DNA of 64,000 nucleotides from Craterostigma plantagineum. Taxonomy: Eukaryota > Streptophyta > Magnoliopsida > Lamiales > Linderniaceae. Location: positions 488,001 to 552,000 of the forward strand of contig JAPQWV010000412.1 of assembly GCA_027422505.1 (NCBI GenBank), written 5' to 3'. The translations under genes were made by a program, and so were the position numbers. The notes below the pieces were generated by a model. It made no database searches and was not told the origin of the DNA. It saw nothing but the letters and a program-made list of their open reading frames with translations. Positions 1-64,000 of this stretch are shown one piece after another. How positions within the stretch are numbered: the first letter of the stretch is position 1; each line of letters starts with the position of its first letter.

Positions 1-1562
1 TTCCTAACCCTGTTTCACATAATATCACGTTAGTTTCAGAAATCGTTTAAACGATATCTCCTAGTTATTTGCCAACGTTCCGGGTTTGTCTCACAGAAAG
101 TAAATCGCAGAAAGTAAAGTGAGACGGGATTTTTATACAGGTTATATCCCCAACTGGGGTTTAATCCTGTCCTTGGGGTGTGACTCCCAAGAGTTCCAAT
201 CAATCACTAGGTATCGCTGGTTACACTATGATTGACCCGTACACAACCGAAGCACTATGGAACTAGACCTCGTTCTAGGCTGACGCACGCCAAGTTTCAA
301 TCCACGTCGTTTACCCAGGAAACCTATTCCCCGACTGGATGCAACTTGCTACCGAAGGGCCACCGAATCCACAAAATTCGTCCCTCCACGTGCGTAAGAC
401 TCCACTCGTGCTCCTTTGTGCGCTCAACGTGCCCGCAGACACAACACGTCCGAAGACAAGGTTTTTAGGATTTGGAGTTTCTAAGGTTCGCTCAAAGGGT
501 ACAGATTCGCAAATCAAAGCTCAACCACAAACTACGAATGAATCGCAAATTTCGCTCAAGAACTCTAAGGGATTCGCTAGCTCGTGTGTTCGTTGTCTTC
601 TTACCGTTCAATCATGAAGTGTTATATTCTATATAGAACCAATTCTCGCTTCTGCACTTCACAAGGAAAGTTAAGCACGAAAATATGCAAAAGACAGCTC
701 AATCATCACGTGCATTAACTCAACCAATCATGCCAAGAATAAACCAATTAAGCTCAACGGTCATGCATGATCACTTACCATAAATACCACAGATTAACAT
801 TCATTCCACCGTAATCTCATCCATTTGTCAACATATTTCATATATATATCACTCAGCATATTAGCAACGGTAAGCTCAATCAACTGAATTCTTTCCCAAA
901 ATATGATAGCCAATTCGCACAGAGAAAGATTTGATCTACTGAGTATAATGCAAAGTATATTTTCCATATATGGTCATCTCATCCGATTTCAGCACATTCC
1001 ATAAATAGACTCAATCAGCATCTTACCACATATAAGTCCAATCAATTAATCACTTACCACAATATGAATCCTAAGTCGCACAAGGAAAGCATGATCATGA
1101 TTCACTGATTTAAGAGTCACATAATTCGCACTCAACGGATATACTTTCCTAAAATAGATCAATCATATGTAAGCACTTAATCAGAATATCATTTCCATAT
1201 ATACAGCATAGTCATTCATATCCGGGTGATCACATCGATATTCTTTCCTAAAATAACTCAATCTCGCAGACAGTTTGCATATCACTCAACATGATATATT
1301 TTCCATATATAGCACGCAACGAGATTCCATTCATACGAAAACGTTCATAACCAGGTGATCACATAAATTTTCAAGTTAAGCACATGATCACTCAAATTCG
1401 ATTTTCTTAACAGTTAATCACATTCAAGCACTTAATCGAACATTTTCACATACTTAAACATCACATAACATGCATATCGAGTTTTCTAATTTGTACCCCC
1501 AATTTACATAATTACTTGGAATAATCAAAACTCTCATAGCCATTTGGACCAAAAGGTCTACA
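1..1562 (-). repeat. 3' LTR of the Sirevirus-like element (partial)
   Basis: Base 1 aligns with base 8853 of the 5' LTR, so about 160 bp of this LTR lies outside the window. In element sense the LTR begins TGTAGACC, immediately after the polypurine tract. Similarity to the 5' LTR is high but with scattered substitutions and small indels, so the copy is older than the Tekay element at 19-28 kb. Short ORFs inside the LTR are chance ORFs. Confidence 0.92.
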
Positions 1563-1837
1563 ATCTTCCCCTTTTTGATGATAACAAGTAATTAATGCCT
1601 ATCTTAAGCATATGAGTACACTCGATATAAAACCATTTAAACACGTAGCATGTTTATGTATCAAAGCATGTGACATATGATCAGAGCAAATAAATTTATC
1701 AAATTTCATAGCATGCTCCCCCTGTCTAATTGCTAATATTCCTATGTAAAGCACAAAAGCAAAGATTTAGCAATTACCAGATCATATCACATGGAATGTC
1801 ACAAGTTATCATTTTACATCAGTTTGCTCCCCCTGCC
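1563..1837 (-). other. Polypurine tract and two upstream polypurine repeats
   Basis: In element sense the 3' LTR is preceded by AAAAAGGGGAAGAT (1563-1576), a plus-strand primer. Two more purine tracts reading GGCAGGGGGAGCA and GACAGGGGGAGCA lie at 1825-1837 and 1714-1726. Multiple polypurine tracts just upstream of the 3' LTR are a described hallmark of Sireviruses. Confidence 0.8.
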
Positions 1838-1853
1838 TATGTGCGGAAATTGC

Positions 1854-3337
1854 CTATACTTCTCCCAATTCAGCATCAAAAAGGAGGGACACAAGCACCA
1901 CCAACTTACCAAAACCTGTAACCAACCTCGACCCGCAAACCCAAAAGACCAACAAAAGAAAAGAACTTAGCAGACTAGAGCTAATCCTATTAGAGCTAGG
2001 GAATGGCTTATGGAACAAGGTTCTAAGGGCTGGAATCGCTATCAGATGAGGCAGATGAGGATTCAGCGATATCAAGAGCCGCTGGATCTCCTTCAGATAC
2101 TTACTAATCCTTTTGAAGTTTCGTGAGATCTCTTTGAACTTTTTGCGGTTCTCATCCTTAAGGCCCTTGATACTCTTTTTCAGATCAGCGATCGTTCCCT
2201 GCTCATCGTCGCTTTCTTCATCTTTCTTCTTCCTGGTCGGACTTTTTGAAGGAGCCTTCAAATCCCTTGTCTTGATCCATCCTTTCCTCTCATCAAAGCG
2301 TATAACAACACGCTTGAGTGTGACCATATCGACTGCATGCTTTGCACTATCTTCCCAAGCTTTGGGCAGAGTGATTCTTCGAATTCAAGCATGTGCGTAA
2401 GCAGCATTCCATATGAAAGTTCCTTATCAGAGCTCTTAATGGCATGAACCATGTACTTAAGGACAAAGTAGCCTAGATTGAGCGGCCTATTTTGGGATAC
2501 TAGATAGAGAGTCAACATGCTCATGTTGTTCATAGTGGTGGAAGGCCTCCACTGCCAACTCGGGCGCTCCAGAGGGTAAGTGCAGCACTTTATAAAGGAA
2601 GAACAGATCAACAGGGAGTTTGTTTAGAGCTTCTCCTTCAGAGAACATAGGCTTATAAGGGGAATTCCATAGGGCTTTCACACAGTCACGCAGGGACACC
2701 TCATACGTACACCAGTGGACGAAGTCGAAGTAGCATAACCCTTCGTTCTCAACTCCCAACATCTCGTTCACCTTTGCGCTATTCCATTCTAGGTTCGTCC
2801 CAAGCACATAAGACTTCACTGTAATCTCAGTTTCGTCTTCAACGAACGTGAGATTGGCGTAAAACAACTTCCCCGCCTCCACATACACCGATTTGTCTAT
2901 CCTCAGAAAATTCTCCCAGCCATACTCCGTCAGCCATGTCGCCACTTGGCTCTCAGCCATTTCGTCAAAGTTGACGCTCCTTCCTCGTGCAACTCGCCGC
3001 TTCTGGAGTTTCTCATGAAGTTCCTTGGCGCTTTCAGTCAGAAACTTGATCTCATCGGTGATTTTCTCCAGATTTTCAGGGACGATTTTTGCCCTTCAGT
3101 ATCACGGCTGGAACCTCGTTGGGCTGACTCATTTTTTCCAGAGAGGCTGATTTCTCAAGAGAGGCAGACTCAGTATGGGAAGAGGCAGGAGAGGAAATAG
3201 GAAGTTTTATCGATCTTGGCCTTCTTCTTCGGTTTTGTAGGAGATTTCATGGATTTGGGACTGCTCTTAGACTTGGAACGGGTGGTTTTTGGAGAGAGTG
3301 GGGTTTCGATTAGAACCAGCGCCTTTGGTTTTCACCA
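1854..3337 (-). pseudogene. Extra 3' ORF of the Sirevirus-like element (env-like/additional ORF)
   Basis: An ORF chain lies between pol and the 3' LTR in sense orientation. It starts at an ATG (3337) with a short N-terminus followed by a lysine-rich, nuclear-localisation-like stretch in a shifted frame. The middle part (2487-2960, continued at 2258-2611) resembles the plant 'putative transposon protein' family seen in the additional ORFs of many plant LTR elements. The C-terminal part (1854-2327) is acidic then Lys-rich and probably coiled coil. At least two frame changes break it. The function of such ORFs is not established. No signal peptide or fusion motif is visible, so the name envelope is not supported by sequence. 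Confidence 0.65.
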
Positions 3338-3840
3338 TGGTTGAGATCGAAGATTTGAAGGATGAAGGTATGAAGTGAAGGTCTTAGGATTTGAATAGAA
3401 TGGAGAATCAAGGAAGGAACGGTTATAAAGGCAGAGTTTGGATAAGGATGGAAAGAAGTTTAAAGAGGGATGTGATCTCGACAAGACAGGCGTCAGATAA
3501 GGAAATGATTTCAAAATTTGAATTTTAAAAAAAATACTTAGTGGTGAAGGAAAGTGCCCGTTAACTGAAGATAAAAGGATATCTCGTGGGAATTAAGGAA
3601 GGAAATAAGTAAAGATCGGAGCTCAAGGAAAATATCGGGTGAAAATAGATTTTGACATAAATGTCGAAGAAAGTCTAAAAAATAATCTCTTCATGGATGG
3701 AAAGGATTTGAAAAGATAATGAAGATATTATTAATAGAATCAAGGAATGAGATAACAGAGATCCTAAAGGATAAGATCAAGGAAATACTAAAGGCTAACA
3801 TATCTAGTCACCTTTCCGATTTGAGCTCAATAATTCCTAA
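3338..3840. other. Spacer between pol and the extra ORF
   Basis: AT- and purine-rich DNA between RNase H and the additional ORF. No conserved coding segment or RNA motif is seen. Confidence 0.6.
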
Positions 3841-4416
3841 TCAGTCACGGATATCACGGAATCTACTCTCAATAAGGGGTTTCGTGAAGATATCAGCCAA
3901 CTGATCATTAGTTCCTACGAAGTTCACGCTGATATTCCCTTTCTGAACATGATCTCGAATAAAATGATGTTTCACCTCTATATGCTTAGTTCGAGAGTGG
4001 TGTACAAGATTCTTAGTGATAACTAATGGCACTAGTACTATCACAGAAAATAGGAATTTGGTCGTACCTTAAACCGTAATCACTCAAGGTCTGTTTCTTC
4101 CAAAGGATTTGCTGAGAACAACTTCCTAAGGCCATATATTCTGCTTCGGTTGTGGATAGGGCCACGACATTTTGTTTCCGACTGGATCAGGTAACAAGGG
4201 AATATATTTGGCAAGTACCACTAGTGCTTTTCCTATCTTCCCTAGAACGGCGTAACCCGCATCCGAGTATCCCACTAATGGGAATTCGTTGGAATTTGGA
4301 TACCATATAACATGATTGATTGTTCCCTTCAAATATCTAAGTATTCGCTTGACCGCTGTCAAGTGAGATTTCCTAGGACTCGATTGATATCTAGAACATA
4401 GACCAGTAGCAAACAT
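3841..4416 (-). pseudogene. Copia RNase H domain
   Basis: Two fragments in the same frame (4126-4416 and 3841-4044) carry the RNase H signature. The first holds the conserved GYSDAGYA segment, where the Asp is catalytic. The second ends with the IEVKHHFIRD and ADIFTKPL segments that close Copia polyproteins. The domain follows reverse transcriptase directly. Interruptions between the fragments make it non-functional as read. Confidence 0.85.
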
Positions 4417-5300
4417 ATATCGGGTCTGCTTGCCGTAAGGTATAGCAAACTTCCGATCATACCTCTATACTTAGTTTGGTCAAAAGGCGTACCTTGTTCA
4501 TCACTATCTATCTTAGCGGTCTGGTGCATAGAAGTGGGAAGTACCTTGGAATCAGTCATTCCGAATTTTTCAAGTAGTTCCTTCGTGTACTTTGTTTGAG
4601 ATATGAATGTTCCCGTATCCAATTGCTTGATTTGCAATCCAAGGAAGTACGTGAGTTCTCCCATTAGGCTCATCTCAAATTCCTGTTGCATAGACTTAGA
4701 AAAATTCTCGCAAAGAGTGATGTCAGTGCTACCAAATATGATATCGTCAATGTATATCTGCACAAGTAATATGTGATTCCCTTTGCACTTTATAAACAGA
4801 GTGTTATCTATTGTTCCTGTTGTAAAGCCCATGTCTAGTAAAAACCTACTCAATCTTTCATACCATGCCCTAGGGGCTTGTAACCATATAAAGCTTTGTT
4901 TAGTTTAAAAACGTGATTTAAAATTCTTCTTTTTCAAAACCGGGAGGTTGTTCGACAAAGACTTCCTCATTTATAAAACCATTTAAAAATGCACTTTTTA
5001 CGTCCATTTGAAAAAGCTTAAATCTTTTAAAAGATGCATATGCAAGTAAAATACGTATTGACTCAAGCCTAGCTACGGGTGCAAAGGTTTCTTGAAAATC
5101 TATACCTTCTTCTTGGGTATAACCTTTAGCAACTAACCTGGCCTTATTTCGTGTCACATTACCGTTCTCGTCCAGTTTGTTGCGAAACCCACTTCGTGCC
5201 TATTATGGACTTACCGTTAGGTCTTTCCACAAGAGTCCACACCTGGCTCTTTTCGAATTGTGCCAGCTCTTCTTCCATGGCAATCACCCATGATTCATCG
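4359..5300 (-). pseudogene. Copia reverse transcriptase
   Basis: This domain copies element RNA into DNA inside the virus-like particle. The N-terminal part includes the [11 protein letters not shown] and [11 protein letters not shown] motifs and the [10 protein letters not shown] segment (4918-5157). The C-terminal part (4359-4853) has YIDDIIF, the polymerase Asp pair. Upstream, the WVIAMEEE segment that begins the domain lies at the end of the integrase frame near 5,280. The frame changes near 5,158, again around 4,860-4,917 and near 4,416. At least the first sits at a short T run. Confidence 0.88.
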
Positions 5301-6376
5301 TCAAGCGCTTCATTCACTATCTTAGGTTCCATGGTTGACAACAGCACGTCATGTGATTCCTCAGCAATATCGTTTCGTGCAGTTGCTCTCGTTTTGATCC
5401 CTAAAGTGATATTCCCTATGACTTGCTCGGTGGGATGGCTGGAGGCATGTTTGAATTTTTTGCGCTGTTGTTCATCTGAAGCGTCAGGTTCCTCTGACTC
5501 AGTATCTAGTTTCAGTGGAATCGCGTTCACTTCTTTGTCAGTAACCTGTATATCTGCAGGAGACACAACTATACCTTCCTCAATAGCATCTGCGTTAGGA
5601 AACTCATCAAATGTAACGTGCATAGATTCTTGAACAGTTTTCTTCCTATTATTAAACACTCTAAAAGCTTTGGAATGAAGGCTATAACCTAGGAATATCC
5701 CTTCATCTACCTTTGAATCGAACTTTCCTCTCTTATCCCTATCATTCAAAATGAAACATTTGCAGTCAAATACATGGAAATATCCTATGTTAGGGGCTTT
5801 ATCATTCCAAAGTTCATAAGGAGTTCTCTTAATAATCGGTCTAAGGAAAATCCTATTCGAGACATAACATGCCGTACTAACAGCTTCGGCCCAAAAATGT
5901 TTTGGAGTATTATATTCGCTCAACATAGTCCTAGCCATTTCTTGTAATACTCTATTTTTCCTCTCGACCACTCCGTTCTGTTGAGGCATAATAGGGGCTG
6001 AAAAATTATGACTATAACCATTTTCACCACAAAAGGATGCAAAGGATTTACTATCAAATTCTAGCCCATTATCACTCCTAATCTTACGGACCTTCATATC
6101 TTTCTCATTTCTAGCTTCTTAATCATGGCGCCAGATATCTAAAGCCTCACTTTTGTGCGCTAGAAATAAGACCCATGTGTACCTAGTATAGTCGTCTACG
6201 ATAACAAAGGCATATCGTTTATCTCTCAATGACATAACCTGTACCGGACCAAAAAGGTCAAGATGCAGCAGTTTCAATGGTCTGGACGTAGAGATCACAT
6301 TCTTAGGTTTAAAGGATGTCATGGTCTGTTTCCCCCTTTGGCACACTCTACAGATTCTGTCCTTGGTGGCTTTCAT
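5301..6376 (-). pseudogene. Copia integrase
   Basis: The integrase core is split by an in-frame stop at about 6119-6121. The upstream part (6119-6376) holds the CRVCQRGK zinc-binding end and the LHLDLFGPV segment with the first catalytic Asp, and VDDYTRYTWV. The downstream part (from 6097) holds IRSDNGLEF (second Asp) and PQQNGVVERKNR (catalytic Glu). All three DDE residues are therefore visible. The C-terminal region with ALYE/FGCK-like segments and an acidic linker runs on toward reverse transcriptase. Confidence 0.88.
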
Positions 6377-6390
6377 ATTTGGAATGTCTC

Positions 6391-6909
6391 TCAGTAATTC
6401 ATTGCATGAATGTGAGACATCAGTTCCATGTTAGCATGTCCCAGACGTCTATGCCATAACCATGTGATATCCTGCGTAACTGCTAGACACTTGACATTTT
6501 GATTAGCACTATCATCAAGAGTGATGCAGTAAATGTTACCATGCCTAGATGCACCAAACACAATCTCATCATCCTTTTTAACAAAGCACTTATCTTTGGC
6601 GAAAGCTACAGTATGTCCAGTATCACATAATTGACTAATGCTAACTAAATTATGTTCTAAATTCATAACAAACCATAAGTTATCTATAGTGATATTTAAA
6701 TTGTTACCGACAGTACCAACTCCCACGATTTCGGCTTTTGCGTCGTTGGCGTATGAAACATATCCTCCATCAACCCCCTTTAACGACACAAAATTACCTA
6801 TATCACCTGTCATGTGGCGGGAGCACCCGCTGTCGAGGTACCACCTACTTTTCTTACTGGGATTCTTCCTTCGTACCTGTAGAAAGAAGTACTCTTCTGA
6901 GGTACCCAA
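6391..6909 (-). pseudogene. Copia protease and GAG-pre-integrase domain
   Basis: The segment WYLDSGCSRHMTG contains the aspartic protease active site (DSG). Downstream, WLWHRRLGHAN is the GAG-pre-integrase motif that supplies the zinc-binding histidines of integrase. In an intact element this is the middle of one polyprotein. Here it is open for 172 codons but out of frame with the upstream zinc-knuckle segment. Confidence 0.87.
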
Positions 6910-6922
6910 TTTCTGTTGGGTC

Positions 6923-7571
6923 CTAACATGTTAGCGGAGAAATAACTTCTGTTAACATATGAGATATCATTCTGCATAGACGGTAATCTCCTTTTAGAAT
7001 TAGTACAACAGTGGCATTTTCAGGTGACTTCTTAGGTCTCCAGACATACTTAGCTTTATCAATCTTCTTTAAAGGACAGTTGTATGCATAATGACCATTT
7101 CTACCACAACAAAAACACTTAAACTTAGGCAGAATGTTGAACATGCTTTTCATCAGTGGAATAACCTAACCCTGACCTACCAATGTTTCTAGGAGTATTC
7201 AGCAGCATATTTAGGTTCTGCCCACCCTCAAGGAGTCTGTCAACTGTCTGTTTTTCTTTCTCTAAGGAGTTCCTGAGTTCTACAATATCTCTGGATAAGT
7301 CACTGTTTTTCTTTTCTATTTTTCTCACAGTCGCAGGAAATTCCCTCTTTCTTAGCAGTAACTATCTCTTCTTTCAAACGTAAGATCTCTAGGTCAGTTT
7401 CATGTTTTTCCTTAGCTAGGTGATCTCGCTGTTTTATTAGTTCCTTATTCAAGGAATTTAGTGACTTAATCTTTCTCTCAGCTTTCTGAAGTAAGTCACA
7501 CAATTCTTCCTTACTTTCTTCTATATCAGAAACAAATGAGTCACTTTCACAATCATTGTTATGTAAGCTGT
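6923..7571 (-). pseudogene. Gag-pol linker: coiled coil and second zinc knuckle
   Basis: Three short frames (7300-7503, 7125-7328, 6923-7153) encode a Lys/Glu/Leu-rich coiled coil followed by CFCCGRNGHYAYNC, a second CCHC knuckle. A long coiled-coil stretch with a second knuckle before protease is typical of Sirevirus Gag-Pol. The frames overlap and change by single bases, including near a CCC run at about 7610 where the main gag frame terminates. Confidence 0.75.
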
Positions 7572-8639
7572 TTAGGATATGAATTTTCTCAATAGAGGAA
7601 GACGGGATACCTGATCCTCGTCAGCCATGTAAGCGTGATCCTCGTCCTCACTTTGTTCTGGTTCAGAGTCATTTGATTCCGTCACCATAGCCTTCTGCTT
7701 CCTTGGTTTCTCATTGTTGGTTGCTGGGCATTCATGTGCATAATGGCCTGGTTTGTTGCATCGGAAACACTTCTGAACTTTCTTCCCAGACGTGGATATT
7801 CCCTTGCTCTTGTTCTGGCATTTGTTGAAGTTCCCTTTGAATTTCTTTTTCTGCTGGAATCTTTCAAATCTTTTTGTAAGCATTGCTAGGTCGTTCATCA
7901 AGTCCTCTTCTTCGTCGTCAGAATCGGATTCTTCCTGGTTGGATTTGAATGCAATGGACTTCTGATTTTTGTTCTGCGACTTCTCATTCATTGACGTTTG
8001 AATCATCTCGTAGGATATAAGAGATCCAATAAGTTCGGAGATGCTAAGTGCTTCCAGATCCTTTGCTTCATAGATGGCAGTAACCTTGGCATTCCATTCT
8101 CGTGGCAGTGATCTCAGTATCTTTCTCACTTGTTCACTGTCGGGAACCTTCTTGCCGAGAGAGAACATTTGATTGATGATTCCCATGAATCTGGCATACA
8201 TCTGGCTTATATTCTCGTCAGATTCCATTGAGAATAGTTCGTACTGATGAGTGAGCAGAGCCAGTGTTTCTTGCACAACTCGTTGAGTTCCTTCATGAGT
8301 AACTGGGAGCACATCCCACATGGCCTTTGCCGATGAGCAGGAACTAACACGAATGTATTCTTTCCGTGTGAGTGCGCATGCGGGCATGTTTTTCGCCTTT
8401 GCGTTTCGCGTGATTCCCTTTTTGTCATCAGCACTGTAATCTTTAGCATCCTTTGGGGTTCCATCGGTTTTGTTGGCCGTATATGGTCCATTGATGATTG
8501 TCTCCCAAAGCTCGTAGTCGACAGCGATCAGAAACTCGATCATACGGTTCTTCCACGCCGCGTAGTTCGTTCCATCAAAGAGAGGCGGCCTAGAGTGGGA
8601 TTGACCCTCTGCAAACACATCAACACTCGAAAAAGCCAT
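7572..8639 (-). CDS. Gag of the Sirevirus-like Copia element
   Basis: A 355-codon ORF starts at a true ATG (8639). It encodes the capsid/nucleocapsid protein of the cytoplasmic virus-like particle. Residues about 20-230 form the UBN2/Copia gag fold (LFDGTNYAAWKNRM near the start). An acidic patch follows (ESDSDDEEEDL). A CCHC knuckle, CFRCNKPGHYAHEC, lies at residues 291-304. The frame ends prematurely relative to the family, where gag reads into the coiled-coil linker and protease. Confidence 0.9.
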   Translation of the reverse strand: MAFSSVDVFAEGQSHSRPPLFDGTNYAAWKNRMIEFLIAVDYELWETIINGPYTANKTDGTPKDAKDYSADDKKGITRNAKAKNMPACALTRKEYIRVSSCSSAKAMWDVLPVTHEGTQRVVQETLALLTHQYELFSMESDENISQMYARFMGIINQMFSLGKKVPDSEQVRKILRSLPREWNAKVTAIYEAKDLEALSISELIGSLISYEMIQTSMNEKSQNKNQKSIAFKSNQEESDSDDEEEDLMNDLAMLTKRFERFQQKKKFKGNFNKCQNKSKGISTSGKKVQKCFRCNKPGHYAHECPATNNEKPRKQKAMVTESNDSEPEQSEDEDHAYMADEDQVSRLPLLRKFIS

Positions 8640-8692
8640 TTGATCTTAACTCAGGCGTATCAGGCCTTTCGTTGAGTAACCCGCTCACCAAA
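8640..8692 (-). other. Leader between 5' LTR and gag
   Basis: Only about 50 bp separate the inferred LTR edge from the gag ATG. The usual initiator-Met primer site TGGTATCAGAGC is not present here. Reading away from the LTR in element sense, the sequence adjacent to the LTR is TTTGGTGAGCGGG, whose primer tRNA I do not recognise. The LTR edge may therefore be slightly misplaced. Confidence 0.35.
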
Positions 8693-10427
8693 TGAAGTAT
8701 AAAATATGCCTAAGAGGGCGGGGGGGGGGGGGGGGGGGGGGAATTAGGCTATAAAAAATTTGGCTTGGTCTTCTTTGGAAAATACTTTTCTTTACGAAGA
8801 TATTTTCAGAGTATGATATTTCACGACAACCGGTACGAGTACCTACGCTATCTTCCTAACCCTGTTCCACAGAATATCACGTTAGTTTCAGAAATCGTTT
8901 AAACGATATCTCCTAGTTATTTGCCAACGTTCCGGGTTTGTCTCACAGAAAAGTAAATAGCAGAAAGTAAAGTGAGACGGGATTTTTATATAGGTTGCAT
9001 CCCCAACTGGGGTTTAATCCTGTCCTTGGGGTGTGATCTCCCCAAGAGTTCCAATCAATCACTAGGTATTACCGGTTACACTATGATTGACCCGTACACA
9101 ACCGAAGCACTATGGACACTAGACCTCGTTCTAGGCTGACGCACGCCAAGTTTCGATCCACGTCGTTTACCCAGGAAACCTATTCCCCGACTGGATGCAG
9201 CTTGCTACCGAAGGGCCATCGAATCCACAAAATTCGTCCCTCCACGTGCTTAAGACTCCACTCGTGCTCCTTTGTGTCAACGCGCCCGCAGACACAACAC
9301 GTTCGAAGACAAGGTTTTTAGGATTTGGAGTTTCTAAGGTTCGCTCAAAGGGTACAGATTCGCAAATCAAAGCTCAACCACAAACTACGAATAAATCGCA
9401 AATTTCGCTCAAGAACTCTAAGGGATTCGCTAGCTCGTGTGTTCGTTGTCTTCTTACCCTTCAATCATGAAGTGTTCTCTTCTATATAGAACCAATTCTC
9501 GCTTCTACACTTCACAAGGAAAGTTAAGCACGAAAATATGCAAAAGACAGCTCAATCATCACGTGCATTAACTCAACCAATCATGCCAAGAATAAACCAA
9601 TTAAGCTCAACGGTCATGCATGATCACTTACCATAAATACCACAGATTAACATTCATTCCACCGTAATCTCATCCATTTGTCAACATATCCATATATATT
9701 CCACTCAGCATATTATCAACGGTAAGCTCAATCAACTGAATTCTTTCCCAAAATATGATAGCCAATTCGCACAGAGAAAGATTTGATCTACTGAGTATAA
9801 TGCGAAGTATATTTTTCATATATGGTCATCTCATCCGATTTTAGCACATTCCATAAATAGACTCAATCAGCATCTTACCACATATAAGTCCAATCAATTA
9901 ATCACTTTCCATAATATGAATCCTAAGTCGCACAAGGAAAGCAGGATTATGATTCACTGATTTAAGAGTCACATAATTCGCACTCAATGGATATAACATT
10001 GATATTCTTTCCTAAAATAGATCAATCATATGTAAGCACTTAATCAGAATATAATTTTCATATATACAGTATAGTCATTCATATCCGGGTGATCACATCG
10101 ATATTCTTTCCTAAAATAACTCAATCTCGCAGACAGTTTGCATATCACTCAACATGATATATTTTCCATATATAGCACACGACGAGATTCCATTCATACG
10201 AAAACGTTCATTACCAGGTGATCACATAAATTTTCAAGTTAAGCACACGATCACTCAAATTCGATTTTCTTAACAGTTAATCACATTCAAGCGCTTAATC
10301 GAACATTTTCACATACTTAAACATCACATAACATGCATATCGAGTTTTCTAATTTGTAGCCCCCAATTTACATAATTACTTGGAATAATCAAAGCTCTAA
10401 TAGTCATTTAGACCAAAAAGGTCTACA
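8693..10427 (-). repeat. 5' LTR of the Sirevirus-like element
   Basis: Bases 8853-10427 repeat 1-1562 of the window. In element sense the LTR begins TGTAGACC at 10427. The other edge is inferred at a TG at 8693 because that copy of the left LTR is outside the window. The length would be 1735 bp. It contains a 22-base G run at 8720-8741. Confidence 0.8.
8720..8741. repeat. Poly-G run of 22 bases
   Basis: Uninterrupted G22 near the inner edge of the 5' LTR. Such a run is rare in plant nuclear DNA and difficult to sequence, so its length is uncertain. Confidence 0.9.
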
Positions 10428-11003
10428 TCAACGATCGGCAAAAATCAACCTTGTCCCTCAAAGGCCTTGTCCGAGTCCTTTTCTCGAGGACTTAAATTTC
10501 TACTTTCTCGAGTTGATCGAAATTTCGAGCGTGTAAAAATCTGCTACGATCTTATAAATTTATTCTAGACAACTCATTAACTCCAATAGTCCATAATAAC
10601 ATTGAACCGAAAAGATAATAATCAGTTCAACTATATTCCATTGTTCCAGAAAATTCGTATTAGCATCATAAAGAGATTTCACGCTTTGGGGCCCCTGCTT
10701 TTTCCTTCATACGGGCCATGCAACTAAAATCATCATAACCATCACATTTTCCAATATCACCCTCAACCGTCACGTTCCTTAACAATTCAAATCTAACTCC
10801 CGAAATTCGAGCAATAAACAACATAACAGCCAAAATATTAAGTCTTATTATGCATCGCCCCGACCTATTGTTAGAATTATCCATCGTGCTTCCTAAAATT
10901 TCAAGTCTTATAACGCATGTAATTAGCTCTTAAGATACCTAGGCATTCAGGCATTCTCATATTCTAAGTATAGTTATGGTCCTTTAATTTCGGATTTCTA
11001 ACA
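10428..11003 (-). repeat. Decayed LTR fragment interrupted by the Copia element
   Basis: At 11001-11011 the minus strand reads GGAAGGGG followed by TGTTAGAAATCC, which looks like a polypurine tract joined to the start of an LTR. The LTR would run leftward to the Copia insertion point. No second copy is seen in the window, so this is a tentative call. Confidence 0.35.
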
Positions 11004-12759
11004 CCCCTTCCGTAACCAAATTAAATCGAAATTCGTAACTATGCTAAATTATTCCAGAAACTTGGAAAAACTCACAGCCATCTCCGAACAACGTCATCAG
11101 GGGTTCCCTCACGGCGAATAATAGGCTGGTCGTCGAGGCCGTGAGATTGAAGTGATACAACGTGCCACAATCTTTGAGACTCGGGTCGATCCCCATAGTT
11201 CGTCGAACGAATCGCCGTCGACTTGGGCCCAGGAAGCATTAGTTGCTGATTTCTGAAGTTGTAGTTGACGTTGGGGTTCTTCGGTATCGGTGGGTATCGA
11301 ACCTTGGGGCTGATAGCTACAGCAATTCTCGCCCTCATTGGATACCTCCGTGAGTAAAGGGTCTTCCGGAAAGTCCGGTGATGGCCTCGGCGCTCGACTG
11401 AGCTGTCGGGCAAAGATTGAGGGCTTCAAACACAGGCCTTTCGGTTGGTCAGAATTCTACCGGGGCTTCCCAAGTTGTTACTGACGACGGTAATGACTGA
11501 GCTGTTGTGAAACGAGTTTCCGCGCCATCCACTGACGTCGGGTTGTGAGCTCGTCGTGAAGATCGCAGCCCTTTCTTTTTCTTCTCTTTTATTTTTTCTT
11601 TTGTATAGATCGCCGTCGGTTTCTTCGAAACGACCTGAGAGGAAAGGAAAGTCAAAGATCCAAAATATCATAATAAAATAACGGGTACCTCCCATTGAGT
11701 TGAGCGGTGGTCTTCGACCATCCAAGGTGACGAGTCGAGGTCAAGAGCTGCGAGCGCAGCCGTACGTCACTTTGTCGAGCGGAGCTAATTCCTTATCCAT
11801 GAGGGCCGTTCTCGGGGACGATGAGTGTCGAGCCTTGATGTTGGATAGCGAGCTCGTCTCAATCGCAAGTTTTGTTTCTTATCTTTTATTTTTTTTGCTC
11901 CATCCTACTGGTCGCCGCAGATTTCTTAGTGGTAATCGCAAAGCTCTCGCCGCCGAATGGTGCTTCCGCCTAGAGGGGATGATGCAGTGAATATGGTGTT
12001 GTGTTCGGCTCCCTCGTCGATGAGGGTAAGGCCGAGATACATGGTCGTGCATTTGGATGTTCCGTGGTGTGATGGCAGTCTCGACTCCTGTTGCTCGCGG
12101 TGGTCTTGGGGAGAATACTTCAAGGCGAGTCGGTTGAGTCCTGACGTCGGGCTGTCGACTAGCGGACTCTTTTTCGCTAGGTAGGGTCCGAGGGCGGGGA
12201 AACATGACAGGAAATGCAGCAGCATCTTGGTGCTGATTTTCTGCGAGGCTTGTTAATTTCTCGGGCTGTTTCATTGGCCGTTTTCTGCTGCCCACGGTTC
12301 GAGCGTAGCGGGTTGGTTGCTGCCTCGTTAGTTTATGTGTTCCTGCACTCAAAACAATTCGAGAAATCATGGAGGCGCATTCTGGTTCCCTCGGGCTCCC
12401 CTTGGTATCATTTCGCCGAGAGTACCCTCCTCTTTCAAAGTTTTATCTCAATTATAAACATAGAACCATCAGAAAATATTCGCAGGTCAACATTAACCAC
12501 AACAATCCAATAAAGCCGAGAGTCAACGCCCGATAATTACAGCCCCGTTTTGGAGCTAACTCATACTTATGTCCATGACCCATTAATTAAACAGCATGAT
12601 AAAATTCGTAAAGCCTAAAATTAGCTCAAGCGTTCACAATATTTGGCCCAAGAAATATTTTTATCAGCCCAGAAACATTCAGAATGGATGGCCCGTATAG
12701 CATATTCTAGCAGCTCCTTATAATACCTAGGGAAATTACTCCAACAGCTCACGTATTTT
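11004..12759. other. Unresolved repeat-like DNA, GC-rich in the middle
   Basis: About 11,070-12,400 is GC-rich with overlapping ORFs on both strands and no recognisable domain; these look like composition-driven ORFs. The 12,440-12,759 part is AT-rich. At 12,531-12,541 the minus strand reads TGTAATTATCGGGCG, an LTR-like start. I see no supportable gene. Confidence 0.5.
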
Positions 12760-13315
12760 TAGGGGTGGTAAACAGGTCGGGTTGGGTCACCTTCGGGTTC
12801 AACCCGTTTAAAACGGGTTGAAAACTTCAACCCTGACCTGACCTGTTTACTTAAACAGGTTGAAAAATCAAACCCAAACCCAACCTGCTTTAACCCTAAC
12901 CCAACCCGCCAACCCGTCAACCCGTTTAAAATTAAAAAATAAAAAAGAAAATAACAAAATTGACAGAATTATAACTCCAAATTAAACTAAAAAGGAGAAA
13001 TAATGCAATTTTTTTTGTTATAAATTCATTTGCGAGCGTGAGAGTGGATAGAGAATTATGGTTAATCCTTTTATGTTATTTATATTAATAATATTTTAAC
13101 AATATATATTATTCGGGTTAAATGGGTTGATTTCGGGTTGGTTTCGGGTTGGTTTCGGGTTGAAAATCCGAACCCTAACCTTACCCACTTAATAATTGGG
13201 TTGGGTTCGGGTTTACCCATTTACGTAAACAGGTCAAAAATGCTAACCCGAACCTGCTATTTTCGGGTGCGGTTCGTGTCGGGTTGGCGGGTCGGGTCAA
13301 TTTTTAACAGCCCTA
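12760..13315. mobile_element. hAT-type MITE, 556 bp
   Basis: It starts TAGGGGTGGTAAA and ends with the inverted counterpart AACAGCCCTA. It is flanked by an exact 8-bp duplication CGTATTTT (12752-12759 and 13316-13323), diagnostic of hAT transposition. The arms are rich in CGGGT/AACCC words and the centre is AT-rich. No transposase is present, so mobilisation would be in trans. Confidence 0.9.
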
Positions 13316-14302
13316 CGTATTTTAACTCATTGATCGACCCAAGATTTTCATATTTCACAATATATGCTCCCAAGTAAAATAACAGAATCAACCCATTATT
13401 TTAAGTAATTTCTAGTAAATCCCGACACATAATGAAAACGTACAACCGGGTCCAAGCTGTGAGCGGCGGCGGCTCTGTCAATGGTTGACGAAGGGGCGAC
13501 CCTGATCACGACCATAAGCTCCATGTGGATCGGCCTCATGATGATTCCACAAACTTCGGCGATCGCGACTTATATGACAATTTTGAACCGATCACTCTCA
13601 CTTCTTTGAACGAGTCGCCCATGATTTAGCTCCGGAAAATCTGGGTCACGTAGGAGAGAGAGAGTTAGGCATAACAGATATGAACGTGTTACCTTTTATT
13701 CCGTGAGACATGAGCCCATTTGTTTGATTTGTCGAGGTTGAGTGGTTCGCATTTTCTAGGCTCAAGGTGATTGCGGCCCTTCTATTGCAGCGATCATAGT
13801 AAATTCTCGGATGTAACATGTGATTTCTTGTGCGGATGGCTTCCTAACGAGGCTTTCTCGGCGGGCCGTGTTTGATCGGAGGAACATATATGAGCGGCGT
13901 CGAAGATGACGCGGTGGTCGTGATCGTTGCCATCAAAATTTAATTTTGCTAGCGCGAATCTGCCTCAAATCTGCGACCTCATTGCTCGGGTCGGATTTGT
14001 GTATCCCTCGCCCAGTGTCGTCTGTCGATGATAAAGGCGACCGGTCCGTTTGAGCCTCGACGTTACGTTCTTCATTGTTGTGCTCGAGGCTGCCGACACC
14101 TTCGCCAGGATCATCCGCTCGCGGTGGTGATGCGAGTGTGTTGGCTGCGGCAACCTTGCTCGGGTCTGGTTTGCCGCGGCTGGTTTTCGAGATGGTAGTC
14201 TTTGGCGGGTTTAGCCACCGACGATGGGAAGGTCACGATGGCTAACGGCTTCGAAGTGGACAGATTTCATCGAAACGCATCGTGTATTTTAAGAACATAA
14301 CG
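13316..14302 (-). other. 5' internal remnant of a decayed gypsy-type element
   Basis: The region lies just inside the primer-binding site at 14303-14320, on the side where the element body should be. Frames are broken and no gag motif is recognised. The rest of the element and its other LTR are not found in the window. Confidence 0.4.
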
Positions 14303-14320
14303 TTCCCACAGACGGCGCCA
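14303..14320 (-). other. Primer-binding site of the decayed LTR element
   Basis: The minus strand reads TGGCGCCGTCTGTGGGAA, a well-known plant gypsy primer-binding region, two bases from the LTR edge at 14323. It establishes minus-strand orientation. Confidence 0.75.
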
Positions 14321-14322
14321 AT

Positions 14323-15429
14323 TGATGCGTCCCGAAAAATCACGTCCCCGCGTTAGCGCGTAAATAAGACCGTTTGCTCCCGTCGCCGCTGTTGAACGCC
14401 TTTTATCTTCGTCGTCACCGTAAAGTGCCTGAAATATCAGAAAAATACGCTAGGGAAGGCGCCGTTTTGGCGACGCCCCTCCGACGCTCAAGTCAGATAA
14501 TCATCTTCGTCATAAAAAACGGGTAATTACAGGTGCTAGGCTCGAAAAATGGTTAAGTTTTTATTTGGGTGTCCCCGTGAAAATGAGTCGGCCGTTACCT
14601 TTTATACTAGCCTCGCCTTGCCTTGGTCATCACCCAAGCCCGCTTCTTTTGCGGATCTCTCGCGGCAACGTGGTTCTCCCACGTTCTTCTCACGTTCTCC
14701 TCACGAAGCGCGACCGGCTCGACATGCCCACTTCGTGCCTTAGGATTTTGACGTGCTCGGTCGCTCCTTGATCCTCTCTTCTCAAGGTCTCTCGGGCCAT
14801 CCTCTCGAGGCTAATTTCTCCTTTGAGTCGAATTCTCCGTGGTCTGCTTCCGTTCTCGGGATCGCCCTCGAGGTTACTCACTTCTTTCCCCGGTTCTCTT
14901 CACCTCTTTTTGTCATATGTGAGAGGAGATATTCTCGTAGCCTCCCCTCTGCCCCCCTTTTCTATTGCTAAATATATGTGTATATATTGCCTTATGGATC
15001 ATGCCATGCGATTGAGGACATGAGCCTCTATAACCACCCACTAATCTCTCATACTTAGTGGAGTAATGACTTGGTCTTCTCCCACTAATGTCTTCTAGAG
15101 TATTCCCTCTTCTAGAACATTTGTATCTTACTTTATTTGCAATAGAATCGCAGCTTGCCTTAGTGGGGTGCTCGAGCCAATATTCATATCATTTACTACC
15201 CGATTACTTTATTTAGCTCCCCTCGGGACCTCATCCTAGCGTGTGTGGTCTCAATCATTTAATCTCGAGCCTCTCGAACATCGCTCACTCGGGCCTCAAT
15301 CAACTCCGGAGGTAGCTTCGCGGGGTTGTCGTCTCGTGATTTTGTCACGCGGAGAATGTTTTTGCGGGGAATGTTTCCCGCCTCTTTAGACTAGACACGA
15401 ATATTTGACCGGTTATATCCGGGGTAACA
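14323..15429 (-). repeat. 5' LTR (1107 bp) of a decayed gypsy-type element
   Basis: Bounded on one side by the primer-binding site and on the other by TGTTACCCCGG in element sense (15429). The plus-strand copy begins TGATGCGTCCCG and ends GGGGTAACA. The element appears to be inserted at the left edge of the tandem array starting at 15430. Only one copy is in the window, so the boundaries rest on motifs alone. Confidence 0.6.
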
Positions 15430-17150
15430 ATATGTATTATACATTTTTATTCATTTCAATTTAATACGTGGTGCTTGGAATATCATAAGTCGTTAGACCA
15501 AGGGTCATCTAGGATAGAAGTCTTATTTATATGCTCTGACTGACGCTTTGGTGTTGCTGGGGTTGTTTTGTATTTCATGGTTGTTTATTGATTCCGTATG
15601 TGTGTGTGTTTTTTTATTGTTGCAGGTTTCAAGCTATGATACAGTTGTGCAGCGTCCTGCGGGTTTGAAGATCTAGAGGTGGTTTAAAATTTTTTTGCGT
15701 TTCATGGTTGTTTATCGTTGTTCTGTATGTGTGTGTGTTTGTTTACTGTTGCAGGTTTAAAGAGATACAGCCGTGCAGTTATTTCCCGATTGCGTAAGGT
15801 CATGATGTTTTTTGCGGTTGAAAGAATATTTCTAAGGTTGGTCGGATCATTTTTTGAAATTTGGCCGTTTTTTATTATGCCTTTTTTAATTATATGCTAT
15901 GTCTCACAGTTTGGTGTTGTCTAGGTTGTTTTGCCTTCCGGTTTGTTTATGGACCCCTATGTATTTGTTTGCTGTCGCATGTTCCAATCTATGTTGCAGT
16001 CGTTACTCTACCTACGTGTTTCAATATTGTCTACTGGAGTTGTGATAGAATTCGATACAGTCGTGGGATTATGTCTCCCCTGTTTGTTTACTGTTTCAAT
16101 TTCAAGGGATACAGTCGTGTAGTTATATCTCCGCTGCGTAATGTCGTGCACGTTTTCTTATGTCGAAAGCATATTTCTATGGTTGGTAGGATCGTTTTTT
16201 GGTTATCGTCATTGGTGTTTTGTAATGATAAAGTCGTGCGCCTATCATGCCATTGCGTGGGATTCGTGTGGTGTTTTGAAGGTGTTGCATGTACGTTTTT
16301 TGTGATAAATGCGATTTTTTATTCATTTTAATTTAATATGTGGTATGTATTTGTTTGTTGTCGCCAAGCTAGGTTGCAGTCCTTCCTCTACCTACGTGTA
16401 GGGATACAGTCGTGTAGTTATATCTCGCTGCGTAATGTCGTGCACGTTTTGATGTGGAAAGCATATTTCTAAGGTTGGTAGGATCATTTTTTGATTATCG
16501 TTATTGGTGTTTTGTAGTGATACAATCATGCGCCTATCATGCCATTGCGTGGGATTCGTGTGGTGTTTTGAAGGTGTTGCATGTACGCTTTTTGTGATAA
16601 ATGCGATTTTTTATTCATTTTAATATAATATGTGGTATGTATTTGTTTGTTGTCGCTAAGTTATGTTGCAGTCGTTCCTCTACCTACGTGTTTGAATAGT
16701 GTTCGATACAGACGTGGGATTATCTCTCCCTTGTTTGTTTACTGTTTCAGGTTTAGAGAGTACCGTCGTGTAGTTATCTCTCCACTGCGTAAGGTCGTGC
16801 ACGTTTCTTGCTGTCGAAAGCATATCTCTGTGGTTGGTAGGATAATTTTTATCGTTATCATCATTGTTGTTTTGTAATGATACAGTCGTGCGCGGTTGGT
16901 AGGAGCATCTTTTTGGTTATCATCGTTGGTGTTTTGTAATGATACAGTCGTGCACTTATCATCCCATTGTGTGGGATTCGTGTGGTGTTTTGAAGGTGTT
17001 GCATGTACGATTTTTGTGATAAATGCGATTTGTATTCATTTTATTTGATCTATGGACGATCTGTATTATGCGTTTTTTATTCATTTAAATTTAATATGTG
17101 GTGCTTGGAATTTCACAGGTCGGAAAACCAAGGGTCATCTCTAACGACGT
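15430..17150. repeat. Degenerate tandem array A, period about 295-356 bp
   Basis: A GATACAG-YCGTGYAGTTAT phrase recurs at about 15764, 16108, 16403 and 16759 (one copy altered). Each is followed by shared blocks such as GGTTGGTAGGATC, TTGGTGTTTTGTAATGATAC and GTGGGATTCGTGTGGTG. A block containing GTGGTGCTTGGAAT and CCAAGGGTCATCT occurs near both ends (about 15468 and 17098). ORFs here are not conserved between units and are not genes. The repeat family is not recognised. Confidence 0.75.
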
Positions 17151-18395
17151 TTCAGATGATTTTATAGTTCGTGGGTTTTGCTATACGTTTCGTATTATCA
17201 TGATATTGATAAAATGTCATTTAATAGGTAGCACGTGTTGTTTAATGATACATGTGTTTATTTAACAACAATGATATAATTCTGTCGTTTTGTTTTGTCA
17301 AAGTTGATATAATTCCATTAAATGAACATTCGAAGGATTTTGTTGTTCAAGGGTTAATTTACTGTAATTGCATTAAACGTATTAATGAATAAGCGACTGC
17401 AATCCATTGCGTCATAAAAATTTCACTATTGAAAGTTTTTGCACGACTTTAGCCACGCGACTGAATGAGGTCGTATTGTCTCTTAAATAGGGGCTCATAC
17501 ATGCTCGATCTTAAACGTGTTAATGAGTGAGATCGTTGTTTCTTAAATAGGGTGTCATACATACTCGAAACGACCTATCAGAGGATTTTGTAGTTCAGAT
17601 GTTGTGCTATACATTTCGTATTATCATTATATTGATAAAAGGTCATTTAATAGGTATGACGGGTTGTTTAATGATGCGTGTGTTTATTTAACAACAATGC
17701 TATAATCGCGTCGTTTGTTAAAGTTACTACGATTTCATTAAGTGAACGTCTGAAGGATTTTGTAGTTCAGAGGTTAACTTAATGAGTCTCATACATACTG
17801 GACTTTAAACACGTTAATGAATGAGCAACTGCGGTACGCTAGGTCGTATAAACTTACGCTATTGACAATAATATTTCCACATCTGAAACAGGCGACTGAA
17901 TGACCGTCTAATGACGGTCTGTTTTATACCAGTTCCAACTACATCATCTGGATATTATCCTATTGTACTTGAAAGATTTGGCTTTTCATTGTCATCATTA
18001 TAGGGATAGGGCTTGAAAATTGATGAGAATACAGTACTGTTGAAAATGTTTTTGTAGTTCAAAGGTTTTGTTTGTCCTGGCAATAAATCGCTTCATATTA
18101 TTCTTATATATATTTTGTAGTCCAAAGGTTTTGTTTGTCCTTCTGACAATAAATCATTTCATATTATGGTAATGTTGTTTTAATAACATTATTATAATTG
18201 CATTAAATGTATTAATGAATGAGCCCCTGTAATACACTTCGCCATTTAAAAGTACATTATTGACATATACTTGCCCGGCTGAAAAACAGTTGACTGAATG
18301 AGGTCGTTTATGGAGTCGTATTAAGACGTTTATGAAAAATGTTTGTGCTACTGAAAACAGGCGACTAAATGAGATCGTTGACGGAGTCTGTGTAG
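17151..18395. repeat. Degenerate tandem array B, period about 420 bp
   Basis: Units start near 17152 and 17576 with GTAGTTC-like text followed by a TTTCGTATTATCAT block and GGTCATTTAATAGGT. A third decayed unit follows from about 18,000. The phrase ATTAATGAATRAGC recurs at about 17381, 17813 and 18209, and GCGACTGAATGA-like text closes each unit. A 62-bp sub-duplication lies at about 18050/18112. It abuts array A. The family is unknown. Confidence 0.7.
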
Positions 18396-19045
18396 GGTCC
18401 AAAACCCGACATACCCTTTTTTGATTTTTAGAGCGTATAAAGGGAAAAGAGCTCTTGCATCGTTAGCCGCTTCTCAGCATTTTCCTGCCTTAGTTGTTGA
18501 CCATCACCTGACCTCACACGGGAGGCCCCGCGCCGAGTGATTCTCCCCCAAAAAGCTCTACATGTGATATTCCGAAAACATAAAGATGTGATTTAGTAAA
18601 TTAGAACCCATTTTGGGGTTCAACCAGGGAAGAACTATCATCTAGTTTGAAAAATTATTCCATTTAGTAATGGGAGTCATCCGTTGTTACTTTCTAAGGG
18701 TATGGTAGAGGCGCTGACAATCCTTCAGTGAAGACCTAACGAGTGGCTGAATTCAAACACACCCAAGATCCACAAGAATCGTACGAACATCTATGGAGCG
18801 TAGCAAGGATTTTAGAAATAAGCCCTCTTCAAGCTGTCGAATATAGATAGGAGATCCACTTCAAGGCTGGCAGCAAGCGTAAGTGCAATCGCAATCGCTA
18901 TGAATATCATTAATCAATATCTCTCCGGCCCTCTAGCACTCTGTTATGGCGCAATCACTGACTCTAGTTCTGGAGTTCTAGGTCCTCTAGCTATTAGTGC
19001 TGGTAGCTCTCCTTCAGGTAATGCATTATAGGCTGTCTGCCTTCC
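18396..19045. other. Unassigned DNA left of the Tekay element
   Basis: No ORF, RNA or repeat boundary is recognised. Together with 28582-28858 it was contiguous before the Tekay insertion. Its right part resembles the organelle-like block at 32.6-38.7 kb in texture, but no gene match supports that. Confidence 0.4.
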
Positions 19046-19050
19046 ACCTC

Positions 19051-21535
19051 AGTAGCGACCCTACTTTTCTAACTAGAATTAGTGGCGGATTTCCGCAACG
19101 TACGCCGCGGAAGGCCCGTCTAATTAAAAACTTTTTCCTAAAATAATATACAACATTATAAACATCCGTCTACATCGTTATTTCTGTACACGGGCCGAAG
19201 CCCCAAAAATGTCAAAAGAAACAAAAGTCCTAAAGCCGCTCCACAGGTCTTCATCCATGTACCGCCCCGCCCTCAAAAGTCCGTGGAGCACCGCCACCAG
19301 CCGCCTCAGTCACGACGCGTATCAGCGTCGGACTTAGTACCTACAACACGTAAACACTGAGCGAATTGCCCAGTAGGTGAATAAAATGCAATGCAGCGTG
19401 CACTCATTCCCAATTCCCAATTCTCGCAACATGATATAATGCACGCTCGGTTCCCACATTTCTATCGTATCTCAATATCAGGGCCCTAGGCTGGACTCGG
19501 CACCTCGCGCGCAATAAAATAAAATATATATATCGTCTGGTCGTTAACGCCAGACTAGCGGTGCCCACGCCGATAGTGCGCTGATCGATCACGTCAACGT
19601 CCTCCTATCAGGTCACCCCTTCCGCTACACAACACATCCGACGGTTTGCACCTCGGGTCGCTCACGCCCGAGTAGACAGATCGCTCACGTCTGTCTCCCG
19701 TCAGGTGCCCCGCGAGTCCAACCTCAACTCCGCTACGAGTCTGACTGCCAAAATCGGCACACTCTACCCGCTCAATCAACACCTTAAGTCTTAAGGTGTC
19801 ACTACTAATGTAGTCATTATCCCTCACCATGTCGTGCGATATCATGCATATACGTGAAACACATGAAACGTGACGTCACATAAAACATACGTAAAACACG
19901 TAAATCACATAAGTCACGTAATCACATAATAGCAGGTAAGCGTTTACGTGTCGTAGATGAATGATTCACCTACCTGTCCTCCTGATAAAGTTAGTAACAA
20001 AATCCGGTAAATTCCCTACGCTCCGATCCTCTGAATATTGGAAATATTATTATATCAATAAATTTACTAAGTCATATAAATTTTGAAAATGCTAAAATTA
20101 TCAAAACTTTTAAAATTTATGAAAACCTAAAAATAATAATAATCCTAAAATAAATAAACCCTAAAATATTGAAAACCTTCGAAATCGCAAAATTCTAAAA
20201 TACCGAAAATTTATTAAGTGAAACATAATGTCGAAATACCACATGTCGAGATCTACGAGCTTGCCGAGATCTTTGGTTTAGAAAAATGAAATGTCGAGTT
20301 CCTTGTAAAAATAAAGATCGAGACTTGAAATGTCGAAATCCTTAAAAATGTCGAGACCCTAAACAATATAAATGTCGAGACATATAAATATCGAGTCCTT
20401 TAAATATCGAAGTCTTATAAAATGTCGAGACTCTCTAAAAAACAAATATAAATGTCGAAGAGGTTCATAGAAGATGTCGAGACCTTAACAAAATGTCGAG
20501 ATCTCTTCTAGTTAAGAAAAGAACAAATGTCGAAAGTCATCACATATCGAGGTTTCTTATTACATATATATGTCTCGACTTTTATTCACTAAGCAGTTCG
20601 ACATCTTCCCATCCTTATCATGTATCGATATTTACATATAACTCGACATATTCAAATCCTCATCACACCTTTCGACATCTTTTGTAATTCATCTCGAATA
20701 TATCTCGACATTATCTATTGTATCTATCGAAATCTCCTTGTTATACACCCCGATTTCTAGGTATTACACATTTCGGAATCCTTCTACCACACTAACTTAT
20801 TATTCATTTCGAATATAACACCATATCTAGAACTTCTGGAATTCGTGGTTTCACTCAAAAACCCTAAAACATCCATAAAACACTCTGATGAACATCACTT
20901 TAAACACTTATTAACCTAAATCGAAACTTGAGTTTTCTATAAATGCTTTAAAGCCAATAGCTTCATAGATTTGATATTAACCATACATTAAAGTTACCTA
21001 GTTCATGTAGTATCATGAAAAACTTGCTAATACCGAAAATACATAAAGCATAATTAATTCAAGTGTTATAGATAGAACTGTATACCTACGTTCAACTTAT
21101 GAATTTTGATGCTATGCTTGCTAACACTTCCTTAGCACTAGGTGTGACTTTCGTATCTCTTCTCTTCTTCTTTTTATTCTCAGTACTACCCCGATTTCCC
21201 CTCAAAAGAGTATTAGCATTTTAGATATACATGAGTTGGTTTCTTTCCTAGGAATTTGTGAGGATAATGACGTTAAGTTACCTTGAGGTTAAGTAATGTT
21301 ATTACATATCATCTTTCCATGATTTTGGGCTAAATTTCGAAATATGCTTAAATCTAAATGTGGCCCACTTTAAACTTATTCTATATTATACCTAGCTCAA
21401 TAAATTTCGAAATTAATTTGAAATCTTAGGAATTTATACATGTATTTTATAGCTGGAATTTATTTAACAGGCTTCTTAGCTTCCAATTTACATATCTACT
21501 TACATCAAAACCCCGTAAAATTTACGGGTATTACA
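19051..21535 (-). repeat. 3' LTR of the Tekay-type element
   Basis: 2485 bp. In element sense it begins TGTAATACCCG and ends CGCTACT. Between about 20228 and 20740 it contains about 16 direct ATGTCGA-type heptamers followed by about 8 inverted copies (TCGACAT). Confidence 0.97.
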
Positions 21536-21552
21536 TCGTCCCCCTTAAAAGA
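21536..21552 (-). other. Polypurine tract of the Tekay-type element
   Basis: In element sense it reads TTCTTTTAAGGGGGACGA directly before the 3' LTR TGTAATACC. It is the plus-strand primer site typical of plant chromoviruses. Confidence 0.88.
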
Positions 21553-21567
21553 ATTTCGTCCCCGAAA

Positions 21568-22266
21568 TTACGCCGACTGGAATAACTCGGGATAACGAAT
21601 TTTCATATCATCCTCACGCTCCCAAGTGGCTTCCTCAATGGATTGATTCCGCCACAAAACTTTAACTAACGGAATAGTCTTATTCCGTAGTCGTTTCGAC
21701 TCGCACATCCAAATTTCTACGGGCTTCTCTTCATAACTCAAGTCAGGCTTGAGCTGTTGATAAAGAAGCTCGTTCTGAATCACATGACTCGGGTCCGCAA
21801 CGTATTTTCGTAACGTCGATACGTGAAATACGTCGTGAACTTGTGATAGGGAAGTCGGTAAGTCTAACTGATACGCAACCTCGCCGACTCGTTTGACTAT
21901 CTTGAAGGGGCCTATGTATCTGGGACTTAGCTTGCCCTTCTTTCCAAAACGCTTTACTCCTTTCATTGGGGAAATCTTTAGAAATACTTGATCGTCTTCT
22001 GCGAACTCCAAGGGTCGTCGGCGATGATCTGCATAACTCTTCTGTCGACTTTGAGCCGTTCGCATTCTTTCTCGGATTTTGGTCACTGCTTAGGTTGTTT
22101 CTCGAATCATATCGGGTCCTAATACAGCTCGTTCGCCTATTTCGTCCCAATGAACAAGGGATCGACACTTGCGCCCGTACAATGCCTCGTACGGTGCCAT
22201 CCCGATCGTGGCATAGAAGCTATTGTTGTAAGAAAATTCGATCAGCGGCAAGTACTTACTCCAGTC
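21568..22266 (-). pseudogene. Integrase C-terminus and chromodomain (Tekay)
   Basis: The 21568-22086 frame (172 codons) contains the GPFKIVKRVGEVAYQLDLP segment of the integrase C-terminal domain, then HDVFHVSTLRKY. It ends with a chromodomain-like tail (KVLWRNQSIEEATWERE). The chromodomain targets integration to particular chromatin. The same frame continues upstream ([12 protein letters not shown]) but is cut by an in-frame TAA at 22090-22092, which looks like a Glu codon changed by one base. Confidence 0.88.
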
Positions 22267-22960
22267 TGGGGATGATATGCAGTACTGAACGAGAGCTTAG
22301 TACCCATCGCTTTCTGTAAACTCTGCCAAAAGTTGGATAAAAATCTCGAATCTCGATCCGAGACGATGGAGATTGGGATTCCATGGAGTCGAACAATTTC
22401 CTGAATGTACAATTCAGCGTAGCGTTCCATGGAAAAAGTAGAACTGATTGGAAGGAAATGGGCTGATTTCGTCAGGCGGTCTACTACCACCCAGATAGCG
22501 TCATGGCCCTTCGTCGTCTTTGGTAAACCAACGACGAAGTCCATGGTGATATGGTCCCATTTCCATTCAGGAATCGGTAAAGGCTGCAGAGTTCCAGCTG
22601 GTCGCTGGTGTTCCGCTTTGATCAGCTGGCACGTCATACATCTACTCACGAACGTGGCGATATCCTTCTTCATTCCCGGCCACCAATATATGACTCGTAA
22701 ATCTTGGTACATCTTTGTCGCGCCCGGGTGTACTAAGTACGTTGTTGCGTGTGCCTCTGTCATTATCGCTCGTCGTAATTCCTCGTCGTTGGGCACGTAT
22801 AGTCGATTCTTGTATAACAAGGTTCCGTCTGCCCGGATTTCGGAGTCTTCAGGTAGTGTATCCTTCGCCTTTAGGTAGAATTCATCTTCTTCTTGTGCTG
22901 TTTGAATTCGTTCTAGCAACGTCGGCTGAAGAGTCAGCGCTGCTAGTTTCGTTTCGACTT
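22242..22960 (-). pseudogene. Integrase zinc-binding and catalytic core (Tekay), catalytic Glu region deleted
   Basis: The HHCC zinc-binding segment (H..H..CMTC) is followed by the core with MDFVVGLP (first Asp) and VSDRDSRF (second Asp), reaching AYHPQT near 22,270. The family then has a segment of about 25 residues containing the catalytic Glu. Here the sequence jumps within a few bases to the downstream SKYLPLIEF region, so the third catalytic residue is absent. This is a deletion rather than a homopolymer error. Confidence 0.87.
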
Positions 22961-23433
22961 CGCCCAAATCGACTATTTCCACTCCAAGCCTGTGTAGTTC
23001 CGTATTCATCGCCTTTCGACTAAGCGCGTCTGCGACTACGTTCGCTTTGCCCGGATGATAATTGATAACGCAATCGTAGTCCTTGACGAGCTCCAGCCAT
23101 CTTCGCTGTCGCATATTCAGTTCCTTCTGGGTGAAGAAATACTTCAGACTCTTATGATCTGTAAAGATTTCGCACCATTCTCCGTAAAGGTAGTGTCTCC
23201 AAATCTTTAAAGCAAAGACGACTGCTGCAAGTTCTAAGTCGTGGGTTGGGTAGTTCTTTTCGTATTCTTTTAGTTGCCGTGAAGCATAAGCGATCACCTT
23301 CCCATTTTGCATCAGCACGCATCCCAGTCCATTTTTCGAGGCATCACTATAGACTGAGAATCCTCCAGTTCCCGAGGGTATAGTTAGAACAGGAGCTATA
23401 GTAAGTCGTTTCTTTAGTTCTTGTAAACTCTGC
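22961..23433 (-). CDS. Gypsy RNase H (Tekay)
   Basis: This domain removes the RNA strand during reverse transcription. The frame is open from about 23433 through 23318 into integrase and contains [27 protein letters not shown] and [11 protein letters not shown], ending [10 protein letters not shown]. Catalytic acidic positions are present. It joins the reverse transcriptase frame through a one-base shift at an A7 run (23464-23470). Confidence 0.88.
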
Positions 23434-24271
23434 TCACATGCGTCTGTCCACTGGAAGGGTACATTTTTTTCTGGTCAAGTTTGTCAGAGTCGAGGCAATG
23501 CTAGAGAAGTCAGCTATGAACTTACGGTAATATCCCGCAAGTCCTAGAAAACTTCGGACTTCGGTCGGAGTAGTTGGTCGTGGCCAATTGTTCACGGCCT
23601 CAATCTTACTCGGGTCCACGGAGATTCCACTCCCGGAAATCAAGTGTCCCAAGAAGGCTACTTGCTCAAGCCAAAATTCACATTTCTTGAATTTGGCGTA
23701 GAGCTGTTTCTCATGCAAGGTTCCTAAGACGATTCGTAAGTGACTCTCGTGTTCTTCTTTCGTCTTAGAATAGATCAGAATGTCGTCAATAAAGACGATT
23801 ACGAAGCGGTCGAGATAGTCTTTAAAGACTCGGTTCATAAGATCCATAAAAGCAGCAGGGGCATTAGTCAGTCCGAAGGGCATGACCAAAAACTCGTAAT
23901 GGCCGTACCTCGTAATGAACGCCGTTTTTGGAACATCTGTCTCCCTGATTTTTAACTGATGGTATCCCGAACGGAGATCGATTATTGAGAATACCGTCGC
24001 ACCCTGTAGTTGGTCGAATAGACCATCGATCCTTGGTAACGGTATTTATTCTTGATCGTGATCTTGTTTAATTCCCGATAGTCGATACACAGTCGCATCG
24101 ACCCGTCTTTCTTTCGCACGAATAGGACTGGTGCTCCCCACGGTGAAAAGCTGGGCTGAATAAACCCCTTCTGCAACAAGTCCTCTAGCTGGTCTTTCAA
24201 TTCTTTCAGTTCGTTCGGCGCTAGTCGATAAGGAGCTTTAGAGATTGGGGCGGACCCCAGAATCAGATCTA
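23434..24271 (-). pseudogene. Gypsy reverse transcriptase (Tekay)
   Basis: The N-terminal segment (23982-24200) has [20 protein letters not shown] and CIDYRELN. The main segment (from about 24040 down to 23434) has the [10 protein letters not shown] region, MPFGLTNAP and FIDDILIYS with the polymerase Asp pair. The only break between them is a one-base loss in a C run at about 24041, so the domain would otherwise be complete. Confidence 0.9.
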
Positions 24272-24939
24272 TTATGAACTGTATTTCTCGATCAGGGGTA
24301 ACCCCGGGAGATCATCGGGAAATACATCAGGGTATTTGTTGACTACAGGTACGTCCTTTAGTTCCGGCTGAGGTAAGTCCTCCGCCCGTACCGCATATAC
24401 TAGATAAGACTCACAACCAGATCTCAATAGTCGTTGAGCCTTCAATGCCGAGATTTGAGGAATATGATTCAAAGTAGTTTTTCCCGAAAAAGTGAACACC
24501 TCTTCTTCGGGCAGTTGAAATTTAACGACCTTCTTGTTGCAATCTATGATGGCTCCATATCTTGAAAGCCAATCCATTCCGAAGATGACATCGTAGTCGT
24601 TCATCGGGATTACAATCAGGTCGGCACTCAAGTTCCTACCCTCAATAACTACGACGCATCCTTTCAGTACTTGGTTGGTATGCGTCGGATGCCCGTGTGG
24701 TAGAGTAACTACATAGTTGCATTCAGATGAGGTAGGAGATATTCCTACCTTCGCCACGTACTTAGCCGACACAAATGAATGTGTGGCTCCAGAATCAATA
24801 AGCACAGAAGTGGGCACGTTATAGATAGTTAACGTACCCGTCACGACAGAAGGATTCGCCTCGGCCTCCTCATTTGTCAAAGTAAAAACTCTCGCGGGAA
24901 CAGGTGGAGGTCGCATCGGCGGTTGGGCCGAGTTCCGCA
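24272..24939 (-). CDS. Gypsy aspartic protease (Tekay)
   Basis: The protease cleaves the polyprotein. The active-site segment [11 protein letters not shown] is intact and followed by the [20 protein letters not shown] segment typical of plant gypsy retropepsins. The same frame begins within the gag zinc-knuckle region (from 25150). It ends early, just before reverse transcriptase, at a G run (24302-24305) that looks one base short. Confidence 0.9.
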
Positions 24940-25823
24940 CTAGGGGTAAATTCTCCGTACAAGCTCTAGCAAAATGACCGATTTTCCGCATCGGAAATAT
25001 TGCGGCATCTGCCTTGTTCCAAAACAGGCCCCGAAATGGTAACGCCCGCATTGTCGACACTGGGGCGCAACATTTTGAGGTCGATTGGAGATATTGATCG
25101 GTCCCTGTATTGGTCTCGGTCGCCAGTTTTGTTGGCCCTGACGGTTCCATTGGGTATTAGGACCCTTGCCGAAAAACTGGCGTTTCTTATCTCCTCCGCT
25201 TCCTTGTTGGGCCTCTCTCCTCCTTTTCGCTTCCTGTGCTTCCACTACCACCGACTCTGCTTGTTCCGCAATTAAGGCACGTTCAGTTACTTGCATAAAC
25301 TCTAGTTGTCGTGCACCCGCAATACTTAAATCCCGATAGATTTCGGGTTTAAGTCCCTTGATGAACCTAGTCACTTTCAACGAATTAGTCGCTACTAACT
25401 GGGAGCAAATCGAGATAATTCTTCAAATCGGCGGATGTACTCCGCCACTGGCATGCTCCCTTGCTTTAAGCTCATGAACTCGTACATTCTTTGTTCTTGA
25501 TCGTGCGCCGTAAAGTATTTATTGAAGAAGAGATCCATAAACCTTTCCCAAGTCATAGTCACTGGACTCTCCAACACCTTTACGGTGTTCCACCAATAGC
25601 GCGCATTCTCTCGGAAAAGAGAAACGGCACAAATGACTTTTTCGTTGTCAGGCACTCGACTATAGATGAACATGTCCTCTATAGTGCCTATCCAATCTTC
25701 AGCCACCGCAGGATTGGTAGCTTCAGTAAATATTGGGGGGTTTAGCTTTCGAAATCGTTCCCCGATTAGTTCCACTCGATCAGGCTGCGGGGAATGTTCC
25801 GACGAGCTCCGGTGATGGATCAT
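24940..25823 (-). pseudogene. Gag of the Tekay-type element
   Basis: The capsid part (25395-25823) carries the Retrotrans_gag fold: AEDWIGTIEDMF, ARYWWNTV, TWERFMDLFFNKYF and EYIRRFEELSRFAP. The nucleocapsid part (24940-25380) is basic and ends with a Cys-rich region whose final CCHC knuckle is split by a frame change. Breaks lie at a C run at 25401-25403 and a G pair at about 24978; each is explained by one missing base. Confidence 0.9.
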
Positions 25824-26076
25824 GTCATTGATTTGATCCGACTCAATTGATGTATAGTAGAGCGGTCGTCATTTGGTGGGGATTCAGACCCCGCCCTACG
25901 GCTAGAACTGCCTACATCTCGACGTCGGCATTTTTATCTATTTCTACAATTATTCACATAGAGCACATATCAAATAACACGTAATAATGAAATCAAATAT
26001 TGAACTTATAGGCCAGGCTGGTTCTCCAGGCTTTTGAGCGGCGGTACATGAACAGTCTTCAGAACCTAGAGCCGAA

Positions 26077-26088
26077 GCTCTGATACCA
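26077..26088 (-). other. Primer-binding site of the Tekay-type element
   Basis: The minus strand reads TGGTATCAGAGC, complementary to initiator Met-tRNA, two bases from the 5' LTR edge at 26091. Confidence 0.93.
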
Positions 26089-26090
26089 CC

Positions 26091-28576
26091 AGTAGCGACC
26101 CTACTTTTCTAACTAGAATTAGTGGCGGATTTCCGCAACGTACGCCGCGGAAGGCCCGTCTAATTAAAAACTTTTTCCTAAAATAATATACAACATTATA
26201 AACATCCGTCTACATCGTTATTTCTGTACACGGGCCGAAGCCCCAAAAATGTCAAAAGAAACAAAAGTCCTAAAGCCGCTCCACAGGTCTTCATCCATGT
26301 ACCGCCCCGCCCTCAAAAGTCCGTGGAGCACCGCCACCAGCCGCCTCAGTCACGACGCGTATCAGCGTCGGACTTACTACCTACAACACGTAAACACTGA
26401 GCGAATTGCCCAGTAGGTGAATAAAATGCAGTGCAGCGTGCACTCATTCCCAATTCCCAATTCTCGCAACATGATATAATGCACGCTCGGTTCCCACATT
26501 TCTATCGTATCTCAATATCAGGGCCCTAGGCTGGACTCGGCACCTCGCGCGCAATAAAATAAAATATATATATCGTTTCGTCGTTAACGCCAGACTAGCG
26601 GTGCCCACGCCGATAGTGCGCTGATCGATCACGTCAACGTCCTCCTATCAGGTCGCCCCTTCCGCTACACAACACATCCGACGGTTTGCACCTCGGGTCG
26701 CTCACGCCCGAGTAGACAGATCGCTCACGTCTGTCTCCCATCAGGTGCCCCGCGAGTCCAACCTCAACTCCGCTACGAGTCTGACTGCCAAAATCGGCAC
26801 ACTCTACCCGCTCAATCAACACCTTAAGTCTTAAGGTGTCACTACTAATGTAGTCATTATCCCTCACCATGTCGTGCGATATCATGCATATACGTGAAAC
26901 ACATGAAACGTGACGTCACATAAAACATACGTAAAACACGTAAATCACATAAGTCACGTAATCACATAATAGCAGGTAAGCGTTTACGTGTCGTAGATGA
27001 ATGATTCACCTACCTGTCCTCCTGATAAAGTTAGTAACAAAATCCGGTAAATTCCCTACGCTCCGATCCTCTGAATATTGGAAATATTATTATATCAATA
27101 AATTTACTAAGTCATATAAATTTTGAAAATGCTAAAATTATCAAAACTTTTAAAATTTATGAAAACCTAAAAATAATAATAATCCTAAAATAAATAAACC
27201 CTAAAATATTGAAAACCTTCGAAATCGCAAAATTCTAAAATACCGAAAATTTATTAAGTGAAACATAATGTCGAAATACCACATGTCGAGATCTACGAGC
27301 TTGCCGAGATCTTTGGTTTAGAAAAATGAAATGTCGAGTTCCTTGTAAAAATAAAGATCGAGACTTGAAATGTCGAAATCCTTAAAAATGTCGAGACCCT
27401 AAACAATATAAATGTCGAGACATATAAATATCGAGTCCTTTAAATATCGAAGTCTTATAAAATGTCGAGACTCTCTAAAAAACAAATATAAATGCCGAAG
27501 AGGTTCATAGAAGATGTCCAGACCTTAACAAAATGTCGAGATCTCTTCTAGTTAAGAAAAGAACAAATGTCGAAAGTCATTACATATCGAGGTTTCTTAT
27601 TACATATATATGTCTCGACTTTTATTCACTAAGCAGTTCGACATCTTCCCATCCTTACCATGTATCGATATTTACATATAACTCGACATATTCAAATCCT
27701 CATCACACCTTTCGACATCTTTTGTAATTCATCTCGAATATATCTCGACATTATCTATTGTATCTATCGAAATCTCCTTGTTATACACCCCGATTTCTAG
27801 GTATTACACATTTCGGAATCCTTCTACCACACTAACTTATTATTCATTTCGAATATAACACCATATCTAGAACTTCTGGAATTCGTGGTTTCACTCAAAA
27901 ACCCTAAAACATCCATAAAACACTCTGATGAACATCACTTTAAACACTTATTAACCTAAATCGAAACTTGAGTTTTCTATAAATGCTTTAAAGCCAACAG
28001 CTTCATAGATTTGATATTAACCATACATTAAAGTTACCTAGTTCATGTAGTATCATGAAAAACTTGCTAATACCGAAAATACATAAAGCATAATTAATTC
28101 AAGTGTTATAGATAGAACTGTATACCTTACGTTCAACTTATGAATTTTGATGCTATGCTTGCTAACACTTCCTTAGCACTAGGTGTGACTTTCGTATCTC
28201 TTCTCTTCTTCTTTTTATTCTCAGTACCACCACGATTTCCCCTCAAAAGAGTATTAGCATTTTAGATATACATGAGTTGGTTTCTTTCCTAGGAATTTGT
28301 GAGGATAATGACGTTAAGTTACCTTGAGGTTAAGTAATGTTATTACATATCATCTTTCCATGATTTTGGGCTAAATTTCGAAATATGCTTAAATCTAAAT
28401 GTGGCCCACTTTAAATTTATTCTATATTATACCTAGCTCAATAAATTTCGAAATTTAATTGAAATCTTAGGAACTTATACATGTATTTTATAGCTGGAAT
28501 TTATTTAACAGGCTTCTTAGCTTCCAATTTACATATCTACTTACATCAAAACCCCGTAAAATTTACGGGTATTACA
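26091..28576 (-). repeat. 5' LTR of the Tekay-type element
   Basis: 2486 bp, nearly identical to the 3' LTR. It carries the same ATGTCGA direct and inverted heptamer cluster (about 27268-27780). Confidence 0.97.
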
Positions 28577-28581
28577 ACCTC

Positions 28582-28858
28582 TCTCTAGAAGGCGAAGGGT
28601 GAACTGCACACTCTTCTTCTAATCCATCCCAAATGTGTTGCAACAAATCCTGCCTTCATTTGGATCATGTATATTTGATGAGATACAACCATAGGGGAGC
28701 CCCACCAGGCCTTGGTAAATTTCACATCGAGTGCTCGCTGCCCATGATAAAAAAAATGGGGTTTGTCCCGCCTGCATCTGCTTGTTACTCCCACTTTCTC
28801 CTCCTTAATCCTCGTTGGTCCTTCTTTCTCTTGCTGCTCCAGATGGTCGATTGCTGCA
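28582..28858. other. Unassigned DNA between the Tekay element and the Cassandra array
   Basis: Continuous with 18396-19045 before the Tekay insertion and with 32617 onward before the Cassandra insertion. No gene is recognised. Confidence 0.5.
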
Positions 28859-28863
28859 GTCGG

Positions 28864-29321
28864 TGTAACATCCCGTCCCATACCGGGTGTCACTGTAGCA
28901 TCCGTCCCTACCGGGACCAGTGGGGTTGAGCCCACCACACTCCGACTGATAGTCTGGCCCCACTGTACCACCATTTAAACCTTCCAGCGTGCTTCGTCCT
29001 CGCTCACACGCACCCTGGGCAAACTTCCCAGGGGGTCACCCATCCTAAGATTGCTTCAAGTCAAGCACGCTTAACCTCGAAGGATGGACTCCCGAAAGGG
29101 TAGGTCGACCTTGGCGATATGAGTAGTACTATCAATTCTTTTATACGATTCTTAGCCTGACACGCCCATACATTGTCAGTCTCAGGATCCCCTCTCATTC
29201 GAGTGTCGGATCGGTTCTTTAATGTACCCTTCGCCTAGAAGCCTGCCAGGAGCCGCTCCTTATCCGTGCACTTCTCTGGCACCGGCGACCACTCCCCGCC
29301 CTCATCGGCCCCGGGGTCACA
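28864..29321 (-). repeat. Cassandra LTR L1
   Basis: Outermost left LTR. The plus strand begins TGTAACATCCCG and ends GGGGTCACA. The 5S-like domain lies at about 28995-29130. A 72-bp internal domain follows at 29322-29393. Confidence 0.9.
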
Positions 29322-29393
29322 TGCCCACCAGCTTCCGTCTGGTTCGTCCCCGAACCAGCACCGTACTGCGAGAGGTTGTGCTCTGATACCACC

Positions 29394-29857
29394 TATAACA
29401 TCCCGTCCCATACTCGGTGTCACTGTAGCATCCGTCCCTACCGGGACCAGTGGGGTTGGGCCCACCACACTCCGGCTGATAGTCTGGCCCCACTGACCAC
29501 CATTTACCTTCCAGCGTGCTTCGTTCTCGCTCACACGCACCCTGGGCAAACTTCCCAGGGGGTCACCCATCCTAGGATTGCTTCAAGTCAAGCACGCTTA
29601 ACTTCGAAGTTCTTTAGGATGGACTCCCGAAAAGGTAGGTCGAGCTTGGTGATATGAGTAGTACTATCAATTCTTTTGTACGATTCTTAGCCTGACACGC
29701 CCATACATTGTGAGTCTCAGGATCCCCTCTCATTCGGGTGTCGGATCGGTTCGTTCAAGTCCCCCTTCGCCTAGAAGCCTGCCAGGAGCCGCTCCTTGTC
29801 CGTGCACCTCTCTGCACCGGCGATCACTCCCCGCCCTCTTCGGCCCCGGGTGTCACA
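29394..29857 (-). repeat. Cassandra LTR L2
   Basis: The outer end reads TATAACATC in place of TGTAACATC, the same private change found in R2. The 5S-like domain lies at about 29535-29670. The internal domain is 29858-29929. Confidence 0.9.
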
Positions 29858-29929
29858 TGCCCACCAGCTTCCGCCTGGTTCGTCCCCGAACCAGCACCGT
29901 ACTGCGAGAGGTTGTGCTCTGATACCACC

Positions 29930-30395
29930 TGTAACAACCCGTCCCATACCGAGTGTCACCGTAGCATCGGTCCCTACCGGGACCAGTGGAGGGTTGGGCC
30001 CACCACACTCCGATTGATAGTCTGGCCCCACTGTACCACCATTTAACCTTCCAGCGTGCTTCGTCCTCGCTCACACGCACCCTGGCATACTTCCCAGGGG
30101 GTCACCCATCCTAAGATTGCTTCAAGTCAAGCACGCTTAACTTCGAAGTTCTTTCGGATGGACTCCCGAAAAGGTAGGTCGACCTTGGGATATGAGTAGT
30201 ACTATCACTTCTTTTATACGATTCTTAGCCTGACACGCCCATATATTGTCAGTCTCAGGATCCCCTCTCATTCGGGTGTCGGATCGGTTCGTTCATGTAC
30301 CCCTTCGCCTAGAAGCCTGCCAGGAGCCGCGCCTTGTCCGTGCACTTCTCTGGCACCGGCGATGACTCCCCGCCTCATCGGCCCCGGGTGTCACA
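29930..30395 (-). repeat. Cassandra LTR L3
   Basis: Starts TGTAACAACCCG. The 5S-like domain lies at about 30070-30205. The internal domain is 30396-30467. Confidence 0.9.
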
Positions 30396-30467
30396 TGCCC
30401 ACCAGCTTCCGCCTGGTTCGTCCCCGAACCAGCACCGTACTGCGAGAGGTTGTGCTCTGATACCACC

Positions 30468-30929
30468 TGTAACATCCCGTCCCAAACCGGGTGTCACTGT
30501 AGCATCCGTCCCTACGGGGACCAGTAGGGTTGGGCCACCACACTCCGATTGATAGTTTGGCCCCACTGTACCACCATTTAACCTTCCAGCGTGCTTCGTC
30601 CTCGCTCACACGCACCCTGGGCATACTTCCTAGGGGGTCACCCATTCTAAGATTGCTTCAAGTCAAGCACGCTTAACTTCGAAGTTCTTTCGGATGGACT
30701 CCCGAAAAGGTAGGTCGACCTTGGTGATATGAGTAGTACTATCAATTCTTTTATACGATTCTTAGCCTGACACGCCCATACATTGTCAGTCTCAGGATCC
30801 CCTCTCATTCGGGTGTCGGATCGGTCGTTCATGTACCCCTTCGCCTAGAAGCCTGCCAGGAGCCGCGCCTTGTCCGTGCACTTCTCTGGCACCGGCGATC
30901 ACTCCCCGCCCTCATCGGCCCCGGGTGTC
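30468..30929 (-). repeat. Cassandra LTR L4 (inner end truncated)
   Basis: Ends CCCCGGGTGTC, lacking the final ACA, where it joins the plastid 23S fragment. The 5S-like domain lies at about 30610-30745. Confidence 0.88.
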
Positions 30930-30930
30930 C

Positions 30931-31074
30931 AAGAGCCGACATCGAGGTGCCAAACCTTCCCGTCGATGTGAGCTCTTGGGGAAGATCAGCCTGTTATCCC
31001 TAGAGTAACTTTTATCCGTTGAGCGACGGCCCTTCCACTCGGCACCGTCGGATCACTAAGGCCGACTTTCGTCC
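30931..31074 (-). pseudogene. Plastid-type 23S rRNA fragment (domain V)
   Basis: The minus strand reads as the highly conserved part of large-subunit rRNA around the peptidyl-transferase centre, including GGGATAACAGGCTGATC, CACATCGACGGGAAGG and CACCTCGATGTCGGCTC. The wording between these conserved blocks fits plastid rather than cytosolic 26S rRNA. A mitochondrial or bacterial origin is less likely but needs alignment. It is 144 bp and sits exactly at the centre between the two inverted Cassandra halves. Confidence 0.85.
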
Positions 31075-31075
31075 A

Positions 31076-31538
31076 TGTGACACCCGGGGCCGATGAGGGC
31101 GGGGAGTGATTGCCGGTGCCAGAGAAGTGCACGGACAAGAAGCGGCGCTGGCAGGCTTCTAGGCGAAGGGGCACATGAACGAACCGATCCGACACCCGAA
31201 TGAGAGGGGATCCTGAGGGACAATGTAATCTGGCGTGTCAGGCTAAGGAATCGTACAAAAGAATTGATAGTACTACTCATATCACCAAGGTCGACTACCT
31301 TTTCGGGAGTCCATCCTAAAGAACTTCGAAGTTAAGCGTGCTTGACTTGAAGCAATCTTAGGATGGGTGACCCCTGGGAAGTTTGCCCAGGGTGCGTGTG
31401 AGCGAGGACGAAGCACGCTGGAAGGTTAAATGGTGGTCAGTGGGGCCAGACTATCAGTCGGAGTGTGGTGGGCCCAACCCCACTGGTCCGGTAGGGACGG
31501 ATGCTACAGTGACACCGAGTATGGGACGGGATGTTACA
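31076..31538 (+). repeat. Cassandra LTR R1
   Basis: Begins TGTGACACCCGG and ends GGGATGTTACA. It directly follows the 23S fragment, with CA at the join. The internal domain is 31539-31610. Confidence 0.9.
31266..31401 (+). ncRNA. 5S rRNA-like domain within Cassandra LTR (R1 example)
   Basis: Contains GTTAAGCGTGCTTG (5S internal A box) and GGATGGGTGACC followed by CTGGGAAG (C box). These are the internal RNA polymerase III promoter elements of plant 5S rRNA genes. The 5' half is diverged from cellular 5S rRNA. Equivalent domains lie in the other six LTRs; in R2 near 31800-31937 and R3 near 32335-32475. It is part of a mobile element, not a bona fide 5S gene. Confidence 0.8.
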
Positions 31539-31610
31539 GGTGGTATCAGAGCACAACCTCTCGCAGTACGGTGCTGGTTCGGGGACGAACCAGACGGAAG
31601 CTGGTGGGCA

Positions 31611-32074
31611 TGTGACACCCGGGGCCGATGAGGGCGGGGAGTTGTTGCCGGTGCCAGAGAAGTGCACGAATAAGGAGCGGCTCCTGGCAGGCTTCTAGGC
31701 GAAGGGGTACATTAAAGAACCGATCCGACACCGAATGAGGGGGATCCTGAGACTGACAATGTATGGGCGTGTCAGGCTAAGAATCGTATAAGAGAATTGA
31801 TAGTACTACTCATATCGCCAAGGTCGACCTACCCTTTCGGGAGTCCATCCGAAAGAACTTCGAGGTTAAGCGTGCTTGACTTGAAGCAATCTTAGGATGG
31901 GTGACCCTGGGGGAAGTTTGCCCAGGGTGCGTGTGAGCAAGGACGAAGCACGCTGGAAGGTTAAATGGTGGTACAGTGGGGCCAGACAATCAGTCGGAGT
32001 GTGGTGGGCCCAACCCCACTGGTCCGGTAGGGACGGATGCTACAGTGACACCCGGTATGGGACGGGATGTTATA
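31611..32074 (+). repeat. Cassandra LTR R2
   Basis: Ends GATGTTATA in place of GATGTTACA, mirroring the altered end of L2. The internal domain is 32075-32146. Confidence 0.9.
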
Positions 32075-32146
32075 GGTGGTATCAGAGCACAACCCTCTCG
32101 CAGTACGATGCTGGTTGGGGACGAACCAGGCGGAAGCTGGTGGGCA

Positions 32147-32611
32147 TGTGACACCCGGGGCCGATGAGGGCGGGGAGTGATTGCCGGTGCCAGAGAAGTG
32201 CACGGACAAGAAGCGGCTCCTGGCAGGCTTCTAGGCGAAGGGGCACATGAACGAACCGATCCGACACCCGAATGAGAGGGGATCCTGAGACTGACAATGT
32301 ATGGGCGTGTCAGGCTAAGAATCGTACAAAAGAATTGATAGTACTACTCATATCACCAAGGTCGACCTACCTTTTCGGGTGTCCATCCGAAAGAACTTCG
32401 AAGTTAAGCGTGCTTGACTTGAAGCAATCTTAGGATGGGTGACCCCCTGGGAAGTTTGCCCAGGGTGCGTGTGAGCGAGGACGAAGCACGTTGGAATGTT
32501 AAATGGTGATCAGTGGGGCCAGACTATCAGCCGGAGTGTGGTGGGCCCAACCCCACTGGTCCCGGTAGGGACGGATGCTACAGTGACACCGGGTATGGGA
32601 CGGATGTTACA
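32147..32611 (+). repeat. Cassandra LTR R3
   Basis: Outermost right LTR. Ends ATGTTACA directly before the GTCGG duplication. Confidence 0.9.
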
Positions 32612-32616
32612 GTCGG

Positions 32617-35600
32617 CACCTATGCCTGCCTGCTGATTGCTCGACCATCTTTCTACGTACGCTATTTTGAAATCCAATTTGAATCCCGAATCATCTCATT
32701 AGAATTCAACATCAAATTGGAGAAGAATCAGCGGCCTCCCCTCTTCCGGACTATTCTCTGACATCACAATTGTATATCATTAGATTGTCCGGTCTCGTCC
32801 TATGCTTTCTAAGAAGCTAAGACCCAATAAGAAGCCCTTAGATGCAACCATCTCTTTCTTTGTAGATGTAGCTTTATTTCCTTCCTGTGCTCTTAGTTGC
32901 ATAAGGACTAACCGTTTTGTTCTTGTTTGTGATTGCCGTTACTAAGTACACTCGATTCATTCTTTTGCTCTCCATCTCCTAATGCCAACTGCAATCTAAC
33001 ATCTGCAGCGTCAATGCATAGTTATATATAGGTGGCAGCTGCTCTCTATGGACTTGTAGTTGAGTAAGGACTGTAAGCTTCAAGTCCCTTCTTATCTTCT
33101 CTTCTTGTAGTTCCAACAAGAGGATTATGTAAGGGGAATCTAGTTATATCTTCTCATCTTAGTGCTTCTCTTTCCTGCTATTGCCCTAGCTAAAACGAAA
33201 TCATCAACTTCGGAATAGTTTCGATAGCTTCTCAAATGATCCTTACCTTAATTGAGGAAGCAACGTCAGATGCTTCATATGCGCCTCTTTTCTAAAGGCT
33301 CATCCCCTCTGGATTTGGAAGGCCTTCCAAGCCCCAACCTATCATCCTCGAAATCGAATTTATTGGCTTTTGCAGCGTCTACATATCCATCGGTTTCAAA
33401 ACCTCGGGCTTAAGCCTTCCCGGATCCAACCTTCTCTGAACTCTTCTGACCCTGACTGCCTTCTCGCTATTTCTACTGCCTCCTGCTTCATTTTCGCGCC
33501 CCTATTACCCCCTCCGGGCTGTTACACATCTTTCGGAGATAGATAATGTACAAAGAAAAACCCTAATACCAAGTCTCTCTGCTCTCAAGGATGACATCGA
33601 AACATTAAGAGCAACCCAGATGTCAGAAGAAAAGAAAGGAACTGGCTTGCTACCATTTTCGGTAAGTAAGCCTTCTATAAAGAGTAGGCTACTGCTTCTT
33701 TGAAAGCTGTTAAAAGAAAGACCGGTTCTAAAGGAAGTAGCCATGTGCGAGCAGCTAGCCTTCTCGAAACTCAATTCTTCGATGCCCCGGTAGACCTCAT
33801 GTTCAGGCTGATAGGATCTTTCCTATCCTGCTTAACTTAATAAGATAAACTATCCGAAGTAAAGGAATTATAAGAATGCTCTTTGCCAGATTCTTTAGAT
33901 CTGGATAGAGTCTTGCTCATTAAAGAGAGTTGTAGATTCCATTCCTAAGATCAAGATCAGGATAGAGTGCCCTTCCCTTCTATTATATTAGTAAAGCGCT
34001 AAGGCTACAATTACAAAAAACTTCAAGCAAGAAGCGAGAAAGTGTCTTTTGATTTTTTTAAAATAAAGTGCTTTGATCCTGTGAGCAATCTAAGCTTCCC
34101 TCATTTAAAGTGATTCCCCCTATCCTTATCAGTCGAGTATTCATTCGAACCCTCTTCGCTTCACCATCTTCATTCCCTTTCTCACTGACTAGCTTTTAAG
34201 GAAATTGGATGGACCTGAACTGGCTTAAAATGAATCTAGCCCGTTATCCTTTGAGGAAAGAAAAAGAAAGAGTCCCGCCTTCTTAGACCTTTACCCTTGT
34301 CTGAAAGATCCCACCGCTTGCTTTTTTGCTTGCCCCATTTCAACACTTCTGCTTGAAAATGAACCTTAAGAATTTACCTAGCCTGGAGATCAAAGTATGA
34401 TAGGAAAGCGAAGCTCCAGGCTAATCACGGCGTAAAGCCAACAAGGGAAAAGACCCGCAAACTAGAATCCTCGTATATGTTACAGCCATATCCCAAACAA
34501 GACTAATACCTAAAGGTAGTTCGAGCGGATGGAGCTCGAATTTACTTTGTTTATAGAGTCGGTTAGTTAGAGTTAGAACTCAGAAGCTTTCTGAAAATAT
34601 CGATCGATCGGGGGAAACCAAAGTAGCTAATAGCATAAGTGCTGTCCGATACTACAACTAGTTGATTCATGCGCAATCTACAATAGTCAAGTAGATAAAA
34701 TCACTAACCTAAGTGGATAAGGGAGGATTACAATAGCATGTAAACGGTCAGATCCGAACAGTGGAATGCGGACTCGGTGATTAGACAGAGAGATTCCTCT
34801 TACAACGGTTTAGGCTCCGTCTTCTATTATATATGTGACCGTCAAGGGCCTCACTAGCATTGAATTTCATTTAGTCCATGCCAAGAAAGAAAGTAGAGCG
34901 GGAAGAGGGACGAAGGTAGCTGAAGACTCAACAAGATATGTACGATTCAATGAGGCTACACCATAAAAGCAGACCCTGGATATACGACAACACTGGTAGG
35001 CTACGTTATGCTTACGTTATGGTTAATACATGAACTGATATACCGGCGTCCACATTCAATCGCTTTAGAAGACTTGCAAGAATGAAACTGAACGAATATC
35101 AGACTTAGAGATTTTCAACTTCTCAAACAGGAATACCCTCGATCTCCTAAACCGACAAAAGCGCCACTTCCTCTCGGAAAAGCGACCGGCGTGCCGCTGA
35201 GCGGCGCGTTGCCGGGCTTTTTGTTTTAAATAAGAAGGTACAGAAGGCACAGACTTCCATGTTGGGATAAAGCGTAATTCCTGTTTGAAAGGCACGTCGC
35301 CATATCAGGTACATACCGATCCAACAATGCTTTAGCGCTGCTAGTCAATCTTTCAGCTACTGCCAAAGCAGAGAAGTAATCGGTAGGAGTCACAACGGTT
35401 TCCAGGGTTTCCTCGTTACTAGAGGGAAGTTGAAGCCATTATGACCAAGCGCAAAGTTGGTTGTCTAAATCTCCCTCTGTAGCTTTTGTTGCTGTAGAAG
35501 AAGAAAGAATAGACGGATAGATTGGAAGACTTCTTTTTTGGGATCAATTCTTGGATGACTGAGAAGCATTCTACCGGCCAAGGTTGATGAAAGAATAGAG

Positions 35601-38600
35601 GAATTACGCTAAACTCAGACTACATTGTTACTTCCTCCGTTCCTTCACTTCAGTCTTTGTCTAGAACCAACAAAGAGGCATTAAGGAGGAGTGCTGGATT
35701 CAAGCCCAGGGGTGGTAATCAGTTCCGTACATACTTACGAGCCCCTTATCTCTATTTAGATGATGATCGTCTTCTCACCTTAGTACACGTAAGACTGACT
35801 TAATCAGACAGTTTCACATAATCTTACTTCAAGGGTCGTTATGAGGTTAGGTATAGAAAGAGTTCTAAGTGCATTTTCGAAAAAGATTCATTCACAAGAG
35901 AGAGAAGAGAAACTAGATAACTACGTGACTTAAATATGTAAATTTTAGTTATTCCGTTACGACTTTTCTGCTAAAGTGGATTGGTCTATCTTTATTAGAT
36001 AGAAAAAGCTTTCTCCTATCTTTTATGTAATTTCGCGGACTTTCTTTTCTCTCTTGGATTGGTATCTTTTCCCGTGCTTGTTTGCACTATACATCATACC
36101 TAAAAACAAGGAAACCCGCTTGTTTTGTTAGAACGATGGTTAGGTCTCGCAAGAGACACTACTAACTTGCCTCCTCATACTAGAAGAGAACTGAACTCGC
36201 TAGTCCCTCATCTGCTTTAGACTTGTTAAACTAAGACCCTTTAAAAAAAAAGATATCAGACTGGAAACTAGAAGGTTTGGAACCCTAACAACGATACTCA
36301 AAGGGTCAGGTCAACTCACTGCTTCTATCGCCTCTCCATACCCAAGCCCATAAAAAGCAAGCCATCTCTTCACCTCCACCCGGGCGATTTTCCCGAGAGG
36401 AAGAAAAGGCTCTTTGCAATAAGCGCAGTTCGAGGAATAGAATAACCATATCCGCTGCTGTGAAAGTCTCCGGTCTTACAGTAAGCGCTCTTAGGCCGCA
36501 GTTCTAAAATCTAGCTAGTTCGATTTGAACTAATCCGAATCAAGGGGTTGCGAGCGATGTCCCCATATGCGACCATGGAAAATGGAAGAGCATTGCATTA
36601 GAAAGGTAGACTATGAGCAAAGTAGCGGAGGAAGAAGTGACAAAAGTTAGGGTTGTTTCCACACCTGAACCTGAGGACTAATCCGAAGAAGCTGATACAA
36701 GGTTCGCAGATGCTGACACACAAAGTATGGAGTTTCCAACTGATTGACCAACTAGGTTAGGAGTTGGACCAGTAGCAGGAGAAAATACGGGGTTACCAAC
36801 ATAAAAACGAAACTTCAAGATCAGCTGCAGGTCTAAAAAGGATTCGATTCCAATACAAGCTTGTCAATTCATAGACCTATGTTATGTGCTACAAAACTGA
36901 CTGATTCTCAGCAACAAGAGACTTCAAAATAGGGCCCAGTCTAGTAGCAATCACTTTAGTTATAAACGTTACAGCAAGAACCTGAAGTGAAGTCTTCATC
37001 CGATGACGGCGCACTTGTTGCCGTTGATGGTCCCATCACCTGTTACTAGAGAATGACCCGTAGTTTTCTATTCCTCACCATCAGTGGAACTAGAGAAACA
37101 GCACCAACTCATTTCCAGGACTTTCAGCTATAGTTGAAACTGTTGAGGAATATGAAACAACAGGTTTTGAAATACTAGCTAAACCTTTCCATCTTCAGTC
37201 ACTTCAATCTTTCTAGTTACAGTAGCAGGTGAGCTAAGGCCCGCAACCAAAGAGGAGAAAAGGCCATGTACATTATCCGAAAAGCGCAGTTGTTCTTATT
37301 TCATTTCCCTCTATAAAGCCCTTCTTTCAGTTGAATGTTTGCAATGTCCGAACTCCCTGTGTGAAGCCCCCCTAAGAGCTGATTCGAGAACTGTAAGATC
37401 AGTCAAGCAGGCTAGTCAAGTACTCCTGTAAGCCATAAAGCAAAGAGCGTAGCGGGTAATCTGTGCAAGAAGTGACTTCCTTGCCTTAATAACTTCTTAT
37501 CTGTCCATTCAAAAAGAAAAGAGAGGAGGATGAATATGAAAATGAAACCTTGATCTTCTTATACGATTACGATAACACCACACCAAATTCAACTTCCTTC
37601 CTGCTAAGGCACTAGCTTTGCCAAACCTTGGTACATGTATGTGGGCTTTCCGCTTCGGCTTCTCATGTCAATCTTCCAATGTCTTGCCATTTTCTCTTAT
37701 ATAGATATATATAGGCCTTGTCCTCTTCTATTCCTGTGGTAAGTGTGGGACTAATTGAATTTCATTCTTGTCTGCTAAGATAATTCTTCTTCCTCACAGC
37801 TTGCATTCGATGCTTCTGATTCAATAATTCCTTCTAACAGGGCATTCACTGAACTAGTTTCCCTGGTCCCCGTCGGGAATGGAGGCTTCTAAACCTTGCC
37901 TTTTCCATCGCAAACTAACCTAAGTCGCACTACTGGGTATCTCTCTTGATACTCTGCCAGGCGTTGACCAGCTTGTGGCCCTACCGCGGGTGGTGAACCG
38001 GATCGAAGAATGACCGTAGATCAAATTGAGCTTCAAAATAGAAAGAGTACAGCACCCTAACTGAAACAGAACTCTTGGGGTAGGCTAGCTACTAGTCGTC
38101 CTAAAAGAGAGATCTTTGTTTTGCTTTAGCAAGAGGCCTATTGTTCGCAGACACCTACTTCTATTAGATATTAGAAGTGACATAAAAGACAAAGATTCTT
38201 TGTTGTTTCTGAGAAAGAGTTCGAGATCAGAGAGGGCAGACCTGCCACAACGTCTGGCATAGTGGGAAATGGTGCCCTTGGCTCAGTCCTGCCAGCAGTA
38301 GTTCTTTCGATGCTATTACTATTGGGCAGAGCGCTAACCGAGTCTGAGTCTTGTGTCTCAACTTTATATTATAGTCGAGTGAGCTCGCTTACTCTGATCC
38401 TACTGCGTAGACGTCGTCTAATAGGCTACAGCACCAGATCATCATCAGCAAGAAAACGTGTATGCGCTAACGCTATATGGCTGATGGGGGTTCACGCTCG
38501 GACATTACTTGTTGGGTACGCTAGACCGGTGAATTGGGACCGGAACTTTTCAACAGCAAGAGAAAGTCTAACTGATACAAAATAAGAGTCTCCTCTGCGG

Positions 38601-38671
38601 CAATCATCAAACTCCATAGCAAATTCGAGCCTTTTAAGACTAGTGGATCCGCTTACCAATAGCCAGACGGA
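32617..38671. other. Six-kb gene-free block of organelle-like (mitochondrial-type) DNA
   Basis: No LTR, TIR, tandem repeat or plant nuclear gene is recognised. Frames are short on both strands. Base composition is balanced, with many AAGAAAG, CTTTCTT and CTAGC-type words, a texture like plant mitochondrial intergenic DNA. This suggests a nuclear mitochondrial insertion (NUMT), but I could not match a specific mitochondrial gene. The longest frames (38262-38585 plus; 35065-35295 minus) have no recognisable domain. It abuts the glutaredoxin gene at about 38670. Confidence 0.4.
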
Positions 38672-39039
38672 AACTAATTCGCCGGAAATATGCGCACCCA
38701 TCACGACTTCCATACCGCCGAGCAGCTCGCCGCCGACGAAAACTGCCGGGAAGGTCGGCTTCACGGCGGCGGAGGAGATCTTCTCCAGCTCCTCGGCGAC
38801 GGCGCCTTCGTTTTCGTCGCCGACGTCGAAGAACGTGGGGCTGACGCCGTGGCCGTGGAGGAGAAGCTTGAGCACGTGGCACATGTAGCAATCCTTTCTA
38901 GCGAGCACCACCACCGCGTTCTCCGATAGAAGCTTCTTCAAGTCTTCCGATGTGGTGCTGCAGCCTCCGTGTTCCTCGTCGGAGGCGCGGCGGCGGCGGT
39001 GGGGAGCCAATTATCTCTGAGAGGAAGTGTTTGTTGCAT
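38672..39039 (-). CDS. CC-type (plant-specific, ROXY-like) glutaredoxin, frame-broken and 3'-altered
   Basis: Plant CC-type glutaredoxins are thiol oxidoreductase-like proteins that bind TGA bZIP factors and modulate development and defence. The likely ATG is at 39039 (MQQTLPLRDNW, the usual family start), one frame away from the core because of a one-base change near the C4/GCC-rich tract at about 39,000. The core keeps VVVLARKDCYMCHVLKLLL (active site C-Y-M-C at 38879-38890 rather than the usual C-C-x-C/S), PTFPAVFVGGELLGGM (glutathione-binding) and GAHISGELV. The family's C-terminal ALWL motif is missing: after GELV the frame runs into the organelle-like block. A GTAAGC at about 38656 could be a splice donor. 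Confidence 0.75.
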
Positions 39040-39275
39040 GGCGAGAAGAGAAGGATTCATTTCGTGATTCGCATTTAGTGCGATGCGTCGTTTCCCGTGT
39101 AATTTATATTTACGAGGAACTTTAAGGAATTAGTACATTGCCCCTCGTAGTTGAGATATTACGAGATAGCCCCATTGATATTTACTAGGTTGTTGGTGTT
39201 TCTTAAAAATTTGTCAAGTCATCCGAGAGACTAAATGTGTGAGGTAAATAGTTTAGCTTGTGTACTTTTCTATCT
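39040..39275. other. 5' flank of the glutaredoxin gene
   Basis: Non-coding. A GC-moderate leader is followed by AT-rich sequence. No clear TATA box is assigned. Confidence 0.5.
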
Positions 39276-39283
39276 ATCAAGCT

Positions 39284-39750
39284 TAGGGATGGTAATGGGG
39301 CGGGGCGGGGGCGGGGATCTAATCCCCGTCCCCGTCCCCGCGATACATTCGGGGACGAAATCGTCCCGCTCCCGTCCCCGCGGGATCCACGCGGGGCGGA
39401 GATTCCCCACGGGGATTCTCCGCCCCTTAATTTTCTTTAAAAAAAATAATATCTTTAATATAATATATAAATTTCAATATATTTTTGTTATAAATATTAT
39501 ATAAAATAATTTATTTATCATTTAATATTTTAATGTATATTTTGATATTATTTTACTATTATTTCAATCATAATGTAATATTATATATATTATAATATAT
39601 AAAAGAGGGTTCGGGGACGGGGTGGGGATCCCCACGGGGAGACATCATTCCCCGTCCCCGCCCCGCGGGGATAAAATCTCGGGGATTCCCCGCCCCATTC
39701 GGGGCGGATCCCCACGGGGACGGGGAATCCCCACCCCATTGCCAACCCTA
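39284..39750. mobile_element. hAT-type MITE, 467 bp
   Basis: Terminal inverted repeats TAGGGATGGTAATGGGG and, at the other end, the complement of TAGGGTTGGCAATGGGG. The 8-bp duplication ATCAAGCT is exact (39276-39283 and 39751-39758). The GGGGAC/CCCCGT-rich arms can form a long hairpin around an AT-rich centre. Confidence 0.95.
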
Positions 39751-40936
39751 ATCAAGCTGTTAATTTTTTTCTCATCTAGTCGTAGACGAGGATTTTCTTA
39801 AATGGGTGGTCAAATAATATAGTTCGAAACGACCAATTCAATTAAATGTTTACAAAATCATATTTATTTGAGTATATATTTTAAGGAGTTTTGGTAATTC
39901 GACAAGTTAAGATGATAAATGATAAAAACCGTTGGACTCCATTTTTTGGCACAGGGATAGATCCAAAATAGAACGGTTTTGAATTAATAATCAGGGGAGG
40001 ACATTATTGCAATATACGTAAAGTGGGAAAGGGTGCGGGTGTCAACGTCAACGACGATGAGGTTATGACGTCACATTTACATGGGCAGACATGTTGGTCC
40101 ATCGTCATTGATTGGTTTATTCGATGACGTCATTCCTTTGCTTAATAGGGATGGATGGATCCTTCTCAATGAAAACGACGTGGACCCAAAATTTTACCCC
40201 TCTTACCAAATATTTTATTTTATTCTTAAATACTTTTTTTCCCTTTTAGATTGTTGGAATAAAAAAATGGTGAAGTTAGCAGGAAGCAAAAGGAGGTAAT
40301 AATGACCGAACCACCGCTTATTAATTATTATGGAGGTGTTTCTTTGGGGCAATCTTCCAAAACGTTGTTCACTGTCTTATCAATTATCATTATTTGTTTA
40401 GTCTACATGATGTGCCATTATCGAAATCATAGATTTATGGGATTAAAAATGGGGTAATATATTTCATGTTTCGATCACCTCAAATACCCAGGTGATCCAA
40501 GATTACAGCAATGCACCGATCTACATAATTTTTTAGTGGACAAAAATACCCATTATATTTAACATTGTTACATTGTATGCCATCATAAATATTTAATTAC
40601 ATAACTAACATAATTGAATCTTAAAGATAATTAGTTTTTAAAATATTTAATACTTATATTAAAAAATTATAGAATTAGAAGTAATTATAAATTAAACGTA
40701 GAAATTAAAATATAGTCATTATCACACAAAATATATGACATTATTACAAATAAAATGTCTAGGGTCATATATAACATTTATACAATACCATCGATACCCT
40801 AAACATGAACAAACACAATACTTAAACATCACGTTGATCAGTAAAATAAAATATCACCTCAAAATAAATACACGGATCATGTATCACCTTAGTCCATATT
40901 TCGGTGATACTCAGCGCGGTAATGTTCACCACAAAA
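39751..40936. other. Intergenic DNA upstream of the glutaredoxin gene
   Basis: No gene is seen. It contains two palindromic TGACGTCA boxes (see separate entry), an ACGTGG at about 40170, and an AT-rich right half. Confidence 0.6.
40066..40132. promoter_or_regulatory. Pair of TGACGTCA bZIP-type boxes
   Basis: Perfect 8-bp palindromes at 40066-40073 and 40125-40132. TGACGTCA is a known binding core for TGA-class and related bZIP factors. They lie about 1.0-1.1 kb upstream of the glutaredoxin ATG, with a MITE in between. A role in its transcription is inference. Confidence 0.4.
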
Positions 40937-41325
40937 TAGTGATGGCAGCGGGGCGGTGCCGGGGCCGGGATCTAATCCCCGTCCCCGTGCCCGCGATGCA
41001 TCGCTCCGCGGGATCCCCCCGGAGATTTAATTTAAAAAATAATATTTTAAATATACTTTATTATAAATATTATTTGAAATATAGTTTTAATATTATTTTT
41101 ATTAATTTAATCTATATTTGAGATTAAATAAATATTATTTAATCTATATTTGATATTATTATAATATTATTTACATTATAATTTAATATTTATATATATT
41201 ATAATATATAAATAGGGTTTGGGGCGGGCGGGGAACGGGGCGGGGATCCCCGCGGAGAAAATTCATTCCCGTCCCGCCCCGCGGGGATAAAATCTCGGGG
41301 ATTCCCCGCCCCGCTGCCAACCCTA
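40937..41325. mobile_element. hAT-type MITE, 389 bp
   Basis: Same family as 39284-39750: GATGGCAGCGGGGCGG at the left and the complement of TAGGGTTGGCAGCGGGG at the right. Flanks accacaaa and acctcaaa match at 7 of 8 positions, allowing one extra base at the left edge. Confidence 0.82.
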
Positions 41326-41336
41326 ACCTCAAACAA

Positions 41337-41466
41337 TTGCCTTCGCTGCGGAGACGGAGGAGGAAGTGACCGAGGCTAAGGTGAGGGCCCGGCAGGCGTC
41401 GTCCACGTTAGCACCACCACTGCAAAAGGAGGAACCGTCGATTGAGCCTCCTCTTGATGTTAAAGG
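41337..41466 (+). pseudogene. Possible truncated exon with splice donor
   Basis: An open frame of about 43 codons, rich in Glu, Ala and Pro (includes EVTEAKVRARQASSTL and KEEPSIEPPLDVK), ends at AAAG/GTGCAT, a plausible donor. The frame is preceded within 12 bp by the MITE, and the 3' side runs into non-coding DNA. No family is recognised. It may be a gene fragment cut off by the MITE or a chance ORF. Confidence 0.3.
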
Positions 41467-41685
41467 TGCATTTTCTGTTCCATTTCTACCATTTTATATT
41501 ATTACGTACAATGATCTGGAAATTTGGATCATGGAGGATATCAATCTTAATCATTAGGGGATGCTTGATTCGATTTTAACTGTTACTCTCTAGGACGAGC
41601 TTAAGGTGTTCGATGAAATAACTAAAAGAACAGAAAATTGAAGCGATTTGTTTATCTCCATAGCGTAAAAAGAAAAAGGAAAAAA
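41467..41685. other. Non-coding spacer
   Basis: No gene or repeat boundary is seen. Confidence 0.5.
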
Positions 41686-41821
41686 AGAACCCGACCCGAC
41701 CCGCGGGTACCCGATTATCGGGTACCCGACTTTGATCGGGTTTGAAAATCAATACCCGATTTTGTCGGGTACCCGACCCGAAAAACCCGACACCCAAAAT
41801 ACCCGACCCTATCCCACCCTA
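41686..41821. mobile_element. Terminal fragment of a hAT-like MITE
   Basis: A dense run of GGGTACCCGA words ends in CCACCCTA, like the end of the MITE at 54079-54730. The other end is missing. Confidence 0.5.
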
Positions 41822-41904
41822 TGTGTGGCAAAGTCCCAAACCGAAAGTTGCTTGCAAAATAAATGGGTATATAGCACTGATACCATGTAGAGATTCGGGC
41901 CGCG

Positions 41905-42052
41905 CCTCCGGTAATTTATCCGTCATCGAGGCCCACGCACACACGCCACACATAAGGAGGGATCCCGTATAAGTTTGATGGAATTATACCGGGACCCCTC
42001 CTTATGCGTGGCGTGTGTGCGTGGGCCTCGATGACGGATAAATTACCGGAGG
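41905..42052. repeat. Inverted repeat with ~68-bp arms
   Basis: Arms 41905-41972 and 41984-42052 are near-perfect complements around an 11-bp loop. They are the two opposed TRIM LTR ends. The DNA could form a cruciform, and its transcript a long hairpin. Confidence 0.93.
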
Positions 42053-42053
42053 C

Positions 42054-43717
42054 TGATCGAGCGGATCGAGTATTAAAATAAAACGAATATCGACGAAACT
42101 AACTACGCTCAACAGGCAAGTGTACCTATCGAAAATAGTATAGAAATGGCAAATATTCGAGTATCGAACCCAAAGGAACTATATACTTTAGAAAACTGTC
42201 GTTTAAATATCCTAGTGAATATTTTTGTGATGTTTGAAAATTTAAATAACGATAAACACTTAAAATAAACAGTTTAATAAAGATATAAAAACGGTGACCT
42301 TATGAACGAACACGTATTGAGACTTCGAATCCCCCTAGCTCGACCGAACGACAAATAAATAATATATTTAGCTAATTATTAGACCGTGAGGATTCCTAAG
42401 ATATGTATACGAATTTCTACGATTGGGCGAAACTGCGCTTACTCGCTTTGACTCGCAACAACTAATCTACGTTTTAACTAGTTGGGCAAGCTTCCCTAAC
42501 TTACTTAACCGCAGGCGGCAATAAATAATGATGATCCCGCTAGTAGATTTGACTCTAATCCGGCGGGTTAGTTCAACCTATCTCTAGCGATGAGTTTATT
42601 CCGCTCGTTTACGAGTGGTCTAATCGTCGCCCCTCTCTCGAGCGTAGCGATCGATTTCCCAACAATTATTCGACCACATAGACATAATCAAAATAATAGC
42701 ATATATCGTAACCGAGTCATAATAAAAAGCATACCAATAATACTTTAAACACACGTACGATATCGCTAGGGTTCATCTAATCTCAAATACGACAAGATTT
42801 AACTACTCATATGAAACATCAACGCGACGAGAAGCGTAAATAACAACGAGAAAAATATATTTTCTTCCCTGAATTTCGCCTTCCTTCGTTGAGGAATTTC
42901 GTCGAGCAGATGGTGGGCGAGTTGCGAATGCACACGATAATCACGTTGCTGCCCCCTTGCTGGCTCCTAACACGCATGCAGCCCAATCTTGCCTACACAC
43001 AACTACCTCGCTTAGATGTTCCTTGAGTTAGAGCTGGTCAGCAGCGCCTTCCTTGGTGAGAGCTGAGAGCTTCGTCGATGTTCCTCTGTGATGAAATTTC
43101 AGCCCCGAGCAGCACCAAGAGCAGCGAGCTCGATTCCTCCGCGGTGTCGTGTTTCGTTGTTCTGCCAAATATTGCTTCGGGTGGCCTCGAACGTGAGCTT
43201 TGAGTGAAGTGTATGCGTGTGTATGGTCTCGTCCTCCTCCTCCACTTGCACGTTGATCCTTCCTATATATAGATAGTTGAGGGGAGACAAAAATCCTTAT
43301 TTTTCTGCTCAAGAACGGCATACGATCGTTCTTTCTTCCTTGAGCCGTGAGCTTTTGATTTTCTTCATCTTTTGCGTTCGGCGTGCTGAGTGTCTCTCTT
43401 TAGTCAATCGTGCGTGTATGAGTACGTGTGCATTTTTGTATCTATTCTGTCCTTGTAGTATGGGCTTGGGCACTTTCCTTTGGGCTCTTTTATGGGCCCG
43501 ATTTAATGGGCTTTTGATTAGGAATTGATGGGCCGAGTTTTGCTGGTTCTTCAAATTGATTCAAGCCCGAATATTATCGGTTGTAATTCTTTCTCCCAAT
43601 ATCTGTCAAAAATCAAACATAAACGTATGCGTATGATATTCGAAGAAAATTCAAATAAATAACAACCGATATTACGCTTTTACAGGGTATAAAATACGAT
43701 ATAAATTTCATTTATCA
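42054..43717 (-). repeat. 3' LTR of the Athila-like element
   Basis: 1664 bp; the plus strand begins TGATCGAGCGG and ends TTTATCA. ORFs inside it are chance ORFs. The polypurine tract GTGTGGGGAGATT (element sense) follows at 43718-43730. Confidence 0.95.
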
Positions 43718-43730
43718 AATCTCCCCACAC

Positions 43731-45253
43731 CTAAGCGTTTGCTTGACCTCAAGTAAAGAAATAATAATGGCATATAAAAAGGATAAACCCATGCAACATA
43801 TCAATCAAGAACGAAATCACGTAGGAGAAAATGCAAGTAAAGTCGGAAAGCATATTTGAAATCACCGACTAACTACAGGATTTCCTTTAGCAATACCTAT
43901 CAAAATCTGCACCTCACAAAGATTCACTCAAATCACTCAGTGTATAGGTTAAAATGTCTGTGAACTCTCTCGGGTCATGCACTAATCTAATCTCTACCAT
44001 AAGCTTGCAAGCAATTCGTAAATCTACCACTTTCAATGATCTGGCGTGAATCGGAAGGTCTTTAACGGGTTATAATATGGCTGAGATAAGATATGAAAGG
44101 AATAAGTGTAGAAAGGATATGAGCTGTAGTCGTGTCGAACTCATGCCATCATCTCGAACGCACCCATGATTCGCCCCTTTTTCAACTCATTTCATTCTTT
44201 CGTCGTTTTTTTTTCTACTAAGCCATTCTTCTTTCAACCTCTCAATCAAGAAAATAGGTAATATGCTTTTGAGAGTGAAAGATTATCGGAGGAAGAGTTC
44301 TTAGCCGACTAATTTTTTTTTTCGCTCTCTTTTTTTTCTTTTTATTTTTTTCTACTATATTTTTTTTCGACGCTCAGCTCAGAAATTTAGCACGGGTTGC
44401 GCTTCTTGAGTTCGGCATTCAACCTCCACTCCTACTATCGCTCCAATGGGTTTAAGTCTGAAGGCTTAATCAGGGTCGGCAATTTATAATCCGGTTTTCA
44501 CAAATAAAAAGCCCAAGCTCAAAGTGGATAACTATGGTGATCAGCCGTGGTTGGTTACTTTGGCTATGGACTGAATTCCTAATGCCTTCCTCATTTTCAC
44601 ACAATCTCACTTTAAATAATTTCAAAACGCAATACACAAGCAAGTTCTGAAGAGAAATAAATTAAGCACGATTCACACAACCAAAGAAATGAGCAAAAAG
44701 CTCGTAGGCTCAAAAATCTCACAAAAATAGTGTTATGTGTACGAATCTCTCAAGTATCACCAAGTTCATCATGTAAGAAAGACGTAGACTACGCATATGT
44801 ATCCTAATTACTCACACAATTTCTAACATGAAAGCATCCTTTGATCGATAAGAAACATGATTTTCGAAAAAAAAAAATTCATGCCAAATTTTCGAAACTT
44901 TTATACCAAAAAAAATCATGTCATGCACCTATATAATATGTTCGCATCAATTTCGCAGAAATTCCCCTCCCCACACTTAAGAATTACGTTGTCCTCAACG
45001 TAACAATTATGTAACACAAGGACGGGAATAAATAGATAAGCGAACTTCCCTGAATAGTCTGATGCGCATGCTTTGTACGGCTTCTCCCCACACTTGAGAT
45101 TTTGAATTCCCTGCGATCATCGAAAAATAAAATCATAAAAACTAAAGAGCGCATAGAAATAAAAGAAAAACATAGGATAGCTTGGGGTGCCTCCCAATTA
45201 GCGCTTTCTTTAATGTCTTTTAGCTAGACACCGTTCAGTGGTTTCAAGGTGGT
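43731..45253 (-). other. Non-coding internal region of the Athila-like element
   Basis: No coding segment is seen. Poly-T/TTTTTTC tracts occur at about 44200-44370. A conserved-looking piece near 45180-45250 (GGGAGGCACCCCAAGC in element sense) precedes the ORF end. Confidence 0.6.
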
Positions 45254-46796
45254 TCAAACAATATAACGATTGAGGATACGACCATCGGGTTGCTTAAGCT
45301 CCAAACATGGCGGTCCCTCGAATGAGCGCCTCTCTTTATCAACCTCCTTACTTCCCTTAATAATTCTCATATTTTTCACAGTGACCTGCAATGTATCTAG
45401 CAAAGAAAACGGAGTAGTTTGATCAACGACATCTAAAAAGTAACGCCGATAAGCATGCTTGCAATTATTATCCGGAGTGTTAAATGTTACTTTCTCTCCA
45501 TCCATCCTAGACTTCAAACTACCATTCGTAACATCTACCATGGTTGCTGCTAAAATTGATCCCTCGAGGATCAAGGGTAAATGCTCAACCTCTTCCAAAT
45601 AAACAATAATGAAACCTGCGGGAAATCTATCACTTGTTACTAGCACATTCCTTCGAGGACGAAGAGTAGAAACAACATCGAGCTGCAATTTGTTCGTGAG
45701 TAAGTCCTTGTGGTATTTCACATATTGGTGTACCTGTGCAAGACCTTTGACTAGCGGTAAGTTACTATTTATTTGCTTGAGGCTAGAAAGAAATTTACCA
45801 TACTCATCGAAAACCATATCCGTGTTTAGCATAGTTGGGTATGGGATCTCCGGTTGATTCGCCTTGACCGGGGGCTTAGTCATGACCACTTTTTCTTTGT
45901 CAACTTGTTCTTCCTTGACATGAGCTTCTTCCGTCACGCTATTCGCCACCACTTCCGTCACTTGCTCTTCTACTTTCTCTTCATGGATCTCGACATTGTT
46001 CTTCTTCGCAGCTTCTTTCTTGGCGCTCTTCTCGGCAAGATATTCTCCAAATGGAACTCTGGGTATTCCCCGTGTTAGGGCTGCCGGAAATGGAATTTTT
46101 GGTTGAGAAATGTTGACTGGTGATCTTGGAGCAACATCCTCCCTGCTCCTTGGTGTAACGTCATGGCAATACTCCTTCGGTTGCGTCTCCGTATTGATAG
46201 CTAATGCACTTAGCTTGCGTCGTTGAATAGTTTCAGCTATTTCTCCGGCTTGCTTCTCTAATGCTCTCAAGGAAGATTCGGCATTTTGCAGCCGAACTTC
46301 TTGACTATCCAAGCGATCCAGCTTCTCCATCAACTTGGCAAACTTGTCTTCAAGCTTATCCATCTGACAATCGGGAGCATTCTCATAATTTCCGCGGAAC
46401 CAATGTGCTCTTTGATTATGAAATTCTAGAGGAGCTTGTTGATGATTTTCGAAGGCCATGTTCGGATGAACTTGGGGGATAAAATTTCTCGGACCTTGGT
46501 AGTATCCTAAGTAGGCCGCCTGCTTCACCGAAATAATAGATGGACATTGAGTTGCGTCATGGCTTCCACCGCAAGTAGTGCATAGAGGGATATATGTAGG
46601 GTATGGATGAGGAGGTACGAAAGCTGTGGGTCATCGAGGCATGCTGCAACTGTACTGTGTTAACGGCTGACTTCGTTGTAAGATGCAATAAGGCTGCATT
46701 CATTAAGGTCTGCATCTGAAGGCCGTTTGCTGTAATTTGTTGTTGTAGGACGTCGAACTTAGCATTGAGTGCGGTTGTGTCGGTGACGTCATACAT
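45254..46796 (-). CDS. Gag-like protein fused to a protease tail (Athila-like)
   Basis: The frame 45254-46528 extends upstream through a CCHC knuckle (CTTCGGSHDATQC, about 46545-46590). A one-base shift at a C run (about 46628) separates it from the N-terminal part (46557-46796). After a coiled coil (KLEDKFAKLMEKLDRL) and an acidic linker come the IPYPTML and LAQVHQYVKYHKDLL segments of Athila gag. The next recognisable text is the protease C-terminal portion (FPAGFIIVYLEEVEHLPLIL, DGEKVTFNTP). The intervening part of the family, including the protease active-site Asp-Gly-Ala, is missing. It could supply particle protein but not processing. Confidence 0.75.
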
Positions 46797-46841
46797 TTCT
46801 GGCGATTACTTTGCCTCCGATTTACCTAGAATAAGAGAAAA

Positions 46842-46891
46842 AAATAATCGTAAATAATACTAATAATAATGATAAGTGACACACAATAATA

Positions 46892-46926
<35 letters not shown>

Positions 46927-46979
46927 TAAACAGTAAAATAATAAGAATAAAAATAATAGTAATAATAAAAATACTCATA

Positions 46980-47012
<33 letters not shown>

Positions 47013-47085
47013 GTAACTGAGACACAATAAGAGTAATAACAATAATAATACTAATAAAAATAATAATAATAATAGCTAGAATAAT
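46842..47085. repeat. (TAA)n-rich microsatellite
   Basis: Imperfect AATAAT repeats in the 5' leader of the Athila-like element between gag and the primer site. Confidence 0.9.
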
Positions 47086-47113
47086 AAACTAAGGTCTTCC
47101 AAATATCAATAGT

Positions 47114-47131
47114 TCCCCGGCAACGGCGCCA
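47114..47131 (-). other. Primer-binding site of the Athila-like element
   Basis: The minus strand reads TGGCGCCGTTGCCGGGGA, six bases from the 5' LTR edge. Confidence 0.9.
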
Positions 47132-47137
47132 AAAACT

Positions 47138-48804
47138 TGATCGAGCGGATCGAGTAATAAAATAAAACGAATATCGACGAACTAACTACGCTCAACAGGC
47201 AAGTGTACCTATCGAAAATAGTATAGAAATGGCAAATATTCGAGTATCGAACCCAAAGGAACTATATACTTTAGAAAACTGTCGTTTAAATATCCTAGTG
47301 AATATTTTTGTGATGTTTGAAAATTTAAATAACGATAAACACTTAAAATAAACAGTTTAATAAAGATATAAAAAACGGTGACCTTATGAACGAACACGTA
47401 TTTGAGACTTCGAATCCCCCTAGCTCGACCGAACGACAAATAAATAATATATTTAGCTAATTATTAGACCGTGAGGATTCCTATGATATGTATACGAATT
47501 TCTACGATTGGGCGAAACTGCGCTTACTCGCTTTGACTCGCAACAACTAATCTACGTTTTAAATAGTTGGGCAAGCTTCCCTAACTTACTTAACCGCAGA
47601 CGGCAATAAATAATGATGAATCCCGCTATTAGATTTGACTCTAATCCGGCGGGTTAATTCAACCTATCTCTAGCGATGAGTTTATTCCGCTCGTTTACGA
47701 GTGGTCTAATCGTCGCCCCTCTCTCGAGCGTAGCGATCGATTTCCCAACAATTATTTCGACCACATAGACATAATCAAAATAATAGCATATATCGTAACC
47801 GAGTCATAATAAAAAGCATACCAATAATACTTTAAACACACGTACGATATCGCTAGGGTTCATCTAATCTCAAATACGACAAGATTTAACTACTCATATG
47901 AAACATCAACGCGACGAGAAGCATAAATAACAACGAGAAAAATATATTTTCTTCCCTGAATTTCGCCTTCCTTCGTTGAGGAATTTCGTCGAGCAGATGG
48001 TGGGCGAGTTGCGAATGCACACGATAATCACGTTGCTGCCCCCTTGCTGGCTCCTAACACGCATGCAGCCCAATCTTGCCTACACACAACTACCTCGCTT
48101 AGATGTTCCTTGAGTTAGAGCTGGTCAGCAGCGCCTTCCTTGGTGAGAGCTGAGAGCTTCGTCGATGTTCCTCTGTGATGAAATTTCAGCCCCGAGCAGC
48201 ACCAAGAGCAGCGAGCTCGATTCCTCCGCGGTGTCGTGTTTCGTTGTTCTGCCAAATATTGCTTCGGGTGGCCTCGAACGTGAGCTTTGAGTGAAGTGTA
48301 TGCGTGTGTATGGTCTCGTCCTCCTCCTCCACTTGCACGTTGATCCTTCCTATTTATAGATAGTTGAGGGGAGACAAAAATCCTTATTTTTCTGCTCAAG
48401 AACGGCATACGATCGTTCTTTCTTCCTTGAGCCGTGAGCTTTTGATTTTCTTCATCTTTTGCGTTCGGCGTGCTTGAGTGTCTCTCTTTAGTCAATGTGC
48501 GTGTATGAGTACGTGTGCATTTTTGTATCTATTCTGTCCTTGTAGTATGGGCTTGGGCACTTTCCTTTGGGCTCTTTTATGGGCCCGATTTAATGGGCTT
48601 TTGATTAGGAATTGATGGGCCGAGTTTTGCTGGTTCTTCAAATTGATTCAAGCCCGAATATTATCGGTTGTAATTCTTTCTCCCAATATCTGTTAAAAAT
48701 CAAACATAAACGTATGCGTATGATATTCGAAGAAAATTCAAATAAATAACAACCGATATTACGCTTTCACAGGGTATAAAATACGATATAAATTTCATTT
48801 ATCA
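47138..48804 (-). repeat. 5' LTR of the Athila-like element
   Basis: 1667 bp, near-identical to 42054-43717. Confidence 0.95.
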
Positions 48805-49138
48805 GAGGCCCGACCCGAATTTTTACATGGTATCAGAGTGGATCCGGCTTAACTAAAAAATTATATATGGCGGGTTCGAAAAGAATGACATTCCCGTCCG
48901 ATTAAAATAAATGGGCTCACACGTGAGGGGGGAGTGTTGAGGATGTCACGTGTGCTGCGGTGATATCCCACATCGACAATAGCAAGAAATTAAATGGGTT
49001 GATATGCTTGATGGGTAACTCCTCCTAATATCAATTGATGGACATCAAGCTTATACTGAGACCCCTCTTCATGTGTGGTGTGTGTGCGTGGGCCTCGATG
49101 ATGGATAAATTACTTGAGGTTCGGCCCGAATTTCTACA

Positions 49139-49489
49139 GGGAACCTGTTTGGCGTCTCTGAGAATAATATTTTGTTGTTAACAATAACAAAAATAAAAGA
49201 CGGATAAAATTATGTAAAGCAAAATGTATCGATATAATAATCAACGTAACATGCATAAATAGCACAGCCGCAGATCTTATTGACTGCGCAAATTATGATA
49301 TCTTAAGGATATTATTATATAATCGACAAAATCATAAAAATTTGGAAAAAGTTTTGACTTTATAACTGGGCCCAGATTGTCCGGCCTGATTTTATTCGGC
49401 TAACTCAGATAGAAGCCCAATTTATTTTATTAAGGATTTACGAAAGAAAAAGGAATATATATATATATATTATATATATAATATTTCTA
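49139..49489. other. Non-coding flank with AT microsatellite
   Basis: No gene. A TA-repeat lies at about 49457-49482. Confidence 0.6.
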
Positions 49490-49514
49490 CTACCTACCCT
49501 TTATACGTTTCTTC

Positions 49515-50387
49515 TTTCTTTTTCGAAACGATACCTTGCATTAATAACAAAGATACTGGGCTAAATAGCCCAATGAGTCTCACCGGTACATCATCAACCG
49601 GGAGAACAAAAGCTCACATAAGAGCACAAACAATCAATGGGAACAAACACTCCCACATGGGGAGAAAAGGGTCCTCAAGGGACAAAAAACCGACAGAAAA
49701 TAGAACACCATAATCTACGACCAAGAACTCCTATAACAGAAATAGCGATTAGGCTAAATCTACGATACTCCTCACTTTAACATGGTCTTCGACTTTTGGA
49801 TTTTGTCTTCATCGGACTGGTGCTCCACAATGGAGAAAAGAGCCCCTGGCGCAAAGGTCAGGAGAAACGAGCTCCACATGGGAGACTCGTGAATGGTCGG
49901 TGGTGATGCGGGACGGCCACCGAGGCGGATACAGTGACGGCGGCACGGCGGCGGCGGTGGCGAGGCGAAGGTGGCGAGATGGCTGCAGCAAGGCGGAGGC
50001 GGCGGCGAGACGACAATGGCGAGACGGCGACAGCGAGGGGAGGTGGCGAGACGATGGCGGCAGCGTGGCGGAGTCGGAGGTGGCACGCCATCGGCGATGA
50101 GGCGGAGGTGGCAAGACGGCGGCGACGAGGCGGCAAGCGGAGCTGCGAGATGAAAAGAAAAAAAAAGCAAAAACCATAGTGTCGCTCCCCGTCCTCGCAG
50201 GAGGACGGGAAGCACGACACCGCGCTTGTGAGGGTGCTCTTTTGGTGGTGGTTGTGAGAATAGGAGAGGTGGTGGTGAAGGGGAAGTATTTTGGGGTGGG
50301 AGGCGGCGGCTACAAGTGAGGAGGGTTTCAGAGGGTTTTCAGAGAGAGGTTTTTAGAGAGAGAGGGTATTATAACAATACAAGACTT
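49515..50387 (-). mobile_element. L1-like retroposon, internally deleted, 873 bp
   Basis: Flanked by a 20-bp target duplication starting TACCCTTTATACG (49495-49514 and 50388-50407), typical of LINE target-primed insertion. On the minus strand it begins with a pyrimidine-rich CCCTCTCTCTCT leader, passes through a GC-rich section with proline/serine-rich overlapping frames (49772-50220), and ends with the TTTGTTATTAATGCAAG tail followed by an A-rich end. No endonuclease or reverse transcriptase is present. Confidence 0.8.
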
Positions 50388-50686
50388 TACCCTTTATACG
50401 TTTCTTCCCATATGCTTTATCTTCGTTTTTTGGTACTCACTTATTTCATCCCATCGTTCTATTTCGTGTGTCCCACATAATTCTTCCCATTTCAATTTTT
50501 AGTAAAAAATTATTCCTATAATTAAACTAATTACACCATTTTTATCTTTAATACATCCAATTTAAAACTAAAAAACCTAATCAACTTACCGTACCTTTCT
50601 CTCTCCGCGTTACCTTCCCCAAATTGAGACACTCATCTTAAACAAACGATTTCCCCAAATCAGCGAACCGTATCTCCAGAATTTCT

Positions 50687-51031
50687 ATGAATCGTTCCGA
50701 TTTTTCTCCTTTCTCCATCGCTCAATTTCTTATGGCTGAGCCGGATTTGTTGCTCGTGGTTCCAGAAACCCCGCCAGAGGAGTGGCCCGATCCTGTTACA
50801 GACACGGTGGATGAGACGGAGTGACCCGATGTCACAGATACGGTGGTCCCCTGCTCAATTGAAGATGATGGCGGTGTCTTGCTCCCTCTGGCCAGATCTC
50901 TTGGCCCAAGCGATGTTGTCCCCAAGAAGGAGGCTTGGGGTGAAGGTCTGCCCGAGGAAACCAAGGTCAAGCTCATAGAGATTCTTGGGATTTATTGTCC
51001 ATCCATATACCAGCAACGTCCTCCAAACTCG
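50687..51031 (+). pseudogene. Unidentified exon-like frame inside the mariner-like element
   Basis: Opposite to the transposase, an ATG-initiated frame runs about 115 codons with one TGA (50822-50824) and ends at CTCG/GTAATT, a good splice donor. It encodes an acidic, Pro/Asp-rich N-terminal part with a repeated EWPD-like phrase, then GLPEETKVKLIEILGIY. Codon use and the donor look like a real first exon. I do not recognise the family. It may be a host-gene fragment captured by the transposon, or a second gene of the element. Confidence 0.4.
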
Positions 51032-51648
51032 GTAATTATCGTTTTTAATATTGTGACTTGTGATTGCTTGACTGTTCGTGCTTGTTTTAATATTTTTAAT
51101 TGTGCGCTTCAGCTTTTTTGTATGAAAGCAACAGAGGGAGAACCGAAAATTCCATCTCAATTTAATAATTTCATTTTTAAATTGCTTTTGGGTTATAGCT
51201 TATTTAATGTGCTATTGTTTTTTGTTTCAGATTGTTTTAAGAACCGAAAGCAATAGATTGTTTATTGATAGACTTCTAATTCTGAGTGAGCTGAAAGGTT
51301 CACTATTTCTTGATGAGTTATCAATTCACTATTTCTGTTGTGCTGTCTACACTGACTAGTACTGCATCAAATGGATTATCTATCTTCTCTTGCATCACCT
51401 CATTCTCTAGGACGATTATATATTTGCTTTATCTTTCATGAAGCTTGACACTGGTTGATATTTTCGTGGAGTTCCTTGCCCCATTTCCACGCTCAGAGAC
51501 TGTGTCGAAAAATTGCAAATTTTGAAATCACGCGAAATATGACTGCGTGGAATTTCAAAAATTCCAGTTGTACATGCTGATCCTAAACTTTTTTGCATGC
51601 TTGACAAAATTACATTTGGATTTGTACCATAGCAATGTTGTTACATAT

Positions 51649-53144
51649 TTATATGTGGACGAAAAACAAAAGTGCATATGTACCATAACCAAAATATACA
51701 TCCTTGAGCAACTGATGTTGTTCTGCATCTAGATCAGCACCATAACCAAAATATGCCATTACTGATTCATCCAGCTTCATATGAGGGCCTTCACCACTTT
51801 CAATCAAGCGGTGTATTGCTTCCTTTACTATTGAATCGTCCACATCTAGAATATGTGGTAGTGTACCGTTGTTCAATAGTTTGTCCTTCATGTGTGGCAG
51901 AATGTAGTTATTGTGGCCTTTACACTTCATAATTTCAACGAGGCATGCTTGCAAGCTTAGGAATACCTTGTTCAATGTTTGTGGACTTAGTTCATTATCT
52001 GATTCCTCCACTCCTGACACTAATTCTTCTACTGCATTTGCTGGTTTTTTAACTTGTAGGGCTTGTATGCTGCTGAACCAGCCTAAGTCGTTGACATTCG
52101 TGTCTGGTGAATTAGCTGGTTGGCATTTTGATCTGATATTGAATCCATCAGATGATGCAGCCTCTCTAAAATCAGTGTCTTCATCACTGATATGTGGCTT
52201 GGCATTATCCTGTTGAACAATGATATTCCTGTCCTCATTTGCTGGCCATTTATTCTTGATTGCTGGTATGACCTGAAAAAACAGTGTGTATAGTCACTGC
52301 TAGATTTAGTGTCAATGCATATAGACATGTTAGATACTTACTCTTTTAATGAGACAGTCCTTGATCACCTTCTTGGTTATCGATTCTATGGACTTGGTCT
52401 CAAGAGTGCCCTTGAGTCTGTTCTTGATATTTCTCTTTGCTGGGATCTTCTCAGTGAAAGGAAACAAGCCAATCTTTCCATCAAACACAATTTCTCCATC
52501 TGTGTATATTGATCTGCTCACAGCACACATAAACATTACCTTCGTTATGAATCTTTACTCTTGCACGATCTATATGGTTGTTCTTCCCCGGGTATCGGCT
52601 AACACCTTTCACTAGCTCTTGTAATGAAAAACCATTTCTCATCAATGTGAACCACATTCTCCATGCTTTTAAATTGGATTTTTTCATGTATGCTGTCGAT
52701 CACCAATGAATTCAAACTGAAATTGAGCCTCATCAGTTTATTTGATTGTGTCAAAGACGGCTTGATTGAATTTGTATGTGGTTTGAGATGCCCTTGCTTA
52801 ATCCATCGACCTACGGTTGTTTTGCTAACTTCAATTTCATTGGCAAGCCTTATAATTGTTGATCTTCTCTTGATATCAATGCTTTTTATTTGTTGGATAT
52901 CAATCTGGATTTTATCACTTCTTTGCAGGCGAACTGTTTTGCTAAGATGGACAGCCCGTCCGGCATCAATTTGCCTCTTTGCAATAGCCCAGATGCCGCC
53001 AATCATCTTCCTACTTAGACCAAACCTCAAGGCGACCTCATTGATTGTACCAGAAGGTAACTTCTTATCTATGTAGCTAGTTAAAAGAACTTGTGCAATT
53101 GTATTTTTGTCTTCAACACTTAGCCTACGCTTTAGCACCGCCAT
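51649..53144 (-). pseudogene. Mariner-like transposase, DD39D
   Basis: Transposase for cut-and-paste movement. The first ATG in frame is at 53144 and the frame is open further upstream without an ATG. The N-terminal part has helix-turn-helix segments (INEVALRFGLSRKMI; SKTTVGRWIKQGHL). The catalytic residues are the Asp of HIDEKWF, the Asp of VQQDNAKPH and the Asp of TNVNDLGWF, the last two separated by 39 residues. A 69-bp intron (52273-52341, GTAAGT...TTTCAG) joins in phase. Damage is limited to a TAG at 52599-52601 and a one-base loss in an A run at about 52555. ORFs in other frames are shadows. Confidence 0.9.
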
Positions 53145-53578
53145 TGCATGTTCCAAAACTGTATCTCTGTTGTTCGCTGTTATTCTATCTATCTCTTTTG
53201 TCTCTGCTTTTTTTGTTGTTGCTGAAACTTGGATGAGGTCGTTTGTTGCTGTTTTCTACTGTCTTTTGTCTCGCTGGATGATGTTGTTGATGAGCCTTGG
53301 ATAAAGATCAACTGAAGCTGCTGTTTTTTTGTCTCTGTACAGTAAATATTTAGCTGTGTAAACTGTTGTACTTCGGCTGTCTGTGTATAATGTAAACTGG
53401 TTTATGTATCGGCTCTTTTGATTGAATCGTGTGTTAATTTGAATTGTGTTTAAATGGAGTATTGGGAGAGTTAAATTTTGGTGGGAATAATTAGTGGACT
53501 AATTTCTCTCTCCAAATTGTACTAAAATATTAAGTAAAAGGCTCCTTATCCTTAATTTATGTGCCAACTAATTGTTGG

Positions 53579-54048
53579 TAGAGCTGTCAATTGGGCTTGT
53601 GGCCCGCGAGCCGGCCCGCCCCGCCCCCCAAAAAGGGCGGGTTGGGCTGGGATATTTCAGGCCCGCCAAGCGGCGGGCCTGAACGGGCCGGCCCGTGTGG
53701 GCCGCGGGCCGCCCGCCAGTTTTATATAATTATATATATTATATATTATATTTAAAATATATTAATTTATAGTTAATGATTCATTAATTATACCATTATT
53801 AATAACATATAGAAATATATAATTAATATTTAATACATTGTTCATCCATAATTTATTATTAAATACATTAATTAACTAAAATTATTAATAAATTAAATTA
53901 TAAAATAAAAACACAAAAAAAGTTAAGAATATAACTAGGCGGGCAGGCCTGGCCCGCCGCGGGGCGGAGCGGTTCCCATTTTTTAGGCCCGCCAAGTGGC
54001 GGGCTTTGGCGGGCGAACCCGGCCCGGCCCGCCATTTTGACAGCTCTA
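53579..54048. mobile_element. hAT-type MITE, 470 bp
   Basis: Perfect 12-bp terminal inverted repeats TAGAGCTGTCAA and an exact 8-bp duplication ATTGTTGG (53571-53578 and 54049-54056). The arms are rich in GGCCCGC and the core is AT-rich. It lies about 30 bp inside the right end of the mariner-like element. Confidence 0.97.
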
Positions 54049-54078
54049 ATTGTTGGGAAGAAATAGCCGGGACAGAGG

Positions 54079-54730
54079 TAGGGGGTGGGCATCGGGTCGG
54101 GTAGTCGGGTATTGGGTAATTCGGGCTCGGGCAGTGTGGGTTCGGGTTAAGATTTTTACTACCCGACCCGATCTACGGCGGGTACCGGTGTCGGATATTT
54201 ATCGGGTTCGGGTACCCGACGTCGGGTACTTGATTTGAATTGAAATATGACTAAAATTATTATAATGCAATATAAATATCAAAATATTATACTAAATATC
54301 ATATACAATATTGGATATTTTTTTAAAAATAAATATAAATATATACATATATGTATATTAATAGAATTTGAGAATATATATTTAAATTGTTATAAGAATT
54401 TATGCATTGATAATAACTTGTTAATTATACAATTAAAATAAGAAATTAATCGAAATATTGTTTAAAACTTTAATATCACTCAAATTAGATATTGATATCT
54501 AACTATGTATTATAACTTTGTAATGTTTATATATTAAAACTAACATAATTGTTAAAAAAAGTATATCGGGTACCCGAATAAACCGATCGGGTAGTAAATC
54601 ACTACCCGATATCCGACCGATTAAAATTATCGGATATCGGGTAACCCGATACCCGACAAATAACCGAACTACCCGAACCCGATTGGATTCGGGTAAAACC
54701 CGAATACCCGAACCCGAACGCTCACCCCTA
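54079..54730. mobile_element. hAT-like MITE, 652 bp
   Basis: Begins TAGGGGGTGGGCATCGGG and ends with the complement of TAGGGGTGAGCGTTCGGG. The arms consist of CGGGTA/TACCCG words around an AT-rich core. An 8-bp duplication is not evident, perhaps because it was inserted at the edge of the mariner-like element. Confidence 0.75.
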
Positions 54731-56360
54731 GAGCAAGTATTTCATTTTCACATTTTAAAAGAATAATAATAATAACAAAAACACTACCAAGTTGTAAATA
54801 AGGTAGCGCATGGAATGATAATTGCAACATTTGACGTGATAGTGATACATGGACATCCATCCATATAGAATTTTTTTTAAAGATTCTTCAATGCATCAGA
54901 GTAATTTTCAATTAAACCAAATTTATAGGTGACTTTGCCACCTAGTATGCCTCCAAAGGCCACGCCAACTTTCACAAGAATATTCATTTAATTCTGAAAC
55001 TGTGATATGGACAAAATAATATTATGTTATTGTATTATGATTTGAGAATTATGTTTCGGTTGCAGATGATCCAAGAAGTAACTAAGCCAAAGTAGTACTG
55101 GTTTTAAGACATACCCCAAGGGTAAATGAATCAAATTTGCTTTATTTATTAGCTCGAACTCGGCCTTTAAAATTATACTAGTACTTTGGCCCTATGTATG
55201 TGATACTATATATAGTAATTAAATAAATAGATGAGTTTGGATGAGAACAATTGGGTTAATAATATGGCAATTTTCATGGATGTATAAACGTGGGTAGTTT
55301 TGTTTTGGTTTGTTTCAATTATTGATTTTTAGTATTAACATTTTCTTAATCATGAAATTCACACACCAATCAATTTTGATTTGGCAGTTTGTATTCACAT
55401 CTCCCCATTTATATAATAGTATAGACTAGTAGTTCTGCACACTCAAATGCGTGTGCAATAATATAAAAGTACATCATGTTAATATTAACTAATAGAGGGG
55501 TAACATAGTAATTAATTGAGAGGAGTGAGTGGTTTTCTTTTAACAAGTCACGTGCACCCCCTACGTGGGTGCCACAAAGCAGTTAGATTTTTTATTATTG
55601 TTCATTTTATATAGATAAATTAAATCGCCAAAGCTACATAATTTGATTCCAAGAAATGTAAAAATGCAAGTGAAAGAGCTAAAAGTTTGGACCTAAATGG
55701 ATATGTACAACGACGAAGGCCCATAAGAAAACTTCCACAATCTCTTACAGCATGCCAAAGGCCAACTAACTGCAACACTTTTGACTGTACACAACACCCA
55801 ATTAAGAGACGTGGGCAGTTTTTTATTTTACTAATTATTATTATTAATTGTAGAAAATTTATGATTGGTTGATTTCCTAATCTACACACCAAATTAGAAT
55901 CCAATTTGATGGTTTATAGCCCTTGCTGAGCCTTTATGTAATAGTATAGATTTAATTTTATTTTATTATTTTATAAATGAGAAAATTTACACACCAAATC
56001 AATTTAGATTTGAACAAGTTGTAGCCATCCCCGAGCTTTTATATAATAGTAATGATATTAAATTCGCGTTTAAGTTCAACAAATTATTTAGCTTAAAGTT
56101 TGAAGTCAATAACTTATTATGTCCAACCTTGCAAGTTGAGCTCGAGGCCGAACATGAAGATTTGACAATTCTAATTTAGATTAGCTCGAACTCCAAATGT
56201 TATCTAATGTAGTTATTATATGTTTGATAAAAAATTATGTTTGATAGTATGATTGTTATTGTGAATTAACACGTGGTAGTTAATATTTTTTTATATTTAT
56301 TATTTAATTATATAAGTTACCAGCGGAATATGAGAACTCTTACATTTCTGTGATTATATA
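54731..56360. other. AT-rich intergenic DNA with three decayed ~70-bp repeats
   Basis: No gene. The phrase ACACACCAAAT...TTTATATAATAGTATAGA recurs at about 55361-55430, 55882-55953 and 55988-56058 with variation. This suggests a dispersed repeat family. Confidence 0.5.
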
Positions 56361-56373
56361 ATAATAATAGTAG

Positions 56374-56553
56374 GAGGTCAGGGGTTCGAACCCCACCTCC
56401 CACATGACTTTGGAAAATCCCATGGGCTTAGGCCCATGACTATCGTTGTTGGGTGGGTTTGGGATGTATCCATCTGACCCCGGGGATTAGTCCCACCTCT
56501 GGAGTGTGTGGCGATTAGCCCATAGCCGGGCTGTGTGGGGATACCTCGGGACC

Positions 56554-56595
<42 letters not shown>

Positions 56596-56600
56596 TAATA
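56374..56600 (+). mobile_element. SINE-like insert with A19 tail
   Basis: Contains GGTTCGAACCCC (RNA polymerase III B box, tRNA-derived) near its 5' end, about 180 bp of body, then A19 (56555-56573) and an AT repeat. A 13-bp duplication ATAATAATAGTAG lies at 56361-56373 and 56601-56613. No A box is seen, so the 5' end is probably truncated. Confidence 0.55.
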
Positions 56601-56613
56601 ATAATAATAGTAG

Positions 56614-57139
56614 TAGAAGAAGAAAAAGAAAAAAAGATCGTAAGCCACTCGTAGTAAAGTTTAAGCTCAAACTCTGACAATTTTGAATTTAAGCTTAGGT
56701 TCGCTCGATTTCAAGGCGAGCCGACTCGATTCTATCTTTCGCCGATATCCATTGAACAATTGAAACTTGAAAGGGCAAATCAGTAGAATCAAACAGAGAG
56801 AAACATAAAGGCCTTTGCAAAGGAAAACCACCATCAATCAACCCTCACTCCGAACTGGTATCGATTGATTTCTTTAGGGTTTGATTCTGTGTTCATTTTC
56901 CTATTTTTCCGGAATGTGTTTCATATTTGTTGGTAGTTTTCGGTATTCTGTTGCTTTAGTATGTCTTTCTTAAATTACCCGTCAATTCCGCCGCCAATTT
57001 AGGGTACGTGGCTTTGGATTCCCTAATTTTGGGCTTCTTTGTCACTTGTATGTGGTTTCTGCATGATCGAAAGCTTAACTGCTGAGTTTTGTCACATTTC
57101 AGCTTCTACAGAGTTGTGATATAAGCTATTGATCATTGG
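56614..57139 (+). other. Presumed promoter and 5' untranslated region of the VOZ gene
   Basis: Non-coding DNA leading to the VOZ start codon. A leader intron may end at ACATTTCAG near 57100. Confidence 0.4.
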
Positions 57140-58996
57140 ATGGGAAAGGGTTTCGAGAGTGGCACGCTCAACTGTTCATCACAACAGCTCTTCAAGGTTA
57201 GAGAAGGATTCGTTTCGATGATCTTCAGGGAATTTTCAGTGATCTACGGTCCGCGCAAAAGGAGAGCCGTACTATTGATGTGGTCGTGCTCGAGGAGCAA
57301 GTTCATCAGATGCTTCGTGAATGGCAAGCTGAGTTGAATGAGCCTTCTCTAGCTTCTTCTCTGCAACTGGTAAATGATTTTGACGACTGGAACGAAGATA
57401 TAAGTGGGAGCTTCGTGTTAACGATTTAAAAAGCTTACATTTGTATCGGGCGATTTTTTATACAGGGAGATACCTGTGTTTCTCGTCTGAGAAGAGGCTG
57501 CTGCAGCTTCATGACGAGGACGATGATGCTATCAGCTGCCCATTAGCTGCGCCGAAGCCAGAAGCCGATGAACAGAAGATGGTAAATGGATCCACCTCTC
57601 AAGAGGTTAGTGATTTTCCAGCAAAAATTTCCTTCTTTGCATTCTTAAGCTCCATAATTTCGGAATAGAGATATTTCCTCCCGTGATTAATCATAACCTG
57701 TTGGTTGGTTGGGCTGAGAAATGAGGATGCTTTCATGTGATTATGATGGCTGTTATCACAAGTCTATGCTACTTTTGCTTTGCCATAATTGGTTTGCATG
57801 CTTTGATTTGTCTAAGGGTTCTCAAGAAAGGGGCTTGCAATTGGTTGATGAGTTCAAACCTACTCCCATGAGTGCCACAGTATGGTGATAAACAATATGA
57901 GTATGCCGAATGGCCCTCGTGAACAAGGCTTCACACTGGTCGAGGAGTGCAAGAGTGCTTGCATGGCGGTCAATGAACAAATGGGAACGAACCACACGGA
58001 CATTGCAACACAGTTAAATTATCATTCATTTGATTTCCCTCAAGAGTTTGGACCACATTGCTTTCCCGGGTTTAGTGGCACTGGGTTCGCATGTGAAGAT
58101 GAAGGGCTCAAGTTTCGGACTATCAACAGAGCTTCGACCCTCCAACTTATGCATTCTTGGGACCAAAATGCGCCCTTTGGACTGCACCAGGCCAGCACTT
58201 GGCCAAGAATGGAGCGAAGAAAGCCCGACAACTATTGCAGTAGCTATCACGCTGAAATGCACCCAGTGAAGGCTTCCTCGGTCGCCCGCCCGTGGTTTGA
58301 CCTGGCGGGATTGGCTTAAAAGACAATTTGCTCTTCGCCGCCCTTAGTGCGAATTCACAAAGAGAAGACGTTGGCATCCCTGAATGTGAGGGTGCTGCTA
58401 CTGCTAAATCCCCTTGGAATGCACCTGATAAAAGTTTACTAGAAGCTCATTTTCATTGAAATCGTTGTCTGGCTAACTTGCATTTTGACCTCGTTTTCTT
58501 TCGCAGAGTTCTTCGACCTCACTGTTTTGGACGGTGAAGCTATCAGGAATGGCTTTTCTTCGACAAGCCTCGAAGGGCCTTCGAAATTGGGAACCGAAAG
58601 CAAAGGTCACTCCCAGATTACAATGGGAGAGGATGGCACGTATCGAGGAAGCAAACGATGAAGGAGTTTGGAGGTTTGAAGAGATCTTACTACATGGATC
58701 CTCAGCCAATGGAGAACTTCGAATGGCACCTCTTCGAATACGAACTTAAGAATTACGACGCATGTGCTCTGTATAGGCTCGAGGTGAAGCGCGTGGAGCC
58801 CAAGAAATCGCCCGGGGGGAAAGCGGACGGTGAATCCGTTGCTAATCTGCAGAAGCAAATGGGAGATTTAACCGCTGCGCTCCCAAGTGAGAAGCATCAG
58901 CAACGAACTGTTAAGGGAAGGGGAAAAGCCAACTTGAGAGATGGCTCGCCCCACAATCTATATGAAGCTTCCAATAATTATAAGACCATCGTATAG
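57140..58996 (+). CDS. VOZ: VOZ (vascular plant one zinc-finger) transcription factor
   Basis: VOZ proteins are plant-specific transcription factors with a zinc-coordinating, NAC-related DNA-binding domain. In Arabidopsis they interact with phytochrome B, promote flowering and affect stress responses. Exons: 57140-57369 ([16 protein letters not shown]), 57466-57605 ([11 protein letters not shown]), about 57881-58427 and 58507-58996. Domain B covers [11 protein letters not shown] and [10 protein letters not shown] (Cys/His zinc ligands), [19 protein letters not shown], then [14 protein letters not shown] and [10 protein letters not shown]. The stop is at 58994-58996. The frame needs seven corrections (near 57200-57216, 57468, 58104, 58179, 58225, 58298 and 58546), each one missing base. 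The third donor reads AT (58428) instead of GT. Whether this is VOZ1 or VOZ2 is not determined. Confidence 0.9.
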
Positions 58997-59911
58997 TTAT
59001 TCGGCCGACAATTTTGACAGGTACGACATAATGTGATTCGTATTGCTTGTCGACCGTTGAGTGCCTTTGTCTTAGTTGTCGATAGTGCATTGTCTAGTCC
59101 GAGTACCAATTTCTGACTATTACCGTATCTATTCTTAGGTTGTTTTAACCGTTAGAAGGCCAACAAGTTAGATTAGAAGAGATTCTTGAATTGTCTTCAT
59201 CTCATTGGGTTTTCTTGAATTTGTCTTGCTTGATTTTTATCATACTTGCGTGGGCTTAGCATATTGTATAAGCCCGAATGGAACGTGGACCCCTTAGGTT
59301 TTCCTTTTTTTTTTTAATATTATTCAATTTTAATTAAGAAAACAGTAGGACTAGTGATGGATAATCAAGAAAATAGTGGTTGAAGAAGTATGGGGTCTGA
59401 TGTGAAAGACAAGGACAGGACATTATAACCCACACATCCCAAAATACCTAATTCAGAGTTTGGCTTTGCTTTCAAATGTCTCGCGTTCAAGGACACTACC
59501 CCACGTTGGAAAAAGCAAATCACTTTGTCTCACCTTAGAAGATCGACATATCATAACTTCAACATCACATAAATATATATATACACACTCAGTCCCTTTA
59601 CATAATTACGAACATGTTTGTACGTGTACGTGTATGTGTATGTGTATGTGCAATGGTTTATGTGGAATATGATCATTACTTACTGTCAAATGTTATGTTT
59701 CATGCAACAATACACTACAGCTACTGACGAATTGAAGGAAAAAGGGGATTTTTGCAGATGATTTCTTCGTCTCTCAAAAGTCACTCAAAGCTTTCAATTA
59801 CAGTAACTATAAATATACAGAAAAAGTTGACCATTTTGCACGTAATCATTCTGCATCACTCAACCAACTCAGCCCTAACACAGAGAGAGATAACTGAGCG
59901 CAATTAGCATG

Positions 59912-59958
<47 letters not shown>

Positions 59959-60409
59959 TTTTGCTTGCGCAGCTTGACTTTAGATAGAACGAATGCATGC
60001 GTGTGATGTTCAATAATCGATCCTATGAAGTTCGATGAACGATCCTATAGTTAGGGATTATTCACAAGGATATAATTCGAAGAAGATGAGAAGAAGAAAT
60101 AGGGCTGAATAATTAAATAGTTAGCGCAAGATTAAATTGCGTGTGTATGTATGTATGTAAGACAATAGTTGCTGCAAGAAAAGTGCCAAAGTGGGGAATC
60201 TTCAATGGATTGACACAACACTGCACTCACGCAACAGTGTTGTTGATTCTTCGTGCTTGCGCCATATTTCAGGACTAGCTATGTATTTCTTTTCTTTTCT
60301 TTTAAAAAAAAAATGTTTTGTTTTGGGGTACGAAAAGAAAGTGGAAGAAATAAAGCTGAAAAACAGATAATCAAATGGAGAACAAGATATCCTAGGTGAT
60401 GACGAGTTG
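58997..60409. other. 3' region of VOZ and intergenic DNA
   Basis: No further gene. A GTATGT-type repeat lies near 59625-59650, a (TA)n run at about 59908-59953, and a small ACAACACTG/CAGTGTTGT hairpin at about 60212-60237. Confidence 0.6.
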
Positions 60410-60982
60410 TGTTAGAATAGTAATGTCCTTTGAGTTGACTACACATGCAAGTTGTAACAATGTTATTCTCTTCATTATAATTTATATGATGTGTTAGTCG
60501 ATTGGTGACCTTATCTTTGACTATTCAAAGATGGACACACATGAGAAATGGAGAAATCTTTTCTCCTCATCCTTTCGGCGCCGAAGGAATAATCCAAGGA
60601 GGTGGGCTACCAAATAAAGATGGCTGCTTTATGTTTTTTCTTATTTTCACATGGAAACTCAGAGCCGAGGTTTGCCTATAAATAGGCTTAAACGAAGCAG
60701 TAGAATTCACCATCACAACACAGATCTTCGTCCTCTCCTCCGATTAATATTTTCTGTAGCTTACTCCTAATATTGTTGTAGTGCTTTTGTATCACGTCAG
60801 TGTACGTGTCTGTAATATCTCCACATAATAAAGAAGTTCTACCCTCCGGCCCGTGGACGTAGGTCATTCTGACCGAACCACGTAAATCTCGTGTCACTGT
60901 CCAAATTTATTTTTCGTCTCTATTATTTATTATCGTCATTTTTGGGCAAAATAATTATCGGGGATTTCCGCATATCCTAACA
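60410..60982 (+). repeat. 5' LTR of the downstream Copia element
   Basis: 573 bp, from TGTTAG to CTAACA. A TATAAATA box at 60678-60685 and AATAAA at 60827-60832 suggest the start and the polyadenylation signal of the element transcript. Confidence 0.88.
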
Positions 60983-60985
60983 AAT

Positions 60986-60997
60986 TGGTATCAGAGC
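60986..60997 (+). other. Primer-binding site of the downstream Copia element
   Basis: TGGTATCAGAGC, complementary to initiator Met-tRNA, three bases after the LTR. Confidence 0.93.
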
Positions 60998-61022
60998 CAA
61001 CCCGGTTTATTTTTTAGCCACC

Positions 61023-63787
61023 ATGACGATAACAAAAATGTCAATTGAAAAGTTCGACAGAAATGTCAACTTTGCAATGTGGAGTCTCAGATGGAGGCCA
61101 TACTCATTCAAGACGGTTGCGAGGTGGCGCTTGAAGGCGCAAAGAAGAAACCGACCGAAATGAAGGACGATCAATTTAGTGAATTGGACAAGAAAGCCAG
61201 ATCGGCTATTATATTAAATCTCTCTTACGAGGTTTTACAAGAAGTTGCCACGGAGACGGCCATGGGTATGTGGGATGCGTTAAAAGCTATCTACATGAAG
61301 AAGACTAAGGAGAATCGGCTTTATTTAAAGCAGAAGCTATACAGTGTGAAAATGACGGAAGGTACTTCTATTCTCTCGCATCTCGATAAATTCGATTCTA
61401 TCATTATTGATTTGGCGAACGTAGAAGTCAAAGTGACGGACGAAGATCAGGCCATAATATTGTTGTGTTCCCTTCCCTCGTCTTTAAAGCATTTTCGTGA
61501 CACTATAATATATGGGAAAGATACGATATCGTATTCTAGTGTCAAATCCGCTTTACAATCGAAAGAACAGATAGACAGGGATATTACGGGAGAAACAAGT
61601 GGTAGCCAGGCAGAAGGCCTGTTTGCACGGGGAAGACCAGAACGTAGAGATGCTGAAAGTAGCAGATCTAAAGAAAGGTCAAAATCCAGGTACAGAAATA
61701 AAGTCTGTAATTTTTGCAAGAAAAAGGGACACATTAAAGCTGATTGTTTTAAATTAAAAAATAAGGAGAAAAATAATCAGCAATTTAATAAACCCGCCGA
61801 AGCTAGTTTAGCTGCTGATGAGAACGATGGAACTATTTTTGTAGCAACTGCAAATATTGTTTGGTCTGATAATGAGTGGATCTTAGATTCGGGTTGTTCT
61901 TACCACATAAGTCGGAGTCGGGACTGTTTTTCCACATATGAAAATTTTGATGGTGGATATGTCTTAATGGGAAATGATGCTCCGTGTAAAGTTGTTGGTA
62001 AAGGCACAGTTAGGATCAAGATGTTCGACGGAATCATCCGAACGCTCACAGAAGTCAGACACGTTCCAGATATGAAGAGAAATCTTGTCTCTTTAGGCAC
62101 ACTTGAATCTCAAGGGTGCAGGTTCTCAGGTGAAGGTGGAGTTTTAAAGATTGCCAGAGGTGCCCTCGTCGTGATGAAAGCTTGCAGGTCTGGAAATTTG
62201 TATATTTTGCAGGGAACTACTGTTACAGGTTCCGCTGCAGTTTCGACATCCCCGGAGGTTGATACCACGAGATTATGGCATATGCGTCTTGGACACATGG
62301 GAGAAAAAGGCTTGACGATTTTGAGCAAGCGGGGCCTACTCTGCGGTCAAAGTACTGGTAAGATGGACTTTTGCGAACACTGTATTTTTGGGAAGCAGAA
62401 ACGAGTCAGCTTCAATTCGCCAGCAGTCCACAGGACGAAAGGTACTTTGGACTACATTCATTCTGATGTATGGGGTCCTTCTCGTGTTCCGTCCAAAGGT
62501 GGTGCAAGATATATGTTGACTTTCATCGATGATTTTTCAAGGAAAGTCTGGGTCTATTTTCTTAAACACAAAAGTGATGTTTTCCTAACATTTAAACAAT
62601 GGAAAGCTTTGATTGAAAAGCAGACAGGAAAACAGATCAAGCGGTTGCGGACAGATAATGGCTTAGAATTTTGCGGAAGTGAGTTCAACGAATTCTGCAA
62701 GAATGAGGGAATTGCTCGACATCACACTGTTAGAATGACGCCTCAACAAAATGGTATTGCCGAGCGCATGAACCGAACGCTTCTAGAGAGAGCTCGATGT
62801 ATGATCTCCAACGCTGGGTTGACAAATGATTTTTGGGCTGAAGCTATCGCCGCAGCATGTTATATTGTCAACCGTTCACCGTGTTCACCGATCAATTTCA
62901 AGACTCCTGAGGAAGTATGGTCAGGTACTCCTGCTGATTACTCAAACTTAAGAATATTTGGGTGCCCAGCTTATATGCACGTAAACGAGGGAAAGTTAGA
63001 GCCTAGAGCTAAAAAGTGTATTTTTCTCGGTTACGCTTCAGGGGTGAAAGGATATAGACTATATAATCCCGATCCCAAGTCACCCAAATTTATAATTAGC
63101 AGAGATGTTACTTTTGACGAGTCTTCTATGTTACATCCTTCAAAAGAGTATACTAATTCTTCTAATGAAGAGAAGAAGGATAGTGTACACAGCGAGGTGG
63201 AGCTCGAGATCAACAAAAATCCTTCAGATGATCCTGCTACGAGTTCAACAGATCAAGAGGATGAGCCAGAACCTGATTCAGATCATGTTGAAGATGAAAG
63301 CACCGAGCAGGAATATTCTATAGCCAGAGATAGGGAGAGACGAGAGATTCGACTACCACAGCGGTACGTGAATTTAGTTTCGTATGCTTTATCAGTGGCG
63401 CAAGAAACAGGTGGAGGCGGCGAACCTTCTACCTATTCGGAGGCAATTAGCGATGTTAATTCTGATAAGTGGTTGGTAGCGATGAATGAAGAAATGGAGT
63501 CTCTGCACAAGAATGGTACATGGATTCTTGTGCCGCCGCCGAAGAAAAAGAAAATAGTCGGATGTAAGTGGGTCTTCAAGAAGAAAGAAGGAATATCTGG
63601 TTCGGACGATGCAAGGTATAAGGCACGATTAGTTGCGAAAGGCTATAGTCAGGTACAAGGTATTGATTTTAATGACGTATTCTCACCTGTTGTTAGACAT
63701 AGCTCTATTCGTGTATTACTTGCATTCGTTGCCATGTTCTTGGTATGGAGATTAGACGTGATAGAGGAGCTGCTAAGTTGCACCTGA
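61023..63787 (+). CDS. Copia Gag-Pol polyprotein, truncated in reverse transcriptase
   Basis: The likely start is ATG 61023; a one-base loss near 61088 moves the frame into the 902-codon ORF at 61079. In that ORF are the UBN2 gag region, the CCHC knuckle [14 protein letters not shown] (residues 210-223) and the protease [10 protein letters not shown] (Asp 270). Next come the GAG-pre-integrase (LWHMRLGHM) and the integrase with [16 protein letters not shown] and [12 protein letters not shown] (all DDE residues). Last is the start of reverse transcriptase ([24 protein letters not shown]). After WRLDV the frame jumps to a segment normally found far downstream, so the fingers/palm core with the YVDD motif is absent. 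It ends at a stop at 63787. Confidence 0.9.
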
Positions 63788-64000
63788 CCCAGGAAAGTTA
63801 CCTCAAGAAGGTTTTGGAGAGATTTGGCATGAGCGATGCCAAACCAGTCAGCACTCCTCTTGCTAGCCATTTTTAGGCTAAGCGCTGCTCAGTCACCATC
63901 ATCAGATGAGGAAGAAGCGTACATGGCACGAGTTCCTTACTCTAGTGCAGTCGGCATTATTGTTTATGCAAAGGCTCTTCCAGTTTCCAAGTTCAAGCAT
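63788..64000 (+). pseudogene. Remnant of Copia reverse transcriptase end and RNase H
   Basis: The frame after the first deletion reads a [14 protein letters not shown] segment (reverse transcriptase C-terminus), shifts at a T5 run (63870-63874), continues through YMARVPYSSAVG, then jumps at about 63,960 to ALPVSKFKH, the extreme end of Copia RNase H. Most of RNase H is therefore missing. Confidence 0.8.

Follow-up and report, generated by a model that had tools for sequence, protein, structure and literature searches.

Positions 28864-32611 of the window, by which we mean the whole analysed stretch of 64,000 nucleotides of Craterostigma plantagineum DNA, contain 144 bp of plastid-type 23S sequence with four Cassandra LTRs on its left, in minus orientation, and three on its right, in plus orientation. 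We consider it probable, at about 0.58, that two linear Cassandra cDNA multimers were joined U3-to-U3 by way of plastid sequence and that their U5 ends were integrated in one concerted event. This reading accounts for the four edges, the CA extension at the hinge and the single target duplication. The figure is a judgement, as are the weights put into words below for three other readings, and none of them is a computed likelihood. The coordinates, LTR counts and orientations given by a sequence-only reading of this DNA were all correct on re-examination, and the block is laid out as follows (window positions).

28859-28863, no strand: target duplication GTCGG, left copy
28864-29321, minus strand: Cassandra LTR L4, type A; left outer edge formed by its U5 end (CA); carries a private 8-nt deletion
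29322-29393, minus strand: internal domain L3-L4; variant CCAGACGG, common to R1-R2; PBS TGGTATCAGAGC
29394-29857, minus strand: Cassandra LTR L3, type C; TA at its end
29858-29929, minus strand: internal domain L2-L3
29930-30395, minus strand: Cassandra LTR L2, type B
30396-30467, minus strand: internal domain L1-L2
30468-30929, minus strand: Cassandra LTR L1, type B; U3 end at the hinge, without TGT
30918-30929, no strand: junction match; LTR end GCCCCGGGTGTC against 23S flank GCCCCAGGTGGC, 10/12 in register
30931-31074, minus strand: plastid-type 23S rRNA piece; the sense strand is the minus strand
31074-31075, plus strand: CA dinucleotide before R1; the same two bases precede intact array LTRs; the C is possibly common with 23S
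31076-31538, plus strand: Cassandra LTR R1, type C; U3 end intact, at the hinge
31539-31610, plus strand: internal domain R1-R2; variant CCAGACGG
31611-32074, plus strand: Cassandra LTR R2, type A; TA at its end
32075-32146, plus strand: internal domain R2-R3
32147-32611, plus strand: Cassandra LTR R3, type C-like; right outer edge formed by its U5 end (CA)
32612-32616, no strand: target duplication GTCGG, right copy

Identity of the LTRs

A 5S box A/box C pair with an 18-nt spacer is present in all seven LTRs and nowhere else in the window. The LTRs are separated by five internal domains of 72 nt each, and in 5/5 of these the PBS TGGTATCAGAGC follows the 5' LTR, 2 nt (GG) from the U5 end. According to excerpts of Kalendar et al. 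2020 (PMC7215508), 5S boxes and this PBS are the published marks of Cassandra. The LTRs are 458-466 bp long (L1 being shortened at the hinge); six of the seven start with TG, the exception being the shortened L1, and five end with CA while L3 and R2 end with TA. Rfam 5S_rRNA gave three matches in the window, all below gathering (E 0.076-0.88); the Cassandra boxes are nonetheless exact. The LTR-internal-LTR unit of about 1,000 bp falls outside the element size of 563-968 bp reported for one angiosperm set in the consulted part of PMC10853983, a range which is not a strict criterion. The LTRs themselves, of about 464 bp, are above the longest Cassandra LTR, about 400 bp, of one survey in the same part of that article, and may represent a long form particular to a clade. 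Inside the block there is one stop-to-stop frame of 144 aa, at 29223-29657.

Origin of the 23S sequence at the hinge

No Rfam family matched anywhere in the window at gathering thresholds. With an E-value threshold, LSU_rRNA_bacteria matched two stretches on the minus strand, with E 5.9e-13 (49.6 bits, gathering 50) and 8.6e-6 (27.9 bits), the former extending into L1 at lower confidence. This bears out the 144 bp core of 23S rRNA that had been proposed from the letters: 30931-31074 is 23S in antisense. It is identical at 144/144 positions to a plastid-type patch in a phytoplasma assembly (L002), at 134/144 to a second phytoplasma assembly (L001), at 135/144 to a cyanobacterium (L003) and at 129/144 to Paenibacillus (L004). 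A 36-mer from the piece was found exactly in two records among 84,980 species genomes, both phytoplasmas, and a search among viral contigs gave 0 matches.

The 23S genes of the two phytoplasma assemblies consist of ordinary phytoplasma sequence with plastid-type patches of differing extent. We set aside a phytoplasma origin of the hinge piece because the patches in both genes look most simply like host plastid contamination, probably from host reads. The label plastid-type, for the piece and for the patches, we take partly from general knowledge, besides using the patch in the phytoplasma assembly as a stand-in for the plastid. The patches lie at approximately 4244-4398 in L001 and 7019-7178 in L002; over columns 100-199 from the core start the two assemblies are 100/100 identical, and most neighbouring windows are at 83-93%.

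Between the hinge piece and the plastid-type patch there are 0 changes in 144 positions, where 1.3 would be expected at the rate of the closest LTR pair and 3.1 at that of the mean pair. The probability of no change is 0.27 at the rate of the closest pair, 0.24 from private substitutions, 0.047 for the mean pair and 0.011 for the most distant pair. The setting is nuclear: LTR retrotransposons and a flowering-plant-like glutaredoxin frame flank the block.

Edges, junctions and target duplication

On the outside the block is bounded at both edges by LTR 3' (U5) ends, and the two edges at the hinge are LTR 5' (U3) ends, so that the ordinary pattern of one U3 and one U5 outer end is not found here. 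On both sides the short target duplication GTCGG adjoins LTRs that end with CA (two random 5-mers from the window agree with a probability of 0.0012). The outer LTRs L4 and R3 thus keep CA, and the inner L3 and R2 end with TA. It had been proposed that a single GTCGG duplication serves the whole block and that two separate duplications would speak for halves inserted independently. A separate duplication was looked for at the edges of both halves and none was found; in element sense GTCCA precedes R1 and TCTTG precedes L1, while the far ends adjoin GTCGG/CCGAC. The proposal therefore stands, and independent insertion of the two halves is ruled out because neither is flanked by a duplication of its own.

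At the hinge, L1 is without the TGT with which the LTR starts, and its edge is thus within 3 nt of the LTR start. On the other side the LTR start of R1 is complete and has CA in front of it, as have all five of the other intact starts; this CA beyond R1 looks as an unprocessed cDNA end would. At the left junction the last 12 bases of L1 and the plastid-type flank match at 10 of 12 positions in register. When 50,550 12-mers on both strands of the four 23S-bearing records (L001-L004) were tested, two reached 10 and six reached 9, and the two at 10 are the junction site itself in L001 and L002. Because a match of this quality is otherwise absent among these 12-mers, sequence match probably directed the left junction, as it does in copying primed by microhomology. 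At the right junction at most one base is in common, followed by TG after a mismatch. The single base at 30930, between the end of L1 and the 23S piece, is attributed to neither. A hairpin at the target site was also considered and not adopted; the inverted match across the joined empty site is only 10 bp (E 0.95).

Relations among the seven LTRs

The LTRs were compared in 21 pairs with a private rearranged stretch of R1 masked (alignment columns 142-158, approximately 31216-31233), which looks like a local replacement rather than point changes. Pairs then differ by 1.8-6.3%. R1-R3 is the closest pair (8/444), followed by L3-R1 (12/443), L1-L2 (12/442) and L4-R2 (12/437). The closeness of R1 and R3 depends on the mask, since by substitutions in the unmasked alignment L4-R2 comes first (12/454) and R1-R3 differ at 20/461. 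In the first 110 columns R1 and R3 show two differences from each other and at least eight from any other LTR. Reverse transcription makes the first and the last LTR of one molecule alike. Such likeness is seen for R1-R3 and fails for L1-L4, the end LTRs of the left half (18/435, tenth of the 21 pairs), as it does for L1-R3 (19/443), which would be expected alike if the whole block were the cDNA of one array.

By shared variants the LTRs were assigned to types A, B and C, and in sense the order is B B C A in the left half and C A C in the right. As types are common to both halves, the sequence implies either one source array or later conversion. The internal-domain variant is likewise common to L3-L4 and R1-R2. 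The closest pairs across the hinge, L3-R1 and L4-R2, are two units apart and the halves are not mirror images of each other; a mirror-image artefact or a fold-back of one array is ruled out because these closest partners are not the mirrored ones. R1 as a recombinant of R3 and L3 is suggestive only (permutation p 0.063) and was not adopted.

How the block may have arisen

In the reading that we prefer, there would have been two linear multimeric cDNAs, one of four LTRs and one of three. Transcripts of two to five Cassandra units have been reported, according to excerpts of PMC7215508. The ends at the hinge would be cDNA ends. The trimmed 3' end of L1 would have annealed to plastid 23S, been extended on it by about 144 nt and then been joined to the end of R1, while the two outward U5 ends would have been inserted at one target with a single 5-bp stagger, presumably by an integrase borrowed from another LTR element. 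The joining could have preceded the integration, or the U5 ends of two separate cDNAs could have been integrated concertedly, which would leave a chromosome break capped by free U3 ends, later sealed by repair with plastid sequence. The two orders give an identical sequence. A fuller version of the second, which we put forward tentatively and hold to be somewhat doubtful, is that a single intasome took the U5 ends of two different Cassandra cDNAs and joined them to the two opposite strands of the same target, so that the chromosome was broken and a U3 end was left on either side of the break, after which repair primed from one of these U3 ends on plastid 23S, through the 10/12 match, sealed the gap. 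The excerpts consulted describe HIV-1 IN/LEDGF complexes that bind two U5 duplexes (PMC3623958) and organelle DNA taken up by unrepaired nuclear breaks (PMC12181080). Were this version true, integration itself would have made both the inverted repeat and the landing site for organelle DNA.

The two-cDNA reading is supported by the single 5-bp duplication, which encloses the whole block and neither half, by the CA ends kept at the outer L4 and R3 where the inner L3 and R2 end with TA, by R1 and R3 being the closest pair, as one reverse-transcription product would give, and by hinge edges that sit at LTR starts, with two bases beyond R1 just as two bases part U5 from the PBS, together with the junction match. 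It is weakened by L1 being unlike L4, which should match after reverse transcription, and also by the mutation-free hinge and by the regular order that appears once an inversion is undone. These last points belong to an alternative that was missing from those offered by the sequence-only reading and that we regard as less likely but still take seriously, as the most credible of the rivals: an in-place inversion of one older seven-LTR array with plastid filler. One insertion would have grown by unequal exchange into a head-to-tail array L1-L2-L3-L4-R1-R2-R3, in which L1-L4 then flipped, with one break 3 nt inside the left edge, at a TGT microhomology, and another between L4 and R1, at the junction with the plastid filler. 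L1 misses exactly the TGT that the left stub could retain, and the U3 and U5 ends are near-inverted repeats beginning with TGT. Undoing the flip restores the order B B C A C A C, regular as in one older array, in which L3-R1 and L4-R2 are close at two units' distance and the internal-domain variant is shared by L3-L4 and R1-R2. An inversion also has no need of matching end LTRs, and a later, younger hinge agrees with 0/144 changes. Against it, three breakpoints (the left edge, the U5 end of L4 and the CA before R1) would have to fall on LTR boundaries by chance or through a short TGT match.

Of the two origins that had been suggested for the block earlier, the one that agrees best with the edges is the joining, by repair, of extrachromosomal Cassandra DNA to plastid DNA, to which we add that the joining may also follow integration. 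The other, capture of RNA, has the right strand, since extension from the end of L1 copies sense rRNA, and rRNA is abundant. Here reverse transcriptase would have run on from the 3' end of a Cassandra minus-strand cDNA, with plastid 23S rRNA as its template, before switching to another Cassandra cDNA, and what resulted would have been integrated; we hold this to be quite improbable, as plastid DNA accounts for the identical sequence, the last bases of L1 must be gone before the extension, and no RNA-specific feature was seen. Plastid DNA in nuclear breaks is, moreover, well documented in the consulted part of PMC12181080. An assembly that misjoined separate Cassandra arrays and plastid reads is a known hazard where similar repeats meet abundant plastid DNA. 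It would nevertheless make coincidences of the 5-bp duplication whose two copies match and each adjoin a CA end, of the unequal, non-mirrored halves (1.8-6.3% apart, masked) and of the match-guided junction, and we think it very improbable.

Relation to known systems

Within each half the head-to-tail LTR-internal-LTR units, the 5S boxes and the PBS are as in the tandem Cassandra arrays of Kalendar et al. 2020 (PMC7215508), for which multi-unit transcripts are known. The arrays described in the excerpts of that article are one-directional, unlike the facing halves here, and "inverted" there refers to PCR primers; in its main text "plastid", "chloroplast" and "head-to-head" each have 0 occurrences. 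A short plastid-type fragment in nuclear DNA is also what NUPTs are, and these enter breaks through end joining or short homology (PMC6215612 and PMC12181080, in part), whereas the fragment here sits precisely where two retrotransposon U3 ends meet, within a single target duplication. In yeast, end joining or integrase acting on linear LTR-element DNA yields end-joined or autointegrated circles, inverted products among them (PMC4751563, in part), but those circles come from one molecule, whereas the present block combines two arrays with foreign sequence in the middle and is inserted in a chromosome. Retroviral concerted integration, as treated in excerpts of PMC8742673 and PMC3623958, is alike in its two ends, two-nucleotide end processing and 5-bp duplication; in a normal insertion a single molecule contributes one end of each kind, U3 and U5, whereas both outer ends here are U5.

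Among the papers that a literature search listed, none was on an inverted Cassandra array with plastid sequence, nor do the consulted parts of PMC7215508 and PMC10853983 hold one; the sugar-beet Cassandra paper (Maiwald et al. 2021), which lay outside this search, may describe inverted forms. Cassandra arrays running head to tail and transcripts of several units are already known, as are NUPTs and LTR-element circles that are end-joined or inverted; what this search did not turn up is the combination seen at this single locus, facing arrays around organelle sequence within one duplication. If the hinge ends are indeed cDNA ends, this locus would link LTR-element end integration, DNA end repair and organelle-to-nucleus DNA transfer, which are usually studied apart. 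Any plant genome can be screened for this signature, which consists of U5 ends on the outside with a single 5-bp duplication, U3 ends on the inside that are intact to within a few nt, and filler separating them, and the frequency with which two cDNAs integrate together therefore becomes testable. Judging from their layout, inverted arrays with 5S-type promoters could also yield hairpin RNA.

Surroundings of the block

A Gypsy-type LTR retrotransposon occupies 19050-28576, with LTRs of 2.5 kb that are 99.3% identical (19050-21535 and 26090-28576), and ends 282 bases before the duplication of the block. Two further pairs of long direct repeats, 1-1562 / 8853-10427 (95.9%) and 42054-43717 / 47138-48804 (99.0%), are each likely the LTR pair of another retroelement. 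A transposase-like frame at 52599-53255 has DUF7769 above the Pfam cut-off and a Tc3-type HTH below it. On the minus strand, the frame at 38492-39010 (Pfam Glutaredoxin, 1.2e-9) is most like glutaredoxin-C9 of Lamiales plants, which would place the host probably within Lamiales or close to it; the best 20 of its 53 matches show 53-67% identity over 52-66% of the query. Seventeen of these 20 carry names, for example Andrographis, Perilla, Forsythia, Sesamum, Primulina and Fraxinus, all of them genera which we take to belong to Lamiales, and cucurbits follow lower down.
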